Below are positions 1 to 64,000 of a DNA stretch of 64,000 nucleotides, one piece after another (the stretch's first letter is position 1; every line of letters starts with the position of its first letter). The translations under genes and the position numbers were made by a program. This DNA is from Ectocarpus siliculosus (Eukaryota; Sar; Phaeophyceae; Ectocarpales; Ectocarpaceae): NCBI GenBank assembly GCA_000310025.1, contig FN649726.1, positions 2,278,546 through 2,342,545 on the forward strand, read 5' to 3'. The notes beneath the pieces are model-generated. The model searched no databases. It saw only the letters and a list, made by a program, of their open reading frames with translations, and was not told the DNA's origin.

Positions 1-2867
1 CCACTGTGTCACCATCCGGAAGGCGATGTTGGCCACCTGCTGGAAGTCGTTGGACGCACCAGTCGTCACCTGAAAAGAGAAAATGCAAGGTAATATTTTC
101 GACGGGGCGCGGGAGAGGGGGTGGGTAAGATGGCAGAAGAGGTTGGTTGATCAAGAGGACATGCGTCGTGTGTGGAATTCTTACAAGTCGCACTTCTGAC
201 GGTTAGACGTTAGCTACACGGGATTTTGAACATGCTGTGGTCGGATCGCTTGCAATTCACGTTCTGTTTTTTTTTTTGCTGTGGAACCGACCACACATGG
301 ACCGCAAACATCTTTGCTGTACCAGAGAATTGCGGGAAGAGGGGAAAGGGGGTCACTAAGCATTTCTTTGGACAACACCGGGGGGCAGCAGGGTGAAAAA
401 TCTTTATCGTAGTGCTCATGATGCAAAACGTTGTGCACTTACGAGCTTGACGAGTAATCGATCATCGGCACTACCAACGAGAACAGGTGGTTGCACACGG
501 ACTATGAGAAATTGTCGTCGACTGGTGCTTGCTGCCTGTGTCTTTGACAGGATCATCGGCTCAATTAACAGGCAGAAAAGAAAGTTTCGCAACATTAGTT
601 TACCAACCGAATGGCGGCGGAGGGATCTACAGCTAATGCGTCTTTATGGCAGACTCTGTAAAGCAAACCATGCACAAACGCTGCATGCTCGCTTCTCACG
701 TGGGACAAAGGCAAGTTCAAATTGAGCATGTCTTGCGTATTGAGTACCGTACCTCGCAATCGAAGCTCTCTTGTTACGTATCGGTATAAATCAGAGTACA
801 GAAAAAAAGACAGCGCAAAAATACTGCTGTACCAGGATTTTCACGTGAAATAATCATCAAGGGGGGGGGGCGTGGGAAGAAACTATGAACAGAGCAGAAT
901 GCAACATTTACTGCTGCAGCGGCATAAAAACGTGGACCAATGTGTACATGCAGAACTTACAAGGCGATCATATGCGTACGCCCGGCAACTAAATACGTTA
1001 TTTTTATCACACCGCGAAGAGATCGCAGCAAACCGCAACAAAAAATGTTTCTCGCCTGGTCCTCGCCGAACATCACCTCCTCCGCAAGGCGTCCGCCCAG
1101 CGCCACAGCCAGCTGCGACTCCATGTACACCTTGGAGTACAGCCCGCACTCCAGTCGCTCCTCGGAAGGCGAGAAGAACGTCAGTCCGCCCGCTCCGTTC
1201 GTTCGCGGCACAATAGTCACCTTCTGCACGGTGTCGTAGTCGGGCATCAGCGCTCCCACGATGGCGTGGCCGGCCTCGTGGTAAGCCACAATGGTGCGCA
1301 TCTGCTCGTCGACGCGGGCGCCCTTCTTCTCGAGACCCACCAGCAGGCGGTCCACCGCACCGTCGACGTCCTCCCACTCGATGCTGGGCACGGGGCGCTG
1401 CTTGCGCGCGGCGAAGATGGCCGCCTCGTTGAGCAGGTTCTTGAGCTGGGCGCCGGAGAAGCCGGGGGTGCGGCGAGCGATGCCCTCGATGTCCACGTCG
1501 GGTGCAAGAGGCTTGCCGCGGGCGTGCACCTTCAGGATGGCCACGCGGCCCTGGAAGTTGGGCAGGTCCACCAGCACCCTGCGGTCGAAGCGGCCGGGGC
1601 GGAGGAGGGCGTCGTCGAGGATATCGATACGGTTGGTGGCAGCCATGACGATCACACCGGGGTTGCCGACGAAGCCGTCCATCTCCACGAGCATCTGGTT
1701 CAGCGTCTGCTCGCGTTCGTCGTTGCCGCCGGCCATGCCGCTGCCGCGCTGCCGGCCGACGGCGTCGATTTCGTCGATGAAGATGATGCACGGAGAGTTC
1801 TCCTTCGCCTTGTCGAACAAGTCGCGCACGCGTGCCGCACCCACGCCCACGAACATCTCAACGAACTCAGATCCGGAGGTGGCGATGAAGGGCACGCCAG
1901 CCTCGCCGGCCACGGCACGAGCGATGAGAGTCTTACCGGTACCGGGTGGGCCCTCGAGGATCACGCCGCGAGGGATCTTGGCGCCGACCTTGGTGTACTT
2001 GGCGGGGTTCTTGAGGAAGTCCACCACCTCCTCCAGCTCGAACTTCGCGGAGTCACAGCCGGCCACCTGGTCGAACATGACGCCCGTGTCCGGGTTGACT
2101 TCCAGCTTCCCCTTCGACTTGGTCATGTCCATCGGGTTGCCGCCGCCCGGCATCCCGCCGCCTCCCATCCCGCCGCCCCCACCCTGCCCTCCGCCCCTCC
2201 GCGACAAGAACAACAGGCTGCCGAAGAGCAGTGCAGGGAAGATGAGGCCACCCAGTTGTCCGAGACCACCGCCGCCGCCCTGGTTAGTCTGGTTGGGCAT
2301 GACGGTCACATCCACCTTGTGCTTGGTCAGGATTGTCAAAAGCTCGGGATCATTCGGGATGGAGTCGAGCTTCACACGCACGCCGTCAGTGTCCACGGCG
2401 ACGAGTTTCTTGCCGTCGTACGAGAAGGAGACCTTCTCGATCTCGTCCTTCTCCACTGCGTTCACGAAGTCCGAGTACCGGATGTTCTCGACCGTCTGCA
2501 CAGACCGCTGCATCATCGCGGGCGGGGCCTGGCCTCCTGCGTTGGCGAAGGGCGAGGCGGGGGGGGGTACGTCGACGGCCATCGCAGGAGAGGAGAACGC
2601 GATCGTTGCTGCCGCAAGCATCGCCGCGAGGGAGGCCGGGGCGTTGAACCCTTCCCCCTTCATCGCCATCGCAGGTGCCACCGATTGCATCGGCCTCACT
2701 GCGGTCCTCGCGCTGAGTGCTGACGATGACCTCGTGAAGGCGCCTGCAGGTGCGCTGGTCCCTACCCGGATGTTGCTTGACACCATGAAGGCTTCGCTAG
2801 ATGCCATGAGCATGGCGAGTACTCCAGCCTTGAGCTTCATCGACCGCATGTTCGTGGACGAGTCCAT
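1..2867 (-). CDS. ftsH: Plastid FtsH ATP-dependent zinc metalloprotease (3' end beyond window)
   Basis: Membrane AAA protease; plastid members degrade damaged thylakoid proteins such as photosystem II subunits (family knowledge). Two exons: 2867-1056 (604 codons) and 69-1, which runs off the window, so the C-terminus is missing. Seen in order: signal-peptide-like start ending SSEAF with Phe27, as in stramenopile plastid precursors; a second hydrophobic stretch ending SPAMA (~97), probably a thylakoid transfer signal; a membrane helix (~203-222); a Gly-rich linker; Walker A GPPGTGKT (~305); Walker B FIDEIDA; arginine finger region [10 protein letters not shown]; zinc site HEAGH (~531). Exon 1 ends in FGEDQ and exon 2 continues VTTGASND, the uninterrupted family motif. 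The 986 nt intron (70-1055) therefore starts with GC, not GT. The ATG at 2867 is the first in frame before the targeting sequence. Confidence 0.95.
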
Positions 2868-4692
2868 GATGGTGGTGGGGAGGTGTAAGTGTGGTTGGAG
2901 GGTGTGCTCCCAGCGCTGTGACTGGTGAATGAGCAGCTCGATGCGTTGTTGTCAAGGCTGACTCTCTCTTTTTTTCTGACTCAATTTTGCACACGCACTT
3001 TGATGACGGTTCAAAGTACCCTGCGCGTGCCCCCCAAATCACGCCGCATTTGTTTTTTCCCCGCGAGAAAGCGGCAGCTCCCAGCTCCCAGCTCCCCTAC
3101 AACCAAGCACGGCGGTAATTCTACCAAAAGGGACATAGCAGCAGTACTTACAGAGGACTACTGCTGCACATACCTTTTTATTGATCAGTCGGTTAGCGTG
3201 ATCGATGCTAGTTATTGAGTGAAATGCTACAAGCACACCCACATAGCTACAAGTTGTTGCGTGACGCATGTATCCGGAGCAAGTTGACCCGAGATCATAA
3301 ACAAGTGGGTATTATTTTTTCTTTGAAGCGGGCCGCGGTGCAACTCTGATGAATCTGGATACTCTGGACCGCGTGTCGTTGAATCCCCTCCACAGCATCT
3401 TTGCTATGGGCAGGGAGCGTGCCGTGAGACTGATGACGGTTTTAAATTTTGGTTGTTGGCAGGAGTGGCAGCACAAAGATTTCAAAAGGTTTCCCAACTT
3501 GGCTTCTACACTACAGCTGCTAGTAGTACACGCCGTCGTCGTGAGACTTCAGACTACTGCCTGATGGAGCTCATCATAACGATCACCAGCATGACTACCC
3601 GGTATTCGTCTATCTAAAGAATGAGCCCGCCCTCTTATTTTGCCCGCGGCTCGTTCTTCAGTTTATTTTTTTCAATACATATGACCCAACGAATCCATCT
3701 TCTATCTAATATTGTAAGAAAGGAGTCTACGACAGATTAGCATAGCGTCAGATGAAGACTACCGGTGTTTACACGATTTTTTTGCTTCTCACACAAGTGT
3801 GATGCAACAAATTCATCTCCAGGACAAGAGTTTGGGTAGGTTACTTATTTTATTTGTGGGGTAACCCAACATCGACTACAATATACCATATTATATGGTG
3901 TACCAGGTTCTATTTGCGTGATGAGTACACACTGTAGTTTCTCTTTGTTTTGTTGACCCCCATATAACTCCCAGGTTCTCGAGTGGTGGCGGCGAGTTTG
4001 CACACACACATGCATTGTAGACTAGTGTTTCCGAATATCCATCCATCCATCCATCCATCGACCAGAGCAATGCAAACCTGCACATCCATCGATGGCATGG
4101 TTGGCTTCAAGCTGCGACGCGACTTGGAGCAAAAAATGGTGCATGCACAGCGTGGTGCGGTAATTGCAGAGAATGCATCTCACTCACGGAGAAAATAGGC
4201 CCAGTATCCCTGGCATCAGTTGACCGCCAACTCTCAACTGATCAAAACGAAGAACACTTGGTCAAAAACTTCCTTGTTCGATAGACATCGGCAACCCTTT
4301 GGGTATCTACCCCTGTCTCCTCTATAGGGGCTTCCCCAAGACACCGGACATCGTTACTCCATTTCACACTTCAAAGGACGAAAACTTCAAATCCATCATG
4401 CATTACTGGATCCGCTGGCGAAACGTAACACCACTCGCACGCCTGCGGGCATTTTACTTGCTACGTGACGTCACCGCAGATGGCTGCAACTGCTGGAATA
4501 CATAACCGAAAAGCATCAAACAAGTAGTTATCCCTTCTGTGGCTCTCTACCCCTGAGCGTATGCCACCATACCACAGGATGGATGGCGAGCAATTCTCCA
4601 GCACACTCCAGCACACTTGGAGCCTGATGCATGTATCAATCTCTACTTCTTCTTTAACTTGTCAGTGTGGCGCACGCGAGGGAAATGCGCGA
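2868..4692. other. Intergenic region between FtsH start and SDR 3' end
   Basis: No gene seen in 1.8 kb. It should hold the FtsH promoter next to 2868 and the 3' flank of the dehydrogenase. It contains a run of CCAT units at about 4037-4059 and, at 3174-3215, a fragment of the tRNA-like repeat also found at 52260 and 53344. Confidence 0.6.
3174..3215 (+). repeat. Fragment of tRNA-like dispersed repeat
   Basis: The stretch around GTCAGTCGGTTAGCG followed by ATCGATGCTA matches the 3' third of the two longer copies at 52260-52378 and 53344-53449. Only this third is recognisable, so the copy looks truncated. Confidence 0.5.
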
Positions 4693-7600
4693 TCACGTTT
4701 GATCCCTCGGCTCCACAAGCACTTCATTCACCGCCACGTGAGACGGGGCGGTCACAGCATACAAAACCGCTGCAGCGACGTCCTCGGGCTGCAGCACCTG
4801 GGTTTCGGTCGATCCGGTGCCTACCTTCACCCCTATGGCAACACCTTGTTCGTCTGCCGCCTCTTTGTCGGTGTTGTTCATTACCAAGTCCGTCGCACAG
4901 TCTCCCGGCTGAATCGTTGTGACCTTCAACCCGGTCCCCACAACCTCGCGCCGCAAACCTTCTGACATCGCCTCGACGAAGTACTTCGAGGCGCAGTAGA
5001 CAGCCAAGGATGGGAAAATCCGCCGGCCCGCATCCGAGGAAATATTGACAATATGTCCGCTGCCGCGCTCAATCATTCCCCCCAACACCGCCCCTATCCC
5101 AAACATGGTACCCTTGCAGTTGACATCCACCGTTCGCTCCCATTCATCCTCGTGCAGGTTCTTCATGTTGGTGAAGTACATCACACCTGCCATGTGGTTA
5201 AGGCGTTGGTGAAACGAACGAGCAGGTTGAACAATCGAAGGGAACAAGCAGAGAAGCACAGGACCCAAAGGCGTGCTATCACGATTGGGACTTTCGGAAA
5301 TGAAAGATAGAAAATAACAACAAATAGATTTAGAAATACCGAACGTTGGGAACTACCGGTACACTTTTGTGGAGATCATGGAGTTGAACCCGGAAAAAAA
5401 ACACTCGCCAGGGCGGCCAAGCCGGCAGCGCGACAGGAAAAAAAAAAGAATAGCTGCTGCATCAAAACAGCACACACAACTCGCCAGACATGGTGTGCTC
5501 TGCACTTTGCACCAGCACATAGTCGATGAGGAGAATGACATAGACCACATAGGTAGTTGAGGGGGCTGCACCAGTTCAACATGTGAGGGTGATCAAGGAG
5601 CCTGACGTCTCGTTCTTGCTGTATGCGAACGAGAGACAGGCCTTTTCCACGAGAGAGGAGAGAGAGAGCATCAGCAGCAGCCAACAAGAGAGGGCGCACA
5701 CACACACCGTCCGTATTATAGTAGAACTTATCACAGAGCGTACGAAGAAAGGCGCGCTGCTTGCCGTGTGTGCATTCGTGTCCAGACAGGATTCATCTTC
5801 CTCTTTCTCCGCCTGGTTTTTCTTCTCTCCCCCGTCAACCCAGCAGCAACAGGCAGATGATATGATGACCAAACACACGCTGACTTCCTTGCTTGGAATG
5901 CAGAGACAGCTCTACACCCCACTTCCGACACGCAGAGCAAATAACATATGTAGTTCTGGCCTTCGTTGGCCAGCGACGAAGTCTACAAACGGAACTTTCC
6001 GTGGTGCCTGGAGTTTGAATACGTCAGGCTACGCTCGTGTGTGTGGTGGTGGGCCTTTGCTTGTACCTCGTAAATCTATTTCTTCGCCTGAAAGCCGCAG
6101 GAGATTCAGGAAAAAGCGGCGCCAGTCCTCTGATTTCTAAATCTAAGGGCACCTTTCCAGATTTAGGGCTGTTCCACTTTGAGGACCGTTCGAAGAACCT
6201 GAGCCTTATCACTAAATCTGAAAGCTTCCAACTACATCGAAAAGTTCCGAAACGGGTTCCGAATTCATCTCATATCGGCTTACGAACAAAGCTCGCTAGG
6301 CAGAGCAGACTCTCTATGTAGCAAGGGGGATTTTACCGAGCTTTCCACACCGACTTATAGGCGGGGCACCATTGAGGACGTTCAGTGAAGAATCGGCCAC
6401 AAATATAAAAGAGGTCAACATCCCTTTGACGTCTCGATTCCTAGGAATACGACAAAGGCCATCTTCTGCGGGACATTCTTCAAAACACTCTGGATGCACG
6501 TGCGAAAAGCGTGCAAAGCGCGAGCGTTGTCTGCATCCTATGATAGAGCCTAGAAGCGAAGGATGTGGAGAGTCCACCACTGCAACGCGACCCGAATGTA
6601 CGAGGCAGGAACGTACCGTAGGAGGCGGAGAGATGGCACCTCCCCTAGAGCGATTTTCAAAGCTCGATTGCTCCACAACCAAGATTGTGCCGACACCGAA
6701 AATTGTGGTTTTGGAAACATGTCGCCGAGGGCTTTCCGTAGACGTACCGGGCTCTTTCCTCGCCCCCTTGGTCGTGGAGCAATCGAGCTTTGAAAATCGC
6801 TCAACGGGGGGTGCCATCTCTCCGCCTCCTACGGTAGCGCCACAAAAGCGCAGCCCCGCAATATGATGCCATGTATGACCATAGTATTGCCAAGTCAATT
6901 GCATGTACATGATGGCGGTCGCACGTTGTGTGAGCTGGCAGCTCAATGCTGACCCAATCCTTCTTCATCTCCCAGAACCCAGCCGTTCAAAGCATGCAGC
7001 AGCACTGCGTGCGAACATCAACACGTTTAGAGTTGTGCGTTTTCCTTTAGTAGGAGTCGTGGCAACCGACTTGCTCTGCCTATCAATGCCAGTCATCATT
7101 GCTGCACGCCTACGCTAGAGCGTCACTCCGGGAGTGCACACACATCAACTTCGATAAGCAGGGGCACATGTCCAAAAAAATCAGCCGCAACTCCGTGGAG
7201 AGATCACTATAATGCTTGATTGTCGCAACATTGACACGCCTAAACCTTAGCAGACACAAGTGCCTTGAGCAAAGCGTCTTGTAGCACTGCGACCCGAAGA
7301 ACGCTTACTGTCGACCTTGCCGTCCTTCCACATGTGTTTGTTGGCCTGGTTGACGTCAAGTACGTGTCTAGCACTGGGAGTGGGTCTGCGTGTTGTGCAA
7401 TCCAGCCACGAGTGAAGTCTCTCATATTGTATTGGTCCTCAGCAACAATTCTCAAACGCCAGTGATTCCCTGTTGTGCACGCTGGCTATCTTCGATTGGC
7501 TGTCGATGCCTCTGTCTCTATTGCGGTTGTGGATCATACCGTCACGTTCTCTGAACTATACATGAAGCTATATCTTTCGGTTTAGGTCGTATGTGCATGA

Positions 7601-10600
7601 AACTGTAGCTTGTTTTCGGCGGGTGGTGGCACAAAACCCGGTGTGAGAAATGGGTCGTAAAACCGGGAGGAAAGAGACTAAGCTAGGCAAGAAACCAGGC
7701 TGTTGTAAAACATCGAGCAACCCGGTGGGAGCAACAGAAGATCTAGAAATAAACGATTACGAACATGAGCAGGACCTGGCCTTACAAAGATTCCTCCGTT
7801 CCAAAAACAGTAAGAAAGCCATTTCGACCATTTTTTACGGCTCCTTTTTTGGGTGATCTTTGGAATCTCTTCTTTCGAGGTCTTTTTTTAGCAAAAAAGG
7901 ACCACCAAAAAGACAACCTTTTGGACACCCCATCCTGCCTTTTTCTTGGCAACTTTTGGGTCGATTGGGTGTGCCAAAAAACTGTTGTCCATTATTGGTC
8001 ACAACCCCTTGACTCTTACCTACAAATTCGAATCTCTCGACGGTTGATCTCCGCAAACTCTAACGGTGATCACACGAGTTGTGTCATGTGGCTGGTACAG
8101 AGTTGGTAGCATCAGCGGTAGCCGTTGTTTTTTTCATTCGGCTGGACCAGGTCGACAACCCGGTCTGTGCGGCAAACAAGCCGAGAGAGCCTGGACGCAG
8201 CAGCAGCGGGGGGTCATTGTTCGTGAGCTGTCAACTTTTGCGAACTCGACTTCAGGGCATCCTGTAGCCTCCGGGTCTGTATCAACCGGCACACAAGACG
8301 GACCATACACACCGTTCGTGGCGGATACCTTTGTCACCGCTGTTGCTTCAGTGGGTTGCGAGGGATCATCGATAACCCAAACTTCCAACACGGGCAAAAG
8401 AGCAAAAAAACTGGTTGCGGGCGCGGTGGGTTTTTTTCCAGCGTGCTGTTGACTCGCCACGTCAGTTTCCGTGCCTCCTATCGCCCTGTGGTCTCTATCA
8501 GCCGTCACACAAGACGGACCATACACACAGCTCGCAAGGGATAGCATTACAATTGCTGCTGCTTTACTCTGTGCGGAGATATCACCGAAAAACCAAGTCG
8601 GTGGGAAGGTACATGTATGTATGACGAACGGCCGTTGCAGAGTTACCTTTTTTTGGTCGATGACTTTGATGAGCAAAAAGGATCGACCAGCACGGAAGGA
8701 AGCGGGTCATCATGATTGTGTAAAGTATCATTTTTTGGGTCGTCCCTTTACTGGGAAAAATATCACCAATTAAGGGACAAAAAATAAGGCCTTACATGGT
8801 CATTTTTTGGAGATCTTTTTTGCCCCCACAGGGACGACCTAACAAGGGATCTACAAAAGAAATGACCCGTTTCTTTCTGTGCTGGTGGACCCTTTCTCAT
8901 CCGAATCGTCGACCAAAAAAAGAGACTCTCTGCAACGGCTGCTATTCGTCACACATACATACATGTACCACCAAATTAGTTTTTCGATGATATTTCCTCA
9001 CAGAGTGAAGGAGGAGCAACGGTAAAGCTATCCCTCGCGAGCTGTGTGTATGGTCCGTCATGTGTGGCGGCTGATAGAGGCCACAGGGCGATAGGAGGCA
9101 CGGAAACTGAGGTGGCGAGAGTCAACAGCACCCTGAAAAAAGCCCACCGCGCCTGCAACGAGTTGTTTTTTCTCTCTTTTGCCCGTGTCGCAACTTTGGT
9201 TTACCGGCACTCCCTCGTCACCCCCTCATAGCGACAGCGGATGACAAAGGTATGCGCCACGAGCTATGTGTATGGTCCGTCTTGTGTGGTGGCTGATACA
9301 GACCAGGAGGCTATAGGGCGCTCAGAAATTGTGAGCGTGAGAGTGGTGGACAAGCGGGAAAAATGACCCACCGCGTCTTCAAGCAACTTTGTTTGCTCTT
9401 TGCCCGTGTCGCAACTTTGGTTTACCGGTAATCCCTCGCAACCCACTCAAGCAACAGCGGTGACAAAAGTATGTGCCACGAGCTGTGCGTATGGTTCGTC
9501 TTGTGTGGTGGTTGATACAGACCAGGAGGCTATAGGACGCCCTGAAGTTGGGTTCGCAAAGTTGACAGCAGTACACGAAAAATGACCCACCGCTGCTGCT
9601 GTGTCCGGGCTCTCTCGGCTCGTTTTGCTGCTTGTTTGTTGCACAGATCGGGTCGTCCACCTGGTCCAGCCAAATGAAAAAACAACGGCTACCGCCGGTG
9701 CTACCGACTCCGTACCAGCCACATGATACAACCCGTGTGACCACCGTTAGAGTTTGCGGGGATCAACCGTCGAGAGATTCAAGTTTGTAGGCGAGTCATG
9801 TGACTGTGACAAAAAAAGACAACAAATTTGACAGCCCAATCCTGTCCAAATCTTGCTGAAAAAAAGACAGGATGGCGTGTCCACAACGGGTTGTCTTGTT
9901 ATGTCTTTTTTTTTGCTAAATAAGACACGCAAGAAGGGGTTCCATGGCCAATTATCTTTTGTTGGGATGAAAGAAAGAAAAAGACAGCCAAAAAAAGGAA
10001 CCGTAATAGATGGCCTTACCCGGATTGACGTTTCTTATCTGTGGGCTCGTCTGTAAGTGCACATAGAGAAACGCCTGTTGTTGCCGAGCATTGGCCAACT
10101 CTCCGTGACCTGCCGACGCGCCACAGCATGCTCAGATTTTGTCTTTCAGCACGCCGATCATGACCGCGTTGACGATGATTAGCACCGGCACGTGGACTAC
10201 ATAGATAGGTCGTGCACAGTTGGGGCGGGTGATGAAACGTGTTATACCGGACGAGGCGCAGTTCCTTGTTTCCGCGCCACCGTCGAGCATCGTGGTATTA
10301 TCTATTTACGAAGGATGCAGTGCAAGATCCAGCGCGGAGGTGTGTCTCTTACTCAATCAAAATCTCTTGTTTTTTTTTCTCATCCGAGCTCCAACTACGA
10401 CGGATGTATCTACAGTTTTCTCGGGTGTCGCCATCCAGAAAATACAACCCCGGCGAACTACAGCAGTAGACTATGCATAGAGCGCAGTTAAGTTCTTGGT
10501 TACCTTTTCGCACTCTCTAGTAGCTGCAACTGACCAGGATCCAACGTGGTGTAAACATCTTCGTGTTTGTGCTTCGTACTGCGGTACCTTGTAATAGTCG

Positions 10601-11115
10601 TGTCTAAAAGTGGGTATTTGTACATCAGTACCACATGACAGCAGTCTGGTACAAGTACGCATCAAAATATCACACCACGTCCGTTTTCACCAGAACATCG
10701 GTGACTGTGCGCCACTTCACACTGCTGTACCCGCAGTTCAAGATTAGACCATGCACCTGTGAGAGCCAGGCCACTTAGACGACATTACACGATAAAGGGG
10801 GTCTTGCTCTCAGGTCCCGCGAATATCGTGGTCCTCACCTGCGTTGTTTACCATGACGTCTACTGGGCCAAAGCCAGCTTCAGCTGCAGCAACTAGTGCC
10901 TTGACCTCGTCTCGCTTGGTGACGTCTACCTTGCACACCATCACTCTATCGCCGCCAACCTCCGCTTCTATCTTGGTCTTGACTTTCTCTAGCTCCTCAA
11001 TCCTGCGCGCACCGAGCACTACGTTGGCACCGGCAGAGGCAAGTGTGCTCGCGATGGCCGCTCCGATCCCCCCTGAAGACCCGGTGACAACGACGACCTT
11101 TCCTGACAGCGGCAT
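4693..11115 (-). CDS. Classical short-chain dehydrogenase/reductase split by a 5.65 kb intron
   Basis: NAD(P)-dependent oxidoreductase, probably cytosolic because no targeting peptide is seen; substrate unknown. Exons 11115-10839 and 5186-4693 join in phase to give 256 residues, the usual SDR length. Exon 1 carries the Rossmann motif TGSS-GGIG (~11-18), the Asp of the DVT motif, and ends VNNAG, cut in the Gly codon. Exon 2 restores that Gly and continues VMYFTN, the normal continuation of NNAG. It then carries the catalytic Ser in NISSDAG, YCASK (catalytic Tyr and Lys) and the PGD loop. Donor GTGAGG and acceptor CAG are canonical. The intron (5187-10838) holds a MITE and a foldback-like element. 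Two truncated genes are possible, but exact phase and motif continuity argue for one gene. The ATG at 11115 sits just before the Rossmann strand. Confidence 0.85.
6614..6836. mobile_element. MITE with ~65 bp terminal inverted repeats and TA target duplication, copy 1
   Basis: A 223 bp element starts TA-CCGTAGGAGGCGGAGAG and ends with its inverse, CTCTCCGCCTCCTACGG-TA. The inverted repeats extend inward about 65 bp with few mismatches, to CGATTGCTCCAC. There is no reading frame worth noting. The TA at both ends fits the target duplication of Tc1/mariner-type elements (family knowledge). A diverged relative in opposite orientation lies at 44402-44630. It sits in the dehydrogenase intron. Confidence 0.85.
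7826..10010. mobile_element. Large foldback-like element: ~1 kb imperfect inverted arms built of ~220 bp subrepeats
   Basis: The outer parts of the two arms match in reverse: the stretch after CTCGACGGTTGATC (~8037) reappears inverted at ~9743-9779, and the T-rich GTCTTTTTTTAGCAAA (~7880) reappears inverted at ~9907-9925. Each arm contains repeats of ~216-222 bp marked by ACACAAGACGGACCATAC: two in the left arm (8291, 8507) and three inverted in the right arm (near 9051, 9273, 9492). The dyad centre of the inner part is near 8785. No coding capacity was recognised. Long inverted arms made of tandem subrepeats are the hallmark of foldback transposons (family knowledge). The boundaries are approximate and I could not define a target-site duplication. 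Confidence 0.75.
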
Positions 11116-11732
11116 CTTGGTGGCAACGGCAATGATCCCGTTCAAAATCAGGATTTGCTGGCTGCTGGGCAGTGTTGTTGTAGGCGTGTGAATAACTTGG
11201 TTGTGTTTTAAGTCCGTGGGCCAAAGAGAGAGCGAGAGAGGGAAGGAGTAGGGACCCAGGAATGCATTGCGCAGATGAGCAGAAGCGCCAAGGAGAGGGA
11301 CTGTCATATGGGCATCCCGTGTCCAATCAAAACACAGCGGAGGAGGCAAGTCATCCCACGAATTCCTGCTGCTGTGCTGGTGCATGTCAAAAGCATCTCC
11401 CACCGTACAACTATGGGCAGGGTAGTTCCTCTCGCCACAGACTGGTCCCGAGGCAAGCAAGGGGTATATCGAGGTTACTTCTATCTATGCATATGTGTGT
11501 CTATAGGGTGGGTTATGCAATTGGGTTGTACGGCAGTGAGTGTGTGAAAAAGATCACGACAGGGAGGACCAATAGGAACGGTTCACGGATGTTATTGGAT
11601 ACATGGATATCAGACCGGTCAAACGCAGCACACACGCGTGCGCGGAATGCTACTCCCCTGCCTGTTTGCTCAAGAGGAGAACGGACAGTGTAGCAAGGAG
11701 TAAGATCCACGAATCTGTTGTGACACTGAAAT
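11116..11732. promoter_or_regulatory. Divergent promoter region, dehydrogenase (-) and P450 reductase A (+)
   Basis: These 617 bp separate the start codons of two divergent genes and must contain both promoters. I see no clear TATA element or repeat. That the two genes are co-expressed is only inference. Confidence 0.5.
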
Positions 11733-13715
11733 ATGGAAGACACGGAGGAGGACCATCGTTGGGCTTATTATACCCGAGTTTGCGTTGCTGTGTCTGCTCT
11801 GGCGGCCGTACAGCAGTGCCTCGCATGGAACAGGCGCATTTCCGCAACCAAAACCAAGGAGCGCCGGCGCAACTCTATCATCGACCTCAGCAAATGGCCT
11901 GGAGGAGCTCTGACGGTATACTTCGGCTCTCAGACGGGAACAGCAGAATGCTTCGCCCAGATCGTCGCTGCCGAAGGTATTGTTCACGGGTTCAAGACAA
12001 CTGTGGTCGACCTCGAAGACTTCAACGAAGAGCAATTCGAGGGTGCCCACAAGGCTATCTTCATCATGGCCACGTATGGTGACGGGGACCCAACTGATAA
12101 TGCCAGCGAGTTCTACAATTTGGTGGCAAACAAAGCAGGTGGTATGTCTAGTGAACGTCTCAGATCGCTGCACTACACCGTCTTCGGTCTCGGGAACACG
12201 CAGTACGAGCACTACAACATGGCGGGTCGGACCATGTACGAAAACCTCCATAAGCTTGGTGCCCAGCGCATGTTCGAGTACGGGGAGGGTGATGACGACC
12301 ATGAGCTCGAAGAAGACTTCGAAGAATGGAAGGAGGCGATGTGGGGGGTCCTCGTTAAACGGTTCGGCGGCATGGGCGGCGTAGATGGAGTAGACAAAGC
12401 TGTGGACCTACCGTTCTCCGTCAAGATGCTTACCGAACATGAAGCAGCTGCCATTGCCTCGACAGAGGAGTCCAAGGCCGCTTGCTCAACAAGGTTTCAT
12501 TGGCACGCGGTTGATGCCTGTGTCAGCATCAATCGCGAGCTCCGAGCTCAGGCTCCCGGGGTGGGATCTACGCGGCACGTCGAGATCGACCTCCAAGGCA
12601 CCAGTGTAGGCTACCACACGGCGGACAACCTTGCCATCTTGCCCTTGAACGACGCCACCACGGCGGAAAAACTGTGCGCACAGCTTGGCTACGATCCAGA
12701 CTCCTTCTTCATCCTCGAGCATGACGACAACCACAAGCCGGTGTTTCCCACACCTTGCACCGTGCGAGACGCGTTCCTGCGATTCATGGACATTATGGCC
12801 ATTCCTCGCCGCAGCTTGCTGGAGCAGCTGACGCCTTACGTAGAGGACGACGCTGAACGCGAGGCCATGCACCTCCTGAGCTCGAAGGAGGGCAAGGAGA
12901 AGTACCACCGCGAGGTGGAGGAGCCTGGGTGGACGCTGGCCGACCTCATCCTGGAGAGGTTCTCTAGCCTCAGCATGACGTTGGATCACTTTTTGCACGT
13001 CGTTCCCCACCTCCACCCCCGCTACTACACGATCTCGTCGTCGTCGTCCGTGTCGCCGTCAAGGGTGCACATCACTGTGGCGGTGCTGGAGCAAGACCGG
13101 AGCCAGGGTCGCCTGTATCGCGGTATCTGCTCGAGTTTCCTCAGCAGCCTGGAACCTCACGATGGAGCTACGGTGGAGGGAGCCACCATAGACGGCAGTG
13201 GGTCGAAGTGCCGCGTGTTCGTGCGAGAATCGACGTTCCGGCTGCCGGCGGACTCGTCTATCCCGATCATAATGATTGGGCCGGGGACAGGGGTCGCCCC
13301 GATGCGCGCGCTGCTCCAGGAGAGGGCCTGGCAGAAGGAGCAGGGGTTGAGTGTGGGGCGGAACGTGTTGTACTTCGGGTGCAGGTGCAGAGACCAAGAC
13401 TACATCTACAGGGACGAGCTGGAGGCATACCAGGCAGACGGGACACTTGACAGCCTTCGCTTGGCGTTCAGCCGTGAGGGGTCGTCTAAGGTGTACGTGC
13501 AGCACCTTCTCCGCGAGGATGCTGCTGAGATGTGGGGCTTGCTTGAAGGCGGTGCGTACGTGTATGTGTGTGGGGGTACTAAAATGGGTACGGATGTACA
13601 CAGCGAGTTCAACCACATAGCTCAAAGTTGCGGGTTGATGGGGGTGGAGGAGTCGAAGGAGTATATGAAGGGCTTGCACGACGCTGGTCGATTCGTACAG
13701 GAGTTGTGGTCGTGA
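11733..13715 (+). CDS. CPR: NADPH-cytochrome P450 reductase, copy A
   Basis: Diflavin reductase passing electrons from NADPH via FAD and FMN to ER cytochromes P450. 660 residues, intronless. N-terminal hydrophobic anchor at ~12-32 (short, interrupted). FMN domain with YFGSQTGTAE (~64), MATYGDGDPTDN and GLGNTQYEHYN. FAD domain with RYYTISSSSS and GICSSFL. NADPH domain with MIGPGTGVAPMRALLQER and YFGCRCRDQDY. The C-terminus FVQELWS carries the Trp that stacks on FAD in this family. From 12534 to the stop the sequence is the inverse of copy B, and the predicted proteins are identical over ~393 residues. The N-terminal ~266 residues differ at many positions. Being intronless among intron-rich neighbours suggests an ancestral retrocopy. 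Whether it is expressed cannot be told. Confidence 0.95.
   Translation: MEDTEEDHRWAYYTRVCVAVSALAAVQQCLAWNRRISATKTKERRRNSIIDLSKWPGGALTVYFGSQTGTAECFAQIVAAEGIVHGFKTTVVDLEDFNEEQFEGAHKAIFIMATYGDGDPTDNASEFYNLVANKAGGMSSERLRSLHYTVFGLGNTQYEHYNMAGRTMYENLHKLGAQRMFEYGEGDDDHELEEDFEEWKEAMWGVLVKRFGGMGGVDGVDKAVDLPFSVKMLTEHEAAAIASTEESKAACSTRFHWHAVDACVSINRELRAQAPGVGSTRHVEIDLQGTSVGYHTADNLAILPLNDATTAEKLCAQLGYDPDSFFILEHDDNHKPVFPTPCTVRDAFLRFMDIMAIPRRSLLEQLTPYVEDDAEREAMHLLSSKEGKEKYHREVEEPGWTLADLILERFSSLSMTLDHFLHVVPHLHPRYYTISSSSSVSPSRVHITVAVLEQDRSQGRLYRGICSSFLSSLEPHDGATVEGATIDGSGSKCRVFVRESTFRLPADSSIPIIMIGPGTGVAPMRALLQERAWQKEQGLSVGRNVLYFGCRCRDQDYIYRDELEAYQADGTLDSLRLAFSREGSSKVYVQHLLREDAAEMWGLLEGGAYVYVCGGTKMGTDVHSEFNHIAQSCGLMGVEESKEYMKGLHDAGRFVQELWS
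12369..12430 (+). repeat. Isolated 62 bp identity island with copy B (mate 17001-17062)
   Basis: Within the otherwise diverged N-terminal halves, 62 nt beginning GGCATGGGCGGCG are identical to 17001-17062 read in reverse. Flanking bases differ on both sides. The next 103 nt towards the 3' end are diverged but of equal length, and the long identity starts after them. This looks like a conversion patch or strong local constraint. Confidence 0.8.
12534..13713 (+). repeat. Left arm of 1180 bp inverted repeat (P450 reductase 3' halves)
   Basis: This arm pairs with 15718-16897 in strict register (the two coordinates sum to 29431). Translations agree in the coding frame and in two or more other frames, so nucleotide identity must be close to 100 percent. 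Similarity stops within a few bases of the stop codons (TGA in copy A, TAA in copy B), and the 3' flanks are unrelated. Confidence 0.9.
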
Positions 13716-15715
13716 GTGAGTTTGTCCCCGACAGAGGTAGGGAGTTTTTAAGCTTGTTTTTGGGTGTACTCTCCGTGCGTATTACTGAACTGCGTGTGCA
13801 TACACCGAAAAGTTGCACGACGTAATCGCCGTATGATTATCAAAGTTTTCTGTGAAATGGACATATTGTTGCCGTGGTAGTGTCCACGGTGGACGTGGGA
13901 GCCGCTTGATTCTCTGTTGAAGCAACGTACTCTGGTATTGACGGGGCGACACTAATAATAATCCCATCCCGCCCTCCTGTGTGTATCGAAGCTTCTTAAC
14001 GGCTTATCGACTGTTTCGTTGTCATTTTCGTCGCGTGTCTGAATTCGGCGCCAAACGTGTGTTTCGATGTTCGTGACGTATCGAGTGCCCCAACTCACCC
14101 CCGTAGTCCTACAGTAGTCGTGGGGTAGCAACGCGAGTCTTTAGGTTGGGATGGTTGGTGGGAACCTTGTTCAATAAATGCATGCAGTGGTGCAATATGC
14201 AAGTCAGGTGAACACTGACTGTTTTTCAGTATTTTCTCACAGTCGTGATGGTGTGGGTTTTGGGTCTCGTGCACCTCTTTCCGTCCATAGAATGCGTGTG
14301 CGGAGAGCGACTAGTACTCGTCTCCGATTCTTCCAGGGTTCGACACAGGCAGCCGCAACATCAGACGACTTCGCAGCGGGTATTCGCATTTTTCCACAGC
14401 CGCTGCTGCCGTATCTGTAGTGACCTATGCTTTCGCAGGTGGTTGCAGGAAAGCAGGAAATTGAAAGCGGTTGCACCCGGGTGAGAGGGAGACGTGAGCA
14501 TTGTAGTAAACGTGGAAAATATTCATTTATGGGTGTGACTTGTTTCTGGTGCTCCTTCGGGAAAGCCTCTTTTTTTGAAAAGTTTTCGCCTACTTGTTTT
14601 ACGAAAAGACAGTCCATCATCGGTGGCTCGACAAGGTTTGGTGCAGAATATACAAAGTCTCACTTGGTCGTCGATACTCATGCTTGGTGCACGAGCTCAT
14701 GAGCTACACGCCGCTTTTTTCAACCCTTTTCACCTAATAGCGGAAAAGATTGTGCTGAACCTGGTGCTGCCGTTGGTGGTTGTATTTGCACATGTTGTGT
14801 CACCACACCACTTCACTCGGGCCACCTAGAATGTATCCTCTTGCCACCTGCTTGCTGAATCATGTGTGGATGGTCTCACAGACGGCTCCGGCCGCGTGCT
14901 TTTTCTTGTAGCGATCGTTTGGCGGCGAGAGGCTTGCAGCCAAGCTCGGATGACGCTGAAACAACCGACATTTTCTCTTGATTTCCAGACCTCAAGGTTT
15001 GATTTTTTTGTTGCTCGCACCAAGTTGGCCCTATGCCCTCGCCCGAACCTCGGGAGCCACTGAGTGTGCTGGTGTGCTTGCGTGCTTGTGGGAAAGTCAC
15101 AGGTGCTGCGTGAGCCGGCAGGGCTTACATTGGGGGGGGACAGAGAAGTATATGAAGTTACAAAAACCCGCTACAACGGGTTTACGAGCCCTCTCACTGA
15201 TATTTTCTCTGATCATGAGAATATACTTCAATAGAGATGTTGAGGCGGCCGCACCACTGATCTTTTCAAGGTCTACAAGGACAACTTGCCCTACCGGCCG
15301 CACCGCGACCACCCATGAACCCTTCCATGACTGTCTGTGCCCACCACCCTGTCGCGGGCTGCCCTCATGGCCTATAGGTGAGTAGCTGTTGCATCTACAG
15401 AAGTACACTTGTCTCTTTTTGCTGCACTCTCTCTGCCGCACTCTCTCACGCTTCGAAAAAAGCTAGGCCCAAAGGAAATATCACAAGGAAAACTGATGAG
15501 AAACAGCACCGGGGGAGTTGGTGCACAACATTCCCTAGGCCCGATTAATCTCAAATGACTTCACCACTGATTGGGACCGGTTTCGATCGTACGCACCGTC
15601 TGGCCTCCCTACTAAAGCCAATGAAAAAAGGTTGTTGAAGTATGCCGTTCGAGTGGGGAATCGACCTGTGTACCAAGCTCTCGTCAGTATGATAGCAATC
15701 CCGTCTCGTCAAAAC
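13716..15715. other. Spacer between the two reductase genes
   Basis: These 2.0 kb separate the convergent stop codons. I see no convincing exon, RNA gene or repeat. It would form the loop of a hairpin if the flanking arms paired. Confidence 0.6.
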
Positions 15716-17659
15716 TTACGACCACAACTCCTGTACGAATCGACCAGCGTCGTGCAAGCCCTTCATATACTCCTTCGACTCCTCCACCCCCATCAACCCG
15801 CAACTTTGAGCTATGTGGTTGAACTCGCTGTGTACATCCGTACCCATTTTAGTACCCCCACACACATACACGTACGCACCGCCTTCAAGCAAGCCCCACA
15901 TCTCAGCAGCATCCTCGCGGAGAAGGTGCTGCACGTACACCTTAGACGACCCCTCACGGCTGAACGCCAAGCGAAGGCTGTCAAGTGTCCCGTCTGCCTG
16001 GTATGCCTCCAGCTCGTCCCTGTAGATGTAGTCTTGGTCTCTGCACCTGCACCCGAAGTACAACACGTTCCGCCCCACACTCAACCCCTGCTCCTTCTGC
16101 CAGGCCCTCTCCTGGAGCAGCGCGCGCATCGGGGCGACCCCTGTCCCCGGCCCAATCATTATGATCGGGATAGACGAGTCCGCCGGCAGCCGGAACGTCG
16201 ATTCTCGCACGAACACGCGGCACTTCGACCCACTGCCGTCTATGGTGGCTCCCTCCACCGTAGCTCCATCGTGAGGTTCCAGGCTGCTGAGGAAACTCGA
16301 GCAGATACCGCGATACAGGCGACCCTGGCTCCGGTCTTGCTCCAGCACCGCCACAGTGATGTGCACCCTTGACGGCGACACGGACGACGACGACGAGATC
16401 GTGTAGTAGCGGGGGTGGAGGTGGGGAACGACGTGCAAAAAGTGATCCAACGTCATGCTGAGGCTAGAGAACCTCTCCAGGATGAGGTCGGCCAGCGTCC
16501 ACCCAGGCTCCTCCACCTCGCGGTGGTACTTCTCCTTGCCCTCCTTCGAGCTCAGGAGGTGCATGGCCTCGCGTTCAGCGTCGTCCTCTACGTAAGGCGT
16601 CAGCTGCTCCAGCAAGCTGCGGCGAGGAATGGCCATAATGTCCATGAATCGCAGGAACGCGTCTCGCACGGTGCAAGGTGTGGGAAACACCGGCTTGTGG
16701 TTGTCGTCATGCTCGAGGATGAAGAAGGAGTCTGGATCGTAGCCAAGCTGTGCGCACAGTTTTTCCGCCGTGGTGGCGTCGTTCAAGGGCAAGATGGCAA
16801 GGTTGTCCGCCGTGTGGTAGCCTACACTGGTGCCTTGGAGGTCGATCTCGACGTGCCGCGTAGATCCCACCCCGGGAGCCTGAGCTCGGAGCTCGCGGTT
16901 GACAACGACGGGTGCGTCGCATCCATGCCAGTAAAACTTGGACGAGGAAGCGGCGGCAGTTTCACTAACCCCAGCATGACACGCCGCTTCAGCTGCCGTC
17001 AGCATCTTGACGGAGAACGGTAGGTCCACAGCTTTGTCTACTCCATCTACGCCGCCCATGCCACCAAATCTCATCACCAACGCCATCCACATCTTCTCTC
17101 TCCACGCTTCGAAGTCTTCTTCGAGCTGATTGTCGTCATCACCCTCCCCGTACTCGAACATGCGCTGTGCCCCAAGCTTCTCCATTCCCTCGTTTGTGCT
17201 CTTGCCCACCATGTTGTAGTGCTCGTACTGCGTATTGCCCAGACCAAAGACCGTGAACTCGACAGTAGCAAGATAATCGCTCTCCAGTTCACCACTCTCG
17301 TTTTTCAACCACGTGGTGAACTCGCTGGCGTTGTCGGTGGGTTCGCCGTCGCCGTATGTGGCCATCAGAAAGATAGCCTTGCCCTTCTCCAAGAGTTCCG
17401 AAGCACTAAATTCCTCCAAGTCAACCACGTCAATGTGGAAGCCATGCCGCCGGCCCTCCGCAGCGATTGTCTGCGCGAAACTTTCGGCCGTTCCTGTCTG
17501 CGAGCCAAAGTAGACATTGATGGTATCGTTAGGTGCAGCCTCCTCTTCTTCCTCGATGTCCGCTTCGTCAGGTTTTCGCTTCGGTCGAAGAAAAAGCAAG
17601 CCGGGCACCAGAGCCAAGAGGCCAATATACGGCCACGCACTAGCCCCGCTTGACGCCAT
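15716..17659 (-). CDS. CPR: NADPH-cytochrome P450 reductase, copy B
   Basis: Paralogue of the gene at 11733, same reaction and ER-membrane location. 647 residues, intronless. The N-terminus has a clean single membrane anchor, WPYIGLLALVPGLLFL (~9-24), followed by a basic then acidic linker, more typical of the family than copy A. FMN motifs YFGSQTGTAE, MATYGDGEPTDN and GLGNTQYEHYN; the FAD/NADPH half is identical to copy A and ends FVQELWS. The start is the first ATG upstream of the anchor. Because its anchor is more canonical it may be the ancestral copy (inference). The opposite-strand open frames over this gene, up to 246 residues, are shadows. Confidence 0.95.
   Translation of the reverse strand: MASSGASAWPYIGLLALVPGLLFLRPKRKPDEADIEEEEEAAPNDTINVYFGSQTGTAESFAQTIAAEGRRHGFHIDVVDLEEFSASELLEKGKAIFLMATYGDGEPTDNASEFTTWLKNESGELESDYLATVEFTVFGLGNTQYEHYNMVGKSTNEGMEKLGAQRMFEYGEGDDDNQLEEDFEAWREKMWMALVMRFGGMGGVDGVDKAVDLPFSVKMLTAAEAACHAGVSETAAASSSKFYWHGCDAPVVVNRELRAQAPGVGSTRHVEIDLQGTSVGYHTADNLAILPLNDATTAEKLCAQLGYDPDSFFILEHDDNHKPVFPTPCTVRDAFLRFMDIMAIPRRSLLEQLTPYVEDDAEREAMHLLSSKEGKEKYHREVEEPGWTLADLILERFSSLSMTLDHFLHVVPHLHPRYYTISSSSSVSPSRVHITVAVLEQDRSQGRLYRGICSSFLSSLEPHDGATVEGATIDGSGSKCRVFVRESTFRLPADSSIPIIMIGPGTGVAPMRALLQERAWQKEQGLSVGRNVLYFGCRCRDQDYIYRDELEAYQADGTLDSLRLAFSREGSSKVYVQHLLREDAAEMWGLLEGGAYVYVCGGTKMGTDVHSEFNHIAQSCGLMGVEESKEYMKGLHDAGRFVQELWS
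15718..16897 (-). repeat. Right arm of 1180 bp inverted repeat (P450 reductase 3' halves)
   Basis: Mate of 12534-13713. It ends at the copy B stop codon on one side and within the codon before Arg-Glu-Leu-Arg on the other. Confidence 0.9.
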
Positions 17660-18059
17660 AGAACGACGAATGCTTCAATGCTGTTGGGAATGGACTTAGC
17701 TGGCGGGTTCCTGGATGAACTCGTGTAGCCTTCGTGGGTCTACCTGGCACACGCCTCGGACTCGTGCCTCTCATGCCGTGCCGCGAGGCTAATTGCGCCG
17801 CGTTGGCGGGTGTTCCAGCATGCAGGCGTGTTTCACAGCAGGGGCTGCCTACCAGTTTGAATTTTCTCAAGAAGGCAAGAAGGCAAGAAGGCAAGAAGGC
17901 CAAGGCCAGCCCACACAACCGCCGTCCTGCTGGGTGTTCCCTGGCGACGCGCAGCAGCTGTGAGGGAGAGTCAGCAGCACGGGCCATCATCAGCGTGCTC
18001 GAGGAGTTACTTACGCCGAATTTAGTGGGAGGCTCTCCTCCACCTGAGCCGATTTGACC
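17660..18059. promoter_or_regulatory. Divergent promoter region, reductase B (-) and Timeless (+)
   Basis: 400 bp between divergent start codons. It contains four tandem units of AAGAAGGC at about 17870-17902. No other element was recognised. Confidence 0.5.
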
Positions 18060-21000
18060 ATGTCGACCCTCGAAAAACACATGCTGAAAGAGCTGTTGCT
18101 CGTCTGCAGCGCGCTCGGAAGTTCAGAGGCGTCGGAGCACGGCGGTGGCGATGGGGAACCAGCCGTTCAACATCAGCGGTTTGTACGCGGAGAGAACTGT
18201 TTAGAGTGGCTGCAGGATCTCCAGAGGTGCGTAGATCCACATCGATTTCCACGTTTTATGTGTTGTGGCCGTGTGCCTCCGGCATGTAGTAGACTACAGC
18301 AGCACAGCAGATACAACGCCCTATTGGGTCGAGGAGGTGCAATATATGAGCCGACACACAGCCGACGCTGCGCGTTGGGCAACATGGGGGCGTTGTCAGT
18401 TCTCACAGCATGGTGACTCTCGACCAATTGTTTCCGAATATTGACCCAACCTCCGCGCCTGCTCTAATAAACCAGGGCGCTGCGGAGAGATGATGAGAAC
18501 ACAAGAGAGATCTGCATCACCCTCTCGTCGTGGCGCGTGGTGCAACACAAGCTAGTTCCTCTTATCCTGGAGTGTAGGGACGACGCCGTGCTTGTCAATA
18601 CCCTCTTCAAGATCTACGTCATGCTCACAATGCCGCTGTCCAAGCAGTCCGAAGAGGCTCTGTCAAAGCCTATCAACCCCAAGGCGCAGGGTGATGTTCG
18701 GGACCAGCAGATGCGCCGGAGAGAGAACGCCATGTCCCAGCAGGTGGGCGAGCTTTACATTGAAGTTTAGGACCAGCTGTAGACACTCAGGTGATAATGA
18801 TTATCCTAGCCCGTTGCCGTTGCTCGCTAAATTTATACTCCATCTTTGTCTTTCTTTCTTCTGATCGGCTGTGAAGATTGTGTTGTGCCGTTCGCGAAGG
18901 CAATGGCAGCCGTTTTGCACAACTGCTGGACTCACAACGCAAGACTGCAAGGCTATGGTCCAGACTTGGTTCGGCATGATACAGCCCGTTTCACCTCATG
19001 ATTCGCTTGCGCCATCTTTTACTCATTTGGCAACGAGCCACCAGATGCAAACTGCAGCAAGTTTTTTTTGTGAGGAAACTTGATCGTGTTTGCCTTCAAC
19101 ACAGGTTCAATCGATCTTGCGAGGAGACTGCACACCAAGGTCTCAGGGCGCAGGCGGTTCAGACTTGACTGGTTTTGCACTCTTTGCTGGAGACGAGCGG
19201 TCGTGTTGTGTACGCCTGGCATCGACTTTGTACATTCCATGCGAAGTCTATCCGAGTGATAAACAGCGGTGTTGCGCTGCGTCGTGCGACGTGAGCAGTG
19301 CACTCGAGCTTTCTCGTTCCGGCTGGAATGCGCCAAGTTCAGTTTACTGGCTCCCAGACTTCGTTTTGAGCCCAAGACGACAACATCCGTTTCAATACAT
19401 GTGGGGTTCCTCCGTTGACGTTCGCCTACTCACGCATGCATGAACCTCTTGCGCCTTGGTGATCCTGAACAGGCCGCTCTGCACGCGTTCAAGCGTGCTT
19501 TCATCTCGAAGGACGTCCTTTCGGTCGTCGTGGGAATGCTCGAGGAACCGCTCAGCCACACTGGAGTGGCTCGTACGGACGCGGACAACTTTTCCATCGA
19601 GTTGTGCCTGACGCTGCTGAGAAACGTCCTCAACATACAAGACCCGACTCCCGGTATGGCCACGTCGCTGGGTGACCACTACACCCAGATGCACGAGCAG
19701 CTCGTGGCTCTTTTCAAGGACGCTCTGCTTTTAGACATCCTGCTGCTCTTGGCACAGGACGTGCACGCGAGAGAGAACGCCAAGCTCAACCTCCTCCTCG
19801 TCGAGATTTTCCACTTCATCATCCGGGACCAGGAGCCCGGAGCAATTATCGCAGTTCACCGATTGCAGGCGCAGAGAGGGGCTTCGAAGGGATCCGCTGG
19901 TTTGCCTTCGCCAGCTCGACAGAGCGGGGGCTCGCTCATGAGCGTTCTGGCGAAAGAGAAGACTAAGCGGGGGCTTGGGGCTGGGCAGATGCACAGGTGA
20001 TGTTTTGTTTTCAGGCTCGGAAGTGCCGTTGAAGCGGTATTGCTAATCCCATGGGCTCACGTGCACATACCGATTGTCTGCATTTTTTATTCACCCTACG
20101 CTCACTCCGCGGGAGGTGCTGAACGAGTGTGAAGCGTAACGTGCCGTACGTGTTCGTGCTCGCCGCAAAGCCAGACTGCAGCAACGGCAAGACAGTATTT
20201 GACTGATACCACGCGATTGACCACCCCGCCCTTCCTTCGTTTTGGGTATTTTCGCGCACAGCCGCCACGCTAGGTTTGGGGGGACGCTGCAAGTCGGAGG
20301 AGGTAATGGGGCAAACGCAAAGATGGTAGCCAATCCCTTCAAGGATCGCGTGGATTGTGTACCTCAGGCAACCCGCAAGAAGAAGAAAAGTGCCAAGACA
20401 TTTACGGTCGACGACGTTTCAGGACACTCTTCTGGTCTGTCGGACAGGTGACGCGACGACGGTGCTAACTTGACGCTACTGTAGTACGGTTGAGTCCATT
20501 TGTACGCCTGGGCACTCCATGTGTTGGTCCAATATAAGTGTGGTCCGACCGAAATGTTTGTTGTTGTTGTTATCGTCCTATTTATTATGGCGACAGCCCC
20601 ACCATGTTTCGTGATGAGACGTGTACTACACGTTTCAGTGTTTGTAGAGTACTACACTTTTCAGTGTATTTTTTCGTACAACCACAACCATCCAGGGTCA
20701 CACAGGAGGGGGTAAACACCAGGGCTTTTTTCTTCTTTTTATTTATATTTTCGTGCCCCACTTTCCTCCTGCGGTGCGTGCTGAATTTTATTTTTATCGC
20801 GAGAAGGGTCCAACCATCCCTTTCCCTCGTCAACGGTGCTAACGTCGAAGTTTGGTACTCACGAGAGCTTTTTCAGCTATATTTCGCTTTCACCCGCAAA
20901 TTTTGTTAATTTTTCACCCCATGGGGATTCGACCTCACGACCCTTGCGACTAGCGGTTTTCGTGGATACCACTAGAACACCGAAATGTGCACTACTTTTT

Positions 21001-24000
21001 TTCTTCGATCTCGTGTCATAACCATGTGTACCTCTTCCTTTGTGCCTTCGCTGCAACAGCCACAAAGCAATACTCGCCCGCGAAGCCTTGTACGAGTTCT
21101 GCTGCTCGTTCCTCAAGACGGCGTATGACCCCTTCATGAGAAGCATCAAGGTGAGCCACTCCAAATCATTTTACAGGACGATTAATGTAGACGCCGGTAC
21201 GGATACTTGGACCCTGGAGGTTGTCTCGTAGTCGGTACCATGAGCTTCGAGGATATCATCATCCTCTCCACTCTTGCAGCTAGTATTACATCTTAGACCT
21301 TTCGTGTTCCTCGCTGACTTGCCAATCAATTCCGGCATTTCGTTTGGTCAGAACGAGTTTCGCATCGACTCGTCTCGGTTGCAACCCGAGGACAAAGGAA
21401 TGATGTTCCGACTCATGGCTTTCTTCATGAGCTTTCACCACAAGCTCCACCAAGCTGCGGTAAGGGATGCTGCTGAAGCCGGGCAAAAAGGTGTCGACCT
21501 ACCCAAGTTTGAGCTGGGGCACGTCCTGGAGACGATGGACCTCATGTCCTTCAACTTGGTACTGCGGGAGGTTGAGACGTCCATTACGGAGAAGAGCACA
21601 ACGAGGCTTGCAGGGTGCGTGGCCGTGCTCAAGGAGATGATGCATATCGTGGTGAGTGTTAAATGGAGGTGATCTTGATGACTGGCTGTCGTAGTTATGT
21701 TCCGATATTTCTGCGGTTCGTGTCATGGGTGGCAACAGGGCACGCAGTGCATCGAATGGCATTCAGTTGTTGTAGCGTCTCGGAAGTGCTGGAAGTGCTC
21801 CATCAGTCATCCGTCTCCACGGCGTTGTCCACTTTGTTTCCTCCTGGACCAGCCTTGCTTGGTTCACTGGCGAGTTGTATCAGTCCATGTCTTTTCTGGC
21901 ACTCACGTGCTCTTGTCATCTTGGCGTTTGACGTACCAGACGATGCTCAACGAGTCTTCCGAGAAGGCGCACCAGCTGGTGGCGCTGGGTCTCTTGGCCA
22001 GAATATTCTACGCGTCGGAACCCCTCGGTAGGTCTTGTGATGTTGTGTAGCGTGTTGTGCGCCTGTCAGTAGTCTACGCAGGTTTTTCCAAGTAAGCAAA
22101 CATGCTGGATAAAGTATAGCACTTGCTATGTTGGGGTTAGGGTTGGGGTCTGCGTGCCCCTTGCCTGTTTTTTTTCGTGATGACTTACTTTCTTCGCATA
22201 GGCAGTCCGCGCCTATCCCACTTGTGCACGCCACACGATCCTGCTGCGCGATTATGTTGCCAACGTCGCCTTGTATTGCGCCTCGCCGTCAGTGATGCTC
22301 TCGGGTCTCTTTTGTTGGGATTATTTCAGCAATATGCACCCGTACTCTCCATACCCACCTGTCGCAAAAGACACGTCCACGGGTCCACCGTCTACGTCTT
22401 GAACGAATGATTGTCACTTTTGGAAAGCAATGGTTTCGGCCATTGCTCCACCAGTGAGCCATTGCAGGGCCATGCTACGGCCACTGAAGGGCCACCACAG
22501 CTGCAACAATCTCTGAGTAGTTGTATAGGGAGACGTTGTTCGTAGGGCACAACCCGAGCAGGTGCATACGAATCCAATGAAACAATGTGGTTCTAGGGCC
22601 ACCACTGGGTTTCAATGCGTACGCGATGGGGTCATGGCATCGGGCGATGTCAGACGGCGTCACCGGTAAGCATCCGTGAGAGGCCAGCCAGTGTGTTGGG
22701 CAAGTATATTGATTCGGAGGATATCGCGAAATATCGTTGGTTGCGCCGCATGAATCCGTACGTTGACTATCGCTTGATGCCCACGCTTACCCTCCCACAA
22801 CCGTTTTCAGACAAGCTCCACGACATCGTGCGCAACTGGCAGCCTGGAAAGTACACCAAGAGCTTCCTCTGCCATGTAGTGGAGCTTGTCCACACCACGC
22901 TCAAGACTCTGGAGTGGTACAAGAAAGATAACCACACACACATCGGGGGCGTCGACGTTAGCTCGACGGATGGGCCAGACGCGAAAGGGAATGTCGACAA
23001 GGCTGTCAAGGACCGCGTCGACTCTGCGAAGAAGTTTGAATTTGAGCGCTACTTCCGGAGACTGGCGACCAACTCGTAAGTGTGGCCAACGGTTCACTAC
23101 AGGCGAATCAGACGTTCTAGTTTATACCGAACTGTGCAAGTTCCTTTGGTTCTCTGTGCTTCTCTGGATACTTGCTGAGGTGGTTCAAAAACAATTCCTT
23201 CGCTGCTTTCGTATGGATTAGTGCTTCCGTGTCGACCACCTGCCTTCCATTTGTTGATTTAAAACTCATCCAGGCATCTCCACGCCCACCTCTCTCGCCT
23301 GTTTTCCATGAATGTTTCAACAGCACTGTACGCATGTACAGCAACCTGCTGGAGCACTACGCGACCAACAGCGCCCGGACGAATCACTACATCCTGTCCT
23401 TCATGATGCGTCTGTCAAACTTCACGGTGAGCGTCGGTTGTGTCTCTGATTCCGGCGAAAAGTACTCTACTATTTTCACCTCGGTTGTGTCGGTGGGCAT
23501 GCTCAGAGCGAAGAGCAGTGGGGGGAAGGTATCGTGCTGTGTGTACTTGTGTTGACGGCACGGGATGCCGTACGATGGCACCTTCGGGCCACAGGACAAC
23601 GTCGACAAGTCGGTGTTGCACTTTAGCGCGTGTCGACTCATGCATAAAAAATGTACTATATTCTGGTGGGGTAGTGTGGCAAGGCTGCGACCTTCTTCAC
23701 CATGCAATTTTGATGGCCAACGCCAACCCTCATCTCACGTTGTTGACCAAACGATGAACCCGTCAGGGAGACGCCCCGAAGAAGCGACGAGGGGAGACCA
23801 CCGAACAGGGCAGTGGTCAAGCCAGCGACAGAGTCACCTGCGAGCCTATGCTGTACAACGTCTACACTCTTGGAGTGTTCCAGAAGGTGTTGGATGATCC
23901 TTTCACCCGCAAGCCTTCCTTCAAGCACCTCGTGCACTTCATCCTGTAAGTGGCTCCCCTGGTGTTCGGATCGCTGACCACAAGTCGCGTATGACGGATG

Positions 24001-26686
24001 CCTGACACGGGACCTATACGTGGATTTCATCGGTGCAGTTCAAATCATCCCGTTGTCGAATGTTTACGATTAAAACTCTTGACGACGTCTATTGGCACAG
24101 GTCTGTCGTACGGCATTTCGGCATTCTGGCGCAGAAGAACCACTTGGTCTTCGTGGAGGCTTTCTTCCAACACCCCCAACCTCATCCCTTCTGCGAGAGT
24201 TTGGTCAACGTCTACCATACCGCTAGCTCCGCCCATCCCGAGGTGAGAAAATACAGACCTGATTATAATATCATGGAACGCTGTTTAAACTCGATCTCTT
24301 GTGGTACCAAGCTTAGTCAGGCTGATTCGTCACGTTCCTTCTGTTCACCCCAAAATGGGGCTTTGTGGAAATGCTCGAAAATCGTCGAGGATGTCTTCGT
24401 CCGGCTAAGCCTTCGCAAAAGTCACATGCCCAAAACTTCGTACTCAACAACATGGTAGAATTCGACTGCTGATGCGTACGTTTAGGAGAAAACCCGTCGA
24501 AACATGATTGGTGTGTTTTTGCCCAGTATTTGGGTTGTGTGGTGGGTAGGTCACATGCGATGCCACAGCTGGGAATCATGTCAAAAAGCGGCCGAAGCTG
24601 CCTGTCGCCAAGAAGAGCGGCCTACTATGTGGGCCGCGTTGTCACTCTTTGAGTAAAAGAGACCTACAAACGTTAAAGGAAGCGTTCGTTCTAGAACCTG
24701 GAGAAACCTGGATGATTTTCCCCTTCTCCAAGAAAATGTGAAAACTTCCAAGACTTGGAGGACACGGCCTGAAACAGGTATCAACTTGTTCTGAAAAGAG
24801 CCCGTTGGGGTGTCAACCGTAGTAGTTCACTTGCCCCAGACCTATGTGAGTGATTCCGTCCTCGGTTGAAGCTTCTCGCTACCATTTCCATCCCGTTTCC
24901 CGCGTGTGGCTCATGCGATCGTGGTAGGACCAACAATCGAGGAAGAAACGGGCCGCAACTAAATCGTTGGATACGGACGAAGAGAGCGGAAGCGAGGGCG
25001 AGGACTATCAACCCGTCACAGGCAAAGCGGCAGAGGGAGAAATTGGGGGGGGCGACGACGACCTGCCTGGAGTCGCCGAGGACGAGGAGGAATGGGACGA
25101 GAATGCCCCAGACGCGGCCGACGAAGAGGCGGAGGCGGGTGGAGATGGCGAAGGAGCGGTTTCCGGCAGGAAGAAGGGGAAGAGAGACAAAGCAGGGCGG
25201 CGCCGTCGGGAGGACAAGAAAGACGCGAAAAAGGTTGCAGCTGGGGCTGCCAAGAAGCGGGCACCGCGCTGGTCGAAAAAGGTAACTGCTCTACATGTAG
25301 TCGTATGTGTGCATCATACGGTTGCCATGAAGGTGCGGAGACTTAAAATATTGGGCATGCGTCTTAGCTCTGCGGCCTCGAAGGATTTCTCAGTATCGCG
25401 CAATGTCAATGATTCCTGTTGAATCTGCAAGGCCACTGATTTCATTCCATTTGACGGCTGCCGACATCACCATCAGGAGGACGCCTTCCTGCGCGAGCAG
25501 TACCCTCTGTACGCCGGCTCCACCAGCGCGGTTGCGGTGCTCAGTGCGGCTGACGACATGGAGGTGAAGCAACGCACAGAAGAGCAAATAAAGGCTAGGG
25601 TGAAAAAGCTCGGTTTGTCGGCGGCAAGCGCAGCTTCACCAGGGGAAGACGGCGGCGAGAGTGCGGACGAGCCTCTCGAGGTACCAGGCACCGAGAACCG
25701 GGCGTCGAGTGGCGAGGAGGACAACGCGATGGACGATGTTGGGGCGGACAAACCGATGCACGTTCGAAGGCTCGAGCGCAAGAACAAGACGGAAAGCGAC
25801 GACGATTCGGAGGGCCTCTTCAGCTCTACGGAGGTGTGTAAGCATGTTGACCCTTGTTTGTTCGACTCGCACTTTCTCCAGTGTTGTGTAGTGCTTTTGT
25901 CATTTGTTTACTGAGTATGGTTCTTGTCACCGGCATGTTCCATCGAGAATCGAAAATGTCTCTGATTGGACAACTTGGTCTTGTCGCGCGGCGGGATGTT
26001 TGATATGGAGGATTGTGTTGCGAACCGTAATCGACATGGAAATATCAAAATAATACACTCTACAGATCGATTTCGAAAATCGAAAGTGCGAACGGGAATG
26101 CTTGCCAGCTGCTTGCCCGACTCTCTAAAATGGAAGATGCCTTCATTTCGCTACTCATCTGGCCACCTACAGACCGCTGTGGTGCAAGCATTTACCTTGG
26201 CATGATGGCGGCATCCAGCAGAGCACAGCATACTCTTCGCTGAGTTCGCGGCGTATCGGCGCGAGACTTAAGATTTTCCAACCCGCCTGATAATCGCCGA
26301 CACCCGGGACTATCGCTCGCCGATGCCCTGTGGCTCTCATGGTCATGGTGTTAATCATCGCAACGCACACGTTCGGGCATTTTTGTGTCTGGGTAGAGTT
26401 GTCTCGCTATATAAAATCGAAATCGATTGTGATTTCGATTTGCAGAGTTTGGCTTCTTGACTTGACGCGTCCGATGAAGAAGTTGGTTCATCGTGCTCGA
26501 AAGGTGAGGCATACCAACTCACGTACGTCGGTGTCTCGTCTCCCTGCTGATTTATTGGCGAAAACATTGCAGGATAACGACCAAGAACAGCCTGACCGGA
26601 GCGCACAAGACGCGACTTCGCCACAAGCCCTGCCCCGATCCAATAAACGGGCAATTTTGGAGGACAGCAGTAGCGATGAGGAGTAA
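18060..26686 (+). CDS. TIMELESS: Timeless/Tof1/Swi1 replication fork protection protein
   Basis: Nuclear fork-protection subunit that works with Tipin/Csm3 to couple helicase and polymerase and signal fork stalling (family knowledge). Fourteen exons join in phase into 1019 residues: 18060-18226, 18476-18743, 19473-19996, 20262-20447, 21060-21150, 21352-21651, 21940-22027, 22811-23075, 23324-23426, 23845-23945, 24101-24242, 24928-25281, 25477-25833, 26573-26686. The Timeless N-terminal domain covers ~1-320 (LRRDDENTREICI, LTLLRNVLNIQD, LLLVEIFHFI). RHARFGGT (~322) and FRLMAFFMSFHHKL (~430) are family hallmarks. The C-terminal domain follows (~540-750). A highly acidic linker, a SANT-like WSKKEDAFLREQYP (~860) and an acidic tail ending SSSDEE close the protein. 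The exon 10 acceptor is the least certain; an optional short exon near 26400-26503 is not excluded. Confidence 0.9.
20917..20982 (-). repeat. tRNA-like sequence, probably tRNA-derived repeat
   Basis: Read on the minus strand it has an A-box-like TTCTAGTGGTATCC and, about 35 nt on, a B-box-like GAGGTCGAATCCCC, at roughly tRNA spacing. The 5' CGGTGTT has no complementary partner at the 3' end and the anticodon stem is poor. It is therefore unlikely to be a working tRNA. It lies in a Timeless intron. Confidence 0.4.
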
Positions 26687-28030
26687 CCCATTGCGTTGTC
26701 TCCAAGACTACCAGGCTAGATACATGTAACTGTTGCCCAGGGGGGCGGTGCAAAGCAAATCAAGAGCTGGCCGCCGCCTTGAAGTCGTTGTTCCATACAG
26801 CAAGTGCCCCACCCGCTCTACAAATTGTACGGCGGAGGGTGTGCGTGTTTGTAAATTTTGTCAACCTGTTGTCCCAAACAGGACGTGCTCCATCCTTTCC
26901 ACAAATGACGGTGCGGCGGTGTATATGTATACCCTCCGTCAGTCAACGACCTCGTGCTGCCTGCTCGGTCCAAAAAGTGTATCGCTCAGAGAGGGTGTAT
27001 CCCCTTGCATGTTGGGTTGAACGTCATACGGGACAGCAGTGTGTAGCACAATGCTTTGATGGTGTTCATTTAATATTGAACATCAGGCTTGACGAAGTCT
27101 GGCTTGAAACCCCATACGGTGTATGGCGACAGGTCACACGCCCGTACGGCAGTTTTGCTTCTGCTTTTACTGGTCGCAAAAATACAACCAGCAAGAGACC
27201 TTCCTCCTGCCTCATGACAACCATAGCAAAACCAACCCCCCGTTACTTCAGTGCCACGTATTCGCAGACCCCGACTCCCTTCTTGACAAAACTGAGACCA
27301 TCCTTTTCCTTCGCTTGAATCGACTTGAGCGAGTCAAAACATCCGCGAACACGGCCGATCGGCGTGACGGATACCGTGCGCCATCTGCCGGGGCCAAAGA
27401 AACCCCTTTCTATGCACGATGGGCGAAGCTTGCTCATTCTCCACGCCCGTACGGACGTTTAGCTTCCTCCTCTGGCACGGTACTACTGCTGCATTGTGTG
27501 GATTCCGGGCAAGCGAGGCGGACGAAACGGGCGGGAGACAAAAAGACGTGACTCAAACAAACCTCACGATATCGAAACATGTGCTGCGTACGCGTGAAAA
27601 ATAAATGCACGTTGCTATCAACAACGATATGGAAGGGAACCCCCGTGGTTGGATTTAGGTCTCACGCCACACTAGCTACAGATTGGGCAAGGATGGAAAT
27701 GACAAAGAAGCATCATGGGTGAGGGCTCAGGGGGGATTTCACATGTAAAATTCATTGGGTTGCCTTTGAACTTATTTCCTTCGACCACCCTTGGTTGCTT
27801 CAGTGAGTTAACCAATCGTCACAAAAACCAATTTACTTGGTTTGTATGCATAGCACTCAACAATAGCATGGAAAGTCGAGACCAGTTGTGCTCGGAAGTG
27901 GTGTGGCAGGGGTATGGCAGCAGAAACACGCTGCTGCACTGCAAGTACGTGTCGCTAGAAGACCCGCGCGTGACAATGCCAACAAATGGTACAATATACC
28001 GTCCAATGTTCTGCAACACTCAAAACTCAC
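26687..28030. other. Intergenic region and cpn10 3' end
   Basis: No independent gene seen. The cpn10 reading frame still needs a last exon carrying a stop codon, which should lie here on the minus strand, but I could not choose between several weak acceptors (for example near 27490 and 27470). Open frames on the plus strand at 27123-27551 have no recognisable content. Confidence 0.5.
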
Positions 28031-28721
28031 CTGAAATTTGCCGAGGATGTCCTCATCGCGGAACAAGCTGAGCTCCTCATCTCCCAGTGTCAAGGTCGTC
28101 CCGCCGTACTCCGGCAGAAGCACAGTTTCCCCAACCTTTACATTCACTTCAATCTTTGTTCCAGACCCGGTCACACGACCTGGCCCAACCGCAACAACCT
28201 CGCCCTCATTCGTCTTGCCAAGCTTACTGTCGGGAAGATAGACTCCACCGGCTGTCTGCCATGGCGACGCATGCACCCAGAGAAAAGCGGTCGGGAGGGA
28301 TGTCGGGATGCAACAGACAAGCAGTGTGCGGCAGCGGAGACAGGGGATGCCTACACAGCAGTATACACCTTCGGCGTGGGGAATGTGCGGTGCGACACGT
28401 ATCTACACCGACACGTTGCAGTCCACCAAAGCAATGGCAATATGGCAAATCGAGACAACACGAACTAGACTACAGAGGCAAGGCCACCACAACAAACAAC
28501 CCTTGCATCACATGGCCCTCACCTGCGTTTTTGCTACCAGTCGCCTGACCAAGATACGGTCAGCCAGAGGTGCGAACTTTCTCGCGAGAGAGGCCTAAAA
28601 TGGAGCCGGACAGGGAGGGATATCGGAGGGCTGTCAGGCACAGTGAACCGCGGCTCGAGAATCTGAGCTCAGTTAGGTGCGAATGCAACGAAGCTTGGCA
28701 ACCATAGAGGGCTCTTACCAT
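28031..28721 (-). CDS. 10 kDa chaperonin (cpn10/GroES family); last exon not found
   Basis: Heptameric lid of Hsp60, most likely mitochondrial. Exons: the ATG at 28721-28719 directly followed by donor GTAAGAG; 28594-28523; 28255-28031. Together they give 100 residues in phase. Seen: KFAPLADRILV at the start, mobile loop TQTAGGVYLPDS, GEVVAVGPGR, VLLPEYGG roof segment, and the C-terminal FRDEDILGKFQ. Length and end match cpn10 proteins of ~97-104 residues, so only a few residues and the stop are missing beyond the donor CAG-GTGAGT at 28031. There is no cleavable presequence, which is normal for mitochondrial cpn10. Start choice: frame, phase and the alanine-serine following Met fit, but no transcript supports it. 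Confidence 0.85.
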
Positions 28722-29801
28722 TATAGAAAAATTTCTTCTCTCTCGTGGCTGGGTGCTAGTGATCGTGGAGACTGGAGAGCGGAACGGCAGTCAGTGCTGG
28801 CTGCTGGCTGGGGCGGGGTGTTTAGGGGGTCCGCAGAGGAGAATGCTGGGCAAAGGTGGGGTGGCGCCGGGGCAACGGACACTCTTTGGCTCTTTGGCGT
28901 GGTGGATCGCACATCACATGATGCATGACATGGATGAGCATGTGTGAGCCCACGGAGCCTGACAGCTGACGACCCACCGACAATCAAAGAGCAACATGCT
29001 GCATTCGTTTGGAAAAACAAATACATATGATATCTCTCGTCAAGATTGATTCAACTCTTCTCGGGATGTTGTCTCCCTCTCAGCACAGCCTCTTACGTAA
29101 CAACCTCCCAACTTGCCCACACATGACGCCGGTCGCGCCGGGGCCTAGAGGTCAACCGACCTTTTGCAAACCTACGATCGTAGAAACAAATACACCGAGA
29201 GGTGAGTAGACTGGCGCCACAAGAATCGTGAGGTGCTTTCAGGACGAGACAAAAACAGATCGCGAAAAGATTTTTGGCGAAGATTACGTCTCGCGGACGT
29301 GGGAGCCATCGTATGCATTCCAGGGTGCCAAAAAGAATACAAAAAAACAAACGTAAAAACTTGAACCCTCACGCAAAGTCACGGCGAGCCTCGAACAGAG
29401 TCGGCGCTTCTTCTTAAGTGGTTGCGGTATCTGTAACCTGGCAAAGAGCCTTCCAACTGGAGATTTTGGAACTTCGAACGGCCTGATCCAAGTCAGGATT
29501 CTACCAGTCAGTGTAGTCTAGTCTAGTCAGGACGCAATCAATCCGACATGCAGGGAAATGTGGGTGGAACAACACCGCCCAACCACTAAACTGAGCCCAA
29601 GCTAGCCTTCAATCGAACAGGTCAGGACAGTTTCAAACACGTACACATTTCACCAGGAACCAACAATTCCCAATTCCACCGGCACGTTGCGTGTTGATAC
29701 GCATTTTCACAAAAGGCTTCGAAACTTTAACTTTTAGTTTACCAAAACATCAAATGCCTCAGATAGATCCTCCACAACAGACTTCAACACAGAGTAGCTT
29801 T
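28722..29801. other. Intergenic region upstream of cpn10 and downstream of DIS3L2
   Basis: 1.1 kb without a gene that I can support. It includes a G-rich stretch at 28790-28880 that opens spurious frames on both strands. It should contain the cpn10 promoter and the DIS3L2 3' flank. Confidence 0.5.
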
Positions 29802-32800
29802 TCACTTCGGCCGTAAAAACTGAAGCAGAATTTCAATCGGCCCTGTCTTTTCCGCCACAGTGCACAGCACTTGAACCTTGGCAAAGATTTTGATTTTTGC
29901 GTCAGTCCACTGGTGGGTGACTGTCGACGATGCAGTAAGGTGAATTGTTCCCTCGAGCTCGTCGTACGTCGCCGCGATGTCCGGTATCTTGTCGAGAAAC
30001 AGCCGAGACGTCACTCCTAGACGTGGGATGTTAACCGTGAAGCTCTGCTCACCGACGGAAATGACCACGGCTTCCTCTTCAAGAGGATTGGACGCGACAT
30101 GCACTGCCAAATACACCTGGCGAACAAAGCGGACGGACACGGCGCAAGAACATAACGATGTTGACCATTGACCCTTCCTTCGTCCCGTTTCGGAAACAGA
30201 GGCACTGGACACAAACGCAACTCTTGACAACCTGAAACCATGGATTCAAATGGAACGTTTTCAAGTCTGGGACATTCGTGAAATTGTCGACACCGCTGAC
30301 CTCATCGCTGCGTTCTTGCGCCGCCTTCGCCGCCAGTCGTTTGTAGTTGCAGTGCTGAGCTGTCTTTTCAATGGCATCCACTTCGTATGAGCTTTCCACG
30401 GTCCCGTCCAGCGTTGCTGTCAGAATTCGATGCACCATAACGTCTGCATACCGCCGAATAGGGCTAGTGAAGTGTGTGTAGACGGGGATGTTCAAAGCAT
30501 AGTGCCGCCAAGAGTCTGCTGCTCCCGCTGCCACATATTCCGCATTCTGCATGGGAATAGTTGCCATCATCGTGCACACCTGCGAGACAACATAGCAATA
30601 GTTGGTGAAGCAGCATCGTTACAAACAGAACGTGCACAACCGGCAGACTGCACCATAACATAGTTGTGGCTTGACACGCCACCTGCGCCTTGCTTGTAAA
30701 TATTCAATGCTTGCTTCCGTCTGTGAGTACCCCAGCACAAGTCCAACCTGAGCGATTTCTTCGTCGTTGCACTGGGTACGAAGGCGCAGCAGGGATGCCT
30801 GGATCGATCCCGATGACGTTATGTCGATCTCGATGCCGCATCCAGCGAGAGTTTCCTTTAGAGCGTTCAGCCCTGGTACGTACGGCGAAGGTGCAAAAAC
30901 ACCCGGACCATGAGCACTCACGGTTGCTTTGCATGCGTGGATAGATTCCTCAAGTACATCAACATCCAGAGTGAGTATCAACACTTTACCCGAGCATACG
31001 GCACCGCATGAAACCATCTAGAGCCTGCAAGCGTATTTTTACGTTTCGTGGTGGTCCTCCTTAGGGAGATGTTTCCATCGAAAAAGCATAAAACGGGGGA
31101 GTCCGGGACAAAAATAGACACTGAACGGCCTTACCGTACCTGGTGAAATCGGCGGTGGATGCATCCGAAGAAATGCTCGGTCGTCTGCCCCTTCCACCAT
31201 CTGAAAAACATCGCGTGTGAACGAACGCGAACTCACAAGTAAACGCATTCCCGTGTTGGGTTACGATGGATGGTAGCACCAGATTTACACTTACTCACCG
31301 ATTCGTCTACAACAAAAACGCTGTCTACAAGCAAAAGTCCTGACCGCAGGAAGAGGCAGAAATCATGCAGCTCACGGTTAAAGCCGCAAATTCGAATGTC
31401 GTATTTGTGACGTCAGGTCAGGTACGCACGCACGAGAAGATTGCACACCACGGTTTTCTGTGTTCTCCTAGGAAAACGGTCGCACCTGTTGCGCCACCAG
31501 AAAATTCGCCAGAAGCATGTATTCCTGCATACACGAACCGAGCAAAAAATGGTAGTATGAGGGCCACCGATTACACCCTGTCGCAAAATTCTGTCCAACA
31601 GTCGGTCTTGAGTTGGAACGACTGTCGGACGGACAGCGGAAGCATGATATGTGTCAAGACCTTCCAAACAGAGCGGAAGGAATGGACTAACCTGCGGGCG
31701 AGAAATGAGATACGGTCCTAGTCGGAAAAGAAATGTCAATCCTCACCTCAACAAGTCTATTGCTGTCCCTGATTGGATACGACCCGAAATCAGCTGGGTT
31801 GCCGTTGTCGTCGAGTTTGAAAGTCAGCTTCGGTGTGTTGAGGGAGAGCGCACCACTCTCGAATCGTTTGGCTCGCCGCCTTTTAGCTAAGGAGTTCATC
31901 AGCAGAACATCCTGACAGACTTCACCGCAAGTAAACTCTGTCGGTCGCCTGGCAGAGGAAGAAAGCAGAGATAGGCATAACAATGGCGTCGTCAGGTGGA
32001 AGCAGGATACTTTCGGTGTGGAACTACCGCTGCGTTCTTTGTGGCAGTTGTTACCTGTTGCGGTCCCATAGCTCAGGTGATGTCGACGATGCGCTGTCGG
32101 GAAGAATGGTTCCCTCGATCATGTATTGAGCCGTCTGATAGTCTAGTTTGCAACATGACCGGATCACGGTTCGTCCGAACCATGCAGGCTTGTCGACGAG
32201 AGTGCCGTCAACGTTCATGCGCCAGATGCACGAGTATGTGAGCCGGTCCACTTGAGGGTTGAGGCTGCAGAGCTCTTCGCACAGCAGCGGCGGAAGCATC
32301 GGGATGGCTTGTTGAACGAGGTACACCGTGGTGGCTCGCCGGCGGGCTTCTCGGTCAAGGTCAGAGTTGGGCCGGACGAAGTACGTCACGTCTGCGATGT
32401 GTACTCCGATCTCGAACGTTCCATCAGCCAGAGGGGTTATACTCAGCGCATCGTCTAGGTCCCTCGCCCCCGTCGGATCAATCGTGAAGATGCGAGTTGC
32501 CCGCAAGTCGCGACGTTTGCTGATTTCTTCTTCCGGGATTTTCCACCTGGATCCCCTGATGTCGGCTCCGGCGTCGATGCCGTCCTCAGCGTTCTTTGGA
32601 GGTAAGAACGCTTCGAGGCCACGCAAGACGGTGCGAGGGAAATCTCCGTGATTGACACCTGCGGAGGAGGCCAAAAAACCCTTGTGGTGAGAATACACAC
32701 CTTTATTAAGTATTGACAAGATTAATTTCAAGGCATACAACTGTTAATATGCACTCATGGCACTGGTCCCAGACGGTCAACTTGACTAACAACGAGTCCA

Positions 32801-35390
32801 TCATGACAAACTTCCGTACCATTCTGACACAGTAATGCCTTGGTCTCGGCGTGTATCGCCCCTGCTTCTCCCACGAAGCGCACGTTGTGCCCCCACGGCA
32901 GTTTTGAAGTCGCAGACCAAGTCCCCTTGACACAGGCCATGAAAATGGAGTTTGCATACGCTCCCGGGTTGTCGACGAAGATTGACGGAAGCTCCCCTCT
33001 CGCTACAAGCATGTGGGGTACTCTTCGATCGGTAGGATGGAACATGACGTATGAATCCTTGTCGGATAGCTTGCCGTCGGCCTTCAATGGGCTCGACCAT
33101 ACCAAGGAGCCCATGTGATCTTCCTGGAGTCCACGGAGAGTCATGTGCGAAGCGATACGCGTGTGAAATACACGTCATTGGAACATACGACATGGCAGCA
33201 GTACAACGCATGCATGTACGCCAAGCTTTGGCAAACACCGAAACAGAGCAACGCACAGAACACAAGGTTTGCGGGAAGACGATGCACAGCCTGTCGCTCA
33301 CCCTATGAGCGCTCTCCATGATGAACACAACCTTGCCGCGTGGCTGCAGATTGCCTTGTGCGGCGAGAACACCAGCCTCGCACAGGTTGTCTGATCGATT
33401 CCCGCCTTGAGCACCACCAGCGACTTTCGGCGACGGTCGCCACAGCCCGTCCACTGGAGGTGCCACTTCCGGTCCGTCCCATGCCGGACAAGATGTAGCA
33501 CCCTTTGTTTCATCAGCACCCGCCGAGTTTTCTGTGATTGAAATCGACTCAAGAGCTGCTGCCAACCCCGCAATGCTCGATCGAGCCGGTGCTTGTTTCA
33601 AGGGCATCCATTCAGTCACTGGCGCAAGCTCGACTACCACCTGCGGTCAAGCATGCGACAGGCGGCTGAGACACGAATGTTTCAACAGTTTTGTGGCAAG
33701 CTTACACTCTGGAAACTGGGTGCCAGACTCAAAATGGCAAGATGGAAGAGCAGGTGTTTTGATTTTCGCGCAAGAGGGCTAGAGACGATGGATGCCAACA
33801 CGGCAGTGACCAGAGAACAAAAATGAACAGAAATGAAGAAAAACATTTACACAAAGTTCCGACGGCCGACGGCGTACGGTTGGAGACTTGTTACGGAAAA
33901 CAGAGGTGCCACCACTTGACCAGACGTGGCAGCGATACATATGCGGGATGTCACTGCGGTACCGTAATGCCGCGCACGTGCTCCTCACTACTGCAAAAAT
34001 AAAAAACCTACCAGATCGCCTTCTTGTGCGCGATTCCGGGCCTTCTCCGATTCAAGGAAAATATCCGAGAGCAACACACCGCCATCTGCCGTGACGAACG
34101 CAGTTGACCTACGCCGTGCGTTGATGCGAAGTTTCCCTTTCAACAATGTGCCATCTCGCAGCCCCTTCTCCACATCCTGAGACAGTGCACAGAGATAAAT
34201 GAGGCATTTTCGGTGAATGTCGTAGGATTGGTTGAAAGAGTTTCCAACAGGCCGCCAATACACCACTCTTGCGAATTACGCGAGCGATGCCAGTAGTAAG
34301 CCCAACTTTTTCCTCCCGTTCCTTTTGCTGAACCTGAGGTTTGTCCTAGACATGTGTATACTACACGGCAACTCTCTCGATCGCTCCATCCATCTTGTAG
34401 CCATCCAAGGCCATGGAAAGACTTCAAGACCGTTCGGGGGACTCAATTAAAAGCATGGGATTCCCCGTGTAATCAGTTTTCATTAGGTGAACCTATGTTT
34501 TGAGCTGAGCTCTCCAACTACGGCGGTAGCCACGTGCAAGGCTTGCGGCGGCAAACCGCCGCTACCTCTCCCTTGGTTGCTACCCACAACTGCTGGAGCT
34601 ACGGAGGCTTTATGCCCGTGTCTACTTGTTTCAATAATACAACCTTCGCGATAATGTTATCGCTCAGCTGCTGTTTACGGCGCCCTCTATGACTGCTCTT
34701 CCACCAGATCGTATCGTCGCAGTATGTGGAGGCCCCAAGTTTCGCAGAGCGTGGGCTATTTCCTTTGGCGGCATGTGGCGAGGAATACAAGCGAGACCGA
34801 TCGAAGTCAAGCTATAATAGGGTGAGGCTTCGTGGACTCACCATTTAACGTCCTTGTAGATTCTCAACAACTCACCGTCGTCGAGTGTCGCAGTGTGATC
34901 TCCAAAACAAAGCGATATATTATCTATTCTACGGCACATGACAGATCCCTACTCTTCATCTTGCATTTGTGTGTAGCAACATTATCCTGACTGCACAACA
35001 ACTCTACATCTACTTGTAGACGACCACCTTTCATCAGCGGTAGCAGTAGTTACATGTACAGCAGTAGTAGAGACAAGGAACGGGGGCTGCTGTAGCAAGG
35101 TACCACTACTTTTCATTATGCTACTGCTGTACTATGTAGTGCAAATAATATATTATTGACCCTAGACTATTCCGTTACCACCAACATCGAACAAAAACAC
35201 TCACCCTTTGTGGCATGTGGTCTTGGTAATTTTTTCTCCGGCGCTGTTGCCCCCTACCCGACGTCTGCGGCGCTTGTACAAGCTCGGTGTCGTTGGCGAC
35301 ATACAGACTGCCTCTACCGCGCCCTACTCTTCCGCCACCTCTACCTCTGCCCCTTCCGCGGTGGCCTCTTCCTCTTGCGCTCCCATTCAT
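29802..35390 (-). CDS. DIS3L2: DIS3L2/SOV-type 3'-5' exoribonuclease
   Basis: Processive cytoplasmic RNase II/R-family enzyme degrading (often uridylated) RNAs. Eleven exons close in phase to 872 residues: 35390-35205, 34176-34012, 33640-33302, 33123-32820, 32658-32055, 31948-31747, 31524-31486, 31200-31140, 30872-30748, 30579-30301, 30116-29802. The N-terminus is RG/RGG-rich (~1-30). Cold-shock domains lie at ~63-230 ([30 protein letters not shown]). The RNB domain carries [12 protein letters not shown] with Asp392, 398, 400 and 401, [16 protein letters not shown] on a 39 nt exon, and [14 protein letters not shown] (~705). A degenerate S1 region ends the protein. There is no PIN domain, which separates it from DIS3/Rrp44. 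The start at 35390 is the Met before the RG repeats; an in-frame Met lies further up at 35555 but its sequence looks non-coding. Confidence 0.92.
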
Positions 35391-35895
35391 CGTGCACTGT
35401 GATTCACAATCTTGTTTCCTCTCGGTGGTGGTTGGTCCACGGTTCGTGTGACAGCAGTGAACACTGCCGTGCACGTGGCGCACTGCCGAGCGCCCAACTG
35501 CCGAAAGGTCGTACCGGTACACCGGTACATGTTCTATCCCCTCGTTGCCCTCCAAATAGAATCAGCAGTCCCCCCACGCCTGCTGCGGAGCTCCTCCTCT
35601 TTGTCTCTCCACCATCTCACCATCTCGCCATCTCCCCCCCAAGCACACGGACACCTATCTGCCCGTGTAGCACGCCAACAGATCGCTCAACATACGCTCT
35701 GGACGCAGCTGACTGACGTTGGCAAGCGCAGATCCGTGGAAGCTACGCTGCTGACGGCTGTGTGTGGATCAGGAAAGTTGGTTTGGGAGAGCTACATAAC
35801 CGACAGGAACGCAAAACTCCACCCGCAGGAAACACTGCTCGCTCGCGCCTTCAGCTTTCTGGGAAGCACGCGTGCGACCCACAGCAACACAACCT
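35391..35895. promoter_or_regulatory. Divergent promoter region, DIS3L2 (-) and KOW/Cys-cluster protein (+)
   Basis: 505 bp between divergent start codons. It is C/T-rich around 35570-35650. No specific element was recognised. Confidence 0.45.
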
Positions 35896-38800
35896 ATGAC
35901 CAGCACAGGACCCCCTTCGCCCGCCACCAGAGTTCCGCCGGAGCGCAATGTACCAGCTCGTGTTTCGATGGAGGGCTCAAGGCGAAATATTGCCGATGAC
36001 AGGGGCGAAGGTAGCTGCAGATTGGAAGAGACATCGAGTTAGACGTGTGCGAGGGTTACAGCGAAACCTTGTGTGTGCTCTTGTTCCTGCGCTGAATCTC
36101 CCTCGGCAGCGTAGTGGCACGGGTGCTTCCTATCTCTGGTTGAATACATGCCTGTCGACGTCATTCCTGATTTCCTCTCTGGCGGTATGCCGGCTTTTTT
36201 TCAGGAGCACGCTCCGGTGATGGTGATGCCACGAACGGGGCGAGCAGAAACCGAGGCCTGCGGCAAGACCACCCTGAACGCGGCGCGGCATCCGAGGACG
36301 ACGACAACGAAGACTCTAAGGCAGACTCCGACGGCATCCGTCGAGGCCCGCTCTCTTCAGCAAGCGATAGGCCGAAAGGTCATGCGACATCCGACAGAAA
36401 GGTGACGAGACGTTGAGAAAGGCAACTTGGCAGCAGCAACTCGGTTTGATTTGTCGGCCCCGGTGGTTACGCAGAGTAGAGCGGGTCCTTGTAGTACACC
36501 TTCTAAAGATTGCAGCCAAATCTATCTCGGGGAGTGAATCGTTGCAATTGGCAGGTGGAAAGCGATCATTTCGTGAGTCAACAACATATGAGGGAAGAGA
36601 CTGCTGAGTTCTTCCTTGCCAACCCCATCTAGCACTGCTGTGTAGGCTGTGTAGTCTTAATCCAAGATAAAAAATGGCCAGCGGAAAAGTCCCTACTTGA
36701 ACATGCACATAATTTTTCCAGTACTTATAGACACCATGGAGGAGCGGCACGCGCGTTGGCACGCTCACATATGTTGCTGCGGCCGTGCTGTAGAAAGCTC
36801 TGCAGCTGCAGTCCGAAAAGTCTGAAAAATCTGGGTCCATACTAATATGGGCGATTGGGTGGGTCTGTGACAGCACGTACGCGTACAGCAGTATGGACCC
36901 AGATTTGCGGGCGTTTCGGACCGTGATTGCAGAGCTTCCGACAGCACGGCCCCAGCAACACAATTGGGCATGCCAACGCGCATGTCGCTGCTCCATGATA
37001 TCCTCTATGCATACGAGTGAACATGTCCAGGTCGGGACTCCGCAATGCGATGAGCTTTCTTTCACCACCGGCCGTGTCGCCTGTGTTGTCTTGAGTGTAG
37101 ACTTGTGCAATATGTTGTCTTGGTCTGAGAAGGTGTGGAGGTATTGCAGTGGTTCGTGGTACTGCTGTATGATGTTGCAGACAGGCACCAACCGCTGCTC
37201 TGTGTGACAACACCGGATTTTTTGTTTGTTGCGCCACACTTCCCGACTGGTCTTCCGTGTCTCGTGTGAACATCGATTGGCAAACCCTAGTACTAATCTT
37301 TAAGGCAAGCACCGCAGGGGAAGGTGGGACGAACAGGAATAATCCCAGTGTTACCTTGCTCCTGTGTGACCCGGACTGATAAGTATGCGTCAAATATGTT
37401 CATACCGAAAGGTACGAACTGGCGCCAGAACCAATGGGACGAAAACATACAACTCGCACACAGCAGCAGTAGCGCGTACGTGGACTCGTTCGTGCATCAC
37501 TTGTACTACGATCTTGCCCCCCCCGACCTCAAGAGCTCCTATCCTGGTTCACTCAGAAAACTTACCTGGGGTGCGCTTTGAGTTCGTCCCATCCCCCACG
37601 TGCATTCATGGAACACCTACACATCCGTATGATGTGGTTACGGAATGCGGAAAGAGGATCGCTGTTATGTAGGTACTGGCAGCGTACGTGTTGCGAGTTG
37701 TGCGGCTATGTCCACGACAACCTGCCATAGGCATGAAGGGGCCATCTTTCTTACTGCCTGACCCCTAACAGTTAACCCTTGTGCTCATGCAACTTTTATC
37801 GCCTCTTTCCGCAATGCCTAATTTACAGGACGAGTTCCCTCTGATTTCTGTGCCTCTGGACACATGGGTTGGGCGGTTCGTGCGCATCACCACCCCGAGA
37901 CACAACGGCACAACAGGCCTCGTCCACAGGACAGGCAACGGCTGGGTGAATCTGCAGACCGCGCTTGGGGACGTTGCCAAGCGCGCGTACGATCTGGTTG
38001 TCATTCCTGAGGAGAGGGCCAACATTGGCAGCATCGGTGGTATGCTGAAGGCGGACGCAGCTCGCGGCAAAAGATACAGAGGAGGCCCAAAGGGTGAGTG
38101 CACCCTGCTTGTCGCTGCGTTTGATAATCGCCCGTCCTGCTGGAGCCGCAAAGAGAACTGGGTTGTTCAATATTGATATGCAGACGTCTTATGCGCAGGT
38201 GGGGCGGCCGTAGGCAGCAACTCTGGATCTGGAGACGAAAGGAAGGGTGGTGGTCCGTCTCGTAATCGCAGCTCGCGCACCACGGCGCGCACTGCTCACT
38301 CCAGTTCAGATTCCAGCGGCCAGGTAAAGTAGCCGTTAAATCTGTGTTGCGTTTTATGATCCACGACGTACTGTGTTGCGAAGCCTGGAAGCAACTGCGT
38401 GCGCGGCCACGTTTTCTTTTCTTAAAGCTGTGTCTGTTGCAGCATTGTAGAACATGGATGATACCCTTGATAGGCGAGTTCACGTTGGTGCACTTCCAAA
38501 TGCCACTCGACCACATGAAGCTTTTAAGACGACGCCAACAGGCAACCCGAGTTGCTTTGGTTCACATCGTGTGCCAAAATATGCCAACCTTCGCCAGCTA
38601 GGATTGCAGATCGGTGTTGTGGCCTGTCCGTGATATTCTTGACCCTGTGATTTTTTTCATGACATCATTTTTTTGTTTTGTGCATGGATGTGTTTCTGCT
38701 TTCCAGGAGGACGATGACGGGGACGAACATGGCAACGGCCGCTCCACTCGCCGCAGACGAAGGGCTCCCATGGATGACGATAGCGATTTTGAGGACGCTG

Positions 38801-41377
38801 ACCAAGGGGACGACGAGGATGATGATGGAGACGACGACCACCGCTATGACGGTGGGGCTAAGATGAGAAACGTGTCGAGGGGCGGTGGCAGGGGGTTCCC
38901 TGGTGGAGGGAGGAGTCGGACGATGGCGAAGGGCGGGGGTAGGGAGAAAGGGGACAGGTATGGAGGGGGAGAACCTGTAAAGTCTTCTGGGAGGATGTCC
39001 ATCACGTTCACACGGCAGGATGGAGGTGGCGGTGCCAAGCAGAGGGGAAGGGGCGGTGAGTACGACAGGATGAGGGAGCGTGAGCGGGGCGGCAGGGGGG
39101 AAGCACTCAAAGGTGGAGCCGGCAGGGATCGGGATGGAATGAAAGGAGACAGCTTCTTACCGATCGGCAGGCACAAGGAGAAGGACTCTGATGTTGGAGG
39201 CTCCCGCGCCAAGAGAAGGGACGTGATTTCCCACTGTTCTGCTGGTGACTCAGAAGACAAAGTGGGAGCGGGCGGCTCCTACAGAGAGCGTGTGGACCGC
39301 TCGAGCAACAAGCTCGTTGCCGCGAACAAAAAGGTTGGGCGCTGTGTTGGCTCTGCCTCTAGACGTAGCGAGGCACCGCTGGGTGGTCGAAACGCCATTT
39401 GTACCTGTCATTTGATGCTATTGATGCTTGTATTGCGTGGCTGATGGATTGTATAAATATGCGTCACCGCCCGTTGTTCTACCGTTAGGACGAGGAGGTG
39501 ATAAAGTCGTCATGGGTTCACCAGATGCAGAAGGCGAAAGAGCGGCCGAATCTGGTGCATTGGCGCGATGAACTAGTGGCTATCACGAAGGACAGCAGCG
39601 AGGACTTTGAGGATGCCACACTTAGCGTGGAGCTCATGAGGGTGCGGTGCGATGTGTGCTACCACGAGAAGTCGGTGAGTTCCTTCGGTTTGCATGGAAG
39701 TCAACAGCTGTGTTTGGCTCTTTTGTTATAGGGGTACTCCACGACGTTGGCACCCCTAACATGGCACATGGAGACTGAGAGAAGTATTATTCCCGAAGTA
39801 GAATGTTTGATGTGTTTCATGTATTGGGCATACATTTTGCAATACGAAACCAACGTTTGGCGTCCTACCAACAGCCCAACCCTAAGCCTCACCGCAACCC
39901 ACGCCCAAACGCGGCTGTATCGCGCGTTCTGGACGACGAGGAGAAATGGCCTATATTGTATTGATCAGCCTTTGTCTGGTAAGGTACGGGTGCCAAATAG
40001 AGGCGGTAAAGGCTACTGCTTTGCCACGGTTGTGTTGTTGCTAATTCACCAGAGAGGACGTTTTCGGAGGATAAGCGTAACACACGGCGACCGTTTCAGT
40101 TATGGTTTTTCGAACAACTGCAGAAAATGTTGACCAAGCCTTTTCCTTGCCGCTCAATAGCCCCTGCCTTCGGTGCAAAATTCGTACGTTTATTCCGCAG
40201 GATGGCGACAAATTTTGCTGGAACGAAAAGTGCTGGATGTCGCCTGTTTTCTCTGGCTACTGCCACACAGGCGCGAATGACGAAGTCATCGCGCCGACCC
40301 CTGTACAGCAGAGTGCGGGATACATAAATACGTTCGGGAGGGAGACCCTCATCGACCCGGCGTTGACCAGCGCCCTGCAGGCACCTGTGAAGGTAGATTC
40401 TTCTAGATTGGCATCCACCTGTTCGTTGCAAGGTATCACTTCTGCGTACTGCCGGCCAACGCATATTTTTGTAGAAAAGACGACAGCAGTCCATCCTGCT
40501 GAGCAGTGCTCAACGTGGACATGACTCCCATTTTTTTTGTGTCTTTTGATGTTGTCATGCTCGTTTTACGCTACGCGTTGATAAATCTGGCAGTTTTTGT
40601 GCAAAACCTTTCATGGTCCTCTGCTGGCTGCACAGATTTGTCCAGAGCTCGGTTTGGCAATCCTGCACTAGCAATTCTTTCGATGGTGAGACAGTAAACT
40701 GGTCCTTACTTGCCGCCGTCTTGGGCGGTTATGTTAGGACTAAGAGCCATCGACCAAGCATCACCCGGTCGCACCAACCAACCCACACTACTGTTTTGAC
40801 TTGTTTTGAATCAGTGGTTGGAAACCAAGCGGAAGAGGAAGCTCGAGGCACACGAGGTGTTCTCGGAGGACCCTGCGCTATACCGCTGGCAATGCTGGGC
40901 TAGCCTAAGCAAGAACCCCAACTCCAAAGACCCCACATTTGTCGAAGACCCAAGGTTCCGAGCTGCAGGGGTAAGAGCAAACGCTGTGCGTCCGTCAGTT
41001 TTGTGCGAATGTGGTTGAAAGTTGTGCCGAGCACCTCTGGGTGTGCAGGGAAGTAGGTCTCGGACTCCCGTCTGTACATATTTTGTCCAATCTATACAAT
41101 CGAACGAGCCTGGTTTTGGTCTTGTTTCAGCCAACTACGCCATAAGTCCAGTGTCGCGACACGTTTGCGGATTCGGGCGAACACGTAACCATGTTCACCA
41201 CAAGCATCCATGTCTTTGCATGTGTACCGTGTCTTGCAGAGGGGGGACAGTGCTGACAATGGTCGGAACGTGTCGAGTTCAAAGCCATCGCCCGAGAGCG
41301 GTGGAGATATGGTCCGCCACGACGAAGGAGATGAGATGCACATGGACGAGTCTGCCTCTGGCAGAGGTTGGGCATGA
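35896..41377 (+). CDS. Acidic, RGG-rich nuclear-type protein with KOW-like region and Cys cluster
   Basis: Not identified by name. Exons that join in phase: 35896-36010, 36205-36401, 37829-38093, 38199-38323, 38707-39333, 39489-39674; then a Cys exon ending 40392, 40815-40970 and 41240-41377. Seen: a Ser/Asp/Arg-rich N-terminus; a KOW-like module (VGRFVRITTPRHNGTTG) on exon 37829; Ser/Arg- then Asp-rich and RGG-like repeats on 38707-39333; CDVCYHEKS at the end of exon 39489-39674; then PCLRC, FCWNEKCW and GYC on the next exon, together a plausible zinc-binding cluster; a lysine-rich helix; and an acidic tail ending GRGWA. The phase between 39674 and the Cys exon does not close with any acceptor I can see near 40099-40160, so a small exon may be missing. 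An open frame at 37384-37580 might be another exon. A chromatin or RNA role is inference. Confidence 0.7.
36689..37038. mobile_element. Inverted-repeat element, arms ~150 bp, spacer ~46 bp
   Basis: Left arm 36689-36843, right arm 36890-37038. The inner ends AATCTGGGTCCATACT and AGTATGGACCCAGATT are exact complements. Further out GCGCGTTGGCA and TGCCAACGCGC match, then ATGGAG and GAACATG, with mismatches and small gaps throughout. There is no coding potential. It is a hairpin-forming, MITE- or foldback-type sequence inside an intron of the preceding gene model. The outer ends are approximate and no target duplication was defined. Confidence 0.75.
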
Positions 41378-42508
41378 CTCGAAGTTGACGCGCTGCACAA
41401 CTTGCGTCTGTTGCGAGCGTGTGGATTAAATGTTGACATTCCGATCAGGGCAACTGCTACGTACGCATTTGAAGTCTTCATGACCCTTTTCAGGGTGCAC
41501 ACGCTTTTCTTGTACTTTGTACACAAGAGCAGTAGACATAATAGACAGCAGTGACAGGATAACATCGGAGTACATCGATGGTGTTGCCTTTAAAAAATCA
41601 AATTGTAGGTTGGTTGTTCCAACATCCCGAGAGCGACATGGGTGTGGGTTTAGGTAGCCGTTCCACAGGAAAAACAGCCCTGGCGAGGATAACTGAGGGA
41701 TTTCAAAGACCGTGCCCGTGTTCGACATGTGCGCATCTTGCTTGGGTGGTCGTCTCTGCAAGAACGGACGCTAGTGTACCTCTTGCAACGTTGTGTGCAC
41801 TTTGCTTTTTGAGCACAACGATGCTTGCCACGCGGTGCGCGACAAGAATGAGATCGCGGGTGGTGTTCATTTTACGCGGCGAAATTGATAGATATCTAGT
41901 TCCACCGTCAGCAGAGTGTAACAGCAGCAGAGGGTTCGTATACTCTTCCTGGGGGATTAAACGCGTTGAACAAGCTCTGGTTGACAGCAGTAGCAGCACT
42001 CCCAAGCGTTTTCGAAACACCACCTGTTCATCTACCGCTGGACGAGTTAACACCAGTGGTATGTTCCGCAAGAAAAAAAAAGCAACGCAACATGGAACCA
42101 TGAGTTTAACGCAACTACGTTTAACGCAAATACGCCAAAACAAAATAAATTACCCTGCCTGCCTGATAGTCTACCTCCCACGAGCCCACCATACCAGGTT
42201 GAGCAACAGGAGTAATAAACTCCTTTGAGCAGTTGTTGGCGCAACGTGGATGTTGATGCCAAGTTTTTGTTCAGAAAATGTACCTCCCTAGTGTTATACG
42301 TTCTACACCCCATTGACCTCTCAATAGGACAACAAAACTTGCGACGCGAAATGCGTCATCTAAGATGCTTCCGCGTCCCACCCCTCTTTACCCGATGACA
42401 CCAAACGACTTTGGTTCTGAGCGCCAGTCTACACCTTTCGGTACACTTGATGTATCAGACGGTACTGTGATGCTGTGATACCGTAATTGTGAAAAAAAAT
42501 ATTACGGC
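41378..42508. other. Convergent intergenic region
   Basis: 1.1 kb between the 3' ends of the KOW/Cys-cluster gene and the 2Fe-2S gene. Nothing recognisable beyond AT-rich stretches near 42110-42160 and 42490. Confidence 0.5.
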
Positions 42509-45419
42509 TTACGGCTTAGTCTGGACTGTTACAGGTCCCGAAACCATCGTGCAACAAGAAAGCCTATAAGAAGCCGGACGCTTGTTCTTGTCGAGAAGTT
42601 TCTTCTCGCCGGGTCCCTTCGGACTGCAATTTTGCGCGCCAGCTTTCACGTTTACGGCGCACGTGCCACACGAGCCACCACCTCCACAGTTGTAGATCTT
42701 CCCCTGCAATGGTCATGTTGCAAGCGGTAGAGCCAACGTTAGTACAACCTTCCAAGAGGAAACGCGCGTCCGTCCACACGTACGTTTCGGCAGCAAAAAA
42801 AGCCACCGGAACAGATTTAACTTGGCGTCCACCCAGCAGCTGTCTCCATTTAACTCGGCACCTACTTGGCGTCTTGTCTATAATCGAGTAAATTTGGAAT
42901 TACGCCGCTTTCTTCTGGGCACCGCAGTAGAACCAATCAGCTCACAGACCAATACACATCATGAGCCGGGAGACTGGGAGCTGCAACTTGCGCATACCAC
43001 ACGCCCACAGCAGGATAGAAGCAGCAGAGACACTCCGGTTTCCGTGTGTACGAAGTTTCGTAACGTTAACCCACACTTAATGGCAATCATGAGCACGCAG
43101 TAGCACCACCGAGACGACACGGAGAGCTTAGAAAACGCGAGGAAATAGATCACACACGCATTTTCATGTCGAGCTACAGCGGTAGTACCCACACCCTGGG
43201 ATGCGTGTATTTAGTTTCTACATCGTCTGCACGCCCGCCCTCTCGCCAGATCACTTGAAGTAACTTGATGATGATGATGCCCTGGCATCTTTGCATCTAT
43301 TGATTGGTATCTGCTTTCTTCGTCTTCGCTCTCTTGACTCTACATTGTATATTTTTTTTTTTGAATGAACGCCCCAAAGCAACCGTCATCATATGTAATC
43401 TCGTTGGCATGTTGAGCAACCCGCACGGCAGCAGATCTGCACGGTGATTTCTTTCTTTGCTGCCTCAGTGACGACACCTCTGCTCTGGTTTCTCCTTTCC
43501 TTCATGTATTCGAGGCGCAACATTGTGCAAGTGTGTGGCCCACAGATAAATGGGTTTCACACGTGTATTTGCGGGCTTCGACCGCGTAAACAAACTCGAA
43601 AACCTCGGTCCCGGTACCTTAAAAAATTGGCCCACGTTTCAGGCAATCAAAATATCCGGACAGTGGTCATTTTTGATGTGCTATGCGGCCAGCACCACTG
43701 GGTTCTCGCCTCCCTCCGAAACAACCATACCATACTTCTCGGATGTGCGGGTGGGCCCCACAAAGCAGGGGTCGTACAACACACCTCGTGAGTGCTACGT
43801 ATCTAGAATTTTCAAAACATGAGGTTTTGGTCTAGAGCGCCACAGTACAGCAGTCGATGGAGAGTTACGAACTCTCTACTCTTGCGACGAGCAAGTTGTC
43901 CTCACGTACAGCAACGACAATGGAAGTAGGAGCACGTGTAGGACCACGTGGACAGCAGTAGGACAGGTCTGGTGGAACCAAAGAGAGAGGTAGCAAGGAA
44001 GTGAGCTGCGAGGGGTGAGGCCGGACAGCCATCGGCCATCAAGATCATGAACGGAAGTTCCTCCTCACTGATGACAGAGAAGGCATAGATGCGTCGAGTC
44101 GGAGGGATTTCCGATGGCGCTGGACGTTACAGACATAGAAGGAGGTTTGTTGGTTCAGGAGACACAAGTCCCACATCACCCCCGCAGCTTATTAGTGGTG
44201 ATAGAGCTCGCACTCCACCAAAACTACCTACCAAATATGTGAACTTTGGGCCAACAGAAATACAAACATGTTGACATAACACAGAAAAAATTAAATTGTA
44301 CCATTTAATTTAAGTGGACAACTTTCTTATCCTAACTTTTCACAAAGTTATGTGGACGAAGGACACGACAATGACATGGCATTTACTTTTACGTACAAAT
44401 GTACCGTAAGAGTCGGAGAGATGGCGCCCCCGTGTTAGCGTTTTTTTGTAGCGTACAGTATTTCTCCAAAACTAGGAGGGTGCGAACACCAACTGATACC
44501 TCTCAGGAAAGCCCTCGACGAGATATTTCCAAAACTACCCTTTTCGGCAGTGGTACCCCCCTGGTTGTGGAGCAATACGCTTCAACAAAAACGCTAACAC
44601 GGGGGTGCCATCTCTCCGACTCTTACGGTAATAAAGGTGCACCACAAGCACGGGACATTTACTCTCCAGCGTAAATGTGACGATGTACCTCAGGTTCGCG
44701 GGCTTGCAGAGAATCAAAGATTCAGACGGACACCATGCTGATCGTGGATGGTGGAAATCAATGCTCGAGTGCGCGAGTGTCTGGGATCGTTCCATATTTT
44801 CAGGCAGTCTATGTAAGCCCCTCTCGGAAGTACGGTAGAAGTACATGTTTTGTTTGCGTGGGGGCAGTGTAGCACATCGCACCAACAACTTGGGTCCCTT
44901 TCCATGCACCAGAGATCGACGCAAGGCAACAGCAGAGTGCAAACTATTTCAGGGCCATGTTGTTTTAGTCTAATGTACCTATGTACGTATTTGGTATGAC
45001 GTCGTATTTAGGACAACGAAACATGATCAGAAACGAACACGTACTGACTGACACGTACGCATGGGTGTTTGCAGGATTTACGCGAAAAGCACCTACTTTT
45101 TGTGCTCTATTTCAAGGACCTTCCTTTCGCTAACCTGCAGCGGGTAGATGTCAATTTTGTTGTCCATCAAAGCCTTCCTCAGGTTCGTCTTGCCCGCCAG
45201 CGTGAGCTCCGTTTCCTTGAACCCTGTCTTCTGTTGCACCTTCACCACGATCCCTCCAGCAGCCTTTTTCTTGGCACCTCCGCCGCCGAAGAGCATCTGC
45301 ATACCAGAGTGTGACTGCCGTCGCACATTGAGCGATGACGATGGAGCCACTACGAAACCATTTGATATCTGCAGCACAGCTGCAAGAACGATGAGCGCCA
45401 CGAACAAAAAGGACTTCAT
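42509..45419 (-). CDS. Plastid-targeted 2Fe-2S ferredoxin-like protein
   Basis: Electron carrier or structural iron-sulfur protein of the plastid. Exons 45419-45135 (95 codons) and 42703-42509 join in phase 0 to 159 residues, across a 2431 nt intron containing a MITE. Residues 1-21 form a signal peptide ending SNG, followed by FVVAP, the Phe-at-plus-one pattern of secondary plastids. The mature part has VKVQQKTG, NLRKALM, then YNCGGGGSCGTCAV: a C-x5-C-x2-C ligand set plus a last Cys in RLSCCTMV, which is the plant-type ferredoxin arrangement with one extra residue in the first gap. The tail GPVTVQTKP and overall spacing resemble the ferredoxin-like subunit associated with the thylakoid NDH complex in plants (family knowledge). 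Whether an NDH-like complex exists here is unknown. The divergent neighbour is plastid ATP synthase gamma. Confidence 0.88.
44402..44630. mobile_element. MITE with TA target duplication, copy 2 (relative of 6614-6836)
   Basis: Starts TA-CCGTAAGAGTCGGAGAG and ends with the inverse. The terminal repeats run about 45 bp, to the T-rich GTTAGCGTTTTT. The central part aligns with the reverse strand of the 6614 element: GGAAAGCCCTCG, TTTCCAAAAC, TTTTCGG and TGGTTGTGGAGCAAT occur in the same order. It has no coding capacity and lies in the intron of the 2Fe-2S gene. Confidence 0.85.
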
Positions 45420-45717
45420 TGCGCAGTGAGTAACAGAGAGAGAGATGGAGGCGTGGTACTGCGTGCGTGCTGTGACATGAGGTGACCAAACAAGGGGGGC
45501 ACACCAATGATAATTGTGGTGTGCTAGTTGGAGGGTGTGCCATAAAAAATGGAAAAAGCTGTGGGGGGGTGCGGCATCAGGCATCAACCCATCTCCTCTC
45601 TTGCGTGCAACACATACACGCGAACGACCCCCGCGCGAGCTGTTATTACCTCGTGCGAGCACAAGCTTACGTCAGGGATCAAACAGAGAGGCCCTAAGCT
45701 TCCCGCGATCGTTCAAT
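45420..45717. promoter_or_regulatory. Short bidirectional promoter of two plastid protein genes
   Basis: Only 298 bp separate the start codons of the 2Fe-2S protein gene (-) and the ATP synthase gamma gene (+). Both products carry secondary-plastid targeting signals. Shared light or chloroplast-state regulation is a reasonable inference, but no named element is visible. Confidence 0.55.
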
Positions 45718-48700
45718 ATGGTTCAACTGGCACGTACGTTGGCAGCCCTTGTGGGATCGGCAGCATGTGCATCGGCTTTCATGGGCCCGGCCGTCACCAG
45801 CTTCAGCGGCGTGCGTGTGGTTGACAACGTGGACGCCGTGGTAGCGTCACCAGCGCGTCGCTCGGTAGTTACCCCAAGGATGGGTGGGAAGGAGAACGCC
45901 ATCAGGTGCAGTTCCTGCTGGTTTCGATTGCTCGCCCCCGCGAGTAATCGTTGTGTATGTTGATGCTGGGATTCGGCGTATAATCTTCGTCGTGTGGGTC
46001 ACGTGGGGAGGGGGGGGGGTACATACGTTTTTTCTCTCACGAGCACCTTGATCCGTGTTCATGTTAGCTTCTTCACGACATCAAGGCCAGCGTTCCCGGC
46101 ATTGTGATGCCAGTCAAAGGGCCTTGGACCCCCCTCGTCCGTAGTGTTTTGGTTTGAGGGTTGCTGGAATTGCTCTACAACAGACCTAGTTTGCTTGACG
46201 TTGACGCACCAGAAATTCTGATTTTGTCGTGGTGGCACGGGCGTCTCGTGCGCGAGCGGCTTGGGAGAGATAAACTTACGTTGTACTGCTACACTAGCTG
46301 TGGGTGTGTTTGCCAGGGAAGATAGAAGAGAGAATAGACGCGTGCTGAACCTGTCATTTCATCGAGTGACTACGTTCACTGCCTAAATCGTATCTAGCTT
46401 GCCCAACGCCTCACGCACACCCTGCCCTGTATGCATACAAGACCATTTGACTTACTTTTGCAGTTGTATTTTGTGTGACGTTGCGTCGGAAGAAGAGCGA
46501 ACACGAACAGCTGCACGTGCGAAATTCTTTGGTGTGTCTCCTCAACCCCCCCCACAGCAGTCCTCCCCCTCAAGTCTTCATTACATCATAATGCGTGGGT
46601 TTATCTCGGAGATGATGTAGCAGTTTGTTCAGCCGCTCGAATCAAAGTATTTCATCCACTTGAATTTTACTTCAAAAAAGTGTACACGCGATTAACGGAT
46701 GCTAATTTTTTTTTTTTCTTAATATTTTGTATTCATTGAGTTGTAAGTTGAACCTTCTCTCGCTCAACTCTCGACGTCACATCGTTGTTGCTCAGCAAGA
46801 GCATGCATTGTCGTGTATTCTTCCTTGCATTGCTCACCATGCTCACAATGAAACCCGAACAAGTCGAAAGGTTATCTTGGTATCGTTGATATGCTGCTCG
46901 TTTAATGTATCTAAAATACGTGTAAAATACGTACGATCAACTCCCACGAAACATGAATACGAAAATGCGTTTCGAGGGAGGCCGCAGAGGGGAGGAACCC
47001 TGACTCTGTCTAAACCACATGTGTGCGAAATCATTGAGGAAACCTGTCGGATGAGAATTCAATGCTCCTGAAGTGTTGTCATTGTTTAATAGTTGATCTT
47101 GGCAGTCGTGTCGAAGGTAAATCTTCCTGCTTTTTAAATCCCTTTTTCTAGGTGCCCGAGTTTTGGATATTTGCTGTGTACCTCCTTCCCCTCGCAGCCA
47201 GTCTGCCTGGCAACAGACCCAAGTTGTTTTGAGTATATGGCGAGCTGCCGCTGTAAGGGCGCATGCCTGGTCCCTCGCTAATTCAGAACATGCCTTTGTC
47301 TTTCTGGGCACTTGTTGTTCGAGCCGAGGATGCTCAGTACATGGGTACACTACACTATCCTTACCACGTAATGCTGTTACCGTCTGAAGGAAAGAGAGCC
47401 GCCCTGCCGGCGTTACACTTGACTGTTACCGAAAATCTTTTCTAAGACGGCGGGGATGGGCTTCGCCCATCGGGTAGGAGGTCAGCCAGTGCAATCGACT
47501 GGTTTGAGTTCATAGACTTTTGGGTTTTTGGAGAATACACGTTGATCACATTTTTTAAAAATATATACCTACTTGTACGTACTTGGACCACATTTTTTAA
47601 AAATATACCTACGTAGTTGGACATGTTTGTGTGTTGCGATATTTACGCTTGCACTGGCTGTGTCTGAACTCTCATGTTCCGGTACTGGTACATGGCCACG
47701 GAGTGTAAGGGCAGCACTAGTATTATGTGTAGGCCTGGGTAGTTTGGCGCAATTGACTTGACATTCTTTCCGACTGAGCTGTTGTTTGCTGCCGAGGGGA
47801 CGGAAGGGCCTCATCGTTCATAATGCTTACAAGTACAGGATTCTAGTTGCCATGGCCATAAGTTTGACCGTCGAACGTTGGTCGCGGTTACAGTTATATA
47901 CTGTAGGACACAGAACCACTTCCAGCTTCTCATCAAAATCTCCATCCCGGATGCCGTTGCGTTTTTCCTGGCCATGGTTCGTGTCGAGCTTGTGGGATTA
48001 TTTTGTGCCAGGAGATGCATGATCAACTTGTCTTTCAACTTGCCGTGCAGCACGTGTTGACCTTTTTTTCCCCACCGGAAACCTCCACCTGAATCGGTCC
48101 ACAGGCAGCGCATCGTAACCGTGAACAACACGAAGAAGATCACCACCGCGATGCGACTCGTGGCTGCCGCCAAGGTTCGCCGTGCGCAGGATGCAGTGCT
48201 TAGGACTCGCCCTTTCTCCGAGACCCTGCAGAGCATTTTCGGCGCCCTCATCGCGCAGCTTGGCAAGGAGAACCTTGACCTGCCTCTCCTCAACGCGAGG
48301 GAAGTTAAGAACGTGTTGCTGGTCGGTCTCTCAGGTGACCGTGGCCTGTGCGGCGCGTACAACTCGTACGCCATCAAGAAGACGGAGGCTCGGGGGAACG
48401 AGCTCACCGCGCAGGGGTACAACGTGGAGTACGTCACCATCGGGAAGAAGATTTCCCAGTACTTCAAGCGCAGGTCCGACACCTACACGGTGAAGCGGGC
48501 GTTCGACTGTGGGCAGGCGCCCAACGCCGCCGAGGCATCGGCTATCGCCCAGGAGCTCCTCTCCGACTACCTGTCGGGCGAGTTCGACAGCGTTGAGATC
48601 GTGTACACGAAGTTCGTGTCCCTCATCGCGTCGGAGCCCTCCATCCGTACTCTGCTACCCCTCTCCATCCGCGGCATTGAAGACGAGACGGACGAGATCT

Positions 48701-49047
48701 TCCAGCTCACGACCCAGGGCGGCAAGTTCACGGTGGACAGGGAAGAGGCCGAACCCGTTGAGAACGCCGAGATCCCCCAAGACCTGATCTTCGAGCAGGA
48801 CCCCATCCAGATCCTCAACTCCATCCTCCCTCTGTACCTCGACGGCCAGATCCTCCGCATGCTTCAGGAGTCCGTGGCGGCAGAGCTCGCTGCGCGAATG
48901 GCTTCCATGGGGGCTGCTTCGGACAACGCCGCCGACCTTGCCAAGCGGCTGTCCCTCCAGTACAACCGTGCCCGTCAGGCGAGCGTCACCCAAGAGCTCC
49001 TCGAGATTGTTGCTGGCGCTGACGCGGCACAGTCGGGTGCCAAGTAG
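45718..49047 (+). CDS. atpC: Plastid ATP synthase gamma subunit, nucleus-encoded
   Basis: Central rotating shaft of CF1. Exons 45718-45905 and 48105-49047 join in phase (Arg codon split) to 376 residues, with a 2199 nt intron. Residues 1-~20 are a signal peptide with ACASAF-MGP, close to the ASAFAP cleavage motif of stramenopile plastid precursors, and the transit region ends near RMGGKENAIR. The conserved N-terminal helix VNNTKKITTAMRLVAAAKVRRAQ, GDRGLCGAYNS (~125) and the C-terminal helix YNRARQASVTQELLEIV are family signatures. In the loop where land-plant and green-algal gamma subunits carry two regulatory Cys, this protein has EDETDEIFQLTT without Cys. Thiol regulation of green type is therefore not expected, as in red-lineage plastids. 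Confidence 0.96.
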
Positions 49048-49647
49048 ATGGACGTCTGATGGCATCTACCAAGAATTGAAATGGAATAATGATGAGGAGG
49101 ATGGGCCACCAGCACGGCGGCACTGGGCGCTTTGTTTTCCCGATTTTGGTCAGGATTGCTGGCTGTCGTTATAATGGGGGCGTGCAACATTAACATCGAA
49201 TGATCCTCGTTCCAAGTTGGGGAGTAGGTTACGAGACTTTGTAACGGAGAAGAGAGTTTTGTGTCGCGGCGCAGGAGGGCTGGCGAATAGAGAGATTTTC
49301 CTTGACATTGCTATGATATTGAAGCATTTTTGGGACTTTCAGCTCCATAGAATTACTGAACACGCTCTTACAGGCGGGTGGAGTGGTTTGTGTTTTCAAT
49401 TTTTGGCGGGTTCCCGTGCTGTGGATGGTGTAGCTTCGCCTCCGCTCGAAATAGAGTTTATGTGTAGCAGAGATATGGCAACGGCAGTTTGTTTCTCCCT
49501 GCACCCGGGCGCCGGCCAGCATCTATGAGATGCCGACCAAACGTCATATTTAATGTCTTCCTCTCGTTGTCGTAGTACTGCTGTGTTCAACGCGTCTGTT
49601 CTATGCGGACACGTGCGCCGTTCACATGCGTTTAAGCTTCCCCCCTT
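49048..49647. other. Convergent intergenic region
   Basis: 600 bp between the 3' ends of the ATP synthase gamma gene and the zinc-finger gene. Nothing recognised. Confidence 0.5.
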
Positions 49648-52530
49648 TTACGAAGCCTTCAACGATGATCGATCCACAATTTCGCGCAAGTCCTTGACCT
49701 CCGCCTTGGTATTGACTAGCTCGTGCTCGATCTGTGCGATACGCCGCTCGAGGAGTTCAATGGCGGATTGTTCGCTTCCACTTGGAGGCGTTCCCTGACT
49801 CTCGCGTAACCCTCGGCTTGCTCTTCGCGCGATTCCTCCGTAGTTCCCGGCGAGGGCGCCCTGCTGGCCAGAGTTCAGACCTGAAAGATAGGGAAAAACC
49901 GTTTTGGGTCATCCACTACATACACGCGGAACACGAAATACTTGCTACTGTAGCGTTCAGTCTTCGTTTACCGAAGACTTTGGTTTCGCGTATTGTCCCC
50001 ACTAAATGACCGGTGTATCGAAGGATAAAAGGAGCGGGACAACCGCAACCCAGGGCTATATTGTTATCTTCGTTACGACGTATATGCGTACGTATATCTC
50101 TCCCGCGCGCCCCTGCCCGCCCGATACGTGTTACTGTACACGACACACCTGACTCGTCGCGTTGTGCTCCAGAAGAATGTCCCGGCGCCGTCTTGCTCTT
50201 TCTTGACGTCTGCCATCAACGAAATATTAAGGCATAGGATTCTGGCAAAGTTGAATCCTGGCAGTCAAGGTCAACGCTACGAATTTGAACGCACGGCGCG
50301 GACAAAACATTTGGCCATCAACGCCTATACTTTAGGAGGTACGTTTGAGAGTTACCGTCGACAGGAGGAACGTTTTTTTTTGTTACTGAGCGTGGGGCTG
50401 GCTTCGGCCACCGTCGCACTCTCAGTTGATTGGCCGGTTCCGGAGGGCAGTGATAACGATATGCCATAGTATCATCTCCACACAAAACGTTATCGATCAA
50501 GGAGGGGCGGTAGTGAATATTATTAGGCCCGCGGAGAAGGGTCTGCAGGAAGTGGAGAGACCATTCGATGGAGACATTTCGGCGGTCAACCAAAATGAAC
50601 GGTGGCGGCGTCCTTCCGCCCAACCGGCCTCATGACGACGACGCTTGTTGCACAACAAATACAAAATTGTAATACAGACAGATATTTATTGCATCTAAGC
50701 AGCAATAGTACAAGACCTCCGCCACTCTCGCTCACCCTGGGTCTGTGCACTGTCGTTGTCGGTAGTTCGTCAGAGGAGGATAGCCTTGCGGCGCCGACAC
50801 GTTTTGCTGGTGATGATGATGTGCAACTTTTTTGGTGGATGATCAGCCTGCAGTAAATACACGTGCGTATAGCAACATCGTCAGGGACACGCGAAGAGGA
50901 TGTGAGGGGGGGGGGGGATACTCACTCATAGTCGTGCATGCCGTAGTCGTTAGACCATTGACCTCGTATCCCTACAAAGCCGGGGGGGGGTGGGATCACG
51001 TATTTACGTGTGTGTGTGTGATTGCTCATTGATTGGTCGCTGGTAGGGAACTTTGATCCATTCGCAGTGTTCACGGGGAATGTAGGACCTTCGGGTAGAC
51101 ATGTACTGTTTAACCGGGTTGTCTACAATACGTAGACGGCTGTCTGTGTAGATATATACATGAAGATATGAAAAATACTCCACCAGCCCTTCTTACCTTT
51201 CCTTTAGAAACGTTCTCCCGCAATTCGCACATGCCTCCAACGACTCTGTGTTGAAAACCTGCGTAGCAGCTTCGTTCTGTGCTTCAAGCGACCCTTTGCC
51301 ACCCAACGGGTCGCCTGCATCTGGTTCTTGCGGCAACGGCTTGCGCTCAGCTGAAAAAAGGCCAAGTTTTTTTACGAACGGACGGACGGAAGTTTACATA
51401 GTATACACAGACCGGTAAGTTTAAGCCTCCGCGCGAAGATAGGTATTAATAGTAGGTAGGTGCGTTCGAAACGGAGAGCCTACTATAACATTCGTACAAT
51501 AGCCCAACATACATAGTCTATACATAGGCTAGAGGGCGCCGGGTGCAAAACGATGGGCCTACTCTCTATCCTGTATGCATGTATGACGTCGAATGAATGC
51601 AATAGACATTGCTTGCAAGCTCACATTTAGGTAGGCGCTCTTGCGTTGCTTCCCACTTAGCTTTGCATTGCTTCAGGTGGATCTCGTAGGATGAAAGTCC
51701 GTATCCCCTAACAGAAACCGAGAGCGAGAGTGACTGCCATAAATATTGAAGATATTCATAGATATGCTACAAGCATGTCACATCCATCCTCTCTTGCGAA
51801 TCTCGTCTTGACGTTATGAGAAAACTCTGCAACAATTCGCTCTCTCTCAACAACATGTTTTCTTCTTTCTGTATGCGACCAACATGTTCAGAGAGAGGAG
51901 GTGGAATAAAAAGCAGGCAGCACATTTATTTATTTATTGCCTTCTTTTTCGCGAAATAGTATACATACTACTACTGCTGCTGCTGTAAATGGTATTTTTC
52001 TACGATGTATACTGTACATACACATACATATCTTCCTCAAAACAAAAGACGCAGGGCTTGGGAATAACTGCCAAGAGATTGTTGTCAAAATGATGGTCAG
52101 ATTAATGATGGTAGCGAAAACAAGGAGGATAATAATGAATGGTGAAAGTCCTAAACGAACTCGAGTACATGGTAATAGCCTGGGTAGACGCGTGCAGTTT
52201 CTTCTGTTGCTACCGTTTCTGCCTTTGATCCGAAGGATAGTTTAGCCCCCCCCATGCTGCCCCCTCACGGGGTCCCAGTTCATGGCAGATAGAAGTAGTG
52301 TTTTGTGTTTTCAACCGCACTAACTGGCGACGTCTTTTCATTGGTCAGTCGGTTAGGGCGGTCGATGCTAATAATAAAAATACATATACAGCGCGTACTA
52401 CTGTACTGTACAACTGTTCTATTCTGCTATAGAAGCAAGCGCAGAATGCTCACCTGCCACACACGTAGCATATCCTTACTTTTGGCCCCCTCCCTTCACC
52501 CCCACCCCATGCTGCGCTGCCGGATTCCAT
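49648..52530 (-). CDS. ZC2HC1-type protein with two C2HC zinc fingers
   Basis: Assembled from six small exons that close in phase to 239 residues: 52530-52454, 51707-51625, 51350-51197, 50847-50736, 50209-50149, 49880-49648. Finger 1 is split over the first intron: ICYVCGR joined to GYGLSSYEIHLKQC, followed by KAKWEATQERLP, the usual tail of this finger. Finger 2 is split over the third intron: CANCGRTFLKE joined to RLIIHQKSC. Both match C-x2-C-G-R-x-(Y/F)...H-x3-C, the zf-C2HC_2 family typified by ZC2HC1A-C. A Ser/Gly-rich linker follows, and the C-terminus (~195-235) is a coiled coil with LLERRIAQIEHELV and VKDLREIV. Family members are common in flagellated eukaryotes, but their function is poorly known. 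The start is the first in-frame ATG upstream of finger 1. Confidence 0.85.
50919..50985 (+). repeat. Fragment of the 56.5-57.2 kb repeat unit
   Basis: ACTCATAGTCGTGCATGCCG, then TAGTCGTTAGACCATTGACC and CCCTACAAAGCCGG match the beginning of the tandem units at 56530 and 56844. The match stops at a G run. It lies in an intron of the zinc-finger gene. Confidence 0.75.
52260..52378 (+). repeat. Dispersed short repeat with tRNA-like box, copy 1
   Basis: Shares with 53344-53449 the blocks CCCCCTCACGGGGTCCCAG, TTTTCA-CCGCACT and GACGTCTTTTC, then GTCAG-CGGTTAG, GTCGAT and TAATAAA, in the same order and strand with small gaps. The segment TTGGTCAGTCGGTTAGGGC resembles a tRNA D-arm/A-box. It is a SINE-like candidate in an intron of the zinc-finger gene. 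Confidence 0.65.
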
Positions 52531-53343
52531 GCTTGCCTTGCTTGCCTGTCACTCACAACGTGAACGACACCAACATCTCGGATCCTTGCCTCGTATCGGA
52601 CAGAACTCTGAGGAGGAAACAGATCACAGATAAATGGTAGCATTCAAATGTATATGATAGATTGATTGTAGATAGATGTGGGTGGGATCGATGATGGATC
52701 GTGAGTGAGGTGGTGGTGGATGGAGTGATTGATGTTGAGAACTCTGAGTGGTGTACAGCAGTATATATACAGGTGCATACAGTACTTGACTTATCGTACC
52801 ACCCGTGGCTGACCCCGCTGCATGATTCTTGTATTATTCGTTTCAGTGTGCTTCACCTTCGAGCAACGGTAAGAGGAAGGCAGGGTGGGAACCTGAGTCG
52901 AGAATGGTTCCGCGCACCGTCAGTCGTCAGCGGGATTTTTTCGTACAAAATTCCGACGGAGCGCGCAGAAATGCGAGAAAACGGCGGTTTCATTTCATTT
53001 CACGTGCGTTTTCGCACATGCACATCTCTCTATATACATTCTGTAGGTCCATAATACAAGCGAACGGGGTTGTTTCCTTGAAGTTGCCTGAACATCGTCT
53101 ATGTATTATCAGTAGTCTATTCTATGCTCTAGAAAAAGAGACTGACGCTGACGAAAAGACGAGTTGAGTATAGGTCTTTGTTCGTCAGTATAGATAGGGT
53201 AGCGCGTTCAATCAATCAATCAGTCAAACAATCATATCAATAATAATATGTGTATTGGATCATGATACAGAGATACGAAGTAGATAGACAGATCTAATGA
53301 AAACCATTAATTAACACTGCTTGTGTAGTGGCACTCATCACGC

Positions 53344-53449
53344 CCCCCTCACGGGGTCCCAGATGACCTGTTTTCAGCCGCACTGAGCCCGCGACTGACG
53401 ACGTCTTTTCGTTAGTCAGCCGGTTAGCGCCGTCGATACTCCTAATAAA
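53344..53449 (+). repeat. Dispersed short repeat with tRNA-like box, copy 2
   Basis: Diverged copy of the element at 52260-52378; a third, truncated copy is at 3174-3215. All three are on the plus strand and end in or near TAATAAA/TTATTGA. Confidence 0.65.
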
Positions 53450-53566
53450 GTTACCCATCACACACAAACGAAAGGTTCCATCATCACAGAAAACATTCTA
53501 ATACACTTCTAATGGTATTTGTGGCGGAATCACGAATACAAGGTGTCATTTCTTAACAACCATTGT

Positions 53567-53694
53567 TTATTTGTGGTACGGAGAGTTCGTGTATTCCGCA
53601 ACACGTTCGCTCTCTCCTGCAGGCGTCACTGAATCAGAAACAATTTCTTCAGCCTCCGCTTCCTTCATTTCGTTGAGAGCTCTCGGGTGGAGGT
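53567..53694 (-). CDS. Terminal exon of an unidentified gene (rest in or beyond the gap)
   Basis: After acceptor TTTTAG an open frame of 41 codons reads LHPRALNEMKEAEAEEIVSD and ends YTNSPYHK-stop. The composition (acidic, helical) and the acceptor suggest a genuine last exon. Upstream exons would lie in the assembly gap or just before it. The product is not recognised. Confidence 0.4.
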
Positions 53695-53944
53695 CTAAAA
53701 CACCTCATACAAACAGATCGGATCTTTCAACAAGGAAAACATAACAAACTTCAAACACGCGACGCTATACTGTGAGACATATTTAGAAAGGGTGGCGTGC
53801 TCTTCCCAATCATGTTTGCGGGATTTCAGGGAGGGATGACCTCACTCAGTACTTTATATCGAAAACAATTGCTGGGCCGTACGGGGTACTGAATGGGGGT
53901 AAACGGAGAGGGCCCCCTCCTCCATGATCACCCCCCCCCCCCCC

Positions 53945-54451
53945 NNNNNNNNNNNNNNNNNNNNNNNNNNNNNNNNNNNNNNNNNNNNNNNNNNNNNNNN
54001 NNNNNNNNNNNNNNNNNNNNNNNNNNNNNNNNNNNNNNNNNNNNNNNNNNNNNNNNNNNNNNNNNNNNNNNNNNNNNNNNNNNNNNNNNNNNNNNNNNNN
54101 NNNNNNNNNNNNNNNNNNNNNNNNNNNNNNNNNNNNNNNNNNNNNNNNNNNNNNNNNNNNNNNNNNNNNNNNNNNNNNNNNNNNNNNNNNNNNNNNNNNN
54201 NNNNNNNNNNNNNNNNNNNNNNNNNNNNNNNNNNNNNNNNNNNNNNNNNNNNNNNNNNNNNNNNNNNNNNNNNNNNNNNNNNNNNNNNNNNNNNNNNNNN
54301 NNNNNNNNNNNNNNNNNNNNNNNNNNNNNNNNNNNNNNNNNNNNNNNNNNNNNNNNNNNNNNNNNNNNNNNNNNNNNNNNNNNNNNNNNNNNNNNNNNNN
54401 NNNNNNNNNNNNNNNNNNNNNNNNNNNNNNNNNNNNNNNNNNNNNNNNNNN
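53945..54451. other. Assembly gap of 507 N flanked by poly-C
   Basis: The gap is bordered by C14 on the left and C21 on the right, so it probably hides a long poly-C/poly-G or G-quadruplex-forming tract that stopped sequencing. Any open frame crossing it (runs of unknown residues flanked by Pro or Gly) is an artefact. Confidence 0.95.
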
Positions 54452-54515
54452 CCCCCCCCCCCCCCCCCCCCCACCTCCGGACGATATTCACATTCTCATT
54501 CCTGCCCTGATTCAG

Positions 54516-54604
54516 ATAATAAGAGCGATGTTGAACACGGGACGATCCCCGATCTCCTGTCAGTACTTGCGCGCGAGGGTCTGGATACCGACAGATACTT
54601 GTAG
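54516..54604 (+). CDS. Terminal exon of an unidentified plus-strand gene
   Basis: After a pyrimidine-rich tract and acceptor TTCAG, the frame reads NKSDVEHGTIPDLLSVLARE and ends LDTDRYL-stop. The start of the gene would be in the gap. The product is not recognised. Together with the exon at 53567 it suggests two divergent genes whose 5' parts are missing here. Confidence 0.35.
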
Positions 54605-55261
54605 TAACATTTGCTTCCCTTTCCTCTTCTTGCGGCATCTCCCATCAAAATGCCAGACGAAGTTTTGTCAAGTCTTCTACATGGTTCAAGTTGCTGCCGT
54701 GCGGTAACATTAGAAACATTTCATTAGAAACAAAGAGAAACGCCGTTCGTTAAGCCCGCAAAAATAATAACAGACATGACCATGTAGATACATGCATGCT
54801 TGACTGAGACAAGTGCCCGGTTTCAGATAGAGGGAACGTGGGGGGCACATGCGTACCTTATATACAGGAGGGTCCTCAATAACGCCAGTATGTGCCCTAT
54901 GCATCGACTGGCGCTATTCGGAGGGACCGGCGCTATTCAATGTACAAAATGACTTGGTGATTCTGTGCCCAGCATTTTCACCGGCGGCGCTTTGCAGGAC
55001 CACCGGCGCTAATCAACCCGCGTTATTGACGCCCCCCCATTGTACCAACATTCCGCGCCGAAAAAAGTGCCATTTGGAACCTTAGCACTTTGAGTACCAT
55101 GTGCACGACTACGCACAATATGGTAGTAAAGTAGCCACAAATTGGACGAAAACTCGGCCAACGTGTCCGCCGACATCACGTGGTGCTACAAGTAACAACG
55201 CGCTTGCTCAGTGACCAGAAGTTTTCATAACTAAACGAGTGGCAGGTGTACAACAAAATTG
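54605..55261. other. Gene-free stretch
   Basis: No gene seen. GGCGCTATTC-like words recur four times between 54909 and 55015, too loosely to call a repeat. Confidence 0.5.
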
Positions 55262-58200
55262 TCAAACTCTCAAGTAATGATGGAATAGGTGCAGGTACGG
55301 GAACCCTCCGACGTGTAAATCGCATGCCTCGCGGGGGATGTATGGCTCCGGAAGCAGAAATAGCTCCGGCGCCTGCAAGGTTTTGAATAACAAAAGAAGC
55401 AAGCAGGCAAAAGAAACGTCAGAATCCCGATGAGTGAATGAACATGCGGGGGCATCCAAACACCACCACAATGAGGTAGAACCTAGCGGCAGGACCGCTG
55501 GCTGAAAGTCTTGAAAGTTCAAAACATGTGTAATTCGGGACAATGCACACGTAAGTACCTGTGGGGCTATGTTGAGATCCATGAAGTCGTAGGTCACCAG
55601 AGGCACTGCTGTAGTATCCTCGCGCACAGTCTCTTCTGTTAGCCGCCTAGGAGCTACGATGGGCACGCGCGGGTATGTGAATGAGCTGTAGCAACCCCAC
55701 CTACACATCATGTTCAGCGAAGATGGATGACCTACATGTAGTATCCTGAACTTCCACACGAATTTATTAATACGTGTATCTTGTGTTTCCACCTTGCATC
55801 GTTCGTATGTGAACCAACCCATGAGAGAAGTTTCATATTCACCTTGTGTGGCGCTGTCGATGTAAATGTGCACCCGTGACACCCCATCGTCCTGAACCCA
55901 GTGTTCGCACATTAACCCTTCCAGCACCTGCATATCCTGAAGCAACATATGCATGCACGTTTTCGCAGCCATGGGTCTGAAATGAGGTTTTGGGTGTCAC
56001 AGACAAAATGCCCCCAGGATGCCCCCAGGATGCGTTCGTCCACGAAAAAAACGGCACGGAGTCAGCGTCAAATCGCTTAACACAAATCCTGCCAAATGTC
56101 GATTCTAGAGGATTATTTCTTGACTCCAGCCGTACAATCGGCATTGGGACTTATCATTCGCAATGGACACCACACGAACGACCGACGAAAGCACTGCAAC
56201 TTAAACAAAAACGAGTAAATATGTTGAACAGAAAATTTGTGCAACTGGCGCATTAGCTGCGAGTCCGTGCATTCTGCCCCCCTCTCCAACCTTCGATGAT
56301 GGAAATGTACTCATTGATCCCGCACGCCAAACTAACCAGATTTTCGTTCACGTTCCATGGGTCGATTCTACACGCAAGCTCCATCTCTCGGAAACGTCGT
56401 TTCCTGCGTGCAATCCACACGTCGTAGTATAGGTCTTTGGAATACGGATCGAAAATGACGGTAAAAGGTAAAAGACATTCCGGTGAGTGAGACAGACAGA
56501 GGAACACACCCAAAGAGAGAGAGGGCTGACTAATAGTCTCGTGCATGCCGTAGTCGTTTGACCATTGACCTCGCATCCCTGCAAAGCCGGGACGGAGCAC
56601 GCCGGGTTCTCACCGGACCAGGCTCTCACATCACGAAGCGCCGTGAGGTATTCGGCGAGTCGCATGGAGGGTGCGCTGCATCCTGCTAAGGGTGTTCGGC
56701 ATCTTGTGCTTACTTCCTTGCAACGGATGGCAGCTGCGAATGACTCACTTTATTTTCTGGCGCTTCCACTTCCAGAGACAGTAGTAAGCACTGTGTAACT
56801 GCCTCAAGGGTGAACATAACGTGGTGTGATCATCAGGGGGGTGTACTCATAGTCGTGCATGCCGTAGTCGTTAGACCATTGACCTCGCATCCCTACAAAG
56901 CCGGGACGGAGCACGCCGGGTTCTCACCGGACCAGGCTCTCACATCACCAAGCACGAAGCGCCGTGAGGTATTTGGCGAGTCGCATGAAGGGTGAGCTGC
57001 ATCCTGCTAAGGGTCTTCGGCATCTTGTGCTTACTTCCTTTGCGTACGGATGACAGCTGCGTATGACTTAATTTATTTTCTGGTGCTTTCACTTCCAGAG
57101 ACAGTTGTAAGCACTGTGTAACTGCCTCGAGGATGCTTGACCATTTTAACACAACGTGGTGCGATCATCCCCCTTGTGCGGAGTGAGGGCTCTCCACCCC
57201 GCACAACATGATCTACTCGACCACCATTCATGGTTACCGCAAAAAAAAAAAACAGAGGTAAAGAAAAAAAAAAGCGGTAACCTGGTTGCCGACTTCACGA
57301 AGTGAATTGGCTTGTTTTACAACGTCGTTGCCAAGCGACGAAAACCCAATCCCGATGGCAAACACCGAGGGGGCGGCTTGTTTTACAACGTCGTTGCCAA
57401 GCGACGAAAACCCAACCCCGATGACAAACACCGGGGGGGGCGCGTAGTACTGATTGTGGAGTACAGTATGTGCGGTACATTTGAAATACCCTCACCTTGA
57501 ACGATGCAGTTCGAGGGAGCTCAGGCGTTGGCATTTCTTCTCCTGATATCGACATGGCGGAAGAATCAGACGACCAGAGCATCCGTGGCAAAGTGGTGGT
57601 AAGCACACGGCATGTATTGCGGAGAAAATTACAAGTGTTCCTTCCGCAGCCGTCACACTTACTGTGTGAAAAAGTTAACCCTCTATTGATAGCATTATTT
57701 GTTTTGAAACAATATGCACGTTGTTGGCGTTGGTTGCAATACCTTTCGCGGACCGTACCCATGCTCGTTTCTGTGTGAAACGTTTTTCAGATACACGCCG
57801 CGTGGTGTGTTGGCGGCAAACATTTAGGTAAGACAAGGTTGTTTGCAGAAACGAAAACAACCGAGCGAACGTGTAATATCGTGCGACTTCGGCCAACGAT
57901 TAAACAGAGCCTTCAGCTTCGAGTTGGTGGCAAGATGTCATCTATGGAGGAAACAGAGGTGCAAGCATCGCAATTGCTCGGCGCCGAATCTGTGCCGAGC
58001 TCTGCGCCGAGCTGTTCGGAGACAAATTATTGTAAAAGTAAGTGTCTTTGCCTACTACGTATGCACGGAAAACAAACGTCACGTTCGGCTGGCTTTGGAT
58101 CGCTTCCGTGGCCTTCTGACCCCTCTGTGGCTTGTGCAGCTTCTTCTCGCAGGCTAGACATGATACTGCACACACAAACAAATCTGCAGAGGGAACGCAC

Positions 58201-59444
58201 GAAGAAAGAAAGCAGCATCATGACGCTTCTGCTTGCTGGTGCTTATATCTGCGTCCCTCGCATCCATCACCAACAAGAAGTACTCACAAGAGTCGTGGGT
58301 GCAATCTACATCCCAGGTAGTACATATATTTACCTATTTTTACCACCCGCAGAGTTTGTTGTTGCTGTTGTGCAAGGGCGCCCGAAAAAAAGTTATCCGA
58401 CACGTACGTACAAGTACCCATTTCCTTATTTGGAAGGTTTTCGGGGGGGGGCAGGGCAACGGTAGTCTAATTCCTATAATAAAGCAAAGGGGTCCCGCGA
58501 TGGGGAACCCATTTTAATCTTTCTTTGGGTACCCTACGCGCGAGCTAGGATCCTCTCTTCTTGCGAACACCGGACCCATGATCACACAAATCAGGTACGT
58601 ACGTAACACATCAAGAGCGTATATCTAACTATTTAGTGGAACACGATGTGTCCCCCATATATATATGCAGCTTGCGTGAAGTGGGCTCTTAAGCCCCATG
58701 AGAAGCTAGGTGTGCGGGATTACTCTTTTCGGGCACCCTTGTTTGTTTGCAGGTGTATTTACTACCACTCGTTTCTCTCTTTCATGTGGGCTGGAACCCA
58801 CTGTCCCCGCGGGACCTGTTGCTGCAGAGTATTTTGTTATTATGTCCAACCAGATGATGACGAGAGTTATTATTATCGCATTAACTGGCGTCCGAGTAAC
58901 ACACCGAGGTATCATCATCTCTTCCCTGTTGCTCAAAGCTCTCTCATCCGTCCATTTGTCTCGAGGAAGGAAAAAAAATTACCACTGTATATTCTACACG
59001 CGCGTGCTCGTGTTGTCCTTTGCTTCGCAGCGACTCTGCTGCTGTGCTGCCCGCAGCTTTTCCGCAACCGAACCAAACCATCTAGAAGTGGTCTAGACAT
59101 CAAATAAATTTAGACCAGTCTACAGAGCACCGTGACAAGACTACGTACAAAAATCACCAGCCGTAAGGCATGGCACATTTTTTGCTCACCTAGGTAGCTT
59201 CTTCTGCAAGCCGGATACTCTCCATCGCGAATCATGTATTCCCTCTTCGACCCATACAAACGAAGGAATGTTTTCCCGGCATTGAGGCCTTTGGTCACCA
59301 CAACCTTCGCCCGCCCAGCTGCTCTGTCATAAGCAACGTCCATCTCGCGTATCCAAGGAGGATACCCCTTAGCCCGATCTACCATGTGCGATGTGACTTG
59401 CACGCGCGCGCTGAAGTGCTGCGGGAAGTGCGATATAATAAGCC
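55262..59444 (-). CDS. Unidentified protein, possibly ependymin-like; partial exon set
   Basis: Four exons recognised: 59444-59190 (FPQHF, SHMVDR, YPPWIREMDVAYDR, NAGKTFLRLYGSKREYM, CRRSYLG), one ending 55843 (VLEGLMCEHWVQDDGVSRVH), 55653-55559 (RRLTEETV, PLVTYDFMDL) and 55372-55262 (LPEPYIPREACDLHVGGFPY, ending HHYLRV). The last three join in phase. The join from the first exon to the second is out of phase, so at least one exon and the start are missing. Paired Cys and a beta-rich pattern with YDR near the N-terminal end recall ependymin-related secreted proteins. That is a weak resemblance and not a firm assignment. An open frame at 56253-56460 (YYDVWIARRKRRFREMEL) could be a further exon or chance. 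The tandem repeats at 56530-57169 lie inside the intron. Confidence 0.5.
56530..57169 (+). repeat. Tandem duplication, two units of ~306-326 bp
   Basis: Unit 1 56530-56835, unit 2 56844-57169, offset 314 bp. Shared blocks in order include CGTGCATGCCGTAGTCGTT, ACGGAGCACGCCGGGTTCTC, CATCCTGCTAAGGGT and AGCACTGTGTAACTGCCTC. Differences are scattered substitutions and a few short indels. There is no long open frame common to both units. A 67 bp fragment occurs at 50919. Confidence 0.9.
57309..57440 (+). repeat. Tandem duplication, two 66 bp units
   Basis: GGCTTGTTTTACAACGTCG, then TTGCCAAGCGACGAAAACCC and CAAACACCG occur at 57309 and again at 57375 with two or three substitutions. Each unit has an internal CGTCG...CGACG dyad. 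Confidence 0.9.
57554..58037 (+). CDS. Tentative 5' part of a small gene
   Basis: Three short exons join in phase: 57554-57598 (MAEESDDQSIRGKVV), 57791-57827 (IHAAWCVGGKHL) and 57849-58037 (ETKTTERTCNIVRLRP, GGKMSSMEETEVQ, ending NYCK). Donors GTAAGC, GTAAGA and GTAAGTG and the acceptors TTTTTCAG and TTTGCAG are all good. The product is not recognised and the 3' exons are not identified. The splice sites favour a real transcript, but it lies opposite the intron of the minus-strand gene and coding content is modest, so it could be non-coding. Confidence 0.35.
58038..59189. other. Stretch without a supported gene
   Basis: It would contain remaining exons of the tentative plus-strand gene or the missing exon of the minus-strand gene, but no candidate convinced me. 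Confidence 0.4.
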
Positions 59445-60135
59445 CTGCGTCCATCAACAGACGATGCGGCGGGTGAGAATCTTTGCGGCCTCATGTGTTT
59501 CGGGATCCGGGTCTGTCATTCGGTGCACGGTGACGACACTTACCAGCCGCGTCGCTGTACCACCCCCGAGACGTCAGACCAACAATATATCCAAGTGCTT
59601 GTATCCATCGCATTTTTGTTTTGCAGGCCAGTTTGCAGAATGTACACGCAGGGGCGCCACAAAAGTAGCCATCAGCAGACCACCAGCAGTGGGGATGATC
59701 GCAGGGTTTCGTGGTGGACACGGTGGCGTATTTCTCATCCCGTAGAAAAGCCGAAACGGCCGCAGGACCCCACGTACCGACATACCGACGTACCGACGTT
59801 GACGAGAGCGCGAACACAAGAACTCATGCGACCACGATATAGTGGCACATACCATACCGGGAAGTACGCCAATCGATTTCCGCTCTCCCTTCTACCAGAG
59901 CGGCGAGAGGTTATTGGCAACGAGGCACACCAATCGACCGCTACTCTCCCTTCTACCAGGAGAGCGGCGAGGCTACTACTACTGTAATCGCAACGATACT
60001 GTTAATTGGCAGACGTGGACACGGGAGGGGGTCTCCATCATCAGCCCGTGCCAGGAAAGTTGACAACGATAACCTGTTAATTGGACACGGGAGTGGGATC
60101 TCCATCATCAGCCCGTGCCTGGAACGTTGTCCAAA
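59445..60135. promoter_or_regulatory. Upstream region of LRR gene with two short direct duplications
   Basis: Two local duplications are visible. CTCCCTTCTACCAG and AGAGCGGCGAG occur at ~59884 and again at ~59945. GTTAATTGG, ACACGGGAG and CTCCATCATCAGCCCGTGCC occur at 60001-60062 and again at 60075-60130, the second copy ending six bases before the start codon. These probably lie in the promoter or 5' leader of the next gene. Confidence 0.7.
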
Positions 60136-62295
60136 ATGAGCGACAACGACGCGTTTATGGAAGATTATGGGGACTCATTGAACGACGCGGGCGATCCTTA
60201 CGAAACAAAAACCACCCGAAACGCAGCAGAGGCGCTGGACGCGTCCCTGCAAGCACCCAATGCAAACGACTTCTCGAATGCTCGCCTTATCGAGGAGGTG
60301 AGGACGAATGACTTCAGTTACCGTAGCAGGACAACGCTGTGCAGGTACCACGACCGTGGTTTGCGGCTACAGCAGTAGCGGAACTGCAACACGTAGTCTA
60401 CAAATAATTGCTCCGATCACGCATGACAAGCAAAAATTACACTCTGATGTAGTCACTTTTAGGTCTAACCGATGTTGAACCTAGAGTTCCTCACATGGAA
60501 TGTGTCACAAACCGTGGCCAACCCAACCGTAACCCTCACCCACGGCCATCGCACGGCCAAGCAGCCGCGAACTGGGCGAGCACGCGGCTGCGCCGCTTTC
60601 TCGGAGCGCGGGGAGAGGGCGCTGGAGAGGAACGGACCGTTAGAACCAACGCCAAACAAAGCCCGACCAACCATAAGGCGTTTGTCCTAAAGAGACATGT
60701 AGCAATGTGTTAACACTACTAACATCACGTAAAGGTCAAGTGTTTTCAACCGCCACTGAACACTACAACGGGCTCGTAATTTACTGTATTGTTTGTGTGC
60801 CCACATGGTGCATGCATTCCCTACAACAGCTAGAGAACAGGAACTCGCGAGTAAGTGGATTTCGAGATCAAGATGTGGTCACTCTTCAAAAAATCCTGGA
60901 CGCAGAATTCGAGCTGGAAAAGGAAAGCATTATCAAACACCAGCGAGAGAAGAGAGAACAAGCCGCCAAGCAAGCTGGTCTGCAACGGAAGCGAATGATG
61001 CTAGAGAGGCAGCTACGAGAAGAGATATCTGAGATTGGAAAAGACCAAAGAATTGAGTTTTGGCTGAACCTGGTGAGTTTCGTGTTCGCACATGAGATTT
61101 ACTTGTAGCAACGCCGTGTCAAGGTCATTTGAACGTTTTGGCTGGAAAGCGGTTCGTTTGGAGGATGAAAACTTTGCCGGCGTCGCGCCCTGCCGTATCA
61201 GTTTTACGCGCAACTCTTAGTCAGCTTTCACCCCCCTCCCTGCCTAACACGTGCTCAGGTAAAACAAAACGCCACGCCACCTACAGCTCGGATAGACGTC
61301 AACTCCGTCACTGCTCGAGCTCTTGCCAAGTCGATGTGGACCAACACTTCACTTACCAGCCTGGACTTATCGCGCAACGGCATTGACGACGCGGCCGGTA
61401 CATACGTTGCACGTTTGCTCAAGCGCAACACAGCCTTGGTGAACGTTGCGCTGGGGTCCAACCAGCTCGGAGTATTTGCATGCCGCGCTTTCGGCGAATC
61501 GCTCTGCTCAAACTCCACCCTCAAGTGTTTGAGCCTTGAGTCGAACTCCTTGACTAGCGATGGGGCAAACATGTCGGGGATACAAGCGCTTACGGACATG
61601 TTCAGCAAAAATAGCACCCTCACATCCGTCAATTTGTGGAGGTGTGCGCTTGGGGCAGAAGCGGGGGTGGCACTCTCTCGGGGCATGGAATCAAATCACA
61701 CCATCACCTTCCTCGAGGTTGGGTTGAATGGTCTGGCGATGGCCGACCAGCACAAGGTGAAAACAGCATTGGAAAACAACTTCAAAAGATTTGAAGAATG
61801 CCAAGCAGTACGCCGACAAGAGCTGAGTATCGCGGATAAAATATTAGCAGAGGAGAAAGCCATGCAAGAGCAGCTGAGGGCTGAAAGGCAACTCCGCGAA
61901 TGGCTTGAGGATCAAAAACAGCTGCGAGCCGAGGAACGTCGAAAGGCGGAAGAGAAAGGGTAAGCACTCACTACGATGCACATATCCGCATGTGGGATTC
62001 CATGAATAGCCATTCGATAGCGAAACGTGTCTGTTCCCTTTCATGTCTTCGTAACTATCAGACCAAGACGTTATGGACCCAGTCCCCTGAATATGCAAGC
62101 GAGACTTGAGCATCCATGCATTGTTCCACCATTCCAACGAGACAAACCAACCGCACACATCAATCATTCACATTCAGGTTTGCCCAGCAAGCCGCAATGG
62201 AGGCAGAGGCGGCTCGGCTCCTTCAAGAAAAGCTGGAAGCAGAGAAGAAGGCCGAGGCTGCCAAATCTTCGAAAAAGAAGAAGGGAAAAAAATAG
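60136..62295 (+). CDS. Leucine-rich-repeat coiled-coil protein
   Basis: Four exons close in phase to 407 residues: 60136-60297, 60830-61072, 61259-61959, 62178-62295. The N-terminus is acidic (MSDNDAFMEDYGDSL). A charged coiled coil spans ~65-130 (ILDAEFELEKESI, REKREQAAKQ). Then come about five ribonuclease-inhibitor-type LRRs (~155-300) with SLTSLDLSRNGI, ALVNVALGSNQLG, LKCLSLESNSLT, LTSVNLWRCALG and TFLEVGLNGL. A long C-terminal coiled coil rich in Glu, Lys and Arg ends in KKKKGKK. No membrane segment or signal peptide. The architecture resembles axonemal or basal-body LRR proteins of flagellated eukaryotes (inference only). The 3' end converges with dihydrolipoamide dehydrogenase, 174 bp away. 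Confidence 0.88.
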
Positions 62296-62469
62296 TGCCC
62301 CACAGCCGGTAGCATAAGGCACGCGTCCTAAAATTCACCCGCTGAACGAATGATACCGCCCCGTCTCAACCTTCGCCCTGAATCCTACACAGCAAACGAC
62401 ACCCAACACCAGCACTTAAAAAATCAAGCACGTCCCTTGGGCGAACAAACAAAAGGGTGCAGACGAAAA

Positions 62470-64000
<1,531 letters not shown>

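Follow-up and report, generated by a model that had tools for sequence, protein, structure and literature searches.

How can two adjacent genes be indistinguishable over one half of their length and long diverged over the other? The question is raised by a convergent gene pair of the brown alga Ectocarpus siliculosus, which lies in the 64,000-nucleotide stretch of contig FN649726.1 that was analyzed here (henceforth, the window).

The reductase pair and its neighborhood

The pair consists of two tail-to-tail frames for full-length NADPH-cytochrome P450 reductases (CPRs), namely copy A (11733-13715, plus strand; 660 amino acids, stop codon TGA) and copy B (15716-17659, minus strand; 647 amino acids, stop codon TAA). 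Both display Flavodoxin_1, FAD_binding_1 and NAD_binding_1 domains above the Pfam cut-offs, in the order FMN, FAD, NADP typical of CPRs and within a single unbroken frame each; hence, both coding regions are intronless, and the preliminary description of this DNA was right in recognizing two intronless reductases that converge. Its picture of a loop of about 2 kb between arms of about 1.2 kb also holds: the left arm, which is the FAD/NADPH half of copy A (12534-13713, plus strand; codons 268-660 and the first base of the stop codon), and the right arm, which is that of copy B (15718-16897, minus strand), are each 1180 bp long and are separated by a spacer of 2004 bp (13714-15717). The remainders of copy A (11733-12533, plus strand) and copy B (16898-17659, minus strand) comprise the N-terminus, FMN domain, hinge and linker, and match the FMN domains of CPRs in the PDB. 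Copy B aligns with the solved CPR 5urh over residues 45-647 (E = 7.3e-130). The best 19-residue hydropathy values near the N-terminus (1.29 in A and 1.72 in B) make a membrane anchor plausible for B and offer a weak case for one in A.

On the side of copy A, its start is adjoined by an exon of a short-chain dehydrogenase (SDR; 10813-11118, minus strand). This and the stretch 4696-5352 on the same strand match complementary pieces of one profile and are probably parts of a single gene with an intron of about 5.5 kb that would house two foldback elements. Such elements, with a 74-80% match to their own reverse complement, occur at 6614-6836, 8261-9317, 36735-36997 and 44402-44630, with the first and last of these being related to each other (70%). 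Beyond the start of copy B lies a gene with one exon (19440-19997) matching TIMELESS. Farther along, the window contains a run of N (53945-54451; 507 bp) bordered by poly-C and a tandem duplication of about 320 bp (56520-57169; 87% identity).

An identical FAD/NADPH half with sharp borders

The preliminary description had called for the alignment of 12534-13713 with the reverse complement of 15718-16897, expecting a near-perfect repeat with FAD/NADPH halves identical in protein and DNA. The result is stronger than that: 1180 of 1180 bases match, and the repeat, at precisely these coordinates, is perfect. Across codons 269-660 all 190 fourfold sites are identical, which places an upper bound of 1.6% on silent divergence (rule of three). 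Given the identity prevailing in the FMN part, 1180 successive matches have a probability of log10 P ~ -197, and chance is excluded as their source.

The borders are equally distinct. At the 3' end the identity breaks off, as had been noted, with the stop codons, for the tract includes their first base and then meets TGA in A and TAA in B. At the 5' end it likewise begins sharply, directly after the Asn codon (AAT/AAC) of the motif N-R-E-L-R, the first codon of the tract being that for Arg; alignment with solved CPRs identifies this motif as the start of the FAD half.

CPRs in general conserve their FAD/NADPH module well, and one might attribute the identity to purifying selection or codon bias alone. 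This is refuted by the silent sites: whereas all fourfold sites in the tract agree (190 of 190), the same genes agree at 33 of 64 such sites across codons 55-268 and at 13 of 35 across codons 55-178. Thus, protein constraint is not the cause, and the probability that we would still grant it is negligible.

Divergence of the FMN halves and the flanks

In codons 55-268 the two copies share 68% of their DNA (213 aligned codons, including one that belongs to the tract), with dN of 0.28 and dS of 1.33 by the NG86 method and dS of 1.73 by YN00; for codons 55-178 the NG86 dS is 1.9, i.e. near saturation. The dN/dS ratio of about 0.2 over the FMN part suggests that purifying selection acts on the FMN halves of both copies, so that both genes, going by their sequences, are probably working reductases. 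The linker immediately upstream of the main tract (12431-12533, plus strand) is diverged and agrees with 17000-16898 at 53 of 103 bases. Outside the conserved core we recovered no homology between A and B exceeding that of 300 shuffles, be it in the 300 bp beside each stop codon (3' UTRs), in the 5' flanks (300 and 700 bp) or in the N-termini. The claim of diverged FMN halves and flanks is therefore borne out in its main part (68% identity in the former and the absence of detectable homology in the latter), with the amendment that the FMN half is patchy and bears identical runs at its rear. A uniform divergence profile, which had been named as evidence against conversion, is not what the pair presents: silent divergence is zero across the FAD/NADPH half but saturated across the FMN half.

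These flanks also bear on whether the assembly can be trusted here. Perfect repeats of 1180 bp are typical places for errors, in that repeat collapse, gap filling or short-read polishing might have written one consensus over FAD halves that truly differ, and runs of N, which might represent gaps or withheld DNA, do exist in this assembly (the 507 bp run in the window and one of 214 bp on contig C167). However, there is no such run within or near the CPR pair, and the repeat ends show neither gaps nor the foldback-like identical flanks of a collapsed repeat. A foldback chimera, in particular, is rejected by the unrelated flanks and the different stop codons. Moreover, repeat collapse requires copies that were nearly identical beforehand, so that recent homogenization would still be needed and collapse would inflate only its exactness. 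We therefore consider an artefact very unlikely.

A recent inverted duplication of the whole gene, followed by rapid divergence of the FMN halves or replacement of one by that of another gene, would likewise leave the 3' halves identical and the 5' halves different. Yet the saturated silent sites of the FMN part and its dN/dS of about 0.2 are unlike fast adaptive change, and the duplicated unit would need a boundary falling precisely on the stop codon. Nor did searches of the 189 Mb genome, in which all match counts are lower bounds, furnish among the matches found any gene besides A and B whose FMN half is CPR-like. The 1180 bp DNA query gave at least two matches, namely the two arms; the copy A protein gave at least four (A, B and weak ones on contigs C29 and C18); and the Flavodoxin_1 profile gave at least four (A, B and two pieces on C29). 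Among these matches there is accordingly no third CPR gene as a donor of the tract. As a donor of an FMN half, too, we rejected what the protein and Flavodoxin_1 matches had to offer, the C29 locus being only a distant match. All in all, we consider a recent duplication very improbable. One scan each of viral and prokaryotic contigs for relatives returned 13 and 43 pattern-matching stretches, respectively, of which none was confirmed.

The diflavin-like loci on C29 and C18 match in separate pieces, like split genes, leaving the CPR pair as the only intronless one among these loci. This could be read in favor of a cDNA-mediated event, in which a 3'-biased reverse-transcribed mRNA of one copy recombined with the other, and the homogenized half is indeed the 3' half. 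As both halves of the CPR genes are intronless, though, introns do not discriminate, and DNA-templated conversion accounts for the same facts; we thus give little credence to this variant, which overlaps with the conversion model favored below.

Partner docking and relative rates

The preliminary description further proposed that conversion would hold the reductase half uniform as the partner-docking half diversifies. Taking 5urh to be rat CPR, and its residues 113, 115, 142, 144, 147, 207-209 and 213-215 to be those that dock P450 or cytochrome c, we find all 11 positions to be acidic in A and B alike. The solved CPR has 31 acidic positions, of which A has an acidic residue at 18 and B at 22, with 18 common to the two copies; position 93, acidic in rat, is acidic in neither. 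With these docking positions acidic in both copies, and a dN/dS of only about 0.2 over the FMN part, the proposal of diversified docking is left without support.

The copies nevertheless seem to differ in tempo: relative to 5urh, the FMN domain shows 14 one-sided changes in A and 3 in B (two-sided binomial test, p=0.013), by which A seems to be the faster copy, and the FMN part of A scores lower than that of B against the animal CPR 1j9z (119.4 versus 142.5 bits). Contrary to this, for 2bpo, 2bf4 and 3fjo it is A that has the higher score.

Short identical patches toward the back of the FMN part

The FMN part contains four identical runs, of 62, 36, 25 and 21 bp, with the next longest being of 12 bp, and all four sit in its rear, beside the main tract. 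In copy A (plus strand) these are the hinge patch of 62 bp (12369-12430, pairing with 17062-17001 of copy B), the 36 bp patch encoding QRMFEYGEGDDD (12264-12299, with 17167-17132), the 25 bp patch in the TQYEHYNM stretch (12198-12222, with 17233-17209) and the 21 bp patch in the ELEEDFE stretch (12304-12324, with 17127-17107). When codon patterns were shuffled separately for identical and for differing amino acids, such that amino-acid identity stayed fixed, the first three run lengths were reached in 0, 0 and 2 of 2000 permutations; in simpler shuffles the top-ranked run lengths were reached in 0 of 10,000 of each. The mosaic of tracts hence exceeds chance even under the constrained permutations, as expected of interlocus gene conversion, and suggests that these runs are further conversion tracts. 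Three of the four overlap protein stretches that are also conserved in a solved CPR, and so part of their identity may reflect protein constraint. The 62 bp patch covers the hinge, a region in which two alignments with CPRs are dissimilar; this patch is probably a separate conversion tract and constitutes the best evidence for one. The paired positions sum to 29431 throughout, in the four patches as in the main tract, i.e. they fall in one register with no net length change.

Probable gene conversion between old inverted paralogs

Sharply bounded near-identity at silent sites, set inside old and diverged paralogs, is the pattern expected of gene conversion, and we hold with considerable confidence that interlocus conversion between old inverted CPR paralogs is by far the best explanation. 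An ancient duplication would have given rise to the two intronless genes in their tail-to-tail arrangement, and homology-directed conversion would have copied the FAD/NADPH half of one arm into the other, the latest time so recently that no base difference is left. Conversion would be bounded by the FAD start on one side and the stop codon on the other for want of usable homology beyond them: the two 3' UTRs are not related, and upstream, islands excepted, linker and FMN half have drifted too far; under this conversion model the short islands of the FMN half would have been converted as well. The outcome would be one common electron-input module joined to two differing FMN output modules.

Without earlier conversion the FAD halves would have been diverging since the same time as the FMN halves and would scarcely present matches long enough for conversion today, which makes it likely, we infer, that conversion between the arms recurred. 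A single event with patchy mismatch repair could also yield discontinuous tracts, though, leaving recurrence unproven. Thus, of the original suggestion of recent or recurrent conversion, the conversion itself stands on the contrast between zero and saturated silent divergence, the single register, the patches and the absence of a third CPR among the matches found, and its recurrence stands as likely. A stronger version, in which conversion is actively maintained as a lasting feature of the lineage, with the inverted layout preserving a shared NADPH/FAD input while the FMN outputs specialize by partner, appears unlikely to us. GC-biased conversion was rejected as well: GC3 is 0.78 in the converted half as against 0.64 and 0.65 in the FMN parts, but ranges from 0.73 to 0.83 in three other coding stretches of the window.

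Other inverted paralogs in the same genome

The genome holds at least 18 P450 matches, counted by exon, on seven contigs, and we examined two convergent P450 pairs. One of them, on C167 (57000-71000), looks like the CPR case at the sequence level: it has a block of 343 columns with 93% identity (241 of 250 columns in the presumed exon and 79 of 93 in a presumed intron piece, with the splice border placed by judgement), and its four other inverted blocks are 74-86% identical. In the other, on C17, all five blocks are diverged (66-83%) and none has a converted appearance. We count this against the conversion model; it indicates that conversion is not automatic between convergent paralogs.

A third comparison comes from the LHC genes, with at least 87 matches in the 189 Mb genome, in keeping with a photosynthetic alga. 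An array on C16 (240335-282213) contains ten 3'-exon matches in strictly alternating orientation, and seven of its genes, at 240-268 kb, were compared. Six of them form 15 pairs with exon identities of 97.3-99.2%, agreement at 38-43 of 42-43 fourfold sites and flanks that, within 400 columns, are 67-95% identical; the six pairs that involve the seventh gene (g1) reach only 81-82% in the exon. Inverted pairs are no more similar than pairs in the same orientation, and some of the likeness of the exons might be owed to codon selection. These comparisons suggest, without proving it, that inverted tandem families of this genome commonly undergo exon homogenization. Separately, 18 LHC matches on C92, C232 and C488 have one identical score, with two more on C11 and C18, which suggests recent amplification.

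Parallels and implications

Conversion between paralogs is known from other systems, and the CPR pair adds a clean case to it; among the titles listed from open-licence PMC papers, none concerned CPR gene conversion or brown-algal CPRs. The Drosophila genes Amy-p and Amy-d, to which Hsp70 has been likened, are similarly linked paralogs in palindromic orientation (PMC3924832). As far as that account goes, conversion is described for their coding sequence with no half singled out, whereas in the CPR pair the FAD/NADPH half alone is homogenized and the FMN half is saturated. Closer in its restriction to one module of a multidomain protein is the case of mammalian MxA and MxB outside rodents, where conversion is described as largely confined to the BSE-GTPase region, with its authors weighing tolerated against selected conversion (PMC4687636). 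These, however, are immune GTPases, for which recurrence is shown by phylogenies. In Caenorhabditis, adjacent inverted paralogs include the hsp16 modules and an hsp70 pair, and a study cited in the same review suggested that conversion is likelier between copies of the same orientation (PMC3966223); in the sections of the review considered here domain-limited tracts go unmentioned, in contrast to the tract of the CPR pair. Among stramenopiles, duplicated blocks homogenized by gene conversion have been suggested for the Blastocystis genome, and these do not concern CPRs (PMC3129679).

The CPR pair thus presents an unusually clean instance of module-limited concerted evolution, in which, within one gene pair, saturated silent divergence gives way to none where one domain meets the next. 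Accordingly, trees built from whole CPR sequences of this lineage could mislead. The pair also hints that inverted tandem genes of this genome may often be subject to conversion.
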